From Ollibium composti (GTDB lineage Bacteria; Pseudomonadota; Alphaproteobacteria; Rhizobiales; Rhizobiaceae), in contig NZ_SSNY01000002.1 in the NCBI RefSeq assembly GCF_004801285.1, forward strand, positions 372,001 through 436,000: a stretch of 64,000 bases of DNA, given 5' to 3'. The notes under the pieces are model-generated. The model was not told the origin of the DNA. It saw nothing but the letters and a program-made list of their open reading frames with translations, and made no database searches. A program made the position numbers and the translations under genes. Shown here in pieces: positions 1 through 64,000 of this stretch (within the stretch, counting starts at the first letter, position 1; every line of letters begins with the position of its first letter).

Positions 1-316
1 CCTCGCCCTCGACGACGAACAGCACGCCCTCGGCGCCGGCGTCCGGCTCCGGCCGGTCGCTGCCGCCGCCCGCCTGCACTTCCATGATGTATTGCGAGAA
101 GGTCTCCGCGAAGCCCGAAAGCGGCCGCGCGATCACCCACAGCCGCGTCTTGTCCCAGAACGGCAGGAAGCTGGCGACGATATCGGAGAATTCGCGCTTC
201 GGGATCACCGCATAGGCTTGCGTGAACACGGCGCGGTCGCTGATGAGGTCGCTCTGCGGCGGCAGGCCGCCCTTCGGTGCGTAATAGCTGCGCTTGGCCA
301 TATTGGTCATGTCCAT
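1..316 (-). CDS. allE: (S)-ureidoglycine aminohydrolase, cupin family (partial, 3' end outside window)
   Basis: The visible N-terminal ~105 residues match the bicupin ureidoglycine aminohydrolases, with the stretches YYAPKGGLPPQ, DRAVFTQAYAVIPK and FSQYIMEVQAGGG. The family releases ammonia from (S)-ureidoglycine to give ureidoglycolate, the step after allantoate hydrolysis. The gene starts 13 bp after the puuE stop and is surely in the same minus-strand operon. ATGs at 316, 310 and 301 are in frame; 316 is chosen as the longest. The product name rests on the N-terminus and purine context only; the metal-binding cupin motifs lie largely outside the window. Confidence 0.78.
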   Translation of the reverse strand, partial: MDMTNMAKRSYYAPKGGLPPQSDLISDRAVFTQAYAVIPKREFSDIVASFLPFWDKTRLWVIARPLSGFAETFSQYIMEVQAGGGSDRPEPDAGAEGVLFVVEGE

Positions 317-329
317 GGGTGAAGACCTG

Positions 330-1760
330 TTAGGGAAGAATGTCCTTGAGCCTGAGCAGGGCGATGCGCTCGACCTGGGCGCAGGCGGTGGCGAATTCCT
401 GCGGCCGGCTGTTGCCGATGCGCTTCTCGAATTCGTGCAGGATGTCGTCCTTGCCGCGGCCCTTCACCGAGATGATGAAGGGGAAGCCGAAGGTGGTGAC
501 GTAGGCGGCGTTGAGCTTGGTGAACAATTCGCGCTCGGCGTCGGTCAGCGCGTCGAGCCCGGCCGAAGCCTGCTCCTTGGCCGATTCCGGCGTCAGCCGC
601 TTGGCCGCCGCCAGCCGGCCAGCGAGGTCGGGGTGCGCCTTCAGCACGCTAAGCTTCTCGGCCTCGCTGGCCGAGCGGAAGACGCGGCAGAGTGCATTGT
701 GCAGGCCGGTCGCGGTGTCGTGGGAGCGTCCGAGCTCCAGTTCGTAGGCGCGTTCGGCGATCCACGGCGAGTGCTCGAAGACCCCGCCGAAGCGATGGAC
801 GAAATCCTCGAACTCCATTGTCGACGGGCGCAGCGCCGGCGCCTTGTAGGGGTGGGTGGCGCGCCAGTGGTCGGCGATGTCGATGCGCCGCGGCAACCAC
901 ACCTTGTCGTGGCTTTTAACGTATTCAATGAAGCGCTTCAGCGCGCCGAAGCGGCCGGGACGGCCGATCAGGCGGCAATGCAGGCCGACCGTCATCATGC
1001 GCGGCCGCCCGTCCTTGCCTTCCTCATAGAGCGTGTCGAAGGTGTCCTTCATGTAGGTGAAGAACTGCTCGCCGTTGGAGAAGCCCGCCTGGATGCCGAA
1101 GCGCATGTCGTTGACGTCCAGCGTGTAGGGGATGATCAGCAGCGGCTCCATGGCATGGCCGTGGCCGTCATGGTCGAGCCAGTAGGGCAATTCGTCGTCA
1201 TAGGTGTCGGAGCAGTAGGCGAAGCCGCCCGCCTCGGCCACGAGAGGGACCGTGTTTTCGGAGGATCGGCCGGTGTACCAGCCGGTCGGGCGCTGCCCGG
1301 TCACTTCCGTGTGCAGCCGGATCGCCTCCTTGATGTCGCGCCGCTCGTCTTCGGGCGAATGATCGCGGTAGTCGATCCATTTCAGCCCGTGCGAGGCGAT
1401 TTCCCAGCCGGCCGCCTGCATCGCCGCCACCTGGTCGGGCGAACGGGCCAGCGCCGCCGCAACGCCATAGACCGTGACCGGCACGTTCTGGCCGGTGAAC
1501 AGCCGGTGCAGTCGCCAGAAGCCGACGCGCGAGCCGTATTCGTAGATGGATTCCATGTTCCAATGGCGCAGGCCCGGCCATGGCTGGGCGCCGGTGATCT
1601 CGGACAGGAAGGCTTCGGAGGCCTTGTCGCCGTGCAGGATGCAGTTTTCGCCGCCTTCCTCGTAGTTGACGACGAACTGGACCGCGACATTGGCGCCGCC
1701 CGGCCATTTCGGGTCCGGCGGATTGGCTCCGTAGCCGCGCATGTCCCTGACGTACCGCAT
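330..1760 (-). CDS. puuE: Fused allantoinase PuuE / OHCU decarboxylase
   Basis: A 476-residue two-domain enzyme. Residues ~1-300 are a metal-independent allantoinase of the PuuE polysaccharide-deacetylase family (MRYVRDMRGYG start, VNYEEGGEN, ASHGLKWIDY, GWYTGR). Residues ~310-470 are 2-oxo-4-hydroxy-4-carboxy-5-ureidoimidazoline decarboxylase (LKAHPDLAGR, KEQASAGLD, PFIISVKGR). The C-terminal domain makes (S)-allantoin from OHCU and the N-terminal domain hydrolyses it to allantoate, so two consecutive steps sit on one chain. The ATG at 1760 is chosen over the upstream in-frame ATG at 1898 because a strong GGGAGGGA ribosome site lies just before it and the family starts there. It is divergent from hiuH and followed by allE. 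Confidence 0.95.
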   Translation of the reverse strand: MRYVRDMRGYGANPPDPKWPGGANVAVQFVVNYEEGGENCILHGDKASEAFLSEITGAQPWPGLRHWNMESIYEYGSRVGFWRLHRLFTGQNVPVTVYGVAAALARSPDQVAAMQAAGWEIASHGLKWIDYRDHSPEDERRDIKEAIRLHTEVTGQRPTGWYTGRSSENTVPLVAEAGGFAYCSDTYDDELPYWLDHDGHGHAMEPLLIIPYTLDVNDMRFGIQAGFSNGEQFFTYMKDTFDTLYEEGKDGRPRMMTVGLHCRLIGRPGRFGALKRFIEYVKSHDKVWLPRRIDIADHWRATHPYKAPALRPSTMEFEDFVHRFGGVFEHSPWIAERAYELELGRSHDTATGLHNALCRVFRSASEAEKLSVLKAHPDLAGRLAAAKRLTPESAKEQASAGLDALTDAERELFTKLNAAYVTTFGFPFIISVKGRGKDDILHEFEKRIGNSRPQEFATACAQVERIALLRLKDILP

Positions 1761-1941
1761 GGTCCCTCCCTTCTGGCGTTGCCAGACTGGATCGAAGGAT
1801 AGCCGAAAGCCGCAATCGCTATCCCATCGAAATTTTTGAAAGTGTTTTTGTCGGTCTCCGCTCGACCGGGCCTCATCCTTGGCATTTAATGCCGGCACAT
1901 TACATTACCGTGTTCGATTGTACCGTGAAGGGAGGCGGCAG

Positions 1942-2313
1942 TTGACGGGAGATCATACAGCAGGTGGGCGGCTTACTACCCACGTGCTGGATACGGCCAC
2001 GGGCAAGCCGGCGGCCGGCCTGTCCATAGAGCTGTACCGCATTTCCGGCAACGACCGCACCCACCTCAAAAGCGTCGTCACCAATGAAGACGGCCGTTGC
2101 GACGCGCCGCTTCTGGCCGGCGCCGAATTCCGCAAGGGCGAATACGAGCTGGTCTTTTCCGCCGGCGCCTATCTGCGCGCCCACGGAACGAACCTGCCCG
2201 AGCCGGCCTTCCTCGACATCGTGCCGATCCGCTTCGGCATGGCGGAGGAAAAGCACTATCATGTGCCGCTGCTGATCTCGCCCTACAGCTACTCCACCTA
2301 TAGGGGGAGCTGA
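1942..2313 (+). CDS. hiuH: 5-hydroxyisourate hydrolase (transthyretin-like)
   Basis: A 123-residue HIU hydrolase that opens 5-hydroxyisourate to OHCU, directly after urate oxidation. It shows the N-terminal motif [14 protein letters not shown], the central [16 protein letters not shown] stretch and the diagnostic C-terminal YRGS tetrapeptide. I choose the TTG at 1942, not the ATG at 1879: a GGAGG site at 1931-1935 sits six bases before it, and the 21 extra residues of the longer form do not resemble the family. It is first in a tight operon with xdhA, whose ATG is two bases after the hiuH stop. Confidence 0.94.
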
Positions 2314-2315
2314 CC

Positions 2316-3797
<1,482 letters not shown>

Positions 3798-3800
3798 ATC

Positions 3801-6155
3801 ATGACCAAGCACACGCCCAACCTCAAGGCAGCCAGGATCGTCGGCGGCGTTCATGCCTCCAACACCCACGATTCCGCCCATAAGCACGTCTCCGGCACGG
3901 CCGTCTACATCGACGACATCACCGAGCCCGCCGGCACGTTGCATGCCGGCCTCGGCCTCGCCACCGTCGCGCACGGCAAGATCAAGTCGATCGACCTTTC
4001 GGCGGTGAAGGCAGCCCCCGGCGTCGTCGCCGTGCTGACGGCGAAGGACGTGCCGGGCGACAACGACATTTCGCCGTCCGGCATGCATGACGATCCCATC
4101 CTCGCCGACGGCGAGGTGCTGTTCCACGGCCAGCCTGTGTTCTGCGTCGTCGCCGAAACGCGCGACCAGGCGCGCCGCGCCGCACGGCTGGCGAAGATCG
4201 AATACCGGGAACTCGATGCCGTCATCGACATCTGGAACCTCGACGCCGAAACGCACAAACAGGTGACCACGCCGCTGGTGCTCGACCGCGGCGACGCCAA
4301 GGCCAACTTGGGAAAAGCGCCGCGCCGCATCAAGGGCCGCATGCGCCTCGGCGGGCAGGACCATTTCTATCTCGAGGGTCAGGTTTCGCTGGCCGTGCCC
4401 GGCGAGGACGACGACGTCACCGTCCATTGCTCGACGCAAGGGCCGAGCGAGACGCAGCACATGATCGCCCATGCGCTCGGCGTGCCGAGCCATGCGGTGA
4501 CGGTGGAGGTGCGCCGCATGGGCGGCGGCTTCGGTGGCAAGGAAACGCAGGCCAACCAGTGCGCCGTGCTGGCGGCAATCGCCGCCAAAAAGCTGAAGCG
4601 CGCCGTCAAGCTGAGGCTCGACCGCGACGAGGACATGACCGCCACCGGCAAGCGGCACGACTTCGCCATCGACTACGACGTCGGCTTCGACGACGAGGGT
4701 CGCATCCTCGCCATCGACTACACCTTCGCGCTTCGAGCCGGCTTCTCGGCCGACCTTTCCGGCCCGGTCGGCGACCGTGCGCTGTTCCACTGCGACAACG
4801 CCTATTTCTTCCCGCACGTCCATGCGAAGTCGGCGCCGCTGTTCACCAACACCGTCTCCAACACCGCTTTCCGCGGCTTCGGCGGCCCGCAGGGCATGGT
4901 CGGCGCTGAGCGCGTCATCGACGAGATCGCCTTTGCGGTCGGCAAGGATCCGCTGGAAATCCGCAAGCTCAATTTCTACGACGAGATGGGGGCGAAGGGC
5001 AGCCGTAACGTCACGCCCTACCACCAGAAGGTCGAGGATTGCATCATCCAGCGCATCGTCGCCGAGCTGGAGGAAAGTTCGGACTACGCCCGCCGCCGCC
5101 GCGAGATCGCCGCCTTCAACGCCAACAGCCGCTTCGTCAAGCGCGGCCTGGCGCTGACGCCGGTGAAGTTCGGCATCTCCTTCACCAAGACCGAGTCCAA
5201 CCAGGCCGGCGCGCTGGTGCATGTCTACACGGACGGCTCGGTACACATGAACCACGGCGGCACCGAGATGGGGCAGGGCCTGCACATGAAGGTGGCGCAG
5301 GTGGTGGCCGAGGAATTCCAGATCGACATCGATCGGGTGAAGATCACCGCCACGACCACCGGCAAGGTGCCGAACACCTCGCCGACCGCAGCCTCTTCCG
5401 GCGCCGACCTGAACGGCATGGCGGCGCAGGACGCCGCCCGCCAGATCAAGGACCGGCTGATCGACTTCGCCGCCGAGACGCACCAGATCCCGCGCGACCA
5501 GGTGGTGTTCCTGCCCAACCGCGTGCGCATCGGCAACCAGGAGATTTCCTTCAACGAACTGGTGCGGCAGGCCTATATGGCCCGCGTCCAGCTTTCGGCC
5601 GCCGGTTTCTACAAGACGCCGAAGATCCACTGGGACCGTGCCAAGGGCAAGGGCCACGCCTTCTATTACTTCGCCTATGGTGCGGCCTGCTCGGAAGTCT
5701 CGGTGGATACGCTGACCGGCGAATACGTCGTGGAACGCACGGATATCCTGCATGACACCGGCCGCTCGCTGAACAAGGCCATCGACATCGGCCAGGTCGA
5801 GGGCGGCTTCATCCAGGGCATGGGCTGGCTGACCACCGAGGAACTGTGGTGGGACGGCAAGGGCCGGCTGCGTACCCATGCACCTTCCACCTACAAGATC
5901 CCGCTGGCCTCTGACCGGCCGAAGGTCTTCAACGTGGCGCTGACCGACTGGAGTCAGGCCTACGAGCCGACGGTCCATCGCTCCAAGGCGGTGGGCGAGC
6001 CGCCGCTGCCGCTCGGCCTGTCGGTGCTGCATGCGCTGTCCGATGCCGTCGCCAGCGTCGCCGACCACAGGATTTGCCCGCGCCTCGACGCCCCGGCGAC
6101 GCCCGAGCGCGTGCTGATGGCGGTCGAGCGACTGAAGGCGGAAGCGGCGAAATAG
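3801..6155 (+). CDS. xdhB: Xanthine dehydrogenase molybdenum-binding subunit
   Basis: A 784-residue molybdopterin subunit that oxidises hypoxanthine and xanthine to urate. Family motifs are all present in order: QGPSETQHM, RMGGGFGGKE, TAFRGFGGPQG, GTEMGQGLHMK and, near the C-terminus, KAVGEPPLPLG, whose Glu is the catalytic base in the family. The length matches the split XdhB form. It follows xdhA at three bases and precedes the maturation factor xdhC, the usual order. A very long open frame on the opposite strand (2298-6068) is only a GC-rich mirror of these genes. Confidence 0.97.
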   Translation: MTKHTPNLKAARIVGGVHASNTHDSAHKHVSGTAVYIDDITEPAGTLHAGLGLATVAHGKIKSIDLSAVKAAPGVVAVLTAKDVPGDNDISPSGMHDDPILADGEVLFHGQPVFCVVAETRDQARRAARLAKIEYRELDAVIDIWNLDAETHKQVTTPLVLDRGDAKANLGKAPRRIKGRMRLGGQDHFYLEGQVSLAVPGEDDDVTVHCSTQGPSETQHMIAHALGVPSHAVTVEVRRMGGGFGGKETQANQCAVLAAIAAKKLKRAVKLRLDRDEDMTATGKRHDFAIDYDVGFDDEGRILAIDYTFALRAGFSADLSGPVGDRALFHCDNAYFFPHVHAKSAPLFTNTVSNTAFRGFGGPQGMVGAERVIDEIAFAVGKDPLEIRKLNFYDEMGAKGSRNVTPYHQKVEDCIIQRIVAELEESSDYARRRREIAAFNANSRFVKRGLALTPVKFGISFTKTESNQAGALVHVYTDGSVHMNHGGTEMGQGLHMKVAQVVAEEFQIDIDRVKITATTTGKVPNTSPTAASSGADLNGMAAQDAARQIKDRLIDFAAETHQIPRDQVVFLPNRVRIGNQEISFNELVRQAYMARVQLSAAGFYKTPKIHWDRAKGKGHAFYYFAYGAACSEVSVDTLTGEYVVERTDILHDTGRSLNKAIDIGQVEGGFIQGMGWLTTEELWWDGKGRLRTHAPSTYKIPLASDRPKVFNVALTDWSQAYEPTVHRSKAVGEPPLPLGLSVLHALSDAVASVADHRICPRLDAPATPERVLMAVERLKAEAAK

Positions 6156-6217
6156 CGCTGCCGGCGATCAGGGCCTATATTGATGGAACGTGCAGTCCTG
6201 GTCCGTGGAGGCCGGAT

Positions 6218-7243
6218 ATGACGACGAATGTGCAGGATCTGAAGGATTTTCTTGGCATGGCCGGGCCGGTGGCGCTGGTCGAGGTCGCCGCCACCAAGGG
6301 TTCGACGCCGCGCGAGACGGGCGCCTACATGCTGGTGTCGCCCGCCGCCATCCATGGCACCATCGGCGGCGGCCAGCTCGAATACATGGCCATCGACAAG
6401 GCGCGGCAGGTGCTGCGCAACCTTCCCACTTCACCCCCACCCCTAACCCCTCCCCGCAAGGGGGAGGGGAAGCTGCCGCATGTCAAGTCCCCCTCCCCCT
6501 TGAGGGGTGGGGTTAGGGGTGGGGGTAATGACGCCGGCCTTGTCGGCGGCATGCGCTTCGACATCCACGAGGTCTGCGCCACCCTAGACATTCCCCTCGG
6601 TCCCGAGATCGGCCAGTGCTGCGGCGGTCGCGTAGAGGTGGCGATCCGCCCGGTCGACGCCGCTGTTGCCGCCGGCCTGATCGCGGCGGCCGAGAGGCAG
6701 GAGCAACGCCTGCCGCATCTCTACATCTTCGGCGGCGGCCATGTCGGCAAGGCGCTGGCGGCTGCGGTCGCCCTGCTGCCGGTGCACGCCGTCGTTGTCG
6801 AGACCCGCGCCGAGGAGTTGGAAGGCATGCCGGAAGGCGTCGGGACACTGCTGACGCCGATGCCGGAGGCGGCGGTGCGTGAGGCGCCGGCCGGCTCGGC
6901 CTTCGCCGTGCTCACCCACGACCATGCGCTGGATTTCCTCATCGTCGCCGAGGCGCTGAAGCGGGCCGACGCCGCCTATGTCGGCATGATCGGCTCGAAG
7001 ACGAAGAAAGCCACGTTCAAAAGCTGGTTTCTCAAGACGGCCGGCGGCTCGGAAGCGGAATTTGCGCGCCTCGTCTCGCCCATCGGCGGCGAGGTGGTGA
7101 AGGACAAACGCCCACCCGTCATCGCGGCACTCGCCGCCGCCGAGATGATGACGGCGCTGGCGCTGCACGGGCTTGGCGCGGCCGCCGAAGACGCGAAGTC
7201 GGGTGCGTCCTTCGAGGCTCGCTCCGCTCGCACCTCAGGATGA
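6218..7243 (+). CDS. xdhC: Xanthine dehydrogenase accessory protein XdhC, with repeat-derived insert
   Basis: A 341-residue chaperone that delivers sulfurated molybdenum cofactor to XdhB. It has the XdhC/CoxI N-terminal domain (VEVAATKGSTPRETGA, TIGGGQLEYMAID), the conserved GPEIGQCCGGRVEV and a C-terminal Rossmann domain (YIFGGGHVGKALAAAV, MIGSKTKKATF). ATG 6218 is preferred over the frame start at 6074: GGAG lies at 6207-6210 and the family begins here. Two oddities: about 33 residues (TSPPPLTPP to RGGVRGGGN) come from a palindromic repeat at 6433-6526, and the last ~13 codons and the stop come from another repeat at 7203-7245. Both keep the frame open. Whether the protein is still active cannot be judged from sequence. 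Confidence 0.92.
   Translation: MTTNVQDLKDFLGMAGPVALVEVAATKGSTPRETGAYMLVSPAAIHGTIGGGQLEYMAIDKARQVLRNLPTSPPPLTPPRKGEGKLPHVKSPSPLRGGVRGGGNDAGLVGGMRFDIHEVCATLDIPLGPEIGQCCGGRVEVAIRPVDAAVAAGLIAAAERQEQRLPHLYIFGGGHVGKALAAAVALLPVHAVVVETRAEELEGMPEGVGTLLTPMPEAAVREAPAGSAFAVLTHDHALDFLIVAEALKRADAAYVGMIGSKTKKATFKSWFLKTAGGSEAEFARLVSPIGGEVVKDKRPPVIAALAAAEMMTALALHGLGAAAEDAKSGASFEARSARTSG
6433..6526. repeat. Palindromic repeat (type B) inserted in frame in xdhC
   Basis: Perfect 18-base inverted arms at 6433-6450 and 6509-6526 enclose C-rich and G-rich runs with an internal CTCCCCGCAAGGGGGAG hairpin. The core CCCCTCCCCCTTGAGGGG is shared with the intergenic element at 10387-10545. It translates as a Pro/Gly/Arg-rich segment that separates two conserved XdhC blocks, so it is most simply a later insertion that happened to preserve the frame. 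Confidence 0.85.
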
Positions 7244-7245
7244 GG
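7203..7245. repeat. Type A repeat, left arm, overlapping the 3' end of xdhC
   Basis: A 43-base arm that is a perfect reverse complement of 7343-7385, with 97 bases between them. Related arms are at 13877-13919 and 14013-14055. The xdhC stop codon (7241-7243) lies inside it. Confidence 0.9.
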
Positions 7246-7342
7246 GAGGTCGGGCGCCAATGCTACAGAATAGGACGTCAACGCCATTGGACAAGGTATG
7301 TAGGGCGCGGATGCTCCTCTGTTGAGGTTCGCACCAAACGGT

Positions 7343-7385
7343 CCTCATCCTGAGGTGCGAGCGGAGCGAGCCTCGAAGGACGCAC
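7343..7385. repeat. Type A repeat, right arm
   Basis: Perfect 43-base reverse complement of 7203-7245. It is preceded by AACGGT, as is the right arm at 14013, so the shared unit extends past the stem. The 245-base gap 7244-7488 holds this pair, its spacer and, at 7386-7488, only GC-rich sequence with a small GGTCCACCGGACC hairpin; no gene was found there. Confidence 0.9.
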
Positions 7386-7488
7386 CGACAGGTGAAGCCT
7401 CGCCAGCCCTCGGCTACGGCCTCGGGCGTCCGGCTCCTTCAAAAGGTCCACCGGACCTCTTGATCCGCCCTGCGGACGGACCGGACCC

Positions 7489-7977
7489 TCACTCCTTCTC
7501 CTGCGTGTGCGCCTCCAGGAACCACAGCGACTTGTCGAGCGCGCGCGAATAGGCGGTGAAGATGTCGGCGGTGTCGGCGTCACCCGCCTCGTCGGCCTCG
7601 TCGATCGCCGCGCGAGCACCCTTGGCCACCGCCGCGTAGTGGTCGATCAACGCGGCCAGATGATCCTTGGTCTTGTGGATGTCGGTCGGGTAGGGTTTCA
7701 GCGTGGTTTTCTCGGCGACGACCTGCGAGGTACCGAAAGCGGTCCCGCCGAGCTGCACGGCGCGTTCGGCGATGGTGTCGACATGGACGTCCAGTTCGGT
7801 GCGGAACGTGTCCAGCATCTCGTGGATGGCGATGAACTGCGGACCCTTGATGTTCCAGTGCGCCTGCTTGGTGATCAGCGCCAGGTCGATGGCGTCGGCC
7901 AGCTGCGCGTTGAGCAGTTCGATCGACACCTTCTTGGCGTTGGACTTCAGGTCGTTCCGGGTCGTGATGGTGTCCAT
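7489..7977 (-). CDS. dps: Dps-family DNA-protecting ferritin-like protein
   Basis: A 162-residue Dps protein, a dodecameric iron-oxidising and DNA-binding protein of starved or peroxide-stressed cells. The ferroxidase-site block is clear ([23 protein letters not shown]), followed by [18 protein letters not shown] and a C-terminal helix [18 protein letters not shown] 7977 has GAGGAT about seven bases upstream and matches the family start [10 protein letters not shown]; the longer frame to 8001 is not needed. It stands alone between the xdhC repeat pair and the LysR gene and is not functionally tied to purine genes. Confidence 0.95.
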
Positions 7978-8096
7978 GGGATATCCTCGTCGGTAAGGCA
8001 TATGGCGGCGATCGCCGCATCAGGAAGGCAACGGCATGGAGAGGGGCATGGCGCCCCCGCGCAAGCGATAACGCCGCTGCCCGGCGCCGGGTTCCG

Positions 8097-9017
8097 TCAG
8101 CGCCCGGCCAGCAGGTCGCGGATCAGCCGCTGGCAGCGCTCGGCCATGAAGTCGAGCAGCAGCCGCACCTTCGGGTCCTGCAGTTTCTTGTGTGGGTAGA
8201 CGGCGGCGAACTGCACCGGCGTCGGCGGCGTCCCGGTCAGGATGACCTTCAGCCGGCCGTCGCGCAGATAGGGCTCGACCTCGAAGCGCGGTTTGTTGAT
8301 GATGCCGCGCCCGGCCAGCGCCCAGCCGGTCAGCACATCGCCGTCGTCGCTGTCGAAGGGGCCGTGCACCTCCAGTTTATGCGGGCCTTGCGGCGTCTGC
8401 AGCATCCAGAAGAATTCCTTGCTGCCGGGATAGCGCAGCATCAGGCAATCGTGCTTCTTCGAGATCAGTTCGCCCAGATCGGTCGGCTCGCCGCGCGCCT
8501 CCAAGTATTTCGGCGCCGCCACCAGCACCCGCTCGCACTCCATGATGCCGCGCATCCTGAGCGAGGAATCCTCGATGACGCCGAGCCTGAAGGCGACGTC
8601 GATGCCCTCTTTCAGGATATCGACATTGTGATCGGAGAGCCTCAGCCTGACCTCGATGTCGGGGTACTTGTCGTGGAAGTCCGGAATGCCGGAAGCGATC
8701 AGCCGGCGCCCCAGCCCGAGCGGCGCCGTGACCCTGATGGTGCCGCGCGGCTGGCCGGAAAGGGCCGCCACCGCCGCTTCCGCCTCGGTGATGGAATCCA
8801 GCACCTGCTTGGCGCCGGTGTAGAAGACGGTGCCGTGCTCGGTCGGCATCAGCTGCCGCGTCGTGCGGTTGAACAGCCGCACCCCCAGATGCTTTTCCAG
8901 TTCCTTGATTCGGTTGGAGGCCACCGCCGGCGAAATGCGCATGTCGCGCCCGGCGGCCGACAGGTTGCCGAGTTCGACGACGCGGACGAAGACGGCGATG
9001 TTGTCGAGATAGGCCAT
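8097..9017 (-). CDS. LysR-family transcriptional regulator, divergent from puuD
   Basis: A 306-residue LysR regulator. The N-terminal winged helix-turn-helix covers residues ~1-60 (FVRVVELGNLSAAGRDMRISPAVASNRIKELE, here cut for length as SAAGRDMRISPAVASNRI), and the substrate-binding domain follows from ~90 (GTIRVTAPLGLGRRLI). A GGAGGGAG site precedes the ATG. It belongs to the CrgA/DmlR-like branch by overall look. It is divergent from puuD across a 136-base AT-richer gap (9018-9153), so control of urate oxidation is the likely role, by position only. Confidence 0.88.
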   Translation of the reverse strand: MAYLDNIAVFVRVVELGNLSAAGRDMRISPAVASNRIKELEKHLGVRLFNRTTRQLMPTEHGTVFYTGAKQVLDSITEAEAAVAALSGQPRGTIRVTAPLGLGRRLIASGIPDFHDKYPDIEVRLRLSDHNVDILKEGIDVAFRLGVIEDSSLRMRGIMECERVLVAAPKYLEARGEPTDLGELISKKHDCLMLRYPGSKEFFWMLQTPQGPHKLEVHGPFDSDDGDVLTGWALAGRGIINKPRFEVEPYLRDGRLKVILTGTPPTPVQFAAVYPHKKLQDPKVRLLLDFMAERCQRLIRDLLAGR

Positions 9018-9153
9018 GCGAAGCGGCTCCCTCCGCGCCGATTTGGAGTGAGCCTAGTATTTTCTATCTTTTTTTGAAAGTCATCGTGTGGCTTGCATCT
9101 TTCCGTTTGCGCGGCAGGCCGTAAAGTCGGCCTCTCGTTGAGGAGGACGGGGC

Positions 9154-10371
9154 ATGCTCGATTTCGCCATCTTCTGGGACTGGCTGGCTTTCGCCGTACG
9201 CTGGCTGCATGTCATCACCGGCATCGCCTGGATCGGCTCGTCCTTCTATTTCGTTGCGCTCGACCTCGGTCTGCGCCAGCGTCCCGGCCTGCCCGCCGGC
9301 GCCTTCGGCGAGGAATGGCAGGTGCATGGCGGCGGCTTCTACCACATCCAGAAATACCTGGTGGCGCCGGCCGAGATGCCGGAGCACCTGACCTGGTTCA
9401 AGTGGGAAAGCTACATGACCTGGCTTTCCGGCTTCGCCATGCTGGCGATCGTCTACTATGCCGGCGCCGACCTCTTCCTCATCGACCCGAACGTGCTCGA
9501 CGTCTCGGTGCCGGTCGGCATCCTCATCTCGCTCTGCTGCCTCGCCGGCGGCTGGATCGTCTACGACCTGCTGTGCCGCTGGCTGATCGGCAAGGCCGAC
9601 ACAGGCCTGATGATCCTGCTCTACGTCATCCTCGTCTTCATGGCCTGGGGGATGACGCACCTGTTCACCGGCCGCGCCGCCTTCCTGCATCTGGGCGCCA
9701 TCACCGCCACCATCATGTCGGCCAACGTCTTCATGGTCATCATCCCGAACCAGAAGATCGTCGTCGCCGACCTGATCGCCGGCCGCAAGCCGGACCCGAA
9801 ATACGGCAAGATCGCCAAGCAGCGCTCGCTGCACAACAACTACCTGACCCTGCCGGTGCTGTTCCTGATGCTGTCGAACCACTACCCGCTGGCGTTCGGC
9901 ACCGAGTTCAACTGGATCATCGCCTCGCTGGTGTTCATGATGGGCGTGCTGATCCGCCACTATTTCAACTCGATGCACGCCCGGAAGGGCAATCCGACCT
10001 GGACGTGGCTCGCCACCGCCATCCTGTTCGTCATCATCATCTGGCTGTCCACCGTGCCGAAGGTGCTGACCGGCGAGCCGAAGGTGACGGCGAGCGCCGC
10101 GCCGCTGATCGCCTCGGCCGAGTTTTCCAAGGTGCGCGACACGGTGATGGGCCGCTGCGCCATGTGCCATGCGGCCGAGCCCTCCTGGGAGGGCATCTAC
10201 CATGCGCCGAAGGGCGTGATGCTCGACACCGACGCCGGCATCGCCAACAACGCCCGCGAAATCTACCTCCAGGCCGGCCGCAGCCACGCCATGCCGCCGG
10301 CCAGCGTCACGCAGATTTCGGACCAGGAGCGCGCCCTGTTGGTGACGTGGTTCGAGGGAGCAGGGAAGTGA
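9154..10371 (+). CDS. puuD: Membrane urate hydroxylase PuuD with C-terminal cytochrome c domain
   Basis: A 405-residue membrane protein that oxidises urate to 5-hydroxyisourate and passes electrons to the respiratory chain rather than making peroxide like uricase. About eight transmembrane segments fill residues ~10-310 (WLHVITGIAWIGSSFYFVA, GTEFNWIIASLVFMMGVLI, LFVIIIWLSTV). A class I cytochrome c module follows: heme site CAMCH (in MGRCAMCHAAEP) and a distal Met in AMPPAS. GAGGAGG lies just upstream of the ATG. It supplies the step between XdhAB and HiuH. Confidence 0.94.
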   Translation: MLDFAIFWDWLAFAVRWLHVITGIAWIGSSFYFVALDLGLRQRPGLPAGAFGEEWQVHGGGFYHIQKYLVAPAEMPEHLTWFKWESYMTWLSGFAMLAIVYYAGADLFLIDPNVLDVSVPVGILISLCCLAGGWIVYDLLCRWLIGKADTGLMILLYVILVFMAWGMTHLFTGRAAFLHLGAITATIMSANVFMVIIPNQKIVVADLIAGRKPDPKYGKIAKQRSLHNNYLTLPVLFLMLSNHYPLAFGTEFNWIIASLVFMMGVLIRHYFNSMHARKGNPTWTWLATAILFVIIIWLSTVPKVLTGEPKVTASAAPLIASAEFSKVRDTVMGRCAMCHAAEPSWEGIYHAPKGVMLDTDAGIANNAREIYLQAGRSHAMPPASVTQISDQERALLVTWFEGAGK

Positions 10372-10386
10372 AGCGGGCGCGGATAC

Positions 10387-10545
10387 TTCCCCTCCCCCTT
10401 GAGGGGAGGGCGCCGAGCGCAGCGAGGCGGGAGGGGTCCTCTCCGCTGGACTCGACGCGAATCGAACGTCGAGCACGCGCTCGGCGACCCCACCCATCCG
10501 ATCGCTTACCGCGATCGTCCACCCTCCCCTCAAGGGGGAGGGGAA
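10387..10545. repeat. Type B paired inverted repeat between puuD and guaD
   Basis: Perfect 24-base arms at 10387-10410 and 10522-10545, rich in CCCCTCCCCCTTGAGGGG, enclose 111 bases. The element fills almost the whole 184-base gap between puuD and guaD, ending ten bases before the guaD ATG, so the guaD ribosome site (GGGGAAAGG) lies in or beside the right arm. Confidence 0.88.
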
Positions 10546-10555
10546 AGGCAGTGAC

Positions 10556-11878
10556 ATGACCGACACCCTCCTGCGCGGCCGCACGCTCTCCTTCCACCGC
10601 TGGCCCGAAACCGTCGACGACCATGCCGCCTACGCCTATGAGGAAGACGGCGCTCTGCTCATCCGCGACGGCAGGATCGTCGCCGCCGGCACCTATGCGG
10701 ACGTGGCGAAGAAGGCCGGCGAAGGCGTGAAAACGGTCGATCATCGCCCGCATCTCATCCTGCCGGGCTTCATTGACACGCATGTGCATTTCCCGCAGAT
10801 GCAGGTCATCGCCAGCTACGGCGCCGAACTGCTGGATTGGCTGAATACCTACACCTTCCCGGAAGAGACGAAGTTCCGCGACGCCCAGCACGGCCGCCGC
10901 ATAGCCCGTCTGTTCCTCGACGAGATGGTGCGCCACGGCACCACCTCCACAGTCGCCTACTGTTCGGTGCACAAGGCATCTGCCGAAGCCTTCTTCGAGG
11001 AAAGCCACGCCCGCGATATGTTGAACATCGCCGGCAAGGTGATGATGGACCGCAATGCGCCGGACGGCGTGCTCGATACGCCGCAGTCCGGCTACGACGA
11101 CACCAGGGCGCTGATTTCGGAGTGGCACGGCAAGGGTCGCCAGCATGTCGCCATCACCCCGCGCTTCGCCATCACCTCCTCGCCCGAGCAGATGGACATG
11201 GCCGGCACGCTGGTTCGCGAATTCCCCGACCTGCACATGCAGACGCACCTGTCGGAAAACCACGCCGAGATCGCCTATACCTGCGAACTCTACCCGGAAG
11301 CCAAGGACTACACCGACGTCTACGCGCGCTACGGCCTGCTTGGGAAAAGAAGCCTGTTCGGCCACTCGATCCACCTGTCGGAGCGCGAGGCCGACGCGCT
11401 GTCCGACAGCGGCTCGGTCGCCGTCTTCTGCCCGACCTCGAACCTGTTCCTCGGTTCGGGCCTGTTCGACTATCAGCGCTATCGCAGCCGCGAAAAGCCG
11501 CTGCGCATCGCCGCCGCCACCGATGTCGGCGGCGGCACCAACTATTCCATGCTGCGCACCATGGACGAGGCCTACAAGGTGATCGCCCTGCAAGGCGAGA
11601 AGCTGAACCCGTTCCAGTCCTTCTGGCAGATCACACGTGGCAACGCCGAGGCGCTGTCGCTGGTAGACCGCATCGGCACGCTGGACGAAGGCACCGAGGC
11701 CGACATCGTCGTGCTGGACGCCGGCGCCATCCCGGCGATGCGGCTGAGAATGGAGACGGTGGGCACGCTGGCCGAGGAACTGTTCCTCCTGCAGACGCTG
11801 GGTGACGACCGCACGGTGCGCGAGGTCTACGTTTCGGGCCGGCCGGCGAAGAGCGATATGGCGACCGCCGCGGCTTGA
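10556..11878 (+). CDS. guaD: Guanine deaminase
   Basis: A 440-residue amidohydrolase converting guanine to xanthine. Zinc and catalytic motifs are in place: DTHVHFPQMQ, MQTHLSENHAEI, FGHSIHLSE and ATDVGGGTNYSML; ITPRFAITSS is the guanine deaminase signature. Length is typical. It feeds xanthine to XdhAB and so completes the purine route in this region. Its ribosome site overlaps the edge of the repeat at 10387-10545, which could place its translation under the influence of that hairpin; this is inference. Confidence 0.95.
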   Translation: MTDTLLRGRTLSFHRWPETVDDHAAYAYEEDGALLIRDGRIVAAGTYADVAKKAGEGVKTVDHRPHLILPGFIDTHVHFPQMQVIASYGAELLDWLNTYTFPEETKFRDAQHGRRIARLFLDEMVRHGTTSTVAYCSVHKASAEAFFEESHARDMLNIAGKVMMDRNAPDGVLDTPQSGYDDTRALISEWHGKGRQHVAITPRFAITSSPEQMDMAGTLVREFPDLHMQTHLSENHAEIAYTCELYPEAKDYTDVYARYGLLGKRSLFGHSIHLSEREADALSDSGSVAVFCPTSNLFLGSGLFDYQRYRSREKPLRIAAATDVGGGTNYSMLRTMDEAYKVIALQGEKLNPFQSFWQITRGNAEALSLVDRIGTLDEGTEADIVVLDAGAIPAMRLRMETVGTLAEELFLLQTLGDDRTVREVYVSGRPAKSDMATAAA

Positions 11879-11925
11879 CCGCGGCTGGGTTGTCGGTCAA
11901 AGCGGGGGCCGATCGGGGAAAGACC

Positions 11926-12429
11926 ATGGCCGCGAGCGACGACATCCAGACCATCAAGCGACAGGAAGCCGAACTTGTCTTCGACCGCTTCGACGAGGCC
12001 GTCGCTTTCGCGCTCGGCACGGCGATCCGTGAGCGGGCGCTCAAGGAAAACCTGCCCATCGTCGTCGACATCCGCACCTTCGACCGGCCGCTGTTCTACG
12101 CCGCCATGCCGGGCTCGAATGCCTCCAATCCGGACTGGGCGCGCCGCAAGATCAACGTGGTGAAGCGCTTTCTGAAAAGCACCTACCGCATGGTGCTCGA
12201 GCAGCAGCGGCCAGACCGCACCTTCAAGCCGGGCGAGGGGCTGGACGTTTCCGACTACGTGCTGGCCGGCGGCGGTTTTCCGGCAACGGTGAGGAATGCC
12301 GGCGTCGTCGGCGTTATCGCCGTCTCCGGCCTGCCGGAGCGTGACGATCACGGCTTGGTGGTGGAGGCGCTGTGCGCGCATCTCGGCAAAGATGCCGGGG
12401 CGCTGGCATTGCCGGCAAATGATGCCTGA
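11926..12429 (+). CDS. UPF0303 / heme-degrading-domain (GlcG/HbpS-like) protein
   Basis: A 167-residue protein of the UPF0303 family, related to GlcG/HbpS heme-binding proteins. Typical stretches are AVAFALGTAIRERA, PIVVDIRTFDRPLFYAAMPG, VLAGGGFPATVRNAG and VVGVIAVSGLPERDDHGLV. ATG 11926 follows GGGGA at 11915-11919; the upstream in-frame start at 11875 overlaps guaD and looks non-coding. No active-site chemistry can be read out. Its place between guaD and glycerate kinase suggests a link to the purine/glyoxylate route, but this could equally be chance. Confidence 0.85.
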   Translation: MAASDDIQTIKRQEAELVFDRFDEAVAFALGTAIRERALKENLPIVVDIRTFDRPLFYAAMPGSNASNPDWARRKINVVKRFLKSTYRMVLEQQRPDRTFKPGEGLDVSDYVLAGGGFPATVRNAGVVGVIAVSGLPERDDHGLVVEALCAHLGKDAGALALPANDA

Positions 12430-12436
12430 AATGCCG

Positions 12437-12567
12437 CGCCGCCCCTCATCCGCCTGCCGGCGCCTTCTCCCCGTGAACGGGGAGAAGGGGACTGGCCGCG
12501 CCGTCGCAGCCTCCTTCCTCGCCCCGTTCACGGGGAGAGGATGCTGGCAGGCAGGTGAGGGGCGGCG
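12437..12567. repeat. Type C paired inverted repeat upstream of glycerate kinase
   Basis: The outer arms CGCCGCCCCTCA (12437-12448) and TGAGGGGCGGCG (12556-12567) are perfect complements, with nested hairpins around CTCCCCGTGAACGGGGAG. The same architecture occurs at 19233-19358 with compensating base changes. It fills most of the 177-base gap before the glycerate kinase gene. Confidence 0.88.
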
Positions 12568-12606
12568 CCGGCCGGCGGCCGGTTTGCGAAGCGAGGATTT
12601 TTCGGC

Positions 12607-13869
12607 GTGACCTTCAATCCAAAATCTTTCCTCACCTCCATCTTCGAGGCCGCTGTCGCCGCCGCCGATCCGGAAAAGACCATCCGCGCCCATCTGCCGG
12701 CGAAGCCGAAAGGCAAGACCGTCGTGGTCGGCGCCGGCAAGGGCGCGGCGCAGATGGCCGCCGCTTTCGAGAAGGCGTGGGACGGCCCGCTGCAAGGCGT
12801 CGTCGTCACCCGCTACGGCTATGGTGCCGCGACCTCCCGCATCGAGGTGATCGAGGCGGCGCATCCGGTGCCGGACGAGAACGGTCTGAAGGCAGCGCGC
12901 CGGTTGCTGGAAACTGTTTCCGGCCTGGGCGAGGACGATCTGGTCGTGGCGCTGGTCTGCGGCGGCGGTTCGGCCTTGCTGCCGGCGCCGGCGCCCGGCC
13001 TGACGCTGGCCGACGAGATCGCCGTCAACGAGGCGTTGCTGGCCTCCGGCGCTCCGATCTCGGCCATGAACGCCATCCGCAAGCACGTCTCGACCATCAA
13101 GGGCGGCCGGCTGGCCGCCGCCGCATGGCCGGCCAGGGTGGTGTCGTTGACCGTCTCCGACATACCGGGCGACATTCCCGCACTCGTCGCCTCCGGTCCG
13201 ACCGTGCCGGACGAAGCCGGCCGCGCCGAGGCGCTGGCCGCGATCGCCGCCTACGGCATGAAGCTGCCGGCCGCCGTCTTGGCGCATATCGAAACGCCGG
13301 CTTCCGAAGCGCCGAAGCCGGCTGACGAAAAGTTTGCCCGCAACGAGGTGCATCTGATCGCCTCCGCCGCCGTCTCGCTGGAGGCGGCCGCCGCAGAGGC
13401 GAAGCGGCAGGGCATCGAGGCGGTCATCCTGTCCGACGCCATCGAGGGCGAGGCGCGCGAGGTCGGTTCTGTTCATGCGGCTATCGCCCGCGAGGTCGCG
13501 GCGCGCAACCGGCCGTTCCGCAAGCCTGTCCTGATCCTCTCCGGCGGCGAGACGACGGTGACGCTGCGCGCCAAAGGCAAAGGCGGCCGCAATTCGGAAT
13601 TTTTGCTCGCCTTCGCCATCGGCATCGACGGTGTGGAAGGCATCCACGCTCTCGCCGCCGACACCGACGGCATCGACGGCTCCGAGGACAATGCCGGCGC
13701 CTTCTGCGACGGCACGACGGTTTCCCGCATGCGCGCCGCCGGCGTCGACGCCAAGGCCATGCTCAGCAACAACAACGCCTGGACGGCGTTCGATGCCGTC
13801 GGCGACCTGTTCGTGCCCGGCCCGACCGGCACGAACGTCAACGATCTCAGGGCGATCCTGGTGTGGTAG
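12607..13869 (+). CDS. Glycerate 2-kinase, MOFRL family
   Basis: A 420-residue glycerate kinase of the DUF4147-MOFRL type, often mislabelled hydroxypyruvate reductase TtuD. Motifs: VVGAGKGAAQMA, VCGGGSALLPAP, SDIPGD, SGGETTVTLR and the MOFRL-domain stretch GGRNSEFLLAFAI with AADTDGIDGSEDNAG. It phosphorylates D-glycerate to 2-phosphoglycerate. Next to the allantoin genes it would salvage glyoxylate after carboligation and reduction to glycerate, although no glyoxylate carboligase is in the window. It starts at GTG 12607, with GAGGA upstream. Confidence 0.9.
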   Translation: MTFNPKSFLTSIFEAAVAAADPEKTIRAHLPAKPKGKTVVVGAGKGAAQMAAAFEKAWDGPLQGVVVTRYGYGAATSRIEVIEAAHPVPDENGLKAARRLLETVSGLGEDDLVVALVCGGGSALLPAPAPGLTLADEIAVNEALLASGAPISAMNAIRKHVSTIKGGRLAAAAWPARVVSLTVSDIPGDIPALVASGPTVPDEAGRAEALAAIAAYGMKLPAAVLAHIETPASEAPKPADEKFARNEVHLIASAAVSLEAAAAEAKRQGIEAVILSDAIEGEAREVGSVHAAIAREVAARNRPFRKPVLILSGGETTVTLRAKGKGGRNSEFLLAFAIGIDGVEGIHALAADTDGIDGSEDNAGAFCDGTTVSRMRAAGVDAKAMLSNNNAWTAFDAVGDLFVPGPTGTNVNDLRAILVW

Positions 13870-13876
13870 CCTTATC

Positions 13877-13919
13877 GTGCGTCCTTCGAGGCTCGCTCCG
13901 CTCGCACCTCAGGATGAGG
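13877..13919. repeat. Type A repeat, left arm, second locus
   Basis: Reverse complement of 14013-14055 with two mismatches in 43; near-identical to the arm at 7203. It begins eight bases after the glycerate kinase stop. Confidence 0.9.
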
Positions 13920-13978
13920 GAGATCGTGCACCAGTCACAAGATGAGGAAGTTGTGCCTTGAGATGAGGGAGTTGTGCC
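13914..13978 (+). repeat. Three short tandem-like copies in the type A spacer
   Basis: GATGAGG(G/A)AG followed by TTGTGCC or a close variant occurs at 13914-13930, 13941-13957 and 13962-13978. The first copy overlaps the edge of the repeat arm, so the others look like local duplications of the arm end. Confidence 0.6.
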
Positions 13979-14012
13979 GCCGCCATGAGCGGAAAGGCCG
14001 ACAACCAACGGT

Positions 14013-14055
14013 CCTCATCCTGAGGTGCGAGCGGGCCGAGCCTCGAAGGACGCAC
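14013..14055. repeat. Type A repeat, right arm, second locus
   Basis: Pairs with 13877-13919 across a 93-base spacer; preceded by AACGGT as at 7343. It ends two bases before the udgX stop on the minus strand, so the pair lies between two convergent genes. Confidence 0.9.
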
Positions 14056-14056
14056 A

Positions 14057-14680
14057 TCACCCCATCAGCCGCTTCACTGCCTTCATATCCTGCAAAAACT
14101 TCGCCCGCTCGGCCCGCTTGCCGGCCTCGTCGCGGATGCGCAGCAGGAAGGAAGGGTGGACGGTGATGAAGACCTTCAGCCCGTCCGCGCGCTCGATCGT
14201 CTCGCCGCGCGCTTTCGTCACCGGCAGCGCCTTGCCGAGCAGCGACTGCACCGCCGTCGTGCCGAGCGCTACCGCGAGCTTCGGCCGGATGATGTCGAGT
14301 TCCTTGTCCAGCCACCAGCGGCAGGCCTGGATCTCGCCGGCATTCGGCTTGGAATGGATGCGCCGCTTGCCGCGTGGCTCGAACTTGAAGTGCTTCACCG
14401 CATTGGTGACGTAGGTCTTCTGCCGCGCGATGCCGGCTTCTTCGAGGATGGCGTCGAACACCCTGCCGGCCGGCCCAACGAACGGCTTGCCGGCGATGTC
14501 CTCCTGATCGCCCAGCTGCTCGCCGACGAAGACGACCTCGGCGCTGTCCGGCCCCTCGCCAAATACGGTCTGCGTGGCATTGCGCCATAGCGGGCAGCGA
14601 CGGCAGTCCTCGACCGCCTCGCGGACCTCGGCCAATGTCGCGCTGTCGTCTGCCACGGTGAGTTCTGCACGGCTTGCCAT
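14057..14680 (-). CDS. udgX: UdgX-type uracil-DNA glycosylase (family 4 superfamily)
   Basis: A 207-residue uracil-DNA glycosylase of the Fe-S family 4 group, carrying the UdgX hallmark KRRIH at residues 105-109 (His109) in GKRRIHSKPNAGE. Other motifs: GEQLGDQEDIAGKPFVGPAG (motif A), CRRCPL for iron-sulfur binding and VHPSFLLR near the C-terminus. In characterised UdgX the KRRIH histidine forms a covalent bond with the abasic site after uracil removal, so the enzyme stays on the DNA. ATG 14680 has GGAGGT six bases upstream. Where ordinary family 4 enzymes have VVKC, this one reads NAVKH. Confidence 0.93.
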   Translation of the reverse strand: MASRAELTVADDSATLAEVREAVEDCRRCPLWRNATQTVFGEGPDSAEVVFVGEQLGDQEDIAGKPFVGPAGRVFDAILEEAGIARQKTYVTNAVKHFKFEPRGKRRIHSKPNAGEIQACRWWLDKELDIIRPKLAVALGTTAVQSLLGKALPVTKARGETIERADGLKVFITVHPSFLLRIRDEAGKRAERAKFLQDMKAVKRLMG

Positions 14681-14734
14681 CTTCGACCTCCACCTGTGCA
14701 ATGGCGGAAGGCGAGCTTGGTTCCGCTGGAGTGC

Positions 14735-16123
14735 TCAGACCTCGTGCAGGTAGAGGTGATAGTCCAGTTCGCTCACCGTGCGCGCCACGCGCAGATATTC
14801 CGCGTGCTTGATCTCGGTGAACGTCCGGTGCAGGTCCGGCCCGAGCGCACTTTTCAGGAATTCCGACGCCTTGGCCGCCTCGATCGCAGCGCGCCAGTCC
14901 ACCGGCATCGCCTTGCCGGCTTCGCTCGTCGCCTCGTAGCCGTTGCCGGTGGTTTCGGGGCCGGGGTCTAGCTTCTCGTCCAGCCCCTTGGCGATACCGG
15001 CCAGCACCGTGGCTGCGACCAGATAGGGGTTGGCGTCGACGCCGGACGGCCGGTGCTCGATGCGCCGCGCCTTGACCTCGCCGGCCGGCACGCGCAGCGC
15101 CACTGAGCGGTTGTTGACGCCCCAGGTCGGCGCCACCGGCGCGTAGGACTGTGAAACGAAGCGCCGCCAGGAGTTGGCGTGCGGGGCGAACACCAGCATG
15201 GATTCGGCCATGGTGGTCGCCAGCCCGCCGAGTGCATGCAGCAGTTCCGGCTTCCAGCCTTCGCCGTCCTTTTCTGCAAAGACGTTGCGGCCGGCGCCGT
15301 CCACCAGCGAGACATGAAAGTGCATGCCCGAGCCGGCATATTTCTCGATCGGCTTGGCCATGAAGCAGGCGGTGACGCCGTGCCGGCGCGCCTGCGCCCG
15401 CACGATCCTTTTCAGCATGACGAGGTCGTCGGCGGCGCGCATAACGTCGGTGCGGTAGTTCAGTGTCAGTTCGTACTGGCCCGGCGCATATTCGGAGATG
15501 ACCGTCTCAGCAGGGATTCCCTGTGCCTTCGCCGCCGCATAGATGTCGGAGAACAGCGGTTCCATGCCGTGCAGGTGGTCGACCGAATAAACCTCGGTCT
15601 TGCCGCTCTCCCTGCCGTCGAGCACGGCGCGCGCCGGTTGCACCTTGCCGTCGGCGTCGCGCTCGTTGGCGAGCAGAAAGAATTCCAGTTCGAAGGCGCC
15701 GGCCGGATGCAGGCCCTTGGCCGCCAGCCGCTCGACCTGCCGAGCGAGCGCGTGGCGCGGATCAGAGGTCATGGCCTGGCCGTCGAGATGGTGCATGGCC
15801 ATCAGCACCTGGCCGCGGGCCGGACTGGTTCCGTGAAGCGGCACCAGCGTGCCGGGGATCGGCCAGGCACGCAGGTCGCCGTCGCCGGAATCCCAGATCA
15901 GTCCCGTCTCGTGCACGTCCTCGCCGGTGATATCGAGGCCGAGGATGGAGATCGGCATGTGCCGGCCGTTTTTGTATATGGCTTCCAGCTCGTGCCGGCG
16001 CACGATCTTGCCGCGGCCGACGCCGTTGGCGTCGGTCAGCACGATGTCGATGGCTTCGATCTCGGGATGGGCTTCGAGGAAGGCTTGCGCCTCGGCGGGC
16101 GTCGAGCCGGAAGGGGAAGTCAT
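14735..16123 (-). CDS. Glutamine-synthetase-like gamma-glutamyl ligase (PuuA/GlnA3-type)
   Basis: A 462-residue member of the glutamine synthetase superfamily, not a housekeeping GlnA. It has the metal and ATP-site motifs GAFELEFFLL, SGMHFHVSLVDG and RRIEHRPSGVDANPYLVAA, but lacks the adenylylation-site tail of GlnA. Such proteins usually gamma-glutamylate an amine or polyamine. It is 31 bp downstream of a class III aminotransferase in the same direction, which suggests an amine-degrading pair. A gamma-glutamyl-GABA-type hydrolase is 8 kb away at 23835-24608. ATG 16123 is preferred over the frame start at 16177, which overlaps the neighbour. Confidence 0.85.
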   Translation of the reverse strand: MTSPSGSTPAEAQAFLEAHPEIEAIDIVLTDANGVGRGKIVRRHELEAIYKNGRHMPISILGLDITGEDVHETGLIWDSGDGDLRAWPIPGTLVPLHGTSPARGQVLMAMHHLDGQAMTSDPRHALARQVERLAAKGLHPAGAFELEFFLLANERDADGKVQPARAVLDGRESGKTEVYSVDHLHGMEPLFSDIYAAAKAQGIPAETVISEYAPGQYELTLNYRTDVMRAADDLVMLKRIVRAQARRHGVTACFMAKPIEKYAGSGMHFHVSLVDGAGRNVFAEKDGEGWKPELLHALGGLATTMAESMLVFAPHANSWRRFVSQSYAPVAPTWGVNNRSVALRVPAGEVKARRIEHRPSGVDANPYLVAATVLAGIAKGLDEKLDPGPETTGNGYEATSEAGKAMPVDWRAAIEAAKASEFLKSALGPDLHRTFTEIKHAEYLRVARTVSELDYHLYLHEV

Positions 16124-16154
16124 GATCGCTCTCGGTTGGTCTCGCCCGCTTGTC

Positions 16155-17534
16155 TCACACCGAAATCTTCGCTGCAACGTCGGCGAAGGCTGAGATCAGC
16201 CGGTCCACCTGCCGCGCCTTCGTGGCCGGCGAAACCAGCATCATGTTGTGGAAGGGCGCGATCAGCGCGCCGCGGTTGACCAGCGCGACATGGATGGCGG
16301 CTTCCAGTTCCGGCGCGTGCGCGCTTTCCGCCTCGTCGCCGTTCTTCAACGGACCGGGGGCGCAAATGAACTCCACCCGTGCGCCGACGCGGGCGACGTG
16401 CCAGGGCAGGCCAAAACGGTCGATGACGGCGGTCAGTCCGGCGTCCAGCCGCATCGCCAGCCGCGCCATATGGGCGTAGTTTTCCTCCGTCATCACCTCC
16501 TCCAGCGTCGCTTTCATGGTGGCGAACTGCAGCGGATTGGCCGACAGCGTCGTGCCCATGCCGGAATAGCCGGGTTCCTTCGTGCGGTTGTAGGCGGCGT
16601 AGCGGTCGGCCACCGCGCCGCTCATGCCCCAGACGCTCGCCGGCACGCCGCCAGCCACCGGCTTGCCCAGCACGAACAGGTCCGGCTCCAGCCCGAAGGC
16701 TTTGGTGTAGCCGCCGGGACCGGAGGAAATGGTGTGCGTCTCGTCGATCAACAGCAGCGTGCCGGCCTTGCGCGTCAGGTCGCGCAGCGTTGCATGGAAC
16801 CCCTGTTCGGGCAGCACCATGCAACTGTTGGTCAGCACCGGCTCGGTGATGACGCAGGCGACGCTTTTGTCGGCAAGCGCTTGCTCCAGCGCAGCGATGT
16901 CATTGAACTCGACGATCTTCGTGCGCGCCGTGAGGTCGCGGAATTCGCCGGCAAGGCCGGGCCGGTTGATCGGTTTGCCGTCCTTCATCCGCACCATCGT
17001 CTCGTCGACCGCGCCATGGTAGCAGCCGTTGAAGACGAGGATTGTGTCGCGGCCAGTGACGGCGCGCGTCACGCGCAGCGCGAAGCGGTTGGCGTCGGTG
17101 GCGGTGGTGGCGATCTGCCAGAACGGCAGGCCGAAATGCGCCTCCAGAAGCCGCCCGAGCCCCAGCGCGTCTTCCGACGGCAGCATGTAGGTCAGGCCGC
17201 GCGATGATTGCCTACGGATGGCGCGCGCCACCGGCGGCGGCGAATGGCCGAACATCGAGCCGGTGTCGCCGAGGCAGAAATCGTCCAGCGCATTGCCGTC
17301 GATATCGGTGATGCGAGCGCCCTTCGCGCTCTCGACCAGAATGGGAAAAGGCGTCGGCCAGTCGTTCATCCAGTGCATCGGCACGCCGCCGAAAAAGCCC
17401 TCGATGCCGTTGCCGATGCGCACCTCGCTTTTCGGCCGCGCCTTGCGGAAGACAGCCGCCTCGGCCTCGCGAAGCTCTGCGATACGCGCGGCGTCTACGC
17501 CGCTCCTTGTCGCGATCGGTCGGTCAGCAGTCAT
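16155..17534 (-). CDS. Class III PLP-dependent aminotransferase
   Basis: A 459-residue fold-type I aminotransferase of the glutamate-1-semialdehyde mutase/omega-aminotransferase class. It has FCLGDTGSMFGHSPP near the N-terminus, the phosphate-binding region TTATDANRFALR, NGCYHGAVDE, the cofactor Asp in LLIDETHT and the lysine in VLGKPVAGG. Residue GYSGMGTTLSANPL is also conserved. The amine substrate cannot be read from sequence. It heads a two-gene unit with the glutamine-synthetase-like ligase. Confidence 0.88.
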   Translation of the reverse strand: MTADRPIATRSGVDAARIAELREAEAAVFRKARPKSEVRIGNGIEGFFGGVPMHWMNDWPTPFPILVESAKGARITDIDGNALDDFCLGDTGSMFGHSPPPVARAIRRQSSRGLTYMLPSEDALGLGRLLEAHFGLPFWQIATTATDANRFALRVTRAVTGRDTILVFNGCYHGAVDETMVRMKDGKPINRPGLAGEFRDLTARTKIVEFNDIAALEQALADKSVACVITEPVLTNSCMVLPEQGFHATLRDLTRKAGTLLLIDETHTISSGPGGYTKAFGLEPDLFVLGKPVAGGVPASVWGMSGAVADRYAAYNRTKEPGYSGMGTTLSANPLQFATMKATLEEVMTEENYAHMARLAMRLDAGLTAVIDRFGLPWHVARVGARVEFICAPGPLKNGDEAESAHAPELEAAIHVALVNRGALIAPFHNMMLVSPATKARQVDRLISAFADVAAKISV

Positions 17535-17608
17535 TCAGGATCGGCCCCCACACCGCACTTTAGACAATGGCCAAGGCAAACTGCAATCAAGTGAAAGGGT
17601 AATTTGGA

Positions 17609-17905
17609 TTACGACCTAAACCTCGCCGCAAAATCCTGGCCGCCGTAGAAAATGCCTTCGATCAACACGGTATCTGGTGAAACCAGAAAGGCGATAGTGA
17701 CGCGCCGTTCGAAGCCTACGGTCCGCAGACCGGACAGGATGTCGTCATGCCTGGTTCCGCGATTGGGAAATTCGGCGAGCTTCTCGCAGAAAATCACGAT
17801 ACGAGTGATGTATCTTTCCGCGATCTGCTCGCTCGAGTGGTCTGCAATGTAATTGTAGAGATTTTCCAGTTGCCGTTCCGCAAGCAGCGTGAATTCAACT
17901 TTCAT
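17609..17905 (-). CDS. parE: ParE-family toxin (type II toxin-antitoxin)
   Basis: A 98-residue ParE/RelE-superfamily toxin: LLAERQLENLYNYIADHS, RYITRIVIFCEKLAEFPNRGTRHDD, then VGFERRVTIAFLV and IEGIFYGGQDF. ParE proteins poison DNA gyrase. The start codon overlaps the antitoxin stop as ATGA (17902-17905), the normal translational coupling in these pairs. Family assignment is firm; the target is known only from the family. Confidence 0.9.
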   Translation of the reverse strand: MKVEFTLLAERQLENLYNYIADHSSEQIAERYITRIVIFCEKLAEFPNRGTRHDDILSGLRTVGFERRVTIAFLVSPDTVLIEGIFYGGQDFAARFRS

Positions 17906-18177
17906 CTCGTCGCGCGTGCCTGCCGCCGTGCTTTGATACGGCCGAGAACGCCTTCGGACGGGATCGACGAGGATGGGTCGGACAGATATTCCGCGTGTCC
18001 GGCTACGACTTCCTCACGCAGCCAGCGGTCGATGTCGGCATCGCGCTGCAGAAGCGCGCGGGCCCCCTCTATCAGCGCGTCCTGAACCGAGCCGTATTCA
18101 CCCGATTGTACTTTTTGCTCAAGTTCCGCCGCCATTTCGGCGGGAAGCCGGACGTCGAATCTTTGCACGCTGTTCAT
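17902..18177 (-). CDS. parD: ParD-family antitoxin (ribbon-helix-helix)
   Basis: A 91-residue antitoxin. The N-terminal RHH DNA-binding fold is visible (QRFDVRLPAEMAAELEQKV, GSVQDALIEGARALL), followed by an acidic, disordered toxin-wrapping tail. The start at 18177 has GGAGA upstream; the longer frame to 18204 adds an unrelated stretch. It precedes and overlaps parE, and would autoregulate the pair from the short gap 18178-18234. Confidence 0.88.
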   Translation of the reverse strand: MNSVQRFDVRLPAEMAAELEQKVQSGEYGSVQDALIEGARALLQRDADIDRWLREEVVAGHAEYLSDPSSSIPSEGVLGRIKARRQARATR

Positions 18178-18234
18178 GGCTCGTCTCCGTGCCGAACATA
18201 GCATCGGCAGGCGTGACTTTCAAAGCCGCCGCCG

Positions 18235-19209
18235 TCACCCCGCTATGTCGATCACGCCGCAGTCGCCGGTGGCGGTGCCGAAGACGATGCGGCGGCCTTC
18301 GCCGTCCCACATCAGCGCGGTGACGGCTCCCTTGCCCGGCCGGCGCAGCAGCACCTCCTTCTGGTCGGCGAAGCGCGAGGCCAGCACCATGCCGTCGTCG
18401 TAGCCGATCGCCACCACCTCCTCGGAGGGATGGCAGGCAACGCAGGTGACCATGGCGTCGCCGCGCGTGCCGAGTTCCAGCGGCGCCTTGCCCATGGGGC
18501 CGTCCTTGCCCTGGAAGGGCCAGACGATCGCCGCTGGCGCGCCGGAACTCGCCAGCCACTTGCCCTTGGTCGACCACGACAGGCTTTTCACCTTGGCCGG
18601 ATAGCCCGACATGCGCATGTGCTTGCCGTCGGCGAGTTTCCAGCCGTGCAGGGCGTTCTCCTGCATGGTGGTGACGAGGAAGGCGCCGTCCGGCGAGAAG
18701 GTGGCGCCGGTGTGCGCGCCGGCCCATTCCAGTTCGGTCGGCTTGCCGTCGGTGGCGGGGAAATGCAGCGTCGCGCCGTTGTAGCGGGCGACCGCGATGC
18801 GCATGCCCTTCGGCGCGAAGGCAATGCCTTCCACCGAGCGGGGATGGGCAAACTCCTTCACCTTGCCGTCGGCGAAGCGCACGAAGGCATAGCGCCCCGC
18901 GCCATAGGCGATCGCGCCCTGCGGGCCGGCGGCGACACTGGTGATCCACTTTCGGCCGGCGCTCGCCAGTTCCTCGACAGTGCCGTCGGCCCTGATGGAA
19001 AAGACCTTGCCGTCCTCGCCGGCGGTGACGAGCCGGTTTGCCGCCGCGTCGAGCGCGGTGCACAACAGGCCATCATTGGCCTGCACGGTCTTGTGGCCAT
19101 GGTCGAGCCGGTGCACCGCGCCGTCGGCGAAGGCAAAGAAGGGAATGTCGTTCAGGAAGACGGCGGCGAGGCAATGGCCGTCGATGTCAAGCGGGGCGAC
19201 TGTAGGCAC
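18235..19209 (-). CDS. WD40-repeat protein
   Basis: A 324-residue beta-propeller protein with imperfect WD40 units (LVTAGEDGKVFSIRADG, GATFSPDGAFLVTTMQ, VKSLSWSTKGKWLASSG, TALMWDGEGRRIVFGTATG). No signal peptide or membrane segment is visible, so it is probably cytosolic. It lies downstream of the CobW GTPase on the same strand with a repeat element between them. A scaffold or metal-handling partner role is possible but not shown. Confidence 0.85.
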   Translation of the reverse strand: MPTVAPLDIDGHCLAAVFLNDIPFFAFADGAVHRLDHGHKTVQANDGLLCTALDAAANRLVTAGEDGKVFSIRADGTVEELASAGRKWITSVAAGPQGAIAYGAGRYAFVRFADGKVKEFAHPRSVEGIAFAPKGMRIAVARYNGATLHFPATDGKPTELEWAGAHTGATFSPDGAFLVTTMQENALHGWKLADGKHMRMSGYPAKVKSLSWSTKGKWLASSGAPAAIVWPFQGKDGPMGKAPLELGTRGDAMVTCVACHPSEEVVAIGYDDGMVLASRFADQKEVLLRRPGKGAVTALMWDGEGRRIVFGTATGDCGVIDIAG

Positions 19210-19232
19210 GAAAGATATTCCATCCGATGTTG

Positions 19233-19358
19233 GCGCTGCCCCTCACCCTTACCCTCTCCCCGTAAGGACGGGGAGAGGGGAATCACCGATGGCGGAACTG
19301 CTCTCCTCTCCCTGTTCTCACGGGGAGAGGATGCCGGCAGGCAGGTGAGGGGCAGCGC
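19233..19358. repeat. Type C paired inverted repeat between cobW and WD40 genes
   Basis: Outer arms GCGCTGCCCCTCA (19233-19245) and TGAGGGGCAGCGC (19346-19358) are perfect complements, with internal CTCCCCGT and ACGGGGAG hairpins. The T/A pair here replaces the C/G pair of the copy at 12437-12567, a compensating change. It fills most of the 161-base gap. Confidence 0.88.
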
Positions 19359-19370
19359 TGATGGTGAAAA

Positions 19371-20390
19371 TCAGGCCGCCTGGCACGCCTCGAAGCTCTT
19401 GCGCAGCCGCTCGGCGTCGAGGTCGCGGCCGATGAAGACCAGCCGGCTCTCGTGTTTCTCGCCGTCCTTCCAGGCGCGCTGGTGGTCGCCCTCGATGATC
19501 ATGTGGACGCCTTGCAGCACGTAGCGGTCGGGGTCGTCCTTGAAGGCGATGATGCCCTTGAGCCGAAGAATGTTCGGCCCTTCGAGCTGCGTCACCTTCT
19601 CGATCCAGGGGAAGAATTTCTTGGAGTCCATCTCGCCGGCGCGCAGCGACACCGACTGAACCGTCACGTCGTGGATGGCGGACGGGTGCGCGTGATCGTG
19701 CCCGTGGTGGTCATGATCGTGATGGCCATGTTCCTCGGCGTCGAGGAAATGCGGATCGTTCTCCACCGCCCGCTTCAGGTCGAAGGCGCCGCGGTCGAGA
19801 ACGTTGGCGAGATCGACGCCGGAGCGCTCGGTGCGGTGGATCTTCGCCGTCGGGTTGATGGCGCGCACTGTGGCCTCGACGGCTGCGAGTTCCTCCGGCG
19901 TCACGAGGTCGGTCTTGTTCAGCACGACGACATCGGCGAAGGCGATCTGGTCTTCCGCTTCCTTCGAATCCTTCAGGCGCAGCGGCAGGTGCTTGGCGTC
20001 GACCAGCGCCACCACCGCGTCGAGCCTGGTCTTGGAGCGGACGTCGTCGTCCATAAAGAAAGTCTGGGCGACGGGAACGGGATCGGCCAGCCCCGTGGTT
20101 TCCACCACGATGGCGTCGAAGCGGCCGGGCCGCCGCGTCAGGCCCTCCACCACGCGGATCAGGTCGCCGCGCACCGTGCAGCACACGCAGCCATTGTTCA
20201 TCTCGTAGATTTCCTCGTCGGATTCCACGATCAGGTCGTTGTCGATACCGATCTCGCCGAACTCGTTGACGATAACCGCGTAGCGCCGACCGTGATTCTC
20301 CGACAGGATGCGGTTGAGCAGCGTCGTCTTGCCGGAACCGAGATAGCCGGTGAGCACGGTGACGGGAATTTGCGTCTGGGCTTCGCTCAT
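19371..20390 (-). CDS. CobW/P47K-family GTP-binding metal chaperone
   Basis: A 339-residue G3E GTPase: Walker A GYLGSGKTTLLN, the metal-binding CxCC motif in NNGCVCCTVRGDL, the G4 motif VVLNKTDL, a His/Asp-rich loop (EEHGHHDHDHHGHDH) and a CobW C-terminal domain (ILRLKGIIAF, VLQGVHMIIEG). These proteins move zinc, cobalt or other metals into client enzymes. The histidine run suggests zinc or nickel storage, by analogy. ATG 20390 matches the family start; the longer frame to 20426 is not needed. No clear Zur operator is visible upstream. Confidence 0.92.
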   Translation of the reverse strand: MSEAQTQIPVTVLTGYLGSGKTTLLNRILSENHGRRYAVIVNEFGEIGIDNDLIVESDEEIYEMNNGCVCCTVRGDLIRVVEGLTRRPGRFDAIVVETTGLADPVPVAQTFFMDDDVRSKTRLDAVVALVDAKHLPLRLKDSKEAEDQIAFADVVVLNKTDLVTPEELAAVEATVRAINPTAKIHRTERSGVDLANVLDRGAFDLKRAVENDPHFLDAEEHGHHDHDHHGHDHAHPSAIHDVTVQSVSLRAGEMDSKKFFPWIEKVTQLEGPNILRLKGIIAFKDDPDRYVLQGVHMIIEGDHQRAWKDGEKHESRLVFIGRDLDAERLRKSFEACQAA

Positions 20391-20663
20391 GATGGGCCTC
20401 GAAAAATTGGAAGGGTTGGGCTCCATATAGGACGCCGCCGGCGCTTTTGCACGGTCGAAGCAATGATCCAGCGGGCGATGATCGGCGTCGTCGGGGCCTG
20501 CGGAATTCCTTTGTCATCTAACTGAAATAATCATCTGTCATGAGCGCAGCGGACGGTACGCTGCAGGCGCCGGCAAACTATCCGCCGGCGTCGTGCGCGC
20601 ATCGCCGATTGCCAATGCGCCCGTCGCGGCTATCGTGGCCGGACGGCCCTCAGGAGAAAGACC

Positions 20664-21158
20664 ATGGCCAAGGCAGACAGGGCAGCGACGATGAGCCGGC
20701 TGCATTCGGCCGCTAGGCTGGCGCGCACCGCGCTCGCCGCGCGGCTTCTGGCGCACGGCTTCTATGCCGGACAGGACCAGATCATGCTGGCGCTCGACCG
20801 CGAGGACGGCCAGACGCCGGGCACGCTGGCGGAGCGGCTGGGCGTGCGCCCGCCCACCATCACCAAGACGATCAACCGCCTGCAGGCGCAGGGTTTCCTC
20901 GACAAGAGGGCCTCCAATTCGGATGCGCGCCAGGCGCACATCTTTTTGACCGACCTCGGCCGCGAGGCCATCCACGCCATCGAGAAATCGGTGAAGAAGA
21001 CCGAGAAGCAGGCATTGAAGGGCCTCGACAAGAAGGAGCAGAAGGCCCTGTTCAAGCTGCTCGCCCGCATCGAGGCCAACCTGTCGGACGGCGAGACGGA
21101 ACTGGCCGAAGACGAGGCCGAGGACGTTGCGGAGCCGGTCGTCGAGACGGCGGCGTAG
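20664..21158 (+). CDS. MarR-family transcriptional regulator
   Basis: A 164-residue MarR regulator with a winged helix: GFYAGQDQIMLALDREDGQT, LAERLGVRPPTITKTINRL as the recognition helix region and KRASNSDARQAHIFLTDLGR as the wing. A charged, acidic C-terminal tail (residues ~145-164) is unusual for the family. AGGAGAAAG precedes the ATG. It has no adjacent partner on its strand other than a LacI regulator downstream, so its target is unknown. The 273-base gap 20391-20663 upstream shows no gene. Confidence 0.92.
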   Translation: MAKADRAATMSRLHSAARLARTALAARLLAHGFYAGQDQIMLALDREDGQTPGTLAERLGVRPPTITKTINRLQAQGFLDKRASNSDARQAHIFLTDLGREAIHAIEKSVKKTEKQALKGLDKKEQKALFKLLARIEANLSDGETELAEDEAEDVAEPVVETAA

Positions 21159-21238
21159 GCCGTCCCGCGCCGCGCCCCGCCGCCGAAATCCACAGGCCGG
21201 CGAAAAAGCTTTGATTTGCCCCGGATAGATGGCATAAG

Positions 21239-21263
21239 CCGCATTTAAACAGTTTAAATGCGG
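21239..21263. promoter_or_regulatory. 25-base palindrome, likely LacI-family operator
   Basis: CCGCATTTAAAC and GTTTAAATGCGG are perfect complements around one central A. The AT-rich core stands out in a GC-rich background. The last base is the first base of the GTG start of the LacI-family gene that follows, so binding here would block its own transcription. Confidence 0.75.
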
Positions 21264-22303
21264 TGCGGGGAGAGTGCGCGCTGGCACAGAAGATCAAGCT
21301 TTCGACCATTGCCGACGCGCTCGGCGTCTCGACCGCCACGGTTTCGCTGGCGCTGCGCGACAGCCCGCTGGTGGCGAGCGCCACGCGTGACAAGATCAAG
21401 GAACACGCGCGCGAGATCGGCTACATCTACAACCGCCGCGCCGCCTCGCTGCGCACCTCGCGCTCCGGCATCGTCGGCGTCGTCGTGCACGACATCATGA
21501 ACCCGTTCTATGCCGAGATCCTGCGCTCCATCGAGCATGAGCTGGACCGCAGCCGGCAAACCTTCCTGCTCTCCAACCACTACGACCAGGTGGAGAAGCA
21601 GCGCACCTTCATCGACACGCTGCTGCAACTCGGCGCCGACGGCGTCATCATGTCTCCGGCCATCGACACGCCGGCCGCCGATATCCTCATGGCCGAGGAG
21701 AACGGCCTGCCGGCCGTGCTGATCGCCCGCGACGTCGAGGGCGCGCATGTGCCGGTGTTTCGCGGCGACGACGCCTACGGCACGGCGCTCGCCACCAATC
21801 ACCTGATCTCGCTTGGCCATACCCGCATCGCCATGGTCGGCGGCACCGACCAGACGTCCACCGGCCGCGACCGCTACCAGGGTTACGTCAACGCCATGCA
21901 GGCGGCCGGGCTCGAGATCAAGCCGGCCTGGCGCATCCCCGGCCCGCGCACCAAGCAGGGCGGCTTCGAGGCCGCCGGCCAGTTCCTGGCGCTGAAGGAC
22001 AAGCCGACCGCAGCCTGCTGCTGGAATGATCTCGTCGCCATCGGCCTGATGAACGGCATCGCCCGCGCCGGGCTGACGCCGGGCATCGACATTTCCGTCA
22101 CCGGCTACGACGATCTCGAGGAGGCGGCGATCGCCACGCCGGCGCTGACCACCGTCTGGAACGGCCAGCGCGAGGTCGGGCGTCGTGCCGCCAGCGCACT
22201 GCTCGACAAGCTGAACGGCGAGCCGGTGCACATTTCGCAGGACCTCATCAAACCGGAGCTGCATGTGCGCCAGTCCACCGGCCGCCCGGTCGAGCGGCGC
22301 TGA
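21263..22303 (+). CDS. LacI-family transcriptional regulator
   Basis: A 346-residue LacI/GalR regulator: helix-turn-helix KLSTIADALGVSTATVSLAL, linker with RRAASLRTSRSGIVGVVVHD, then a periplasmic-binding-protein-like effector domain (FYAEILRSIEHELDRS, ISLGHTRIAMVGGT, DISVTGYDDLEEAAIATP). The start is uncertain. GTG 21263 gives the longest plausible form but has no ribosome site; GGGGAGAG at 21267-21274 lies at good distance before a CTG at 21281, which would give a 340-residue protein starting right at the DNA-binding domain. It probably controls the hydroxyacid dehydrogenase 51 bases downstream and itself. Confidence 0.9.
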   Translation: MRGECALAQKIKLSTIADALGVSTATVSLALRDSPLVASATRDKIKEHAREIGYIYNRRAASLRTSRSGIVGVVVHDIMNPFYAEILRSIEHELDRSRQTFLLSNHYDQVEKQRTFIDTLLQLGADGVIMSPAIDTPAADILMAEENGLPAVLIARDVEGAHVPVFRGDDAYGTALATNHLISLGHTRIAMVGGTDQTSTGRDRYQGYVNAMQAAGLEIKPAWRIPGPRTKQGGFEAAGQFLALKDKPTAACCWNDLVAIGLMNGIARAGLTPGIDISVTGYDDLEEAAIATPALTTVWNGQREVGRRAASALLDKLNGEPVHISQDLIKPELHVRQSTGRPVERR

Positions 22304-22354
22304 GGGCAACATCGTCCCGCCTCGCATTCCATTCCATATCGCAGGAGAACCGGC

Positions 22355-23347
22355 ATGGCCGCCGACCTTCGTTCCGTCACCGTCCTCATCCCCGGCAGGC
22401 TGCACGAGCAGTCCGTCAGGCGCATCGGCGAGACGTTCCGGCTGGTGGCCATCGACACCATCGATGCGGCGCTCCTGACCGACGAGATGAAGGCGACGGT
22501 GCGCGGCATCGCCGCCTCGCCGGCCATCGCCGGCGGCCTGGTGGGGCCGGATTTCATGAGGGCACTGCCGAAGCTGGAGATCGTCGCCAATTTCGGCGTC
22601 GGCTACGACGGCGTCGACGCTCGCCATGCCGGCGCCAACGGCATCATGGTCACCAACACGCCGGACGTGCTGACCGAGGAGGTGGCCGACACGGCACTCG
22701 GCCTGCTGATCGCGACCGTGCGCGAACTGCCGAAGGCGGAAGCCTGGCTGCGCGCCGGCAACTGGGCGGCGAAGGGCAATTTCCGGCTGAGCCCGCTGTC
22801 GCTGCGCGGCCGCAAGGTCGGCATTTTCGGCATGGGCCGCATCGGCATGGCGATCGCGCGCCGGCTGGAGGCGTTCGGCTTGTCCGTCGCCTATCACAAC
22901 CGCCGGCCGGTCGACGGACTGGCGTATGCCTATCACGCCACGCTGAAGGGGCTGGCCGAGGCGGTCGACACGCTGATTTCCGTCGTCCCCGGCACGCCGC
23001 AGACGGCGAAGGCCGTCAATGCCGAAATCCTCAAGGCGCTCGGCTCCGACGGCGTCTTCGTCAACATCGGCCGTGGCTCGACGGTGGACGAGTCGGCCTT
23101 GGCCGCCGCACTCGCCGACGGTACCATCGCCGCCGCCGGACTCGACGTCTTCGCCGACGAACCGAACGTTCCGCCGGCGCTGCTGGATGCGCCCAACACC
23201 GTGCTGTTGCCGCATATCGGCTCGGCTTCGGTCCATACCCGCCGCGCCATGGCCGACCTCGTGGTCGACAACCTGATCGCCTGGTTCTCCGACGGCAAGG
23301 CGATCACCCCGGTGCCGGAAACGGCAGGCATCGGCCACAATCGTTAA
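22355..23347 (+). CDS. D-isomer-specific 2-hydroxyacid dehydrogenase (glyoxylate/hydroxypyruvate reductase type)
   Basis: A 330-residue NAD(P)-dependent dehydrogenase. The Rossmann motif is VGIFGMGRIGMAIARRL, the substrate Arg region is NIGRGSTVDESAL, and the catalytic acid/base pair is in DVFADEPNVP and LLPHIGSAS (His). VANFGVGYDGVD is the N-terminal substrate-loop signature. It would reduce a 2-oxo acid such as glyoxylate, hydroxypyruvate or a sugar-derived keto acid. It follows a LacI regulator, which favours a sugar-acid substrate. AGGAGA precedes the ATG. Confidence 0.9.
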   Translation: MAADLRSVTVLIPGRLHEQSVRRIGETFRLVAIDTIDAALLTDEMKATVRGIAASPAIAGGLVGPDFMRALPKLEIVANFGVGYDGVDARHAGANGIMVTNTPDVLTEEVADTALGLLIATVRELPKAEAWLRAGNWAAKGNFRLSPLSLRGRKVGIFGMGRIGMAIARRLEAFGLSVAYHNRRPVDGLAYAYHATLKGLAEAVDTLISVVPGTPQTAKAVNAEILKALGSDGVFVNIGRGSTVDESALAAALADGTIAAAGLDVFADEPNVPPALLDAPNTVLLPHIGSASVHTRRAMADLVVDNLIAWFSDGKAITPVPETAGIGHNR

Positions 23348-23428
23348 CCGGCGCGTTTATGCGTTAACGGCACGGTAACCCTATGGAAACATTCTTCTCT
23401 TTGCCGAGGACGGCATTGGGGAGATTCG

Positions 23429-23818
23429 ATGAAAGCACTCGCTGCCGCGATCGGCGCCGTTGCGCTTCTGGGCGGCTTCCATTCCTTCCACGATGAGGGC
23501 GATGGAGCCGCTGTCGCCGCCGACCAAGGGCATGCGCCGGGGACCTACAGGCTGATCGCCAACGGCGGCGATGCGGCCTGCACGGTGACGCGCGGGGCGG
23601 ACCTGGCCGATGGGTTGTCGGAACTGATCGTCGGCGCGGGATGCCCGGCCGTGCTGCCCGGCATCGAGCGCGCGCGGTTCTGGCGCGACCGCAAGGACGG
23701 CACCGTCGGTTTCAGCGAGAACGGCGCCGATCCGCTGGTCAGCTTCGAGGCCGGCGACGGCGTCGACTACGAATCCTACGCCCCGGCCCTGCCGCTGCTG
23801 ACCTTGGTGGCCGAATAA
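23429..23818 (+). CDS. Secreted AprI/Inh-like protease-inhibitor-domain protein
   Basis: A 129-residue protein with a signal peptide (MKALAAAIGAVALLGGFHSF) and one small beta-barrel domain. The pattern GTYRLIANGGDAACTVT, GCPAVLPGIERARFW and NGADPLVSFE, with two cysteines that could form a disulfide, resembles the Inh/AprI/Omp19 family of inhibitors of secreted metalloproteases. No partner protease is in the window. The match is by fold pattern, so the inhibitor role is tentative. It stands alone, with GGGAGA before the ATG. Confidence 0.65.
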   Translation: MKALAAAIGAVALLGGFHSFHDEGDGAAVAADQGHAPGTYRLIANGGDAACTVTRGADLADGLSELIVGAGCPAVLPGIERARFWRDRKDGTVGFSENGADPLVSFEAGDGVDYESYAPALPLLTLVAE

Positions 23819-23834
23819 TCAAGCTGCCGGCTGG

Positions 23835-24608
23835 CTACTCCGCCGCCGTCCGTGTCGCGGTCCGCGCCGCCGCGTGTGCGCGCACGGCATCGCCGAAGGC
23901 CTTGAAGATGCGCTGCGAGATGCTGTCGGACTTCACCCAGTATTCGGGGTGCCATTGCACGCCGACGGCGAAGGCCCGCGCATCGCGCACCGACACGGCT
24001 TCCACCGTGCCGTCTTCGGCGACAGCCTCGACCTGCAATTTCGGGCCGAGCCGGTCGACCGCCTGACGGTGCACCGAATTGACCTTGATGTCGCCGGCGC
24101 CGAACACGCCCGCCAGACAGCTTCCCGGCTTGATCGAAACCGTCTGGTGGATGGCGAAGCGCTCGTCCTGGTTGTCGCTCACCGGCGCGCGGTGGTCGAG
24201 GGAACCTGGCCGCTCCTGGATCTCGCTGGCGAGCGAGCCGCCCAGCGCGACGTTCATCTCCTGGATGCCGCGGCAGATGGCGAGCAGCGGCACGCCGCGC
24301 TCCACCGCCTTGCGGATCAGCGGTAGCGTCGTGGCGTCCCGCGCCTCGTCGTAAGGCCCGTCGCGCTCGGTCGATTCCTTGCCGTAGAGCGAGGGATGGA
24401 CGTTGGATTTCGAGCCCGTCAGCATCACGCCGTCCACCGCCGAAAGCAGTTCGTCGAGGTCGAGCCGCTCGCCGAAGGAGGGCACCAAAAGCGGCAGCAC
24501 GCCGGCGCCGGAAAGGGCGGCTTCCACATACTGCTGCGGCGCTGCATGCCAGGTGTAGTTCTCGAACTGTTTGACATCTGTGGAGACGGCGACGAGCGGC
24601 TGGAGCAT
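23835..24608 (-). CDS. Class I glutamine-amidotransferase-like hydrolase (gamma-glutamyl-GABA hydrolase family)
   Basis: A 257-residue peptidase C26 protein: oxyanion region GVMLTGSKSNVHPSLY, nucleophile Cys in LLAICRGIQEMNVALGG and His-Glu in VGVQWHPEYW. The family hydrolyses gamma-glutamyl amides, for example gamma-glutamyl-GABA in putrescine breakdown. It could act on products of the glutamine-synthetase-like ligase at 14735-16123, although they are unlinked. ATG 24608 fits the family start; the 25 extra residues of the longer frame do not. Three phased direct repeats lie just upstream. Confidence 0.9.
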   Translation of the reverse strand: MLQPLVAVSTDVKQFENYTWHAAPQQYVEAALSGAGVLPLLVPSFGERLDLDELLSAVDGVMLTGSKSNVHPSLYGKESTERDGPYDEARDATTLPLIRKAVERGVPLLAICRGIQEMNVALGGSLASEIQERPGSLDHRAPVSDNQDERFAIHQTVSIKPGSCLAGVFGAGDIKVNSVHRQAVDRLGPKLQVEAVAEDGTVEAVSVRDARAFAVGVQWHPEYWVKSDSISQRIFKAFGDAVRAHAAARTATRTAAE

Positions 24609-24633
24609 CTGGGTTCCCGAGAAGCGAAACGAC

Positions 24634-24674
24634 GCGATTGCACTTACAAAATAGGCGATTGCAAGGCGATTTGC
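24634..24674. promoter_or_regulatory. Helically phased direct repeats GCGATTGCA
   Basis: GCGATTGCA occurs at 24634-24642 and 24655-24663, exactly 21 bases apart, and a variant GCGATTTGC follows at 24666-24674, 11 bases on. Spacings of two and one helical turns suggest a regulator binding one face of the DNA, 26-66 bases upstream of the hydrolase start. Confidence 0.55.
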
Positions 24675-24778
24675 CACGGCCATGTGCGGCTTGCGCCAGC
24701 CCGCCGCCGACGGCGGGTCATGGACCCGGCCGAATGCCCGTGCTGGACACGTCGCCTTCGGTGTGTATTGTCCGCTAA

Positions 24779-25957
<1,179 letters not shown>

Positions 25958-25981
25958 GCCGCGCCGCGTCGTCGGAACACG

Positions 25982-26012
25982 AAAAACCCCGGAGCGCCGC
26001 TCCGGGGTTTTT
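25982..26012. terminator. Bidirectional rho-independent terminator
   Basis: A perfect 14-base stem, AAAAACCCCGGAGC with GCTCCGGGGTTTTT, and a GCC loop. It has T runs on both strands, so it ends both the TRAP binding-protein gene and the convergent permease operon. Confidence 0.93.
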
Positions 26013-26050
26013 CTTTGCGCGTCGCGTTTCCTGTCGCGAATGAAACTTGC

Positions 26051-27889
26051 TCAGTCGAAGCTGGGCGGCTTCGACAGGTCCGGTGCGGCAGGCGCTGCCG
26101 GCTGTGCCGGGGCGTCGCCGAAGTTCGGCGGCTGCGAAAGATCGGGTGTCGCAGGTGCGGCCGGTTGCGGCGCCGGCGTCCCGCCGAAATTCGGCGGCTG
26201 GGAGAGGTCCGGCGCCGCCGGTGCGGTGCCGCCCTGCGGGGCGGCGGGCGCGCCGAGCGGCGGCAGCGACAGGCCAGGCAGTTCCGGCATCTTGATCTCG
26301 ATCGAGCCGGGATCGACCACCTTGCCCTTGTAGTGCATGACCATCTGCGGGAACAGGATGGTCAGCGCGATCATCAAGACCTGGATCAGCACGAAGGGCA
26401 CCGCGCCCCAGTAGATCTGCCCGGTCGTCACCGGCGCGATCTGCTTGCCGGTGATGCGGTCGAGATAGGGAACGCGCGCCGCCACCGAGCGCAGGTAGAA
26501 CAGCGCGAAGCCGAAGGGCGGATGCATGAAGGACGTCTGCATGTTGACGCCGAGCAGCACGCCGAACCAGATCAGGTCAATGCCGAGCTTTTCCGCCGCA
26601 GGCGCCAGTAGCGGCACGATGATGAAGGCCAGCTCGAAGAAATCGAGGAAGAAGGCGAGGAAGAACACCAGCAGGTTGACGACGATGAGGAAGCCGAGTT
26701 CGCCGCCCGGCAGCGAGACCAGCAGGTACTCCACCCACAGGTGTCCGTTGACGCCGTAGAAGGTCAGCGAGAAGACGCGCGAGCCGATCAGGATGAACAG
26801 CACGAAGGACGACAGCCGCGTGGTCGAGGCGAGCGCCTGTTTGACCACGTCGAGCGTCAGCCGCCGCTTGGCGGCGGCCATGAAGAGCGCGCCGACGGCG
26901 CCCATGGCGCCGCCTTCCGTCGGCGTGGCGATGCCGAGGAAGATGGTGCCCAGCACCAGGAAGACCAGCGCCAGCGGCGGGATCAGCACGATGACGACCT
27001 GCTGCGCCAGCCGCGACATCAGGTTGAGGTTGAGCGCCTTGTCGACGATGGCGACGATGTAGATGGCGATGATGCCCACCGTGGCGGCGAGAATGTCGGC
27101 GTTCTCGCCCTGCGTTGGCTCGAGATAACGGTAGGCGCCGTAGGCGATGGCCACCGCGGCGAGCAGGGCAAAGATCAGCGAGGTGATGCCGTGGCCGAGC
27201 GTGCGCGCTTCCGCCGGCAGTGCGGGCGCCCAGTCCGGCTTGATGATCGAGGTGACCAGCACGTAGCTCATATAGAGGCCGGTCAGCACCAGGCCGGGGA
27301 TCAGCGCGCCGGCATACATGTCGCCGACCGAGCGGCCGAGCTGGTCGGCCAGCACGATCAGCACCAGCGAGGGCGGGATGATCTGCGCCAGCGTGCCGGA
27401 GGCGGCGATGACGCCCGACGCCAGCCGCCGATCGTAGCCATAGCGCAGCATGATCGGCAGCGAGATCAGCCCCATGGCGATGACCGAGGCGGCGACGACG
27501 CCGGTGGTGGCGGCGAGCAGCGCGCCGACCAGGATGACGGCATAGGCGAGCCCACCGCGCACCGGGCCGAACAGCTGGCCGATCGTATCGAGCAGGTCCT
27601 CGGCCATGCCGGAGCGTTCCAGCACGATGCCCATGAAGGTGAAGAAGGGGATGGCGAGCAGCGTGTCGTTGGCCATCACGCCGCCGTAGAATCGGTCGGG
27701 CAATGCGTAGAGCAGCGGCCATGACAGGTTGATGGAGCCGGCCGAAAGGGGCGCCAGCTCGACACCGATGACGAAGAACAACAGGCCGTTGGCGGCAAGC
27801 GAGAAGGCGACGGGGTAGCCGATCAACAGGAAGATGATCAGCGAGGCGAACATGATCGGCGCCATGTTCTGCGCGATGAACTCGATCAC
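26051..27889 (-). CDS. TRAP transporter large permease (DctM) with Pro-rich C-terminal repeats
   Basis: A 612-residue polytopic DctM subunit, the ion-coupled transport channel. Around a dozen hydrophobic helices include LIIFLLIGYPVAFSLAANG, FTFMGIVLERSGMAEDLLD, ATTGVVAASVIAMGLISLP and LGVNMQTSFMHPPFGFALF. It is long for DctM, partly through a hydrophilic C-terminal tail of ~80 residues that holds three copies of (A/T)PDLS(Q/K)PP(N/S)F. The start overlaps the DctQ stop as ATGA (27886-27889). It ends at the shared terminator opposite the binding-protein gene. Confidence 0.93.
   Translation of the reverse strand: MIEFIAQNMAPIMFASLIIFLLIGYPVAFSLAANGLLFFVIGVELAPLSAGSINLSWPLLYALPDRFYGGVMANDTLLAIPFFTFMGIVLERSGMAEDLLDTIGQLFGPVRGGLAYAVILVGALLAATTGVVAASVIAMGLISLPIMLRYGYDRRLASGVIAASGTLAQIIPPSLVLIVLADQLGRSVGDMYAGALIPGLVLTGLYMSYVLVTSIIKPDWAPALPAEARTLGHGITSLIFALLAAVAIAYGAYRYLEPTQGENADILAATVGIIAIYIVAIVDKALNLNLMSRLAQQVVIVLIPPLALVFLVLGTIFLGIATPTEGGAMGAVGALFMAAAKRRLTLDVVKQALASTTRLSSFVLFILIGSRVFSLTFYGVNGHLWVEYLLVSLPGGELGFLIVVNLLVFFLAFFLDFFELAFIIVPLLAPAAEKLGIDLIWFGVLLGVNMQTSFMHPPFGFALFYLRSVAARVPYLDRITGKQIAPVTTGQIYWGAVPFVLIQVLMIALTILFPQMVMHYKGKVVDPGSIEIKMPELPGLSLPPLGAPAAPQGGTAPAAPDLSQPPNFGGTPAPQPAAPATPDLSQPPNFGDAPAQPAAPAAPDLSKPPSFD
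26054..26215 (-). repeat. Three in-frame Pro-rich repeats at the DctM C-terminus
   Basis: Codons for APDLSQPPNF, TPDLSQPPNF and APDLSKPPSF are spaced by 12- and 11-residue Ala/Pro-rich linkers, forming the last 54 residues of the permease. Confidence 0.85.
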
Positions 27890-28590
27890 GGCTTGAGCTC
27901 CTCGACCAGCGCTTCGCCCTCGAGCTGGGCCTGCTCATGCTGTGTGACGTACGGGTTCGGATCGTCCATGTTGCCGTTCATGATGGCGATCTTCTTGATG
28001 ATCTCCGACACGCCCTGCCAGGCCAGCAGGAAGAAGCCGGTGAGAAGCATCGCCTTGGCCGGCCAGATGATGAGGCCGCCGGCGTTGGTCGACATTTCGC
28101 CGCTGCGATAGGAAACCGACACATAGGGGACGAGATAGAACACCATCAAAAGCGCGAACGGCATCAGGAACAGGATGTGGCCGACGAGGTCTATCCAGTG
28201 CTGGATGCGCCGCGAGAACAGGCCGTAGACGATGTCGATGCGGATGTGCTCGTTCTGCTTGAGCGTATAGGCGGCCGCAGCCAGGAAAGCGGCGCCGAAC
28301 AGGTACCATTGCAGCTCCAGCCAGGCGTTGGAGGAGGTGTCGAAGATCTTGCGGATGGTGGCGTTGCCGGCGCTGACCAGGATCGAGGCCAGGATCAGCC
28401 AGGAAATCCATTTGCCGATGAACTCGTTGACCGCGTCGATGACCGACGAGATGCCGATCAGCACGCGCATGCGGTGGTCGAACAGGAGCGTCAGCACGAT
28501 GGCCGCGAGCACGATCGCGAAGATGGCAAGCAGCGCGCGTCCGCCCGGCGTCTCGATCATGACGCGGGCTGCGGCATAAAGCAGGTCCAT
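27886..28590 (-). CDS. TRAP transporter small permease (DctQ)
   Basis: A 234-residue DctQ subunit with four main hydrophobic helices (LLAIFAIVLAAIVLTLLF, WISWLILASILVSAGNA, LFGAAFLAAAAYTLKQ, ILFLMPFALLMVFYLVPY) and the family motif EHIRIDIVYGLFS. ATG 28590 follows GGAGGA; the frame start at 28683 is upstream of any ribosome site. It heads the permease operon and is translationally coupled to DctM. The 180-base gap 28591-28770 behind it holds no gene. Confidence 0.92.
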   Translation of the reverse strand: MDLLYAAARVMIETPGGRALLAIFAIVLAAIVLTLLFDHRMRVLIGISSVIDAVNEFIGKWISWLILASILVSAGNATIRKIFDTSSNAWLELQWYLFGAAFLAAAAYTLKQNEHIRIDIVYGLFSRRIQHWIDLVGHILFLMPFALLMVFYLVPYVSVSYRSGEMSTNAGGLIIWPAKAMLLTGFFLLAWQGVSEIIKKIAIMNGNMDDPNPYVTQHEQAQLEGEALVEELKP

Positions 28591-28770
28591 AGATGTTCCT
28601 CCCTGGCGGGCGCTGTCGCTTTCTGCGCGCGATGCGCCTTCGTGGCCCAAGCCTATGCCGCGTGTGGCCGCATCGGTCAACACGGGCGGGAGCGATAGGC
28701 GTCATCCTGTGGGCAAGCCAGGGAGAGGTATAGGCGGCTGCCGCCGCGCGATGCGCTGGAAACGGGCGGT

Positions 28771-29676
28771 TCAGGCGGCCTGGCGGCTGTCGCGGCCGGC
28801 GCCGATCAGCACCAGCATGGCGACGAGGAACAGGTACATCCAGGCGTCGCGCCACTCGATCGGGAAATAGCCGGCCCACAGTGATTCGGCCATGCCGAAG
28901 GCGACGCCGCCCAGTGCCGCGCGCGATGGCGATAGATAGCCGCCGACGGCGGTGACGAACAGCACCTTGAGGCCGTAGACGAGGCCGGTGCCGAAGGAGA
29001 TGTTGCCATAATAGAAGGCGGCCAGCATGCCGGCGAGCGCCGCCGCCAGGCCGCCGCCCAGCACCGCGCTGCGGAAGACGGCGCGCTGGTCGACGCCGCA
29101 CAGTGCGGCAGCCAGCGGATCGTCTGAGACGGCCCGCCAGCGGCGCCCGAAGCGGGAGCGCGCCAGCATCCACCCGCCGGCCGCGATGGCGGCCGCGATC
29201 AGCGCGATGTCGATGAGCTGGACCACCGTCAGCGTCGCCCGGAAGCCGGGTCCTTCCGCGAAAGTGACGGGCCAGGCAAGCATCGGCGGCAACCAGAAAT
29301 CCTTGGTGTCGGCGGCGATGCGGGAAAGCTCGCTCAGCACCAGAAGAACGCCCAGCGTCGCTGCCGCTATCGTGTTGGGCGAGCGGTCGGCCAGCGGCTC
29401 GAACACGCCGCGCGACAGCACATGGCCAAGCAGCACGGCATAGGCGAAGGCCATGGCGACGCCGAAGGCGACGGTCGCCGGCAGCGTCAGCCACAGCACC
29501 TGCCAGCCGTAGACGGCGGCCAGGATCATCGTCTGCCCGCAGAAGGCGAAGACACCGCCATAGGCGAGGTTGGTGCGGTGCAGGATGCCGTTGGTCAGTG
29601 CGTAACCGAAGGCGAGCAGCGCATAGAGCGCGCCCGAATGCAGCCCGTTCAGCACCTGCTGGATGAAATAGAGCAT
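28771..29676 (-). CDS. Orphan branched-chain-type ABC transporter permease (LivH family)
   Basis: A 301-residue LivH-type permease: MLYFIQQVLNGLHSGALYAL start, LAFGYALTNGILHRTNLAYG, FGRRWRAVSDDPLAAALCGV and a C-terminal helix pair. Normal family members are ~290-300 residues. No LivM, LivG, LivF or binding protein accompanies it, and the complete Liv system at 56-61 kb has its own LivH. ATG 29676 fits the family; the 159-codon upstream extension of the frame overlaps the divergent gene. It shares a 93-base intergenic region with a CGNR regulator. Confidence 0.88.
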   Translation of the reverse strand: MLYFIQQVLNGLHSGALYALLAFGYALTNGILHRTNLAYGGVFAFCGQTMILAAVYGWQVLWLTLPATVAFGVAMAFAYAVLLGHVLSRGVFEPLADRSPNTIAAATLGVLLVLSELSRIAADTKDFWLPPMLAWPVTFAEGPGFRATLTVVQLIDIALIAAAIAAGGWMLARSRFGRRWRAVSDDPLAAALCGVDQRAVFRSAVLGGGLAAALAGMLAAFYYGNISFGTGLVYGLKVLFVTAVGGYLSPSRAALGGVAFGMAESLWAGYFPIEWRDAWMYLFLVAMLVLIGAGRDSRQAA

Positions 29677-29769
29677 GACCCGTCCGGTCCTCCCGATCAT
29701 CCGAACGGCAACAGGGTGCCCCTTGTGATATAACTTGTCAAATGACGTTTGATGGTTAGAATTAGCGAC

Positions 29770-30381
29770 ATGACGGTATCCTGGACCCCGCATCGCTTCC
29801 AAGGCGGCGCACTGGCACTCGACGCGGCCAACACGGTCGTGCTGCGCGGCGATCCGGAGCGCAGCTTCGACCGCTTCGACGATCCCGCCGAGATCGCCCG
29901 CTTCGCCGAGGCGGCCGGCACCTTCCGTGCCGACGAGCTCGGTGGCCGTCGGCTTGCCGTGGCTGACCCGCATCGGATCGCGCCCGTGGTGCTGGCGATC
30001 CGCGAGGCGACCGACCGGCTCTATCGCAATGCCGTCAAGGCCGGCGGGGCGGTGGCGGCGGCCGACATGGAGCCGTTCCTGCGCGCCTGCGCCGATGGGC
30101 TGGCCGGCGCCGACACGGTGTTCGGAGCGCCGGGCAGGCCGTTCGGCCACGCCGATACGCCCATCGCGCTGGAAGCGGCGCTGGCGGTGTCGGCGCTGTC
30201 GCTGCTTTCCGGCGGCTCGCTGGCGCGGCTCAAGCTCTGCCGCAACTGCAACTGGCTGTTCCTCGACCGCAGCCGCAATGCCAGCCGCCTATGGTGCGAC
30301 ATGGCCGTCTGCGGCAACCGGCAGAAGGCCAGTCGCCATTATCGCCGCCGCAAGGCGGCACTGGAGGACGAAGATGCGTAG
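29770..30381 (+). CDS. ABATE-domain / CGNR zinc-finger regulator
   Basis: A 203-residue protein with an N-terminal ABATE domain (GALALDAANTVV, DDPAEIARFAEAAG) and a C-terminal CGNR zinc finger, visible as LKLCRNCNWLFLD and WCDMAVCGNRQKASRHYRRR. Such proteins are thought to be ligand-responsive transcription factors. It is divergent from the orphan LivH gene and may regulate it. Starts at 29749 (TTG), 29752 (ATG) and 29770 (ATG) are all in frame and none has a good ribosome site; 29770 is chosen on family similarity. It overlaps the next gene by eight bases. Confidence 0.85.
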   Translation: MTVSWTPHRFQGGALALDAANTVVLRGDPERSFDRFDDPAEIARFAEAAGTFRADELGGRRLAVADPHRIAPVVLAIREATDRLYRNAVKAGGAVAAADMEPFLRACADGLAGADTVFGAPGRPFGHADTPIALEAALAVSALSLLSGGSLARLKLCRNCNWLFLDRSRNASRLWCDMAVCGNRQKASRHYRRRKAALEDEDA

Positions 30382-30904
30382 CTATCTCATCCGGGGTGTG
30401 ATGGCGGCCGCCGTCCTTGCGGCGGCGCTGGCGCTGGGCGCCTGCCGCGAATCCGGCGCCGACAGGCCGTTCGAGATTTCCGGCCGCCTGTTCGAGTTCA
30501 ACTATCGGCTGGGCATCGCCACCTATGTCGTTACCTTGAATCCGCTGAGGCCGATGGGTGAGGGGCAGGTGGCCGAGGTCGATTTCGAGAATCCGGCCGG
30601 CGGCCCGCCACTTCTCGTCACCCAGAAGATCTGGCCGAAGATGCGCCACATCACGCTGACCAGCCCGCCGCTGAGCTGTGTGGTCAAGGATAAGCCCTAT
30701 GCCGTCACGATCCGCATCAAGGACAAGGACGGCACGGTGCTGCAGAAGCTCGACACGACGCTGGTCTCCTCCCAGGACCAGAGCGACCTGCCGGATGCGC
30801 CGCTGGTCACCGGCTCGCGCTACGAACTCAATCCCGCACTCGCCGGCCATCCAGACGGCAGGCTGCCGGACGCCCGCAAGCCGGTCTGCCCCAAGGCCGG
30901 CTGA
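30374..30904 (+). CDS. Putative lipoprotein of unknown function
   Basis: A 176-residue protein with a lipoprotein signal (MRSYLIRGVMAAAVLAAAL, lipobox LALGAC with Cys ~24), so it probably anchors to a membrane facing the periplasm. The mature part is beta-rich with no motif I recognise (FEFNYRLGIATYVVTLNPL, CVVKDKPYAVTIRIKDKDG). It begins inside the last codons of the CGNR regulator and is likely co-transcribed. The 158-base gap 30905-31062 after it holds nothing I can identify. Confidence 0.8.
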   Translation: MRSYLIRGVMAAAVLAAALALGACRESGADRPFEISGRLFEFNYRLGIATYVVTLNPLRPMGEGQVAEVDFENPAGGPPLLVTQKIWPKMRHITLTSPPLSCVVKDKPYAVTIRIKDKDGTVLQKLDTTLVSSQDQSDLPDAPLVTGSRYELNPALAGHPDGRLPDARKPVCPKAG

Positions 30905-31062
30905 AAATCTCGCCGTTCGTGGCTGGGGCGGGCGGAGGAAACCGGATGTGGATTGATCCCGGCGCGGCCGATTTCATTTGACCTCTCTGCCAAGGGAAGA
31001 AAGACTGCCCGTCGATCTCGACGCAGGCGGCTGCTTCGGATGCCGCTTCCGCAGAGGACCAG

Positions 31063-34000
31063 TTGATGACGCTGCACGACGTCGCGCTCGACGACAAGTT
31101 CGATCTTGCCAAGGAGCGCGTCTTTCTCACCGGTGCGCAGGCCGTGGTTCGCATGCTTCTGATGCAGCGCGAGCGCGACCGGCGCGCGGGCCTGAATACG
31201 GCGGGCTTCGTGTCCGGATATCGCGGCTCGCCGCTCGGCGGGCTGGACCAGCAGCTCTGGCACGCGCGCCAGCAGCTCGTCGGCGCCGACATCGTCTTCC
31301 AGCCCGGCCTCAACGAGGAACTCGCCGCCACCGCCTGCTGGGGCTCGCAGCAGGCCGAACTGCTGGGCGAGGGCAAATACGACGGCGTCTTCTCCGTCTG
31401 GTACGGCAAGGGTCCGGGCGTCGACCGCTCCGGCGACGTCTTCCGTCATGCCAATCTCGCCGGCTCGTCGAGAAATGGCGGCGTGCTTGCCCTGATGGGC
31501 GACGACCATATGGCCGAATCCTCGACCAACGCGCACGCCACCGAATTCGCTTTCGTCGATGCGATGATCCCGATCCTCAACCCGGCCGGGGTGCAGGAGC
31601 TCATCGACTACGGCCTTTACGGCTTCGCCTTGTCGCGTTTCGCCGGCACCTGGGCCGCCATCAAATGCGTCAAGGACAACATCGAATCCACGGCCAGCGT
31701 CGACGCCTCGCTGGAGCGGCTTTCCATCGTCCGGCCTGAGTTCGACATGCCGCCGGGCGGCCTCAACATCCGCAACGAGCTCGACATGCTCGGCCAGGAG
31801 ACCCGCCTGCATGAAGCCAAGCGCGCCGCAGCCAGCGCCTTCATCCATGCCAACGGGCTGAACCGAATCGTCTATTCCGGCGGGCAGGGCGCGAAGCTCG
31901 GCATCGTCACCGTCGGCAAGAGCTATCTCGACGTTCGTCAGGCGCTCGACGACATCGGCATCGACGAAGCGGCCGCCAACCGCATCGGCGTGCGCCTGTT
32001 CAAGGTCGGCTGTCCCTGGCCGCTAGACTTCCAGCACATCGCCGATTTCGCCCGCGGCCTCGACGCCATCGTCGTCGTCGAAGAGAAGCGCTCGCTGATC
32101 GAGGTGCAGTTGCGCGAGCACCTCTACGGTAGCGCCATGCAGCCGCTGATCGTCGGCAAGACGGACGAGCGCGGCGACCGGCTGTTTTCGGCGACCGGAG
32201 CGCTCGACCCCAACGACATCGCCATTGCGCTCGGCGAGCGCATCCTGCGCACCATCGGCCCTTCCGAGGAGGTCGCAGGGCGCGTGGCGAGGCTGAAGCA
32301 GTTCCAGGCGATGCTCGCCGACACGAAAGACGTCGGTTCCCGCACGCCCTATTTCTGCTCGGGCTGCCCGCACAACACATCCACCAATGTGCCGGAAGGC
32401 TCAATCGCCGCCGCCGGCATCGGCTGCCATTTCATGGCCTTGTGGATGGATCGCTCCACCGTCGGCTTCACCGCCATGGGCGGCGAGGGCGCGCAGTGGG
32501 TCGGCCAGGCGCCGTTCTCCAAACGCGATCACATCTTCCAGAATCTCGGCGACGGCACCTACAACCACTCCGGCTCGCTGGCGATCCGCTTCGCCTTGGC
32601 CAGCGGCACCAACATCACCTACAAGATCCTTTACAACGACGCGGTGGCCATGACCGGCGGCCAGCCGCACGAGGGCGGCCTGACGGTGGACATGATCGCC
32701 CGCCAGATTCGGGCCGAGGGCGTCGAGCGCATCGCCGTCGTTACCGACGAGCCCGGCAAATATGCCGGCCGGCTCACCTTTCCGGCGGGCGTCAGCATCG
32801 ACCACCGCGAGGATCTCGACCGTATCCAACGCGAGCTGCGCGAGGTTCCGGGCGTCTCCGTGCTGCTCTACGACCAGACCTGCGCGGCCGAGAAGCGGCG
32901 GCGGCGCAAGCGCGGCACCTTCCCCGATCCGGATCGCCGCGTTCTCATCAACGAACTGGTGTGCGAAGGCTGCGGCGACTGCGGCGTGAAGTCGAACTGC
33001 GTGTCGATCCAGCCGGTGGAAACCGAGTTCGGCCGCAAGCGGCGCATCGACCAGTCGTCCTGCAACAAGGATTTCTCCTGCCAGGACGGCTTCTGCCCCT
33101 CCTTCGTCACCGTGCATGGCGCCAGGATCAGGAAGGCGGAAGGCATCGCCGGCAGCGCCGATCCGCTCGACGGCGTGCCCGAACCGGTTCCCTTCGCGCT
33201 CGGCCGCGACGGCTGGGCGGGCGTCATCGACGGCGTCGGCGGCACCGGTGTCGTCACCATCGGCGCCATTCTCGGCATGGCCGCGCATCTGGAGGGCAAG
33301 GGCTGCGGCATGATCGATATGGCCGGTCTCGCCCAGAAGGGCGGCTCGGTCTTCAGCCATGTCCGTATCGCCGAGACGCCTGCCGACATCCACGCCATCC
33401 GCGTCTCGGCCGGCAAGGCGGACCTCGTGCTCGGCTGCGACCTCGTCGTCTCCGGCGCCAGGAAGGTGCTGGCGGCGGTGCGCGAGAACCACACGCTGTT
33501 CCTCGTCAACACCGCCGAGGTGATGCCGGGCGAATTCGCCCGCTCGGCCGATTTCTCGCTGCCGACGGAACGGCTGAAGCGGACGATCCGCGCGGCAGCC
33601 GGCGACAGCCGCGCGCATTTCTTCGACGCCACGCGCGCCGCGACGGCACTCTTTGGCAATTCGCTCGGCGCAAACATGTTCCTGCTCGGCTTCGCCTTCC
33701 AGCACGGCGGCCTGCCGCTGTCGGCCAAGGCGGTGGAGAAGGCGATCGATCTGAACGGCCAGGCTGTGGCCATGAACGTCGCCGCCTTCCGCTGGGGCCG
33801 GCGCGCCGCGCACCAGCCGGACTATGTGCGCGCCATGGTCGAGCGCGCGAGCGCGGCACCCCTGACGTTCGCCAAAACGCTGGACGAGGTGATTGCCCGC
33901 CGCGTCGAATTCCTGACCGGCTACCAGAACGCCGCCTACGCCCGTCGCTACGCCGACCGCATCGCCGCCCTTCGCGCCGCCGAGGCGAAGGCGGTGCCCG

Positions 34001-34539
34001 GTTCGACGGCGGTGACCGAAGCGGCCGCGAAAAGTCTGTTCAAGCTGATGGCGGTCAAGGACGAGTACGAGGTCGCCCGCCTCTATACGGACGGCAGCTT
34101 CAAGCGCCAGCTGGCCAGCCAGTTCCAGAGCTACGACAGGCTGGAATTCCATCTCGCCCCACCGATCCTCGGCCGCCGCGACGCCGAAGGCCGGCCGCGC
34201 AAATCGGCGTTCGGACCGTGGATGATGAAGGGGTTCCGGCTGCTGGCGGCGATGAAGGGCCTGCGCGGCACGGCCTTCGATGTCTTCGGCCATAGTGCCG
34301 AACGCCGGGCCGAACGGGCGCTGCTGGCTGAGTACGAACAGGACCTCGATCTGATCGGGCGTTCGCTGGAGCCGGGCCGCGTCGAGGCCGCGGCGGCGCT
34401 GGCCGCGGTGCCGGCTCTGGTGCGCGGCTACGGCCATGTGCGGCAGGCGTCCGCCGAAAAGGCAGCCGGCGAGCGCGCGCGGCTGCTGGCCCGCCTCGAC
34501 CGCGCGGTCGCCGAACCGGCGCTCAAGGCGGCCGAATAG
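31063..34539 (+). CDS. Indolepyruvate ferredoxin oxidoreductase, fused alpha/beta
   Basis: An 1158-residue fused 2-oxoacid:ferredoxin oxidoreductase. Order: pyrimidine-binding region (GYRGSPLGGLDQQLW), TPP-binding region (CSGCPHNTSTNVPEGS, NLGDGTYNHSGSLAI), a ferredoxin-like cysteine cluster (CEGCGDCGVKSNC, then CNKDFSCQDGFCPSF) and a C-terminal gamma-type domain (DGVGGTGVVTIGAILGMA, GLAQKGGSVFSHVRI). The enzyme decarboxylates aryl pyruvates such as indolepyruvate to aryl-acetyl-CoA, using ferredoxin. Length matches fused bacterial IorAB. It is monocistronic here. A link to the tryptophan-type catabolism at 51-64 kb is possible but unproven. Confidence 0.93.
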   Translation: MMTLHDVALDDKFDLAKERVFLTGAQAVVRMLLMQRERDRRAGLNTAGFVSGYRGSPLGGLDQQLWHARQQLVGADIVFQPGLNEELAATACWGSQQAELLGEGKYDGVFSVWYGKGPGVDRSGDVFRHANLAGSSRNGGVLALMGDDHMAESSTNAHATEFAFVDAMIPILNPAGVQELIDYGLYGFALSRFAGTWAAIKCVKDNIESTASVDASLERLSIVRPEFDMPPGGLNIRNELDMLGQETRLHEAKRAAASAFIHANGLNRIVYSGGQGAKLGIVTVGKSYLDVRQALDDIGIDEAAANRIGVRLFKVGCPWPLDFQHIADFARGLDAIVVVEEKRSLIEVQLREHLYGSAMQPLIVGKTDERGDRLFSATGALDPNDIAIALGERILRTIGPSEEVAGRVARLKQFQAMLADTKDVGSRTPYFCSGCPHNTSTNVPEGSIAAAGIGCHFMALWMDRSTVGFTAMGGEGAQWVGQAPFSKRDHIFQNLGDGTYNHSGSLAIRFALASGTNITYKILYNDAVAMTGGQPHEGGLTVDMIARQIRAEGVERIAVVTDEPGKYAGRLTFPAGVSIDHREDLDRIQRELREVPGVSVLLYDQTCAAEKRRRRKRGTFPDPDRRVLINELVCEGCGDCGVKSNCVSIQPVETEFGRKRRIDQSSCNKDFSCQDGFCPSFVTVHGARIRKAEGIAGSADPLDGVPEPVPFALGRDGWAGVIDGVGGTGVVTIGAILGMAAHLEGKGCGMIDMAGLAQKGGSVFSHVRIAETPADIHAIRVSAGKADLVLGCDLVVSGARKVLAAVRENHTLFLVNTAEVMPGEFARSADFSLPTERLKRTIRAAAGDSRAHFFDATRAATALFGNSLGANMFLLGFAFQHGGLPLSAKAVEKAIDLNGQAVAMNVAAFRWGRRAAHQPDYVRAMVERASAAPLTFAKTLDEVIARRVEFLTGYQNAAYARRYADRIAALRAAEAKAVPGSTAVTEAAAKSLFKLMAVKDEYEVARLYTDGSFKRQLASQFQSYDRLEFHLAPPILGRRDAEGRPRKSAFGPWMMKGFRLLAAMKGLRGTAFDVFGHSAERRAERALLAEYEQDLDLIGRSLEPGRVEAAAALAAVPALVRGYGHVRQASAEKAAGERARLLARLDRAVAEPALKAAE

Positions 34540-34679
34540 CGATACCAACTGTTTACCGAAGTTCGGCTTTCCGCCGTTTTTGCTGGTTCCGTGGCCGCTC
34601 ACGGAAGGCAAATCCTCTATATCTAAGCCTTTCTTAAGGCCGATATGGGATGACGGGCTCTACCATTGGGCCGCCATGA

Positions 34680-36998
34680 ATGGGCAAAACGAAGACCGAG
34701 AACATCCCGGCGGATGTCTATATCCAGTTTGTGAGGTCGTTGTTCGACAACGCCCACATGATTCTCATCGGCGCTGTGTGCTACTGGATCCTCGGATTCA
34801 TGATGTACATGCGCACGGACAATCCGGTGTTCATCGCCTTTTCGTTCCTGCTGCTGTTCGTCAATATTTTCCGGTACTTGGGCATTCGCAGCTTTCACAA
34901 GGCGGGGGGAACCATCGCCGATGTGGAAGAGGCGCGGCGGTGGGAGCGCCACTATATCTTCAGGGGCAGCCTGCAGGGCCTGGGCCTGGGCGCGCTATGC
35001 TTCGTTTCGATCTACATCTATCCCGACCCTTACGCCGAACTGGCGGCGATGTCGCTGACGCTCGGGAGCCTGGTCACGGTCGTCGGCCGCAACTATGGCT
35101 CCACGCGCATGGTCGTTTTTCTGTCCATGGCGGTCATCGGGCCCGCGTCCCTTGCATTGCTGCTGCGCCTGGACCTGCCGTCGGTCGCGCTCGGCCTGAT
35201 GATCTTCCCGATGACGTTCATCATCATCGGCAGCGCCGATCACGTCCGCGACGTGCTGTTCTCGGCCGTCATCGGCCACAAGGAGGCGAGGAAGCTGGCG
35301 CTGCGGTTCGACCGGGCGCTCAACACCATGTCGCATGGCCTCATCATGCTGGGACCGGAAGGCAAGGTCGTGGTGGCCAATGCCGAGGCCGCGCATCTGG
35401 TGTCGCTGGAAACGCCCGACGCGCTGCTCGGCCGCTCCATCCATTCGCTGCTGCTGCGCGGCGTCGCCGGCGGCATGCTGGCGCCGAAGGATTGCCGCTA
35501 CATCGAGGCGCAGCTTACCCGCGCCTTGCGCGAGGGGCGTGACCGCAAGGTGCTGGTGCCCTTCTCCAACGGCCAGCACTACGAGTTCTCCGCCCGCGAA
35601 GGCGACCAGGAGCTTGGCGTCATCACCTTCGAGGACGTCACGGCGCGCGTCGAGGCGGAGGAGAAGATCCGCACCATGGCGCGCTACGACAGCCTGACGG
35701 GGCTCGCCAACCGCGCCTATTTCCACGAACTGGTGGGCGAGGCGATGGCGGCCGGCGACCGCGAGCGGCTGTGCGGCGTCGCCATCATCGATCTCGACGA
35801 TTTCAAGAGCGTCAACGACACGCTCGGCCATCCGGTGGGCGACGGGCTGATCTACGCGGTGGCCGAACGCCTCGCCGCCTTCGCGGCCGAAGGCATCCGC
35901 ATCAGCCGTTTCGGCGGCGACGAGTTCATCCTGTTCTTCGACCGCGTCGAGGACGAAAGCCATCTGGCCGCGCTGCTCGACCGGGTCTTCGCCGGCCTGC
36001 AGGGCGAGGTCGACGTCGCTGGCCATGCGTTGCGCATCCAGGCCAGCGGCGGCGCCGTCATTTCGCGCGTCGCCGGCACCGACGTGGACGAGATGATCGT
36101 CAAGGCCGATCTCGCCCTCTACAAGGCCAAGGAACTGGGCAAGAACGGCTGGCGGCTGTTCGAGGCCGCCATGGACGCCGCCTTCCGCAACAAGCAGCTG
36201 ATGAAGGCCGACCTGCGCGCCGCCGTCGACGCCAAGGCGCTGCGTGTCGTCTACCAGCCGATCGTGGCGCTCGACACCATGCGCATCGCCAGCTGCGAGG
36301 CGCTCTGCCGCTGGGATCATCCCGATCTCGGCCCGGTCTCGCCGGCCGTCTTCATCCCGCTGGCCGAGGAGATGGGCATCATCGCCGACATCAGCACCTT
36401 CGTGCTGGAAGCGGCCTGCACCGAATGCGCGAAATGGCCGAGCCACACCAGCGTTTCGGTCAACCTGTCGGCCAATGATTTCCGCAGCCGTTCCGTCGTG
36501 CAGAAGGTGCGCGACGTCCTGGCCGCGTCCGGCCTGGAGCCGCGCCGCCTGGAGATCGAAGTGACCGAGACGGCGCTGCTCGACGACAAGTCGGCGACGC
36601 GCGAACTGCTGGAGGAAATCCGCGCGCTCGGCGTGCGCATCGCCCTCGACGATTTCGGCACCGGCTATTCGAGCCTCAGCTACTTGCACAAGCTGCCGCT
36701 CGACAAGATCAAGATCGATCGTTCCTTCCTCATCGACGTGACCAGGAACGCCCGCTCGCTGGAACTGTTGAAGGGTATCGTCAATCTGTCGCGCCCGCTC
36801 GGCCTGTCGGTCACGGTCGAGGGCGTCGAGACGTTCGAGCAGCTCAAGATCCTTGCCCGCCAGGTCGAGCCGGACCTCGTCCAGGGCTTCCTGTTCGGCG
36901 CAGCGCTCAGCGCTTCCGGCATCGAGACGATGTCGAGCATGACGTGGCCGTTCCAGAGCCAGATCAAGGCGCTCGGCGCCGCCACCGCCCGATCCTGA
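34680..36998 (+). CDS. Membrane-bound GGDEF-EAL cyclic-di-GMP protein
   Basis: A 772-residue protein: about six transmembrane helices (residues 25-190), a PAS-like region (~205-320), a GGDEF domain with an intact RFGGDEF at 410-416, and an EAL domain starting with CEALCRWDHPDLG (EAL at 540-542) and retaining EVTETALL, DDFGTGYSSLSYL and KIDRSF. Both catalytic halves look intact, so it could make and break cyclic-di-GMP. An inhibitory RxxD I-site is not obvious. The start at 34680 has no strong ribosome site. Upstream 34540-34679 holds a small hairpin (TTCCGTG/CACGGAA) and no gene. Confidence 0.92.
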   Translation: MGKTKTENIPADVYIQFVRSLFDNAHMILIGAVCYWILGFMMYMRTDNPVFIAFSFLLLFVNIFRYLGIRSFHKAGGTIADVEEARRWERHYIFRGSLQGLGLGALCFVSIYIYPDPYAELAAMSLTLGSLVTVVGRNYGSTRMVVFLSMAVIGPASLALLLRLDLPSVALGLMIFPMTFIIIGSADHVRDVLFSAVIGHKEARKLALRFDRALNTMSHGLIMLGPEGKVVVANAEAAHLVSLETPDALLGRSIHSLLLRGVAGGMLAPKDCRYIEAQLTRALREGRDRKVLVPFSNGQHYEFSAREGDQELGVITFEDVTARVEAEEKIRTMARYDSLTGLANRAYFHELVGEAMAAGDRERLCGVAIIDLDDFKSVNDTLGHPVGDGLIYAVAERLAAFAAEGIRISRFGGDEFILFFDRVEDESHLAALLDRVFAGLQGEVDVAGHALRIQASGGAVISRVAGTDVDEMIVKADLALYKAKELGKNGWRLFEAAMDAAFRNKQLMKADLRAAVDAKALRVVYQPIVALDTMRIASCEALCRWDHPDLGPVSPAVFIPLAEEMGIIADISTFVLEAACTECAKWPSHTSVSVNLSANDFRSRSVVQKVRDVLAASGLEPRRLEIEVTETALLDDKSATRELLEEIRALGVRIALDDFGTGYSSLSYLHKLPLDKIKIDRSFLIDVTRNARSLELLKGIVNLSRPLGLSVTVEGVETFEQLKILARQVEPDLVQGFLFGAALSASGIETMSSMTWPFQSQIKALGAATARS

Positions 36999-37148
36999 AA
37001 CCTTTTCCCGCGGTCTCGCGCGCCGCCGCCCGCATGCGGCTCCGCCATTAAGGTTAATAAGCGGTAAATGAACTCCATCGCAGTTTCAGCTTGTGTCGCG
37101 TTGCAACTCGGGTAGCCTCATTTGCGGGCGGACTACGAGGGCAAGTAA

Positions 37149-37910
37149 ATGGACGGTATCGGTAAAGGCGTTGCGCCGGAGGCCGGCGCGCATGCGGGTT
37201 CGGCATTGAACCGCTCGATCATGCAGCTTCTGGAGCATGTCGAATACAGGCTCGTTACCGGCGGCGAAGATCTGGAGGAAATCTATCGTCTTCGCTACCA
37301 GTCCTATCTGCGGGCCGGGATAGCCACTCCCAACGACAGCGGCTTGTTTGAGGACCGCTGGGACAATCTTCCCAATTCTTACCGTTTCGGCGTCTATTGT
37401 TATGAGCGGTTGGTCAGCACGCTGCGCCTTCACTACATCTCCCGCGAACATCCCTATTCGCCGTCCATGGACGGCTATCCGGAAATCTTGAAGCACAGGG
37501 TCGAGCGCGGCGAGACCTTCATTGAGGGGACCCGCTTCGCCACCGACCCCGACAGCGCGCCGGCTCCCGGCATGTTGCCGTTCCTGACGCTCAGGCTGGG
37601 CATGGTCGCGTCCTGCTACTTCGGCCAGACGTCGGTGCTGATACCGGTCAAGATCGAGCACGCGGCTTATTACGCGCGCATCTTCAACGCCAGGCAGATC
37701 GCCGAAGGCAAGGCGTTCCCCGGCGTGCTCGTCCAGGGCGCCCTGTTCGAGATCCCGTGCGGCGAGAACCTGCGACTGACGCTGGAAAGGTTCCCCTTCT
37801 TCAAGTCGACGCCGACGGAACAGCGGCTGATGTTCTCCAACCCGGCGATCAATCCGCTGACGCCTCAGACGATCGTGCCGACAGCCAAATATCTGCGCGA
37901 AGCGGCCTGA
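37149..37910 (+). CDS. FeeM-like N-acyl amino acid synthase / GNAT acyltransferase
   Basis: A 253-residue protein of the N-acyl amino acid synthase (FeeM) group, related in fold to LuxI-type acyltransferases. Motifs seen: YRLVTGGEDLEEIYRLRYQS (N-terminal GNAT-like start), FGVYCYERLVSTLRLHYI and EGTRFATDP, in the position where family members have a conserved Arg-rich ExTRF-type motif. No signal peptide or membrane helix. It follows the GGDEF-EAL gene by 150 bases on the same strand. It could make a long-chain N-acyl amino acid signal or a membrane aminolipid; the product is unknown. Confidence 0.75.
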   Translation: MDGIGKGVAPEAGAHAGSALNRSIMQLLEHVEYRLVTGGEDLEEIYRLRYQSYLRAGIATPNDSGLFEDRWDNLPNSYRFGVYCYERLVSTLRLHYISREHPYSPSMDGYPEILKHRVERGETFIEGTRFATDPDSAPAPGMLPFLTLRLGMVASCYFGQTSVLIPVKIEHAAYYARIFNARQIAEGKAFPGVLVQGALFEIPCGENLRLTLERFPFFKSTPTEQRLMFSNPAINPLTPQTIVPTAKYLREAA

Positions 37911-38002
37911 CCGCATCGTTACGCATGGAGCTTTTCGCCCGCGGCGCCGTTTAGGGTGCGGCGGGCGCATCGCCGTGCCCGCGGCACTGGAAGGATTCTG
38001 CC

Positions 38003-38152
38003 ATGACCATATCGACGATTGCCCTGACGCCGCTGATCTCGCTGGTGGCGGGCGTGCTCATTCTCGTCATGCCGCGTCTGTTGAACTACATCGTGGCCAT
38101 CTACCTCATCGTCGCAGGCCTGCTCGGCCTGTTCCCGCATCTGGCCGGATAG
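38003..38152 (+). CDS. DUF3096 small membrane protein
   Basis: A 49-residue protein with two hydrophobic helices: LISLVAGVLILVMPRLLNYI and AIYLIVAGLLGLFPHLAG. The pattern is that of DUF3096, a very small conserved membrane protein of alpha- and other proteobacteria. GGAAGGA lies at good distance before the ATG. Function unknown. Confidence 0.85.
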   Translation: MTISTIALTPLISLVAGVLILVMPRLLNYIVAIYLIVAGLLGLFPHLAG

Positions 38153-38308
38153 CGATCGGCCGCCGCGGCGCGGGCGCTTGCGATCTTCCTCGTCCGTGCT
38201 TTCAAGTTTTCCTTGATTGACTTGCACGGCACTGCGTCAACAGTACCATTGCCCTCGGCTTGGCTTTTCGCTATCAGCGCAGAAAGCTGTTTTAGGAGGG
38301 GTATTTCC

Positions 38309-38536
38309 ATGGCAGATCATACGCCGGCCGGCCCGGTCGAACTTGGCGCCGATATGGACTATGCCGAGCACGACCGCACCTATCATGGTTTCCTGGCGCT
38401 GGCCAAATACGGCGCGCTCTCCTGCGCGGCCATTTTGATCGCCATGGCGTTCGGCTTCTTCACCGCCGCCGGTTTCTTCTCGTCGCTGATCCTGTTCGTC
38501 ATCATCTGCGCGGTCGGCGGCTACCTCCTGCGCTAG
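38309..38536 (+). CDS. aa3-type cytochrome c oxidase subunit IV
   Basis: A 75-residue protein with a hydrophilic N-terminus (ADMDYAEHDRTYHGFLALAK) and two packed hydrophobic segments (SCAAILIAMAFGFFTAAGFF, LILFVIICAVGGYLL). The YAEHDRTYHGF block is the signature of the tiny alphaproteobacterial oxidase subunit IV, which sits beside the catalytic subunits. ATG 38309 follows AGGAGGGG. It lies directly upstream of the transhydrogenase operon, a common arrangement in Rhizobiales. Confidence 0.9.
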   Translation: MADHTPAGPVELGADMDYAEHDRTYHGFLALAKYGALSCAAILIAMAFGFFTAAGFFSSLILFVIICAVGGYLLR

Positions 38537-38623
38537 GCCTTCGCCGGTCCTGTCTTCCGGATGCCGTCGCCTTGGCGGGCGGCACCGTGCCGAAATTGAA
38601 GTTCCAGCCGAAAGGATTGCGCG

Positions 38624-39892
38624 GTGGGACAGACGGTTTTCATTCCTCGTGAGGTTGACCCAACGGAAGGCCGCGTCGCGGCTTCGCCGGATACGGTGAA
38701 ACGACTGGCCGCCCTCGGCTTCGACGTGATCGTCGAGGCCGGCGCCGGCACTGCTTCGCGCATTCCCGACGAGGAGTTCGCCAAGGCGGGCGCTTCGATC
38801 GGCAAGGCTGCCGACGCCGGCAAGGCCGACGTGGTGCTCAAGGTGCGCCGCCCGACCGACGCAGAGCTGAAGGGCTATAAGAAGGGTGCCGCGGTGCTGG
38901 CCACCATGGACCTCTACGGCAACGACGCCGCTGTCGCCGCCATGGCCAAGGCCGGCATCACGGCGTTTGCCATGGAGTTCATGCCCCGTATCACCCGCGC
39001 GCAGGTGATGGACGTGCTGTCTTCGCAGGCCAACCTCGCCGGCTATCAGGCGGTGATCGACGCCGCCGCCGAATACGACCGCGCGCTGCCGATGATGATG
39101 ACGGCGGCGGGCACGGTTCCTGCGGCGAAAACCTTCATCATGGGCGTCGGCGTTGCCGGGCTTCAAGCGATTGCTACGGCGCGCCGCCTCGGCGCTGTCG
39201 TCACCGCGACCGACGTGCGTCCGGCGGTGAAGGAGCAGGTTCAGTCGCTCGGCGCCAAGTTCCTCGCAGTCGAGGACGAGGAGTTCAAGGCGGCCGAGAC
39301 GGCGGGCGGCTACGCCAAGGAAATGTCCAAGGAATACCAGGCCAAGCAGGCTGCGCTGACGGCCGACCACATCGCCAAGCAGGATATCGTCATCACCACG
39401 GCGCTGATCCCCGGCCGTCCGGCGCCGAAGCTGGTGTCGGCCGCCATGGTCGCCTCGATGAAGCCGGGCTCGGTGATCGTCGACCTCGCCGTCGAGCGCG
39501 GCGGCAACGTGGAAGGCGCGGTCGCCGGCAAGGTCGTCACCACCGCCAACGGCGTCAAGATCGTCGGCCATCTGAACGTTCCGGGCCGCATCGCCGCGTC
39601 TGCCTCGCTGCTCTACGCCAAGAACCTGTTCGCCTTCCTGGAGACGATGATCGACAAGGCCTCGAAAAGCCTCGCCATCAACCGCGACGACGAACTGGTC
39701 AAGGCGACCATGCTGACCGACGCTGGCCGGGTCGTGCATCCGAACTTCGCCAAGGCGGCCGAATCCTATCAGGAGCCGGCGGCCGTTCCGGCCAGGACCA
39801 TGGTGGCCGACGCCTCCGCCAAGCCGAAGAAAGCCGCGGCGAAAAAGCCGGCGGCGGCGAAAAAGTCTTCAACCGGTAAGGGGACCGCGTGA
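38624..39892 (+). CDS. pntAA: NAD(P) transhydrogenase alpha subunit, NAD-binding part
   Basis: A 422-residue domain I protein of the proton-pumping transhydrogenase: [17 protein letters not shown] at the N-terminus, [20 protein letters not shown] as the NAD-binding loop, and [13 protein letters not shown]. It ends with a Lys/Ala-rich tail (~27 residues), longer than usual. It begins with GTG at 38624, after AAAGGA. The stop overlaps the pntAB start by one base (TGATG), so the three subunits are co-translated. The enzyme uses the proton gradient to make NADPH. Confidence 0.95.
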
Positions 39893-40317
39893 TGGACGAA
39901 CTGCAGAAAGCCCTCGACCAGCTCGACCAGGCAGGCGCCGCGGTGCGGCTCGCCGTGCAGGACCTCGCCAATGCGCCGGGAGGTGCTGCGGACGCAGCCG
40001 GTGCCGCCGCGCACACGCTGTCGGGCGGCGCCATCGATCCCTTCGTCTTCCGCTTCGCCATCTTCGTGCTGGCGATCTTTGTCGGCTACTACGTGGTGTG
40101 GTCGGTGACGCCGGCCCTGCACACGCCGCTGATGGCCGTCACCAACGCCATCTCTTCGGTCATCGTGGTGGGCGCGCTGCTCGCCGTCGGCGCCTCGGCG
40201 GCGGGGGCTGCGACCGGCTTCGGCTTCGTCGCGCTGTGCCTCGTCTCGGTCAACATCTTCGGCGGCTTCCTGGTCACCCAGCGCATGCTCGCAATGTACA
40301 AGAAGAAGGAAAAGTGA
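39892..40317 (+). CDS. pntAB: NAD(P) transhydrogenase alpha subunit, membrane part
   Basis: A 141-residue membrane subunit. After a soluble N-terminal stretch of ~55 residues come hydrophobic helices ([52 protein letters not shown]) and the [13 protein letters not shown] end typical of PntAB. ATG 39892 is chosen over a GTG one codon before it. It sits between pntAA and pntB in the normal order. Confidence 0.95.
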
Positions 40318-40318
40318 C

Positions 40319-41719
40319 GTGAACGTCAATCTCGCTTCCTTCCTCTATCTCGTCTCCGGCATCCTGTTCATCCTGGCGCTGCGCGGCCTGTCGCATCCCA
40401 CGACCAGCCGCCAGGGCAACCTGTACGGCATGATCGGCATGGCGATCGCCATCCTCACCACGCTGGCTTTGGCGCTGCCTTCGGCCGGTGGGTTCGGCCT
40501 GATCGTGCTGGGGCTCGCCATCGGCGGCGGCGTCGGCGCCTTCATCGCCCGCCGCATCGCCATGACGGCCATGCCGCAGCTGATCGCCGCCTTCCACAGC
40601 CTCGTCGGCCTCGCCGCCGTCATGGTGGCGGCCGGCGCCATCTATGCGCCGGAAAGCTTCGGCATCGGCGAAGCGGGCGCCATCCACGCGCAGGCGCTGG
40701 TGGAAATGTCGCTCGGCGTCGCCATCGGCGCCATCACCTTCACCGGCTCGGTCATCGCCTTCCTGAAGCTGGACGGGCGCATGTCGGGCAAGCCGATCAT
40801 GCTGCCGGCGCGCCACCTCATCAACCTCGCGCTGGGTGCCGCGCTCGTCGTGCTCATCGTGCTTCTGGTCGGCACCGAATCGAAGTTCATCTTCTGGCTG
40901 ATCGTCGCCGCCTCGCTGGTGCTCGGCGTGCTGCTCATCGTGCCGATCGGCGGCGCCGACATGCCCGTCGTCATCTCGATGCTGAACTCCTATTCCGGCT
41001 GGGCGGCTGCCGCACTCGGCTTCACGCTGGGCAACCTCGCCCTCATCATCACCGGTGCGCTGGTCGGCTCCTCGGGCGCGATCCTGTCCTACATCATGTG
41101 CAAGGGCATGAACCGCTCCTTCATCTCCGTCATCCTCGGCGGCTTCGGCGGCGAGACGGCGAGTGCCGGCGCCGACGACGGCATCGAGCGCACCGTCAAG
41201 CAGGGCTCGGCCGACGACGCCGCCTACCTGATGATGAACGCGCAGAAGGTCATCATCGTGCCCGGCTACGGCATGGCCGTCGCCCAGGCGCAGCACGCCC
41301 TTCGCGAGATGGCCGACAAGCTGAAGGCCAACGGCGTCGAGGTGAAATACGCCATCCATCCGGTCGCCGGCCGCATGCCCGGCCACATGAACGTGCTGCT
41401 GGCGGAGGCCAACGTGCCTTACGACGAGGTGTTCGAACTGGAGGACATCAACTCCGAATTCGCGCAGGCCGACGTCGCCTACGTCATCGGCGCCAACGAC
41501 GTCACCAACCCCTCGGCGCGCGACGACAAGTCCTCGCCGATCTACGGCATGCCGATCCTCGAAGTCGACAAGGCGCGCACCTGCCTGTTCGTCAAGCGCT
41601 CGCTCGGCTCCGGCTACGCCGGCATCGACAACACGCTGTTCTACAAGGACGGCACCATGATGCTGCTCGGCGACGCCAAGAAGATGACCGAGGAGATCGT
41701 CAAGGCGATGGACCACTGA
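40319..41719 (+). CDS. pntB: NAD(P) transhydrogenase beta subunit
   Basis: A 466-residue beta subunit: about nine membrane helices in residues 1-265 (GNLYGMIGMAIAILTTLAL, FHSLVGLAAVMVAAGAI, NSYSGWAAAALGFTLGN) then the NADP-binding domain III (VIIVPGYGMAVAQAQHAL, HPVAGRMPGHMNVLLAEA, IGANDVTNPSARDDKSSP, VDKARTCLFVKRSLGSGYAG). It starts with GTG one base after the pntAB stop. The operon ends at the hairpin at 41746-41770. Confidence 0.96.
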   Translation: MNVNLASFLYLVSGILFILALRGLSHPTTSRQGNLYGMIGMAIAILTTLALALPSAGGFGLIVLGLAIGGGVGAFIARRIAMTAMPQLIAAFHSLVGLAAVMVAAGAIYAPESFGIGEAGAIHAQALVEMSLGVAIGAITFTGSVIAFLKLDGRMSGKPIMLPARHLINLALGAALVVLIVLLVGTESKFIFWLIVAASLVLGVLLIVPIGGADMPVVISMLNSYSGWAAAALGFTLGNLALIITGALVGSSGAILSYIMCKGMNRSFISVILGGFGGETASAGADDGIERTVKQGSADDAAYLMMNAQKVIIVPGYGMAVAQAQHALREMADKLKANGVEVKYAIHPVAGRMPGHMNVLLAEANVPYDEVFELEDINSEFAQADVAYVIGANDVTNPSARDDKSSPIYGMPILEVDKARTCLFVKRSLGSGYAGIDNTLFYKDGTMMLLGDAKKMTEEIVKAMDH

Positions 41720-41745
41720 GCGGTCCCTCTCGCCGTTCGGAATGG

Positions 41746-41770
41746 AAAAGCCCGGCTCTGCCGGGCTTTT
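41746..41770 (+). terminator. Rho-independent terminator of the pnt operon
   Basis: Stem AAAAGCCCGGC with GCCGGGCTTTT and loop TCT, followed by a T. It may also serve the convergent short gene at 41781-41858. Confidence 0.9.
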
Positions 41771-41780
41771 TACTGTCCGG

Positions 41781-41858
41781 TCAGCGCCAGAACAGCAGGA
41801 TCAGGATGATGATCGGAATGGGAATGCCGAGCAGCCACAGAAGGATACCACGACCCAT
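41781..41858 (-). CDS. 25-residue single-helix membrane peptide
   Basis: The frame starts at 41858 with MGRGILLWLLGIPIPIIILI and ends LLFWR. A GGAGG site lies four to five bases before the ATG, better than many neighbours. It is one hydrophobic helix with a positive end and a Pro-Ile-Pro kink. I recall very similar unannotated peptides in many alphaproteobacteria, from memory only. The longer frame to 41981 adds a non-hydrophobic, unlike stretch. It lies between gyrB and the pnt terminator. Confidence 0.6.
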   Translation of the reverse strand: MGRGILLWLLGIPIPIIILILLFWR

Positions 41859-41985
41859 AAAAGCCTCCGTTTGAGCATTGTTCCTGTCGGACAATGCCCG
41901 CGCGAGGCTTCGGTTCCACCCGGTCCCGCCCGCCGGCAGGCGGAACCCGGCGGTCTGGCCGGACGGCACGCGGAAAAACATCCCC

Positions 41986-44547
<2,562 letters not shown>

Positions 44548-44661
44548 TTATGGCCTGTTTTTAAAGGTTTAACGGCTGTTTCCCGGCTTTTCCAAAGCCT
44601 GTTGGTCAGGCTTCGGCGCAGCGTCTCGTTCAGCGGACGAAATCGGCGGCGAAAGGGCCGG

Positions 44662-45234
44662 CTAAGCGGCCTGCCGCATCGGCTTCAGCGCCTCGCTCCA
44701 GCGGTAAAGCTCGTCCAGCATCGTCGTCGCACTGGCGGCCACCTGCTCGCTCGGGGCGAAATTGCCCTGTTTGTCGAGATGCGCGGCATAGGTCGGCAAC
44801 GCCACCGCCTCGGGGATCGGCATGACCTTGACCGTGGCGAGCAGCGGCTTCAGCGCCTGCACGGCGCGCATGCCGCCCGAAACCCCGCCATAGCTCAGGA
44901 AGCCGGCCGGCTTGTAGTTCCATTCGCGCGCCAGGTAGTCCACCGCGTTCACGATCGCCGGCGGCGCGAAGTAGTTGTATTCGGGCGTGACGAAGACGAA
45001 GGCGTCTGCGCCCTCCACCATCCTCGCCCACGACTTGGTGTGCGTCTTCTCGTATTTGCCGAGGCGCGGGTGGTGCGGCTCGTCGAGCAGCGGCAGGTCG
45101 AAGGCGGCTAGGTCGGCCATCACCGGCTCGAACTTCCCGTGCTCGCGCGCGAAGGCTTCCAGCCATTCGGCGAAGACCGGTCCGACGCGGCCCGGGCGGG
45201 TGGAGCCGACGACGACGGCGAGACGATGCTTCAA
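44662..45234 (-). CDS. NADPH-dependent FMN reductase family flavoprotein
   Basis: A 190-residue flavodoxin-fold reductase: FMN-binding loop VVVGSTRPGRVGPVFAEW, and VFVTPEYNYFAPPAIVNAVDYL with GFLSYGGVSGGMRAVQ, the family's second FMN site. It would reduce quinones, azo compounds or free FMN. I place the start at TTG 45234, which has AGGAG seven bases upstream and leaves the usual short N-terminus; ATG 45258 is the alternative. Divergent from the P450 gene. Confidence 0.88.
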   Translation of the reverse strand: MKHRLAVVVGSTRPGRVGPVFAEWLEAFAREHGKFEPVMADLAAFDLPLLDEPHHPRLGKYEKTHTKSWARMVEGADAFVFVTPEYNYFAPPAIVNAVDYLAREWNYKPAGFLSYGGVSGGMRAVQALKPLLATVKVMPIPEAVALPTYAAHLDKQGNFAPSEQVAASATTMLDELYRWSEALKPMRQAA

Positions 45235-45438
45235 GGTGGTTCTCCTGATGGTTTCCATGAGAGCATTTTGCAGCCAGACGGGATCGTCCGGCGTCGCACA
45301 AATGCGGTTAAACAAAGAGGCGACTGTCAGCTATGACAGGCAGCCGCGCCGGGCAAGGCGAATTGTCGGATAAAAGCGCCCGCAGGCTATGAACAGTCCG
45401 TTCTGCGGCGGGCGACGGTCGCTCCCGCCGGCCACCTC

Positions 45439-45468
45439 GTCACATGGACGCCCGGTCACATGGACGCC
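45439..45468. repeat. 14-base direct repeat upstream of the P450 gene
   Basis: GTCACATGGACGCC occurs at 45439-45452 and 45455-45468, spaced by two bases (start to start 16). It lies in the 273-base divergent region 45235-45507, 40-69 bases before the P450 start, and could be a regulator site. Confidence 0.5.
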
Positions 45469-45507
45469 TGCTTTCGTCGCCATTACAGTGGGCAAACGGA
45501 GCATGCC

Positions 45508-46899
45508 ATGGACACCAAGCCGGCCCCTTTCGTTCCGCCCGCGCCGCGGCCGCGCACCTCGCCGCCCTCGACGCTGGAGATGATCCGCATCGTCTATCGC
45601 AACCCGCTCGAACTGTGGGGCGAGCCTTCCTACAACGAACCGTGGATTTCCGTGACCGGCGTCGGCGGTCCGCTGGTCATCGCCAACGACCCGGAACTGA
45701 TCCGCCACGTGCTGGTCGACAATGCGAAGAACTACAGGATGGCGACGGTGCGCCAGAAGATCCTGCGCCCCATCCTGCGCGACGGCCTGCTGACGGCGGA
45801 AGGCGAGGTGTGGAAGCGCTCGCGCAAGGCGATGGCGCCGGTCTTCACGCCGCGCAATATCTTCGGCTTCGCGCCGGCCATGCTGGAACGCACGCTGGCC
45901 TTCATCGAGCGTTACGAGGCGGGCGGCGTCTCCGACATCGCCCATGACATGACGATGCTGACCTACGAGATTCTCGCCGAGACGCTGTTCTCGGGCGAGA
46001 TCGCCGGCAGCAAGGACACGTTCGCGCAGGATATCGACCGGCTTCTGGAAACCATGGGCCGCGTCGATCCGCTCGACCTTCTGCGCGCGCCCGACTGGCT
46101 GCCGCGCCTCACCCGCATCCGCGGCCGCAAGGTCATGGCCTATTTCCGCGGTATCGTCAGCGACACCATGGCCCTGCGCGAGGAGAAGCTGAAGCGCGAC
46201 CCCGCCGGCGCGCCGCAGGATTTCCTCACCCTGCTGCTCAAGGCCGAAGGCCCCGGCGGCCTGACGCGTGACGAGATCGAGGACAACATCATCACCTTCA
46301 TCGGCGCCGGCCACGAGACGACGGCACGCGCGCTCGGCTGGACGCTTTATTGCCTTGCCGAGGCGCCGTGGGAGCGCGAGCCGATCGAGCGCGAGATCGA
46401 CGCTGTGCTGGCCGCCGAGCCGGACCCGACCAAATGGCTCGACCTGATGCCGCTCACCCGCGCCGCCTTTGACGAGGCGCTGCGCCTCTATCCGCCGGCG
46501 CCCTCGATCAACCGCGAGCCGATCGAGCCGGAAACCTTCCGGTCGAAATCGGGGCAGGAACTCTATATCCCGCCGAAGGCGGCGGTGCTGGTGATGCCAT
46601 GGGTGGTCCATCGCCACCGCAAGCTCTGGGCGGACCCCGAGGCCTTCATTCCCGCGCGCTTCCATCCCGGCAACAGGGAAAAGATCGATCGCTTCCAGTA
46701 CCTGCCCTTCGGTGCCGGGCCGCGCGTGTGCATCGGCGCCTCCTTCGCCATGCAGGAGGCCATCATCGCGCTGGCGGTGCTTTTGTCGCGCTTCCGCTTC
46801 GAGACGGTGGCCGGGACGAAGCCCTGGCCGGTGCAGAAGCTGACCACCCAGCCGCAAGGCGGCCTGCCGATGCGGATCACAAGGAGGACCGGACGATGA
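45508..46899 (+). CDS. Cytochrome P450
   Basis: A 463-residue P450. The oxygen-binding I-helix motif is GAGHETTARALGW, the ExxR pair is in FDEALRLYPPAP, and the heme loop is LPFGAGPRVCIGASFAMQE with the cysteine ligand. It has no fused reductase and no ferredoxin nearby, so it needs external electron partners. The substrate cannot be read out. ATG 45508 gives the family-like start MDTKPAPFVPP; the earlier in-frame start at 45460 lies in the direct-repeat region. Its stop overlaps the acylphosphatase start as ATGA. Confidence 0.94.
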   Translation: MDTKPAPFVPPAPRPRTSPPSTLEMIRIVYRNPLELWGEPSYNEPWISVTGVGGPLVIANDPELIRHVLVDNAKNYRMATVRQKILRPILRDGLLTAEGEVWKRSRKAMAPVFTPRNIFGFAPAMLERTLAFIERYEAGGVSDIAHDMTMLTYEILAETLFSGEIAGSKDTFAQDIDRLLETMGRVDPLDLLRAPDWLPRLTRIRGRKVMAYFRGIVSDTMALREEKLKRDPAGAPQDFLTLLLKAEGPGGLTRDEIEDNIITFIGAGHETTARALGWTLYCLAEAPWEREPIEREIDAVLAAEPDPTKWLDLMPLTRAAFDEALRLYPPAPSINREPIEPETFRSKSGQELYIPPKAAVLVMPWVVHRHRKLWADPEAFIPARFHPGNREKIDRFQYLPFGAGPRVCIGASFAMQEAIIALAVLLSRFRFETVAGTKPWPVQKLTTQPQGGLPMRITRRTGR

Positions 46900-47177
46900 C
46901 CCCCGACAGGCGCTGCGTGATGGTACGCGTGACCGGCCACGTCCAGGGCGTCGGCTTTCGCGACTGGACGGTCCGGCAGGCGCGCGGGCTCGATCTCGAC
47001 GGATGGGTGAGCAACGAGGCCGACGGTTCGGTCAAGGCGCTGGTCTGCGGCAGCGACCGGGCCGTGTCGGCCATGCTGGAGGCCTTCATGCTGGGACCGG
47101 AGCCGGCGCGCGTCACCGACGTCTTGTGGACGCATGCCGGCGACGACGGCCAGTCGGGGTTCCGCATCGCGCCGTAG
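46896..47177 (+). CDS. acyP: Acylphosphatase
   Basis: A 93-residue acylphosphatase: VRVTGHVQGVGFRDWTVRQA with the catalytic Arg, then LDGWVSNEADGSVKALV with the catalytic Asn. It hydrolyses acyl phosphates. AAGGAGG precedes the ATG and the gene overlaps the P450 stop by four bases, so the two are translated together, an unusual pairing that has no evident shared pathway. Confidence 0.93.
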   Translation: MTPDRRCVMVRVTGHVQGVGFRDWTVRQARGLDLDGWVSNEADGSVKALVCGSDRAVSAMLEAFMLGPEPARVTDVLWTHAGDDGQSGFRIAP

Positions 47178-47222
47178 GGCCGTTCTTGCCTTAGCGAAGT
47201 GGAGCCACGGAGAGGGGAGTTC

Positions 47223-47600
47223 CTACCCCCGTCCCTGGAAAATATTCTCCACATGCACCGGCCAGCGCCACGGCAGCACGGCCATCATGTCGAAGCGGAT
47301 GGAAAGCCGGCCGAAGTCGCGCTGCCGCGACAGCCACAGGTCGGCCGCGCCCTCGATGCGACGCTCGGACTCGCGCGCGATCGCCTCCATCGCCTCGACC
47401 AGCGTCGGCCGCGCCTTCACCTCGACGATGAGCACGAGATCGCCGCGCCGGGCGATCAGGTCGATCTCGCCGAGTTTCGTCCGGTAGCGGCGGGCGAGGA
47501 TGCGGAAACCTTTCGCCATCAGCGCCATCGCCGCCAGCCATTCGCCGCGATGGCCGCGGCGATAGGATTTGCGTCGCTTGGCGGTGGCGGCGTCAGCCAC
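47223..47600 (-). CDS. YraN/UPF0102 endonuclease-like protein
   Basis: A 125-residue UPF0102 protein with the restriction-endonuclease-like core: [42 protein letters not shown], the ExD...ExK layout of the nuclease fold. Its physiological role is not established. It overlaps the rsmI stop by eight bases; yraN is commonly found beside rsmI. Confidence 0.93.
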
Positions 47601-48492
47601 CGGCGTCGTCCTTCAGCTCCAGCAGCCGGCGATAGAGCGCCTGCTTGGGCTGCCCGGTCATTTTCGCCGCCTCCGCCGCCGCCTTCGAGGCCGGCATGTC
47701 GCGGGCGAGCGAGGCGAGCAACGCGTCGACATCGCCGGCGGTCTGCTCGACGGGCAGGGGAGGGCCGACGCACACGACGATCTCGCCCTTCGGCGTATCG
47801 GCCGCCGCATAGTGGGCCGCGAGCGCCGCCAGCGTGCCGGTGCGCATTTCCTCGAACGCCTTGGTGAGTTCACGCCCGACCGCCGCCGCACGCCCGCCGC
47901 CCAGCGCGTCAGCCATGGCGTCGAGCGCCTCGGAAAGCCGGCGCGGCGATTCGTAGAAGATCAGCGTCGCCGGCACGGCGCGCAGTTCTTCCAGCCGCGC
48001 CTTGCGCTGCCCTGTCTTCACCGGCAAAAAACCGGCGAACAGGAAGGTGTCGGAGGGCAGGCCGGAGGCCGTCAGCGCCGCCAGCGCCGCCGACGCGCCG
48101 GGCACCGGCACGACGCGGATGCCCTTTTCCAGCGCCTCGCCGACCAGCCGGTAGCCGGGGTCCGAGACCAGCGGCGTGCCGGCGTCGGAGATCAGCGCCA
48201 CGCTTTTTCCCGCTTCCAGTGCCGCGATCAGCTTAGGCCCGGCTTCCGCCGCATTGTGCTCGTGATAGGCGGTGGTGCGCCGGCGGATGCCGTAGCGCTC
48301 CAAAAGCACGCGGCTCACCCGCGTGTCCTCGCAGGCAAGGATGTCGGCGGCGGCCAGCGTCTCCAATGCCCGAAGCGTGATGTCGGCGAGGTTACCGATC
48401 GGCGTCGCGACCAGATAGAGCGCCGTCTCCAGCGGCCGCGCCGCGACCTCCGTCTGGCCGATCAGGTAGCTGTGTTTCCCGCCGCTTTCCAT
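47593..48492 (-). CDS. rsmI: 16S rRNA (cytidine 1402-2'-O)-methyltransferase
   Basis: A 299-residue RsmI that methylates C1402 of 16S rRNA in the decoding centre. Motifs: [54 protein letters not shown] and [12 protein letters not shown]. The start at 48492 is a guess among in-frame ATGs at 48492, 48507 and 48570; the N-terminal extension is not conserved. Followed by yraN with an eight-base overlap. Confidence 0.94.
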
Positions 48493-48689
48493 GGCCCTGT
48501 CTCGCATGGATCGGCGGCGCTTGCAAAAGCGTGATCGGCGCTGCCTTCGCTTTGCCACAGTGGGGAACAAAGCATGGTCGGGCGAATTGAGGGAGCCGAA
48601 TCAGTCAATCGCAGGGAGCACCCGGCCGTATGGCAAACCGCTTCGACATTCTCATCAGCCGCATCGAATCGGAAGCGCGCGGCATGCCG

Positions 48690-49121
48690 CTATCCTCGGT
48701 AGGCGACCAGCACGGCACCGGCCGCGATCAGGCCGACGCCAAGCCAGTTCACCGCTCCAAGCCGCTCGCCGAGAAACAGCGCGCCGAACACCGCCACCAG
48801 CACGACGCTTAGCTTGTCGATGGGCGCGACGCGCGCCGCGTCGCCGAGCTTGAGCGCGCGGAAGTAGCACAGCCACGACGCCCCGGTGGCGAGGCCCGAC
48901 AGGATCAGGAACAGCCAGGTCCGGCCGGGTATGGCGCCGGGCGCCTGCAGCTTGCCCATCCCCGCCAGGATCGCCGCCAGCACGGCGACGATGACGAGCG
49001 TGCGGATGAAGGTCGCGAGGTCGGAATCGACCGCTTCGACGCCGACCTTGGCGAAGATCGCCGTCAGGGCCGCGAACACGGCCGACAGCACGGCCCAGAA
49101 TTGCCAGGACGAGAGGGTCAC
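48690..49121 (-). CDS. Small EamA-family (DMT) transporter protein
   Basis: A 143-residue, five-helix EamA protein: WQFWAVLSAVFAALTAIFAK, IRTLVIVAVLAAILAG, ILSGLATGASWLCYFRALK, LSVVLVAVFGALFLGERL and WLGVGLIAAGAVLVAYRG. It is half the size of normal drug/metabolite transporters and probably acts as a dimer. GTG 49121 is chosen as it gives the typical TLSSWQFWA start; a GTG at 49154 is also possible. No clear partner. Confidence 0.85.
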   Translation of the reverse strand: MTLSSWQFWAVLSAVFAALTAIFAKVGVEAVDSDLATFIRTLVIVAVLAAILAGMGKLQAPGAIPGRTWLFLILSGLATGASWLCYFRALKLGDAARVAPIDKLSVVLVAVFGALFLGERLGAVNWLGVGLIAAGAVLVAYRG

Positions 49122-49238
49122 GGGTCCGGTTCCCGAAATTGTTGCGCGGCCCACAATGCAGCAGGCCGCGTTTCCGGAAAAGAGGGCGGCGGACGCTGTT
49201 CAGGACGCGCCGCCGTTTCCGCTTTCAGGCGAGCTGAT

Positions 49239-50420
49239 CTATTCCGCCGGCTCCATCTTGCAGTCCGCGGCATAGACGTCGCTGTGGTCGCTCAGCACCT
49301 TCTTTTCGGTCTTGAGCACCATCTTGCCGTCGGCGCCCTTCTCGGCCGTCAGCGCGTACCAGTCCTGGATCGGGTGCTGGTTCGGGCCGAACTTGAACTT
49401 GCCGCGCACGGTCGGGATGTCGGAGGTCAAAAGCGCCTTGCGGAAGGCGGCGAGGTCGTCGGGACCGGCACTCTTCTCCAGCCCGACTCCGAACAGAAGG
49501 GCCGCGTCGTAGCCTTGCGCGGCGTAGTAGGTGATCGGCCGGTCGCCGTACTTGGCCTTCCAGGCGGCGACGAAGGCCTTGTTGACGGGATTGTCGAAAT
49601 CCTCGTTCCAGTGGCTGGTGACCTGCACGCCGGTGGCGGCGTCGCCGACCGCCTGCACGATCGCCTGGTCGAGCGAGGCCGGATGCACCACCATGGGGAT
49701 TTCCTTGAGCAGGCCGGCCTGCTCGTACTGGCGCATGAAGGCGATGCCGAGGCCGCCCGGCTCGAACTCGTAGACGACGTCGGGCTTGGCGGCGCGGATC
49801 TGCGCCATTTCGGCGGCGAAGTCGGTCTGGTCAAGGCCGGTATAGGTCTCGCCCACCACCTCGCCCTTGTAGAAGCGCTTGAAGGCGACCATCGTCTCCT
49901 TGCCGGCCTGGTAGTTCGGCGCGATCAGGAACGCCTTCTTGTAGTCCAGCGACTGCGCCAGCGCGCCGGCGCTCTCGCCCTGGCTGTCGTCCTGCCAGGA
50001 GCTGACGAAGTAGTTGGCATTGCACTCCTTGCCGGCAAAGGTGGAGGAGGCGGTGTTGGCGCTGATGTAGACGGCGTCGCTGTCGAGGATTTCCGGCACG
50101 GCGGCGAAGGCGACGTTGGCGAAGACCATGCCGGTGAACAGTTTTATCCCCTGTTCGTTCAGCATCTTGTCGGCGATCTGCCGGGCGTTGCCGGGCTTCA
50201 GGCTGTCGTCTTCGACGACCAGCGCGACCGGCTTGCCGCCGAGCTCGCCCTTGTTCTGGTCGATGGCGAGCTGGAAGCCGTCGCGGATGTCCTGGCCGAG
50301 ATAGCCGGCCGGGCCGGACAGCGTGGTGATCATGCCGATCTTCAGGGGTTCGTCGGCCTTCGCGGCGGCGGAGACGGCGAAGGCCAGTGCCGCCGCTGCC
50401 ATGAAACGCTTGCTGAGCAT
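49239..50420 (-). CDS. ABC transporter substrate-binding protein (Liv type), paralogue of 56204-57370
   Basis: A 393-residue periplasmic binding protein with signal peptide (MLSKRFMAAAALAFAVSAAA, cleavage near KADE) and the Leu/Ile/Val-type fold (KIGMITTLSGPAGYLGQDIR, FIAPNYQAG-like LIAPNYQAGKETM, FKFGPNQHPIQDWYALTAEK). It aligns closely along its full length with the operon's own binding protein 7 kb away, by eye more than half identical. It has no permease of its own, so it probably docks on the LivHMFG system downstream. Upstream, a LysR gene lies on the same strand. Confidence 0.92.
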   Translation of the reverse strand: MLSKRFMAAAALAFAVSAAAKADEPLKIGMITTLSGPAGYLGQDIRDGFQLAIDQNKGELGGKPVALVVEDDSLKPGNARQIADKMLNEQGIKLFTGMVFANVAFAAVPEILDSDAVYISANTASSTFAGKECNANYFVSSWQDDSQGESAGALAQSLDYKKAFLIAPNYQAGKETMVAFKRFYKGEVVGETYTGLDQTDFAAEMAQIRAAKPDVVYEFEPGGLGIAFMRQYEQAGLLKEIPMVVHPASLDQAIVQAVGDAATGVQVTSHWNEDFDNPVNKAFVAAWKAKYGDRPITYYAAQGYDAALLFGVGLEKSAGPDDLAAFRKALLTSDIPTVRGKFKFGPNQHPIQDWYALTAEKGADGKMVLKTEKKVLSDHSDVYAADCKMEPAE

Positions 50421-50606
50421 TGTCGAGGGTTCCCTTCCCTTTGTCGTCCTCTCCGGGTCGTGCAGACCGGCTCCCGAGCGAAAGCTTCCTTCGATCGGCA
50501 GGCGCGTAAATGGAAAACTGCTCATTCGGCTATGATGGGCGGGAATAGCAGGGGCGCCGCGACTGAGGCCGCGTCATGTCACGGTCGGCATGTCAGGCCC
50601 GGCCTG

Positions 50607-51545
50607 TCACGCCAGTTCGGCGGCGACGGTGCGCAGTGTCTGCAGGAACACTTCGGCCGCCGGCGACAGGCGCATGTCGGCGCGCGTGGTGATGCCGATC
50701 AGACCGGCCGTCGCTCTGAGCGCCACCGGCAGGATGACGATGCCGCCGAGCGCGGCTTCCTGCCTTGCCACCTGCGCGGGAAAGACGCCGAGATAGTCGG
50801 CGCTGAGCAGCAATTGCCGGTTGGTCAGCAGCGAGACGGAATCCACCGCGTGCACCGGCGGGTCGAGGCCTTCTTCCATGAAGGTGATGTCGATCTGCCG
50901 GCGCATGTTGGTTTCGGGCGGCGGCAGGATCCATTCCCATTTCGTCAGTTCGGCCAGCGAGACGTTCTTGCGCCGGGTCAGCGGATGGCCACGGCGCGCG
51001 ACCACGCTGGCGAAATCCGCCGTCAGCACCTCCTGGCTGAGGCTCATGGTCTCGCGCCGTTCCGACAGCCGGCCGATGACGAGGTCGAGGTCGCCGGCCT
51101 TGAGCGCCGGGATCAGCACGTCGTCCATGCCTTCCACCACCTTGACGACCAGCTTCGGCCGCTCGCGGCGCAGCTGCGCGATCGCCTTGGGCAGGAGTTC
51201 GGCCGAGGCCGCCAGCAGCGTGCCGATCGCCACCCTGCCGCCCTTGCCGTCGCGCAGGTCCGCCAGATGCTCCTCGGCGTGTGCGAGCTGCGCCAGAACC
51301 AGCCGCGCATGGTCGGCCAGCGTGGTGCCGAAAAGGGTCGGCACGACGCCGCGGTTGGTGCGGTCGAACAGGTGGGCGCGCGTCAGCGCCTCGATCTCCT
51401 GCAGGGCCTTCGTCACCGCCGATTGCGTCATGTTGAGGCGCTTGGCGGCGCGCACCAGGTTGCCTTCCTCCACGATCGCCACCACCATGCGCAGGTGGCG
51501 AAGGGTCAGGTGTGTCGTCAGCGGCTTGGAGCGCGTTTCGTTCAT
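50607..51545 (-). CDS. LysR-family regulator of the quinolone-type catabolic operon
   Basis: A 312-residue LysR regulator of the GbpR/CbpR-like branch: helix-turn-helix LRHLRMVVAIVEEGNLVRAA with RLNMTQSAVTKALQEIE, then effector domain (VAIGTLLAASAELLPKAI, WILPPPETNMRRQ). Starts at 51545, 51563 and 51608 are all in frame; none has a perfect ribosome spacing, and 51545 is used for the first residues before the conserved helix. It is divergent from the FAD monooxygenase gene, so it very likely controls that operon. Confidence 0.9.
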   Translation of the reverse strand: MNETRSKPLTTHLTLRHLRMVVAIVEEGNLVRAAKRLNMTQSAVTKALQEIEALTRAHLFDRTNRGVVPTLFGTTLADHARLVLAQLAHAEEHLADLRDGKGGRVAIGTLLAASAELLPKAIAQLRRERPKLVVKVVEGMDDVLIPALKAGDLDLVIGRLSERRETMSLSQEVLTADFASVVARRGHPLTRRKNVSLAELTKWEWILPPPETNMRRQIDITFMEEGLDPPVHAVDSVSLLTNRQLLLSADYLGVFPAQVARQEAALGGIVILPVALRATAGLIGITTRADMRLSPAAEVFLQTLRTVAAELA

Positions 51546-51650
51546 GGCCTCCTGATATTCCATGTCCTCATAGAAAATTCCAGATAATTCACTTGCATGA
51601 ATTTCCATTGGCCGGGAAACTCTCCGGCGGTGGAGGACAGGGACGGAACG

Positions 51651-52808
51651 ATGCGCGAAAGCGGAGGCAAGCGCCATGCGGAGATCGCCGGGGCCGGCAT
51701 CGGCGGCCTGACGACGGCGGCCGCGCTGGCGCAGCGCGGCTGGTCGGTGACCGTGCATGAGCGCGCGTCGACCCTGCGCACCTTCGGCGCCGGCATCTAT
51801 ATCTGGAGCAACGGCCTGCGTGTGCTCAAGGCCATCGGCGCCTATGACAAGGCGACCGTCGGCGCCCATGTCGGCCCTGAGTTCCACACCCGCGACCACG
51901 ACGACATCACGATGGAGGAAATCCCCATCAATGGTCCGGGCGACGCGCGTCTGATCACCATCCTGCGCGAGACGCTCATCAACACGCTTGTCGATGTCTG
52001 CCGCGAAGCCGGCGTTGAAATCCGCACCGGCTCGGAAGCCGTCGGCGCGACGCCCGAGGGTGAATTGCTGCTGGCCGATGGCACGCGTTGCAAGGCCGAT
52101 CTGGTCGTCGGCGCCGACGGCATCAATTCGCGCGTGCGCGATTCCCTCGACCTGCTGCTCTACCGCCGCGACCTCGGCTATGGCGCGATCCGCATGCTGA
52201 TCCCGCGCGCCAGGGGCGACGTGCCGCATGAGGACGAGAACCGCTACATCGAATATTTCTCCGGCTCGCGCCGCATCCTCTATACGCCGGCCAGCGCCGA
52301 CGATCTCTATGTCGCGCTGTGCTGCGGCGCCGACGACGCCGAGGCGCTGAAGGTGCCGGCGGACCGGGCGCTGTGGACGCAGTCCTTCCCGCATCTCGCC
52401 AACCTGATCGTGCGCTTCGGCGATGCCGGCCGCTGGGACGTCTTCGAAGTCGCCAAGCTGAAGCGCTGGAGCAAGGGCCGGGTGGCCATTGTCGGCGATG
52501 CGGCCCATGCCATGCCGCCCTATCTCGGACAGGGCGGCGGCTGCGCGCTGATGAACGGGCTGGCGCTCGCGGTCACCGTCGCCGACGCCGCCGACATCGG
52601 CAACGCGCTGGGCGAATGGGAAGCGCGCGAGCGGCCGCTGACCGAGCACACGCAGGACACCGCCGAAAACCTCGGCAGCATGAACACCTGGCCGGACGAC
52701 GTGCGCTCGGCCGTGCTCAAGATCGTCGGCAAATCGCGCGAACTGGGCGAGGTGCGCATGCGCACGGCCAGGCATGTGCCGACCGGAACGGAGGCATTCC
52801 CGCTTTGA
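51651..52808 (+). CDS. FAD-dependent aromatic monooxygenase (group A, NicC/salicylate-hydroxylase-like)
   Basis: A 385-residue flavoprotein hydroxylase: dinucleotide-binding AGAGIGGLTTAAALAQRG, the second FAD/NAD motif VVGADGINSRVRDSL, and GDAAHAMPPYLGQGGG. No membrane segment. It would add a hydroxyl to an aromatic acid with NAD(P)H. It is directly followed, two bases on, by an HOD-like dioxygenase, whose substrates are 3-hydroxy-4-oxoquinolines; so C3 hydroxylation of a 4-quinolone is the obvious prediction. Start ATG 51651 has GGGACGGA upstream; the frame start at 51597 is also possible. Confidence 0.9.
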   Translation: MRESGGKRHAEIAGAGIGGLTTAAALAQRGWSVTVHERASTLRTFGAGIYIWSNGLRVLKAIGAYDKATVGAHVGPEFHTRDHDDITMEEIPINGPGDARLITILRETLINTLVDVCREAGVEIRTGSEAVGATPEGELLLADGTRCKADLVVGADGINSRVRDSLDLLLYRRDLGYGAIRMLIPRARGDVPHEDENRYIEYFSGSRRILYTPASADDLYVALCCGADDAEALKVPADRALWTQSFPHLANLIVRFGDAGRWDVFEVAKLKRWSKGRVAIVGDAAHAMPPYLGQGGGCALMNGLALAVTVADAADIGNALGEWEARERPLTEHTQDTAENLGSMNTWPDDVRSAVLKIVGKSRELGEVRMRTARHVPTGTEAFPL

Positions 52809-52810
52809 CC

Positions 52811-53605
52811 ATGAAATCCATCCAGATCGGCGCCAACGCCTTTTCCTGGGACGAGGCCGGGCAGGGCGACGTGCTGCTGCTGCTGTCGGGCTGGTGCCAG
52901 GATCACCGCCTGTTCAAGACGCTGGCGCCGGAACTGGCGAAAACCCATCGCGTCATCCGCCTCGACTGGCGCGGCCATGGCGAGCACCGCGAGCACGACG
53001 GCGATTTCGTCACCGCCGACCAGGCGACCGACGTCATCGCCTTCCTCGACAAGTTGGAGATCGGCAAGGTCGTGCCCGTCTCGACCTCGCATGGCGGCTG
53101 GGCCAACATCGAGACGACCGACCGGCTGGGGCCTTCGCGCATCCCGCGCTCGGTGGTGATCGACTGGATCCAGACGACGCCGAACGAGGATTTCTTCCGT
53201 GCCATCGAGGAGTTGCAGGAGCGTTCGGCCTGGGAGAAGGGCCGCGACGACCTGTTCGCCTACTGGATCGGCGACACCGAAAATTGCGATATCGTCGACC
53301 ATGTCAGCAAGGAGATGGCCGGCTACAGCTTCGAGATGTGGGCGCGTTCGGGCCGCGAGATCGCAAGAGCCTACCGCAAGTGGGGCAACCCCATGCGGCG
53401 CATGGCTGCGATGAAGGAGCACCGGCCGATCACCCACATCTATTCGCAGCCCTTCGAGCCGGAATATACGCAGGCGCAGCTCGATTTCGCCGCGCAGAAC
53501 GCCTGGTACAGGCCGAACAAGCTGCCGGGTCGTACGCATTTCCCGACGCTGGAACAGCCGAAGGCGGTGGCCGACGCCATCCGCGCCTTCCTGAAGGACG
53601 CGTGA
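52811..53605 (+). CDS. Cofactor-independent 2,4-dioxygenase of the HOD/QDO family (alpha/beta-hydrolase fold)
   Basis: A 264-residue protein that matches 1H-3-hydroxy-4-oxoquinaldine 2,4-dioxygenase along its whole length: SGWCQDHRLFKTL (W28), LDWRGHGEH, the Ser elbow TSHGGW (S93), VVIDWI (D118), MWARSGREI, HIYSQPFEPEY and THFP (H243). Ser93, Asp118 and His243 sit exactly eight residues before HOD S101, D126 and H251. HOD cleaves the ring between C2 and C4 and releases CO without metal or cofactor. Gln30 and Thr92 stand where I recall HOD having His38 and His100. It follows the monooxygenase and precedes a hydrolase fit for the amide product. Confidence 0.9.
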   Translation: MKSIQIGANAFSWDEAGQGDVLLLLSGWCQDHRLFKTLAPELAKTHRVIRLDWRGHGEHREHDGDFVTADQATDVIAFLDKLEIGKVVPVSTSHGGWANIETTDRLGPSRIPRSVVIDWIQTTPNEDFFRAIEELQERSAWEKGRDDLFAYWIGDTENCDIVDHVSKEMAGYSFEMWARSGREIARAYRKWGNPMRRMAAMKEHRPITHIYSQPFEPEYTQAQLDFAAQNAWYRPNKLPGRTHFPTLEQPKAVADAIRAFLKDA

Positions 53606-53607
53606 GG

Positions 53608-54489
53608 ATGGCAAGCCGCATCGCCGAGGAAGCCAGCTGGCCGCGCGAGAGATTGGACCGCGACTACAATGCACGGGCGACCATTCCGGTCGCGGCCTAC
53701 GAGGCAGAAATGCTGCGCTATCGCGCCATGTCGGATGCGGCGCGCGAATCCGATGCGACGCATCTCGACGTGGTCTATGATGCAGAAAGCGGCCAGACGC
53801 TGGACATCTTCGGCACGGCGGCCGGCGAGCTCCGCCCTGTCTTCGTGTTCATCCACGGCGGCTACTGGCGCGCGCTGTCGAAGCGCGATTCCGCCTTCAT
53901 GGCCGGCATGCTGGCGAAGCATGGCATCGCCTCCGCCGCCGTCGACTACCGCCTCGCGCCGGAAACCTCGCTGGCCGAGATCGTGCGCGAGGTGCGCGCG
54001 GCGATCGCCTTCCTGTCGAAGAACGGCCGCGCCTACGGCATCGATCCGGGCAGGATTTACGTCGGCGGCAGCTCGGCCGGAGGGCATCTCACGGGTACCG
54101 TGATCGCGGGCGGCTGGCAAAGGGACTTCGGCGTGCCCGACGACGTCGTCAAGGGTGCGCTGCCGGTCAGCGGCCTGTTCCATCTGGGGCCGATCGCGAA
54201 GTCCTACGTGCAGGACTGGATGCGGCTGGACGACGCGGCGGTCGGCGCGCTGAGCCCGGCTGAGAACCTGCCCGGCAGCGGCTGCCCCATCGTGGTCGCC
54301 TACGCCGCCGGGGAAGCCGACGGCTTCAAGCGGCAGTCGGTGGACTACGACCGGCAATGGCGCGAAGCCGGCTTTTCCTCGGAACTGATCGAGGTGCCGC
54401 GCCGCAATCATTTCGACGTCATCCTCGACCTTGCCGACGAGGATACGGAACTGTCGTGGGCCTTGCTGCGCCTGATCGGCAAGGCTTGA
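53608..54489 (+). CDS. Arylformamidase-like alpha/beta hydrolase
   Basis: A 293-residue hydrolase of the BNA7/AFMID-type: oxyanion motif FIHGGYWRALSKRD, nucleophile YVGGSSAGGHLTG, and catalytic His in PRRNHFDVI. HGGYW is typical of kynurenine formamidases, which cut N-acyl-anthranilate-type amides. Here it follows the HOD-like gene by two bases, whose product is an N-acylanthranilate, so amide cleavage to an anthranilate is predicted. It is the counterpart of the hydrolase that accompanies the PQS-degrading dioxygenase cluster in other bacteria, by role. Confidence 0.85.
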   Translation: MASRIAEEASWPRERLDRDYNARATIPVAAYEAEMLRYRAMSDAARESDATHLDVVYDAESGQTLDIFGTAAGELRPVFVFIHGGYWRALSKRDSAFMAGMLAKHGIASAAVDYRLAPETSLAEIVREVRAAIAFLSKNGRAYGIDPGRIYVGGSSAGGHLTGTVIAGGWQRDFGVPDDVVKGALPVSGLFHLGPIAKSYVQDWMRLDDAAVGALSPAENLPGSGCPIVVAYAAGEADGFKRQSVDYDRQWREAGFSSELIEVPRRNHFDVILDLADEDTELSWALLRLIGKA

Positions 54490-54531
54490 AATCAAGACCG
54501 GCCGCGGCCGGATGCGGACACTGGAAGAGCG

Positions 54532-56090
<1,559 letters not shown>

Positions 56091-56112
56091 TTTCAAGCAT
56101 GTAATTTTGTCT

Positions 56113-56132
56113 GCCGGGTCGTCCGACCCGGC
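56113..56132 (+). other. Stem-loop between 3-hydroxyanthranilate dioxygenase and the transporter
   Basis: GCCGGGTCG pairs perfectly with CGACCCGGC around a two-base loop. No T run follows, so it is a hairpin rather than a clear terminator; it may limit read-through or protect mRNA ends between the enzyme genes and the binding-protein gene. Confidence 0.55.
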
Positions 56133-56203
56133 GGGCCGGAAACGACGGTGCAACGAGAAGCGACCGAAGGCCGCCGAAGCGAAACAGAGGAGAACGAAAA
56201 GAC

Positions 56204-57370
56204 ATGCTGAGGAGAACTTTTTTGGCGCTTGCCGCGTCCGCCATGGCCGCCTTCCCGGCCCTGGCGCAGGACCCGGTCAAGATCGGCCTGATCACCACGC
56301 TGTCGGGACCGGGCGGCTATATCGGCCAGGATATCCGTGACGCCTTCCAGCTCGCCATCGACATGGAAGGCGGCAAGCTCGGCGGCGTGCCGGTGGACGT
56401 CAAGGTCGAGGACGACGCCCTGAAGCCAGGGCAGGGCAAGCAGATCGCCGAGAAGATGCTTTCCAACGACGGCGTCAAGCTGTTCACCGGCATCGTCTTC
56501 TCCAACGTCGCGGGTGCGACGGTGCCCGACATCGTCGATGCCGGCGCGTTCTACATCAGCCCCAACGCCGCGCCCTCGAACATGGCGGGCAAGGAGTGCA
56601 ACGAGAACTACTTCGTCGTCTCCTGGCAGAACGACAGCCTGCACGAGAGCGCCGGCCAGCTGGCGCAGAACCTCGGCTACAAGACCGCCTTCGTGCTGGC
56701 GCCGAACTACCAGGCCGGCAAGGACGCCATCACCGGCTTCAAGCGCTACTTCAAGGGCGAGATCGTCGGCGAGACCTACACCAGCCTCGACCAGACCGAC
56801 TTCGCCGCCGAAATGGCGCAGATCCGCGCCGCCAAGCCGGAAGTCGTGTTCCAGTTCCATCCCGGCGGCCTCGGCATCGCCTTCCTGCGCCAGTATGAGC
56901 AGGCAGGGCTCTTGAGCACCGTGCCGATGGTGCTGGCCGAGCCTTCCATGGACGCGGTGACGCTGAAGGCCATCGGCGACGCGGCGGTGGGGCTCAACAT
57001 CTCCTCGCACTGGAACGCGGACTTCGACAATGCGGCCAACAAGAATTTCATGGAAGCGTGGATGAAGGCGTACAACCGCATGCCGACCTACTACGCCAGC
57101 CAGAGCTACGATACGGCCTTGGCGATCGCCTCGGCGCTGAAGGCCACCGGCGGTAACATGGACGACGCCGACGCCTTCCGCGACGCCATGCGCAAGGCGG
57201 ATTTCGAATCCGTGCGCGGCAAGTTCAAGTTCGGCGTCAACCAGCATCCGATCCAGGACTGGTACCACCTCAAGGTGGAAAAGGGCGAGGACGGCAAGCC
57301 GGTCATCAAGACCGTCGGCGACGTCTTCAAGGACCACGGCGACGCCTACGCCGACCAGTGCAAGATGTAG
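56204..57370 (+). CDS. ABC transporter substrate-binding protein (Liv type)
   Basis: A 388-residue periplasmic binding protein: signal peptide MLRRTFLALAASAMAAFPAL, AQ cleavage region, then KIGLITTLSGPGGYIGQDIR, CNENYFVVSWQNDSLHESAG, LDQTDFAAEMAQIRAAKPE and FKFGVNQHPIQDWYHLKVEK. It belongs to the branched-chain amino acid family, members of which also bind aromatic acids, ureas or amides. Its close paralogue is at 49239-50420. Followed by a strong hairpin and the LivHMGF genes. Confidence 0.93.
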   Translation: MLRRTFLALAASAMAAFPALAQDPVKIGLITTLSGPGGYIGQDIRDAFQLAIDMEGGKLGGVPVDVKVEDDALKPGQGKQIAEKMLSNDGVKLFTGIVFSNVAGATVPDIVDAGAFYISPNAAPSNMAGKECNENYFVVSWQNDSLHESAGQLAQNLGYKTAFVLAPNYQAGKDAITGFKRYFKGEIVGETYTSLDQTDFAAEMAQIRAAKPEVVFQFHPGGLGIAFLRQYEQAGLLSTVPMVLAEPSMDAVTLKAIGDAAVGLNISSHWNADFDNAANKNFMEAWMKAYNRMPTYYASQSYDTALAIASALKATGGNMDDADAFRDAMRKADFESVRGKFKFGVNQHPIQDWYHLKVEKGEDGKPVIKTVGDVFKDHGDAYADQCKM

Positions 57371-57386
57371 CAGACGACGTCTCCAC

Positions 57387-57414
57387 GGCCGCGGCGGCCA
57401 GTTCCGCCGCGGCC
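57387..57414 (+). other. Strong GC stem-loop between binding-protein and livH genes
   Basis: GGCCGCGGCGG (57387-57397) pairs perfectly with CCGCCGCGGCC (57404-57414) around a six-base loop. In such operons a hairpin here usually stabilises the binding-protein mRNA and lowers permease expression. A weak T-rich stretch follows. Confidence 0.75.
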
Positions 57415-57452
57415 GCTCCATTCTCTTTCCGGAACGACCAGGGCGCTCCTCG

Positions 57453-58367
57453 ATGACGCTTTTCCTCGAGCAATTGCTGAACGGATTGCAGTTCGGCGTC
57501 ATGCTCTTCCTGCTGGCGGCGGGCCTGACGCTGATCTTCGGCATCATGGGCGTCATCAACCTCGCGCACGGCTCGATCTACATGGTCGGCGCCTATGCCG
57601 GCACCTGGGTGGCGATGCAGACCGGTTCCTTCTTCCTCGGCATTCCGGCAGCGCTTGCCGCCGCCGCGCTGGTCGGCGCGGCCATCGAGTTCCTCATCGT
57701 GCGCCGCCTCTACAAGCGCGACCATCTCGACCAGGTGCTGGCGACCTTCGCGCTGATCCTCATCTTCAACCAGGTCGTCACGCTGCTGTTCGGCCGCCAG
57801 CCGCTGTTCGTCTCGATCCCGCCGCTCCTCGACGGTTCGGTCCAGTTGCTGCCGGGCCTGCCCTATCCGGTCTATCGCCTCGCCATCATCGTCGTCGGCC
57901 TTCTGATCGCCGTCGGCCTTTACCTGCTCATCAACAAGACGCGCATCGGCATGCTGGTGCGCGCCGGCTCCACCAACCGAGAGATGGTGCGCGCGCTCGG
58001 CGTCGACGTGCGCGTGCTCTACACCATCGTCTTCGGCCTCGGTGCGCTGCTGGCGGGACTGGCCGGCATGATGGCCGGGCCGATCCTGGCGGTGCAGGTC
58101 GGCATGGGCGAGCAAATCCTCATCACCACCTTCGTCGTCGTCGTCATCGGCGGCGTCGGCTCCATCCGCGGCGCCTTCGTCGCCTCCTTGCTGCTCGGCG
58201 TCGTCGACACCATGCTGCGCGCCTACCTGCCGTCGATGCTGCGTCACGTCATGGTCGGCCCGGAGGCAGACGCGCTCGGCGCCGGCATCGCCTCCATGGG
58301 CATCTACCTGTTGATGGCCCTGGTGCTTCTCATCCGCCCCAAGGGGCTGTTCGCCTCCAATTTCTGA
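57453..58367 (+). CDS. ABC transporter permease LivH family
   Basis: A 304-residue permease: FLEQLLNGLQFGVMLFLLAA start, GLTLIFGIMGVINLAHGSIY (family motif), RIGMLVRAGSTNREMVRALG (cytoplasmic coupling loop) and VVIGGVGSIRGAFVASLLLG. It is the first of two permeases and pairs with LivM. The start ATG 57453 lies 82 bases after the binding-protein stop, beyond the hairpin. Confidence 0.94.
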   Translation: MTLFLEQLLNGLQFGVMLFLLAAGLTLIFGIMGVINLAHGSIYMVGAYAGTWVAMQTGSFFLGIPAALAAAALVGAAIEFLIVRRLYKRDHLDQVLATFALILIFNQVVTLLFGRQPLFVSIPPLLDGSVQLLPGLPYPVYRLAIIVVGLLIAVGLYLLINKTRIGMLVRAGSTNREMVRALGVDVRVLYTIVFGLGALLAGLAGMMAGPILAVQVGMGEQILITTFVVVVIGGVGSIRGAFVASLLLGVVDTMLRAYLPSMLRHVMVGPEADALGAGIASMGIYLLMALVLLIRPKGLFASNF

Positions 58368-58380
58368 TCCGGCCCGCTTC

Positions 58381-59364
58381 ATGGACAACTCGATCAAGAA
58401 ACAGATCCTGCTGGCGGTAGTCGCGGTGCTCCTGCTCGCCCTGCCGTTCATCGCCAGCGCAACGGGCTACCCGGCGATGACCTCGCTGGCGACACGCGCG
58501 CTGATCTACGGCATCGCCGCCGCCAGCCTCAACCTCGTGCTCGGCTATGGCGGCATGGTCAGTTTCGGCCACGCCGCCTTCTTCGGCCTCGGCGGCTACG
58601 TCGTCGGCATCCTCTACCAGCACTACACCCAGGACGACCTGTTCCTCGGCCTCGTCCCCGGCACCAACCAGTTGCTCGTCACGCTGCCGGTGACGCTGAT
58701 CGTCTGCGGCGCGGCCGCAGCCCTGATCGGCGCCCTGTCGCTGCGCACCGGCGGCGTGCAGTTCATCATGATCACGCTCGCCTTCGCGCAGATGCTGTTC
58801 TTCCTGTTCGTCTCGCTCAAGACCTATGGCGGCGACGACGGGCTGATCATCCGCCGCACCAACGAACTGTTCGGGCTGAAGATGCGCGACAAGCAGACCT
58901 ACTACTATGTCTGTCTGGCCATCACGGCGGTGTTCTTCTTCCTACTCTGGCGGCTGGTCAATTCGCGCTTCGGCAACGTGCTCACCGGGCTGCGCCAGAA
59001 CGCGCGGCGCATGGCCGCCCTCGGCCTGCCGGCCTATCGCTACAAGCTGGTCGCCTTCATCATCTCCGGCATGGGCGCCGGGCTGGCCGGTTGCCTGATG
59101 GCGAATTTCCTGCGCTTCGCCAGCCCCGACATGGTGCACTGGACGAAGTCGGGCGAACTGATGGTCATGGTGGTGCTGGGCGGCGTCGGCACGCTGTTCG
59201 GGCCGCTGATCGGCGCGGCCGCCTATATCGTGCTGGAATCGGTGCTGGCCTCGTGGACCGAATACTGGCAGCTCGGCCTCGGCTTCATCCTCCTGTTCGT
59301 CGTGCTCTACACCAACGGCGGCATCGAGGCACTGTTCGGCCGTCTTCTCGGGAGGCGCGTATGA
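58381..59364 (+). CDS. ABC transporter permease LivM family
   Basis: A 327-residue permease: LIYGIAAASLNLVLGYGGMV, FGHAAFFGLGGYVVGILY, RFGNVLTGLRQNARRMAALG (coupling loop) and MVMVVLGGVGTLFGPLIGA. Thirteen bases after LivH. Its stop overlaps the LivG start as ATGA, so the two are coupled. Confidence 0.94.
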   Translation: MDNSIKKQILLAVVAVLLLALPFIASATGYPAMTSLATRALIYGIAAASLNLVLGYGGMVSFGHAAFFGLGGYVVGILYQHYTQDDLFLGLVPGTNQLLVTLPVTLIVCGAAAALIGALSLRTGGVQFIMITLAFAQMLFFLFVSLKTYGGDDGLIIRRTNELFGLKMRDKQTYYYVCLAITAVFFFLLWRLVNSRFGNVLTGLRQNARRMAALGLPAYRYKLVAFIISGMGAGLAGCLMANFLRFASPDMVHWTKSGELMVMVVLGGVGTLFGPLIGAAAYIVLESVLASWTEYWQLGLGFILLFVVLYTNGGIEALFGRLLGRRV

Positions 59365-60119
59365 GCGGGCCGATCCTGTCCGTAAGGGGACTGGTCAAGC
59401 GCTTCGGCGGCCTCGTCGCCACCGACGGCGTGACCATCGACGTCCGTCCCGACGAAATCCATGCGCTGATCGGCCCCAACGGCGCCGGCAAGACGACGCT
59501 GATTTCCCAGCTCGTCGGCGAGTTGAGGCACGACGCCGGCACGATCGAGCTGGAGGGCAGGGATATCGGCGCGCTGCCTACCGCCCGCCGCATCGGCCTC
59601 GGCCTCGGGAGGACCTTCCAGATCACCTGCCTTTTGCCGGAGTACACCGTGCTCGACAACGTCGCGACCGGCGTGCAGGTCCGGCAGGGACACTCCTTCC
59701 GCTTCTGGGGCAATGTGCGGGGCGAGACGGCGCTACGCGAGACAGCGCTCAGCTTCCTCGAGACCATCGGCCTGGCGGGACGCGCCGACGAGCAGGTCGC
59801 CAACCTGTCGCATGGCGAGCAGAAGCAGCTCGAGCTTGCGGTGGCGCTCGCCACCGAACCGCGTCTGCTGCTGCTCGACGAGCCGATGGCAGGGCTCGGC
59901 CACTCCGAAAGTCGCCAGATGGTGGCGCTTTTGATGGCGCTGAAGACCAAGGTCAGCATGCTTTTGGTCGAGCACGACATGGACGCCGTCTTCGCACTCG
60001 CCGACCGCATCTCTGTGCTGGTCTACGGCCGCGTCATCGCCACCGGCACGGCCGACGAGATTCGCGACAACGCGGACGTGCGCGCCGCCTATCTCGGCGA
60101 GGGAGACGAGCTATGCTGA
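59361..60119 (+). CDS. ABC transporter ATP-binding protein LivG family
   Basis: A 252-residue ATPase: Walker A LIGPNGAGKTTLIS, signature NLSHGEQKQLELAVAL, Walker B LLLLDEPMAGLG and switch His in LLVEHDMDAVF. It has the LivG FQI segment GLGRTFQITCLLPEYTVLDN. The last seven bases overlap the livF start. It energises uptake with LivF. Confidence 0.94.
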   Translation: MSGPILSVRGLVKRFGGLVATDGVTIDVRPDEIHALIGPNGAGKTTLISQLVGELRHDAGTIELEGRDIGALPTARRIGLGLGRTFQITCLLPEYTVLDNVATGVQVRQGHSFRFWGNVRGETALRETALSFLETIGLAGRADEQVANLSHGEQKQLELAVALATEPRLLLLDEPMAGLGHSESRQMVALLMALKTKVSMLLVEHDMDAVFALADRISVLVYGRVIATGTADEIRDNADVRAAYLGEGDELC

Positions 60120-60814
60120 GCGTCAGCGGGCTGCAATCGGCCTACGGGCCGAGCCAGGTGCTGTTCGACGTGGAACTCGGCGTCGGCGAGGGCGAGGTGG
60201 TGACGCTGCTCGGCCGCAACGGCATGGGCAAGACGACGACGGTGCGCTCCATCATGGGGCTGTTGAAGCCCAGCGCCGGCACGGTGCGGTTTACCGGCCG
60301 CGAGGTGTCGGGCGCGACGCCGGAAACGGTCGCGCGCCTCGGCGTCGGCCTCGTGCCCGAGGGCCGCCAGACCTTCCCGACGCTGACGGTACGCGAAAAC
60401 CTCGTCGCCACCGCCTCGAACCGGCTGAAGCGGCAAAACCCGTGGACGCTGGAGCGCGTCTATGCGCTGTTTCCCCGGCTCGGCGAACGCGCCGGCCAGG
60501 CCGCCGGCACGCTGTCGGGCGGCGAGCAACAGATGCTGGCGGTCGGCCGCGCGCTGATGACCAACCCGAAGCTGCTCATCCTCGACGAGGCGACGGAAGG
60601 GCTGGCGCCCGTCATCCGTGCCGAGATCTGGCGCTGCATCGAGGCGCTCAAGGCCGAGGGCCAGTCGATCCTGCTGATCGACAAGAACATCCATGTGCTG
60701 AAGCGGCTCGCCGACCGCCACTACATCCTCGAAAAGGGCCGCACGGTCTGGTCCGGCTCCAGCGCCGAGCTCACCGCCAACGCCGATCTGGTGCATCGCT
60801 ATGTCGGCATCTGA
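60113..60814 (+). CDS. ABC transporter ATP-binding protein LivF family
   Basis: A 233-residue ATPase: Walker A LLGRNGMGKTTTVRSIMG, VPEGRQTFPTLTVRENL, signature TLSGGEQQMLAVGRALM and Walker B LLILDEATEGLAP. The switch position reads LLIDKNIHVLKRLADR, with Lys-Asn-Ile in place of the usual QNxxxAL, as in many LivF proteins. It overlaps both neighbours, seven bases of livG and 14 bases of the dehydrogenase gene. Confidence 0.93.
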   Translation: MLSVSGLQSAYGPSQVLFDVELGVGEGEVVTLLGRNGMGKTTTVRSIMGLLKPSAGTVRFTGREVSGATPETVARLGVGLVPEGRQTFPTLTVRENLVATASNRLKRQNPWTLERVYALFPRLGERAGQAAGTLSGGEQQMLAVGRALMTNPKLLILDEATEGLAPVIRAEIWRCIEALKAEGQSILLIDKNIHVLKRLADRHYILEKGRTVWSGSSAELTANADLVHRYVGI

Positions 60815-61628
60815 CAGGCAAGGCGGCCGCCGTCTGCGGCTCGGCTTCGTCGGCTGGGGCGCCATCGCCACGCGCGTCGCCCAATTGCTGGCCGAGCGGC
60901 AAGCACCCGTCGACATCATCGCCATCGCGGTGCGCGATGCCGACAGGGCACGGCCGGATTTGCCGACCGGCGCGCGGCTGATTTCGGAACCTGGCGAACT
61001 GGCCGGCCTCGGCCTCGACATGGTGATCGAGGCGGCCGGGCGTCCGTCCGTGCCGGTCTGGGGCGAAGCGGCGCTGCGCCATGCCAGGCGCTTCGCGGTG
61101 TCCTCGACCAGCGCCTTCTGCGACGAGGCGTTGCTTGCCCGGCTTGTCGAGGTTGCGCGCGAGAACGGCAGCCAGATCGTCATTCCGCCCGGCGCGCTCG
61201 GCGGAATGGATGCGCTGACGGCTGCCTCCGCCGTTCGCATCGACGAGGTGGTGCATTTTATCGTCAAGCCGCCGCGCGCCTGGAAAGGCACCGCCGCCGA
61301 AACGCTGCTCGACCTGGATGCGCTGGCTGAGCCGAAAACCTTCTTTGCCGGCACGGCGCGCGAGGCAGCGGACGCCTTTCCGCAGAACGCCAATGTCGCG
61401 GTCATCTCGGCGCTCGCCGGCATCGGCCTCGACAGCACCCGTGTCGAGCTGGTGGCCGATCCGGCCGCGTCCCGCAATTCCCATCGGCTCAGCGCCTCCG
61501 GCGCTTTCGGCCGCATGGAGATGCTGTTCGAGAACGAACCGCTGAAAACCAATCCCAAGTCATCGGAACTGACGGCGCTCAACCTCGTGCGGCTGGTCGA
61601 AAACCAGGTCGCGCCGCTTGCGCATTAG
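60801..61628 (+). CDS. NadX-like aspartate/amino acid dehydrogenase
   Basis: A 275-residue NAD(P)-dependent dehydrogenase of the aspartate dehydrogenase family: LGFVGWGAIATRVAQLLAER (Rossmann), VPVWGEAALRHARRFAVSS, IPPGALGGMDALTAAS, IVKPPRAWKG, FPQNANVAVISAL and LSASGAFGRMEM with the conserved pocket region. Aspartate dehydrogenases interconvert amino acids and imines. It starts inside the livF 3' end, overlapping by 14 bases, so it is firmly part of this operon. It may act on an amino intermediate of the pathway rather than aspartate. Confidence 0.85.
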   Translation: MSASDRQGGRRLRLGFVGWGAIATRVAQLLAERQAPVDIIAIAVRDADRARPDLPTGARLISEPGELAGLGLDMVIEAAGRPSVPVWGEAALRHARRFAVSSTSAFCDEALLARLVEVARENGSQIVIPPGALGGMDALTAASAVRIDEVVHFIVKPPRAWKGTAAETLLDLDALAEPKTFFAGTAREAADAFPQNANVAVISALAGIGLDSTRVELVADPAASRNSHRLSASGAFGRMEMLFENEPLKTNPKSSELTALNLVRLVENQVAPLAH

Positions 61629-61652
61629 CCGTCGCGCATCATGGAGACTAGA

Positions 61653-63092
61653 ATGGCGACCTCGTATCCCGACCTCATGCTCTATATCGACGGCGCCTGG
61701 CGCAAGAGCGCCGAGACGCTGCCGGTGCTGAACCCGGCCGACGAAACCGTCGTCGGCGCGGTGCCGGTCGCCTCCCGCGCCGATCTCGACGATGCGCTCG
61801 CCGCCGCCGACAAGGGGTTCCGGATCTGGAGCCGGACGGCGCCGGCCAAGCGCGCCGCCATCATCCTGAAGGCCGCCGCGCTGATGCGCGAGCGCATCGA
61901 CGAGATCGCCCGCTCGATCACGCTGGAACACGGCAAGCCCTTCCCGCAGGCGCGGCTGGAGGTCATCCGCGGCTGCGAGTTCTTCGAATGGGACGCCGCC
62001 GAAGGCCAGCGCACCTATGGCCGCGTCGTCCCCAGCGAGCCCGGCATCCGCTACATCGTCCACCACCAGCCGATCGGCACGGTCGCCGCCTTCTCGCCGT
62101 GGAACTTCCCGATGAGCCAGCCGGCGCGCAAGATCGCCGGCGCGCTGGCCAGTGGCTGTTCCATCATCATCAAGGCGGCCGAGGAAACCCCGGCCGGCGC
62201 CTATCACATCGCGCGCGCCTTCCACGACGCGGGCCTGCCCGCCGGCGTCTTCAACCTCGTCTTCGGCGTGCCGGCCGACATCTCCTCCTATCTCATCCCG
62301 CAGCCGCAGGTGCGGCTGGTCGCCTTCACCGGCTCGACGGCGGTCGGCAAGCACCTGTCGGAACTGGCGGCCCGCCACATGACGCCGGTGCTGATGGAAC
62401 TCGGCGGCCATGCGCCGGTGATCGTCTGCGACGACGTCGACCCGGTCGAAGCCGCCGTCACCTCGGCCGTCCGCAAGGCGCGCAACGCCGGCCAGGTCTG
62501 CACTTCGCCGACGCGCTTCTTCGTGCAGGAGCGGATCTACAAGACCTTTGCCGACACCTTCGCCGAGAAGGCGCGCGCCGTTTCCATCGGCAACGGCTTC
62601 GATGCCGGCGTCGAGATGGGGCCGCTGGCGAACCATCGCCGCATCGAGGCGATGGAGATGCTTGTGGCCGACGCCAGGGCCAAGGGGGCACGCGTGCTGG
62701 CGGGCGGCGAGCGGCTCGGCAATCGCGGCTACTTCTTCCCCGTAACAGTGCTCGCCGACCTGCCGGACGACGCGCGCGTCATGCGCGAGGAGCCGTTCGG
62801 CCCGCTCGCCGTCATCAATCCGGTTTCGTCGCTCGACGAGGCGATCGAGAAGGCCAACGCGCTGCCCTTCGGGCTCGCCGCCTACGCCTTCACCCATTCG
62901 GCCAGCAACGCCGACCGGCTGGCGGACGGCATCGAGGCGGGCAACGTCTCGATCAACACGCTGGAGGCTTCGGTGGCCGAGGTGCCGTTCGGCGGCGTCA
63001 AGGACAGCGGCTACGGCCGCGAAGGCGGCATCGAGGGCCTGCTGCCCTATACGGTCGTCAAGAACGTGTCGCACCGCATGGCGATCGCCTGA
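61653..63092 (+). CDS. NAD(P)-dependent aldehyde dehydrogenase (semialdehyde type)
   Basis: A 479-residue ALDH: FSPWNFPMSQPARKIAGAL, KAAEETPAGAYHIAR, FTGSTAVGKHLSELA, catalytic Glu in LMELGGHAPVIV and nucleophile Cys in NAGQVCTSPTRFFV. It resembles the succinate-semialdehyde and 2-aminomuconate-semialdehyde branches. In a route through 3-hydroxyanthranilate it would oxidise the semialdehyde formed after ring opening. ATG 61653 has GGAG six bases upstream; ATG 61641 is an in-frame alternative. Confidence 0.9.
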   Translation: MATSYPDLMLYIDGAWRKSAETLPVLNPADETVVGAVPVASRADLDDALAAADKGFRIWSRTAPAKRAAIILKAAALMRERIDEIARSITLEHGKPFPQARLEVIRGCEFFEWDAAEGQRTYGRVVPSEPGIRYIVHHQPIGTVAAFSPWNFPMSQPARKIAGALASGCSIIIKAAEETPAGAYHIARAFHDAGLPAGVFNLVFGVPADISSYLIPQPQVRLVAFTGSTAVGKHLSELAARHMTPVLMELGGHAPVIVCDDVDPVEAAVTSAVRKARNAGQVCTSPTRFFVQERIYKTFADTFAEKARAVSIGNGFDAGVEMGPLANHRRIEAMEMLVADARAKGARVLAGGERLGNRGYFFPVTVLADLPDDARVMREEPFGPLAVINPVSSLDEAIEKANALPFGLAAYAFTHSASNADRLADGIEAGNVSINTLEASVAEVPFGGVKDSGYGREGGIEGLLPYTVVKNVSHRMAIA

Positions 63093-63105
63093 GGCGAACC
63101 GATCG

Positions 63106-63885
63106 TCAGGGGCGCGTCACCGCCAGCACGCGCAGCGGACTTCCCGAGCCGTTGAGGATTTTCAGCGGCGCCGTGATCAGGATCGCGCCCGTGGGAGGCA
63201 GCCGGTCGAGGTTGCACAGGCATTGCAGCCCGTAGCGGCCGGCGCCGTGCAGGAAATGGTGCGCCGGATGCGGCGGTTCGAAATGGCTCGCCTGGCCGGC
63301 ATCCGTGCCGATCGTTTCGGTGCCGAAACCGAGGATTCCGCGCTCCTCGACCAGCCATTTCATCACCTCCGCGTCTGGGCCGGGCGTATGCGCGCCGTCC
63401 TCCTTCAGGTTGGCGTAGTCGCGCGGCGAGCGCTTCGACCAGTCGGTGCGCAGCAGCACCCAGTGGCCTCGGGGAATGCGGCCGTGCTCCTCTTCCCATG
63501 CCTCGACACGGGCGCGCGTCAGCAGGAAGTCGGCGTCGGCGGCCGCCTCGCCGGAACAGTCGATGACGCAGGCCGGCGCGATCATGTGCTCGGCCGGCAG
63601 CGTGTCCACCGCGTTGTTGGGCAGGTCCTTGCCGGTGTACCAGTGGATCGGCGCGTCGAAATGCGTGCCGGTGTGCTCGCCCAGCGTGATGTTGTTCCAG
63701 TACCAGCCGGGCCCCCTGCCGTCGTAGCGCGAAATCTCGCGGATGCGCACGGGTGCCGCCTGGCCGAATTCCGGCGGCAGCACGATGACGGGGAAGTCCG
63801 GCGTCAGCGTCGCCGTCAGGTCGACGACGCGCAGCGCGCCCGTCGCGATGGCGGCGGCGAAATCCAGCGGGTCGGGTGCGGCCAT
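63106..63885 (-). CDS. Cyclase-family metal hydrolase (KynB/isatin-hydrolase-like)
   Basis: A 259-residue cyclase-family protein with the metal motif GEHTGTHFDAPIHWY (HxGTHxDxPxH), plus RVVDLTATLTPDFPV and HWVLLRTDWSKRSP. The family includes bacterial kynurenine formamidase KynB and isatin hydrolase, both of aromatic amide substrates. It is convergent with the ALDH gene and on the same strand as the partial gene at the window edge, so it belongs to a second transcript of the same locus. Confidence 0.88.
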   Translation of the reverse strand: MAAPDPLDFAAAIATGALRVVDLTATLTPDFPVIVLPPEFGQAAPVRIREISRYDGRGPGWYWNNITLGEHTGTHFDAPIHWYTGKDLPNNAVDTLPAEHMIAPACVIDCSGEAAADADFLLTRARVEAWEEEHGRIPRGHWVLLRTDWSKRSPRDYANLKEDGAHTPGPDAEVMKWLVEERGILGFGTETIGTDAGQASHFEPPHPAHHFLHGAGRYGLQCLCNLDRLPPTGAILITAPLKILNGSGSPLRVLAVTRP

Positions 63886-63908
63886 GCCTTCTCGTCCTCG
63901 TTTCGTTT

Positions 63909-64000
63909 TCAGGCGCCGAGATCGCGTTCCAGCGCTTTCGGGTTGGCTTCCAGCCGTTGGCGGACGTCCTCGGCGACGTCGCCGACGAAAACCTCCTCGA
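63909..64000 (-). CDS. Partial gene at the window edge (C-terminus only)
   Basis: Only the last 29 codons are visible, ending FVGDVAEDVRQRLEANPKAL and then ERDLGA with the stop at 63909-63911. It is 23 bases upstream of the cyclase-family start and on the same strand. The family is not recognisable from this piece. An ACMS decarboxylase or a further pathway enzyme might be expected here, but nothing in the visible part shows it. Confidence 0.55.
   Translation of the reverse strand, partial: EEVFVGDVAEDVRQRLEANPKALERDLGA

Follow-up and report, generated by a model that had tools for sequence, protein, structure and literature searches.

A candidate operon for 8-hydroxy-4-quinolone catabolism in Ollibium composti, with a putative ACMSD-free lower part

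The question raised by this locus of the soil bacterium Ollibium composti is which compound is broken down by an operon that joins a HOD-type dioxygenase to a 3-hydroxyanthranilate 3,4-dioxygenase (3-HAO), and how the product is digested further. Within the window (the whole stretch of DNA analysed, 64,000 nucleotides), twelve co-directional genes occupy positions 51651–63092 of the plus strand (Table 1). A preliminary description had assigned them to the degradation of xanthurenate via 3-hydroxyanthranilate (3-HAA). Open reading frame, domain and curated-profile searches recovered every gene that it named, including the divergent LysR gene, and the single run with overlaps or short gaps is borne out, no gap exceeding 113 nt. 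The HOD-like gene starts 2 nt after the FAD monooxygenase gene, and the amidase gene overlaps its end (53602 versus 53605; an alternative ATG lies at 53608). Scans of the window for Rfam families and tRNA genes gave no hits. The operon probably serves the catabolism of an 8-hydroxy-4(1H)-quinolone, for which xanthurenate is the likeliest candidate, through an upper trio and a lower part free of ACMSD.

Table 1. Genes of the candidate operon and its flanks, in window positions
Feature	Position	Strand	Basis
livK0, second Liv-type periplasmic binding protein	49239..50420	-	72-89% identical copies at HOD loci
LysR regulator, PcaQ-like	50607..51545	-	profile score; divergent from operon
FAD monooxygenase, proposed 4-quinolone 3-hydroxylase	51651..52808	+	meq/aqd-cluster relatives; closest solved structure MHPCO
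HOD/QDO-type cofactor-free 2,4-dioxygenase	52811..53605	+	255 bits to QDO 3ibt; catalytic residues aligned
Proposed N-acyl-3-hydroxyanthranilate amidase, BD-FAE, alpha/beta hydrolase	53602..54489	+	PF20434; 49% to third meq-trio gene
DHDPS-fold Schiff-base lyase, proposed hydratase-aldolase (or decarboxylase) of 3-HAA lower pathway	54532..55488	+	PF00701; K177; 3-HAO linkage
3-hydroxyanthranilate 3,4-dioxygenase (3-HAO)	55536..56090	+	TIGR03037
livK, binding protein of 3-HAA module	56204..57370	+	domain search and locus comparison
livH permease	57453..58367	+	ORF and locus comparison
livM permease	58381..59364	+	ORF and locus comparison
livG ATPase	59361..60119	+	ORF and locus comparison
livF ATPase	60113..60814	+	ORF and locus comparison
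NadX-like aspartate dehydrogenase, proposed for C4 amino/imino product	60801..61628	+	NF009828
SSADH-like aldehyde dehydrogenase (ALDH)	61641..63092	+	domain and profile searches
Isatin hydrolase A relative, convergent, outside operon	63106..63885	-	385 bits to 5nnb

The contiguous monooxygenase, HOD and aryl-amidase genes have the order of the meq trio of quinaldine degradation on plasmid pAL1 of Arthrobacter sp. Rue61a, with identities of 48, 39 and 49%, respectively. At meq, a set of molybdenum enzyme genes comes ahead of the trio, and an MFS transporter takes the place of the Liv ABC importer. The monooxygenase is also 43% identical to the one beside AqdC2 in the alkylquinolone/PQS (aqd) pathway of Rhodococcus erythropolis BG43, where the HOD is 37% identical to that of the host; the aqd partner, in contrast, is of the carboxylesterase type and is alike over 93 residues only (32%). 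The trio is thus of the meq/aqd kind, much as the preliminary description had supposed in likening it to that for the quinolone signal. The HOD-like protein exhibits whole-length alpha/beta-hydrolase similarity to QDO (residues 1–262) and HOD (219 bits, residues 18–260), and its S93, D118 and H243 align with S101, D126 and H251 of HOD. The Asp and the nucleophile-elbow Ser presumably take part in HOD/QDO catalysis. Published work gives the catalytic His as H244 in QDO and H251 in HOD (PMC6479552), and describes the ring opening of this type, as in the meq pathway, as releasing CO (PMC3534580, PMC6479552). The HOD-like enzyme may be expected from its sequence to release CO from a 3-hydroxy-4-oxoquinoline likewise. 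A search of public proteins returned 161 relatives of it at E up to 1e-60, and the names among the best 120 do not go beyond 'dioxygenase' or a generic hydrolase; the closest plasmid-borne relatives (93 records) are less than 60% identical.

The third gene had been described as an arylformamidase-like hydrolase. A hydrolase it is, and it is 49% identical to the gene in third place in the quinaldine trio, which we take to be an N-acetylanthranilate amidase. The amidase gene also occurs in 3-HAA modules that have no HOD, so that the substrate of the enzyme may be something other than the HOD product. With regard to CO, the best match to the CO dehydrogenase large-chain model scored 668.9 against a cut-off of 991.15, so that no CO-using enzyme is claimed.

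The identity of the product is indicated by the fifth gene. The 3-HAO protein clears both curated NCBIfam cut-offs (264.8 versus 220 and 248.7 versus 145.95 bits; TIGR03037), and its gene is the sole copy found in the host genome. Thirty of 33 loci with HOD relatives could be judged: one was dropped (L034; 34%, 117 residues), and two (L002 and L016) were left out, their contigs being too short to reach the 3-HAO position. 3-HAO adjoins HOD in 25 of these, which span three phyla with the other five, and is encoded elsewhere in the genome in those five (L011, L014 and three Brevibacillus), where the two genes lie far apart. The preliminary description had proposed a neighbourhood search for this co-occurrence and had named a lack of joint conservation as grounds for refutation; with 3-HAO in all 30 judgeable HOD loci or genomes, these grounds fall away. 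In an order-wide sample of 397 genomes, 3-HAO is present in all three HOD genomes, which belong to one genus and include the host, versus 35 of the 397 overall. The Paenibacillus (L031) and Saccharopolyspora (L028) HOD loci also carry the classical 3-HAA pathway, in whole or for the most part, and that of Streptomyces (L032) carries part of it. The Brucella loci were compared only, and the L026 locus is full of frame breaks, which were left uncorrected.

Other HOD types are represented by five named loci on plasmids (meq, aqd, Nocardia, Prescottella and Pantoea); 3-HAO is absent from the 10.8–16.8 kb around each, including 14.7 kb for meq, whose product is anthranilate, and 10.8 kb for aqd. 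Because HOD and 3-HAO are conserved together, and other HOD types are without 3-HAO nearby, the product of the upper part is probably 3-hydroxyanthranilate, as previously claimed, rather than a meq-type anthranilate, and the substrate an 8-hydroxy-4-quinolone.

The fate of 3-HAA appears to depend on the remaining enzymes. In the nba/onb 2-nitrobenzoate and kynurenine-type lower pathway, 3-HAO is likewise the ring-cleaving enzyme, and in the onb route it is followed by a decarboxylase (OnbD), a dehydrogenase, a deaminase and further steps to acetyl-CoA (PMC5817917). In contrast, the host module has a DHDPS-fold enzyme, NadX and an ALDH (or a molybdenum enzyme elsewhere), without ACMSD. The window operon contains neither ACMSD nor the classical tail genes beside 3-HAO (deaminase, FAA hydratase/decarboxylase, DmpG and DmpF), and in the host genome ACMSD was found neither with a Paenibacillus query nor with an alphaproteobacterial one, which recovered it from four other genomes. 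In these four sampled genomes (matches of at least 67% identity; 38 further genomes have weaker amidohydrolase matches) ACMSD adjoins 3-HAO, and never together with DHDPS. Both DHDPS and a close ACMSD are missing from three of the 35 3-HAO genomes.

The DHDPS-fold protein is a class I lyase of PF00701, with a TIM barrel and a Schiff-base lysine (K177, equivalent to DapA K161 in 30 of 30 sequences). It is not DapA: TIGR00674 gives 85.7 versus 206.15 bits, DapA T44–T45 are K59–Q60, and W150 replaces Y133 in all 30. NahE/PhdJ, the trans-o-hydroxybenzylidenepyruvate hydratase-aldolase, is also a DHDPS-fold lyase in an aromatic pathway, and the PhdJ structure 6dan is among the fold matches (rank 47); however, identity to NahE is 25% over 165 residues, and NahE Y155, presumably its active-site Tyr, is likewise W150 in all 30. 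The lysine spacing was counted by eye, MAFFT misplacing NahE beyond residue 158. With Trp in place of the DapA/NahE Tyr, a retro-aldol role would rest on the lysine and the pathway logic. The fold matches of the predicted structure, which is moderately confident (pLDDT 73.9, from 7 close sequences), show the class, that of TIM-barrel aldolases, and do not indicate the reaction.

3-HAO occurs in 28 of 30 sampled DHDPS genomes (p 3.9e-34, with related genomes treated as independent; 19 of 21 genera) and is missing from two; in 23 of the 28 the two genes are at most 10 kb apart. A NadX relative is present in 26 of the 30 and missing from four; in 20 of the 26, the best one lies no more than 10 kb from DHDPS. 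The host NadX-like protein scores above the cut-off of NF009828 (242.7 versus 177 bits) and below that of the equivalog TIGR03855 (154.1 versus 206.55). Among 61 loci examined, 37 have DHDPS and 3-HAO, many of them closely related; NadX is visible in 23 of these stretches. Twenty-five have the ALDH, nine the molybdenum enzyme, none both and three neither (L008, L085, with a molybdenum enzyme just under the cut, and L167), at cut-offs of 60% identity for ALDH and 45% for the molybdenum enzyme. Below these cut-offs, an ALDH of 53% identity accompanies the molybdenum enzyme of L078, and a molybdenum relative of 30% accompanies the ALDH of L089. By sequence comparison, ALDH and molybdenum hydroxylase replace each other and are mutually exclusive at the cut-offs used.

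Wider stretches were examined for 20 of the 35 3-HAO genomes and for eight of the best 25 of 868 plasmid records; these eight give the lyase no more specific name than 'dihydrodipicolinate synthase family protein'. A kynureninase gene, a known source of 3-HAA, adjoins the DHDPS module in Shinella, and PnbB-type and FMN/flavin reductase genes adjoin it in Rhizobium and Sinorhizobium. The latter may represent a path from nitrobenzoate to 3-HAA comparable to that of onbA/onbB (PMC5817917), although their Pfam name, 4-hydroxylaminobenzoate lyase, would lead elsewhere. Together with 3-HAO, the DHDPS, NadX and ALDH genes seem to form a widespread module taking the place of the ACMSD route, which the preliminary description missed.

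Two flanking genes alter the limits of the unit. A copy of livK0 stands in the DNA stretches around 24 of the 25 Hyphomicrobiales HOD loci, the only exception (L002) being a 3.2 kb contig, and it is kept at L011 and L014, where 3-HAO is not nearby. It seems, therefore, to belong to the HOD unit, outside the range of 51651–63885 first described. The convergent gene, at first called KynB/isatin-hydrolase-like and included in the route, is indeed a relative of isatin hydrolase A, but against the arylformamidase model it reaches 31 bits (cut-off 223). No isatin hydrolase relative was found in the stretches around the 33 HOD loci, several of which end before the expected place, and the gene shares its strand with the neighbouring gene set; it was consequently rejected as part of the operon. 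The LysR protein scores 216 bits, below the PcaQ cut-off of 303.8.

The following scheme may be proposed. The Liv transporters, with two binding proteins, would import the quinolone and 3-HAA-type acids. The FAD enzyme would hydroxylate C3 of the quinolone, and the HOD-type enzyme would insert O2 across C2 and C4 and expel C3 as CO, giving an N-acyl-3-hydroxyanthranilate (N-oxalyl-3-hydroxyanthranilate if the substrate is xanthurenate), from which the amidase would free 3-HAA. 3-HAO would convert this to 2-amino-3-carboxymuconate semialdehyde, probably the aldehyde that the ALDH, or the molybdenum hydroxylase in other species, would oxidise, so that the ring-cleavage product could not close to quinolinate. 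In the DHDPS-fold enzyme, K177 would then form a Schiff base with the 2-imino/oxo acid, which hydration and retro-aldol cleavage would split into fragments of four carbons (iminosuccinate/oxaloacetate) and three carbons (malonate semialdehyde); the C4 imine and aspartate would be interconverted by NadX. That all of this holds as one complete, undescribed pathway, from xanthurenate to CO, oxalate and 3-HAA, and by ACMSD-free oxidation and DHDPS-fold splitting to malonate semialdehyde, iminosuccinate and, through NadX, aspartate, with the lower module present in many Alphaproteobacteria and supplied by interchangeable sources (quinolones, kynureninase or nitrobenzoate genes), is a tentative proposal, and we hold it to be rather doubtful as a whole.

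The step of the DHDPS-fold enzyme could be otherwise. It could be a decarboxylase replacing ACMSD, after which ALDH would make 2-aminomuconate and scattered genes would complete the route; this we regard as possible, if on the doubtful side. DHDPS adjoins 3-HAO where ACMSD does in other genomes (L082 and L083), Schiff-base formation at C2 would prime the carboxylate on C3 to leave as CO2, and the related KdgD enzymes, a name taken from the profile match, are decarboxylating dehydratases. Since the alphaproteobacterial ACMSD loci L082 and L083 are also without a deaminase or meta-type tail nearby, scattered tail genes are conceivable. On the other hand, the deaminase, FAA, DmpG and DmpF genes, which follow ACMSD in Bacillota, were not found with Paenibacillus queries in the stretches around the DHDPS modules, whereas NadX was. 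One FAA-type gene is present at the HOD locus L014.

As to the substrate, xanthurenate is taken as the likeliest of the 8-hydroxy-4-quinolones, and a compound with H (4,8-dihydroxyquinoline), methyl or alkyl at C2, releasing formate, acetate or a fatty acid instead of oxalate, seems unlikely, though it has some evidence in its favour. QDO, the closest solved enzyme, acts on a 2-unsubstituted ring (PMC6479552), and the resemblance of the amidase to the third meq gene points the same way. Nevertheless, an anion is a more fitting cargo than a neutral quinolone for a dedicated ABC importer with two binding proteins, and the meq, Streptomyces and Paenibacillus loci carry MFS or EamA carriers in its place; xanthurenate is, moreover, the common natural 8-hydroxy-4-quinolone. 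The HOD pocket says too little about the 2-substituent to be of use: the host group is not set apart from QDO, HOD or AqdC2 by any charged position, no carboxylate-specific feature was found, and the only differences are four uncharged residues common to the 32 compared HODs of the host group (A98, V116, A200 and T246). Still less probable is it that two independent units merely adjoin, the HOD trio turning kynurenate or a simple 4-quinolone into anthranilate and the 3-HAO module taking 3-HAA from tryptophan catabolism or elsewhere. The module is common without HOD (32 of the 35 sampled 3-HAO genomes), the units are separated in the five genomes mentioned, and the host genome has a tryptophan dioxygenase and two kynureninase relatives. 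Against this stand the presence of 3-HAO in every judgeable HOD genome, with two different lower pathways, its absence near the five other-type HOD loci, including the anthranilate-forming meq and aqd, and, for anthranilate 1,2-dioxygenase only, a best score in the host genome of 67.6 versus a cut-off of 671.9 bits in a search without a positive control.

Of the preliminary interpretation as a whole, the type of trio and, as most likely, the 3-HAA product are supported, while the membership of the isatin hydrolase relative falls. No catabolic gene set for xanthurenate is named in the open-licence literature searched, nor is an ACMSD-free route for 3-HAA described there, an absence that is weak evidence; to judge from its gene content, the second half of the operon looks like an undescribed way of digesting 3-HAA. 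Tryptophan metabolism yields xanthurenate as an end product that binds iron and is active in signalling. The operon supplies candidate genes for the degradation of xanthurenate, so that the question becomes testable. If the module of DHDPS, NadX and ALDH or molybdenum enzyme does digest 3-HAA, it would be a second bacterial route for a central aromatic intermediate, one that would bypass ACMSD, avoid quinolinate and give central metabolites in few steps.

Twelve plus-strand genes, overlapping or at most 113 nt apart, make up the operon, and the gene content claimed in the preliminary description, from the FAD monooxygenase (FMO) to the aldehyde dehydrogenase (ALDH), is all identified there. 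The 3-hydroxyanthranilate 3,4-dioxygenase (3-HAO) scores above both curated cut-offs and is matched by solved bacterial 3-HAO enzymes, and no second 3-HAO was found in the 4.65 Mb host genome.

Coordinates of the features discussed (L, compared loci; C, contigs of the host genome)
Feature	Location	Position	Orientation or content
Second Liv binding protein gene	window	49239-50420	divergent from operon
LysR gene	window	50607-51545	divergent from operon
Operon	window	51651-63092	FMO, HOD-like dioxygenase, amidase, DHDPS-family lyase, 3-HAO, livK, livH, livM, livG, livF, NadX-like dehydrogenase, aldehyde dehydrogenase
Isatin hydrolase A relative	window	63106-63885	convergent to operon
Purine set	window	330-7243	
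Aromatic genes	L174 (contig C2, right of window)	2909-13000	
Lone Mo subunit	L022	12990-15323	
Lone Mo subunit	L024	12766-14973	
Lone Mo subunit	L145	9719-12004	
Lone Mo subunit	L150	9725-12004	
Tryptophan dioxygenase	C2	222423-223226	
Kynureninase relative	C2	220938-222173	
Kynureninase relative	C15	49317-50528	
CO dehydrogenase-like large subunit	C1	470782-473067	

The HOD-like enzyme best matches the CO-releasing 2,4-dioxygenase QDO (3ibt, 255 bits), followed by 6ra2 (226) and HOD (219), and retains the catalytic His243, Asp118 and Ser93. FMO, HOD and amidase stand in identical order in the quinaldine (meq) cluster of Arthrobacter sp. Rue61a pAL1, with identities of 48, 39 and 49%, respectively. 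The products of that pathway are CO, acetate and anthranilate (PMC3534580). From this order, identity and product set, the upper chemistry is predicted on good grounds to be of the same kind, namely C3 hydroxylation, CO-releasing ring opening and amide hydrolysis. The upper pathway is a variant of the kind represented by meq and by the alkylquinolone/PQS (aqd) cluster of Rhodococcus erythropolis BG43, and is itself new.

HOD relatives turned up at 33 loci in a scan of named genomes; 30 of these loci remain for the linkage count after omission of one weak partial match and two contigs ending too early. The 3-HAO gene lies in the same stretch in 25 of the 30, and whole-genome searches place it elsewhere in the genome in the other five (L011, L014, L027, L029, L033). 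The distant 3-HAO sits in a DHDPS-3-HAO-Liv module in L011 and L014, and in the three Brevibacillus genomes (L027, L029, L033) in runs with relatives of classical-route genes (ACMSD, the decarboxylase after 3-HAO, and deaminase, dehydrogenase, FAA-type, aldolase and acetaldehyde dehydrogenase genes). One Paenibacillus locus (L031) holds HOD, FMO and a BD-FAE hydrolase together with the whole classical route for 3-hydroxyanthranilate (3-HAA); at the HOD loci of Saccharopolyspora (L028) and Streptomyces (L032) that route is partial or rearranged. The L028 stretch has no FMO relative; in its stead it carries genes for an acyl-CoA-dehydrogenase-type protein and a flavin reductase. No 3-HAO occurs near the meq, aqd, Prescottella, Pantoea and Nocardia HOD loci, in plasmid stretches of 10.8-16.8 kb that cover the neighbourhood only. 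Anthranilate 1,2-dioxygenase was not found above cut-off in the host genome, nor in any of 14 control genomes. HOD and 3-HAO are thus conserved together, and this linkage upholds the argument of the preliminary description from the 3-HAO to the 3-hydroxyl. The product of the upper part can be taken with good confidence as 3-HAA.

If the product is 3-HAA, the substrate would be an 8-hydroxy-4-quinolone. Xanthurenate, a naturally abundant compound of this type, is the likeliest, considering its abundance and the presence of an ABC importer served by two binding proteins; a 2-H or 2-alkyl 8-hydroxy-4-quinolone may be used instead. The host has a tryptophan dioxygenase and two kynureninase relatives, and is probably able to produce kynurenines itself. 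It also has a CO dehydrogenase-like large subunit (669 bits, below the model cut-off of 991), and might use the CO from the HOD step. Second HOD relatives in L040 and L041, of the window's genus, are 43-44% identical to the window's HOD and have no FMO, amidase or 3-HAO within the 3.7-3.8 kb examined. In L026 (Brucella cytisi) frame breaks interrupt many cluster genes, probably because of an assembly error.

Downstream of 3-HAO, the classical route requires ACMSD (PMC5817917). ACMSD was not found in the host genome with a Paenibacillus query, nor with an alphaproteobacterial query that did detect it in four sampled genomes (G013, G047, G098, G224); the host seems to lack it. Among 397 sampled genomes of the order, 3-HAO is present in 35 and the DHDPS subfamily (matches at E <= 1e-60) in 30, with both in 28 (Fisher p 3.9e-34; at genus level 19/21, p 5e-17, relatedness not being corrected), and the two genes are <=10 kb apart in 23 of these 28. 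All four genomes with ACMSD carry 3-HAO without the DHDPS gene, and in three other genomes 3-HAO is accompanied by neither. Relatives of NadX are present in 26/30 DHDPS genomes versus 103/397 overall (p 5e-13). Since HOD is present in only 3/35 of the 3-HAO genomes, the lower module is wider than quinolone use.

At the cut-offs used, the 37 loci with DHDPS and 3-HAO have ALDH (25), a molybdenum hydroxylase (Mo, 9) or neither (3), and never both. At some loci (L022, L024, L145, L150 and others) a xanthine dehydrogenase-family molybdopterin-binding subunit stands alone in the position of the ALDH; two plasmid records annotate neither an FeS nor an FAD subunit next to it. The window's purine set, read by eye, comprises an allantoinase/OHCU-decarboxylase-like fusion and XdhA-, XdhB- and XdhC-like genes; the Mo subunit of this set shares only 27% identity with the module enzyme.

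DHDPS, 3-HAO and an 'aspartate dehydrogenase' are found on all eight named plasmid stretches examined, with 3-HAO about 12 kb away in Phaeobacter. The module's neighbours differ. In Shinella it stands beside kynureninase, which converts 3-hydroxykynurenine to 3-HAA; Agrobacterium and Chelatococcus have a BD-FAE amidase next to it; and in Rhizobium bangladeshense and Sinorhizobium mexicanum the neighbours are a PnbB-type gene and genes for FMN and flavin reductases. We read the PnbB-type gene (Pfam name 4-hydroxylaminobenzoate lyase) as a mutase like that of the onb route, in which 2-nitrobenzoate reaches 3-HAA by reductase and mutase (PMC5817917). The meeting of such different feeders at one module argues strongly for 3-HAA as its substrate. 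Two loci, L082 and L083, have 3-HAO, ACMSD, a Liv importer and an amidase, with neither HOD nor DHDPS in the stretch, and perhaps serve to take up and use N-acyl-3-hydroxyanthranilates.

The DHDPS enzyme has the fold of a class I aldolase barrel. The Schiff-base lysine of DapA (K161) is retained as K177 in 30/30 subfamily sequences; DapA Thr44-Thr45 are replaced by Lys59-Gln60 (30/30 and 29/30) and Tyr133 by Trp150 (30/30). By these residues the lyase is neither a DapA nor a NahE-type hydratase-aldolase, and it forms a separate subgroup. The 3-HAO ring-cleavage product would be oxidised to 2-amino-3-carboxymuconate, which would be hydrated and then undergo retro-aldol cleavage at C3-C4, so that the seven carbons of 3-HAA would split into C4 (iminosuccinate or oxaloacetate) and C3 (malonate semialdehyde). 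Such a scheme would account for the aldehyde-oxidising enzyme, the lyase and the aspartate dehydrogenase, with no need for any missing gene. The main alternative, that the lyase is a plain decarboxylase, gains some weight from L082 and L083, alphaproteobacterial ACMSD loci likewise without tail genes nearby.

The isatin hydrolase-like gene, previously counted as a possible part of the operon, has no relative in the stretches examined for the 33 HOD loci, several of which stop short of its position, and is no longer included. It adjoins genes that, judged by eye, encode proteins of the kinds DUF35/SDR, thiolase-like, CoA ligase, thioesterase, gentisate-dioxygenase-like and FAA-hydrolase-like, and forms with them a separate aromatic cluster.

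Neither such a quinolone route nor a DHDPS/NadX module for 3-HAA was found in searches of open-licence papers. If its chemistry is as proposed, the lower module would be a new route built from known folds.
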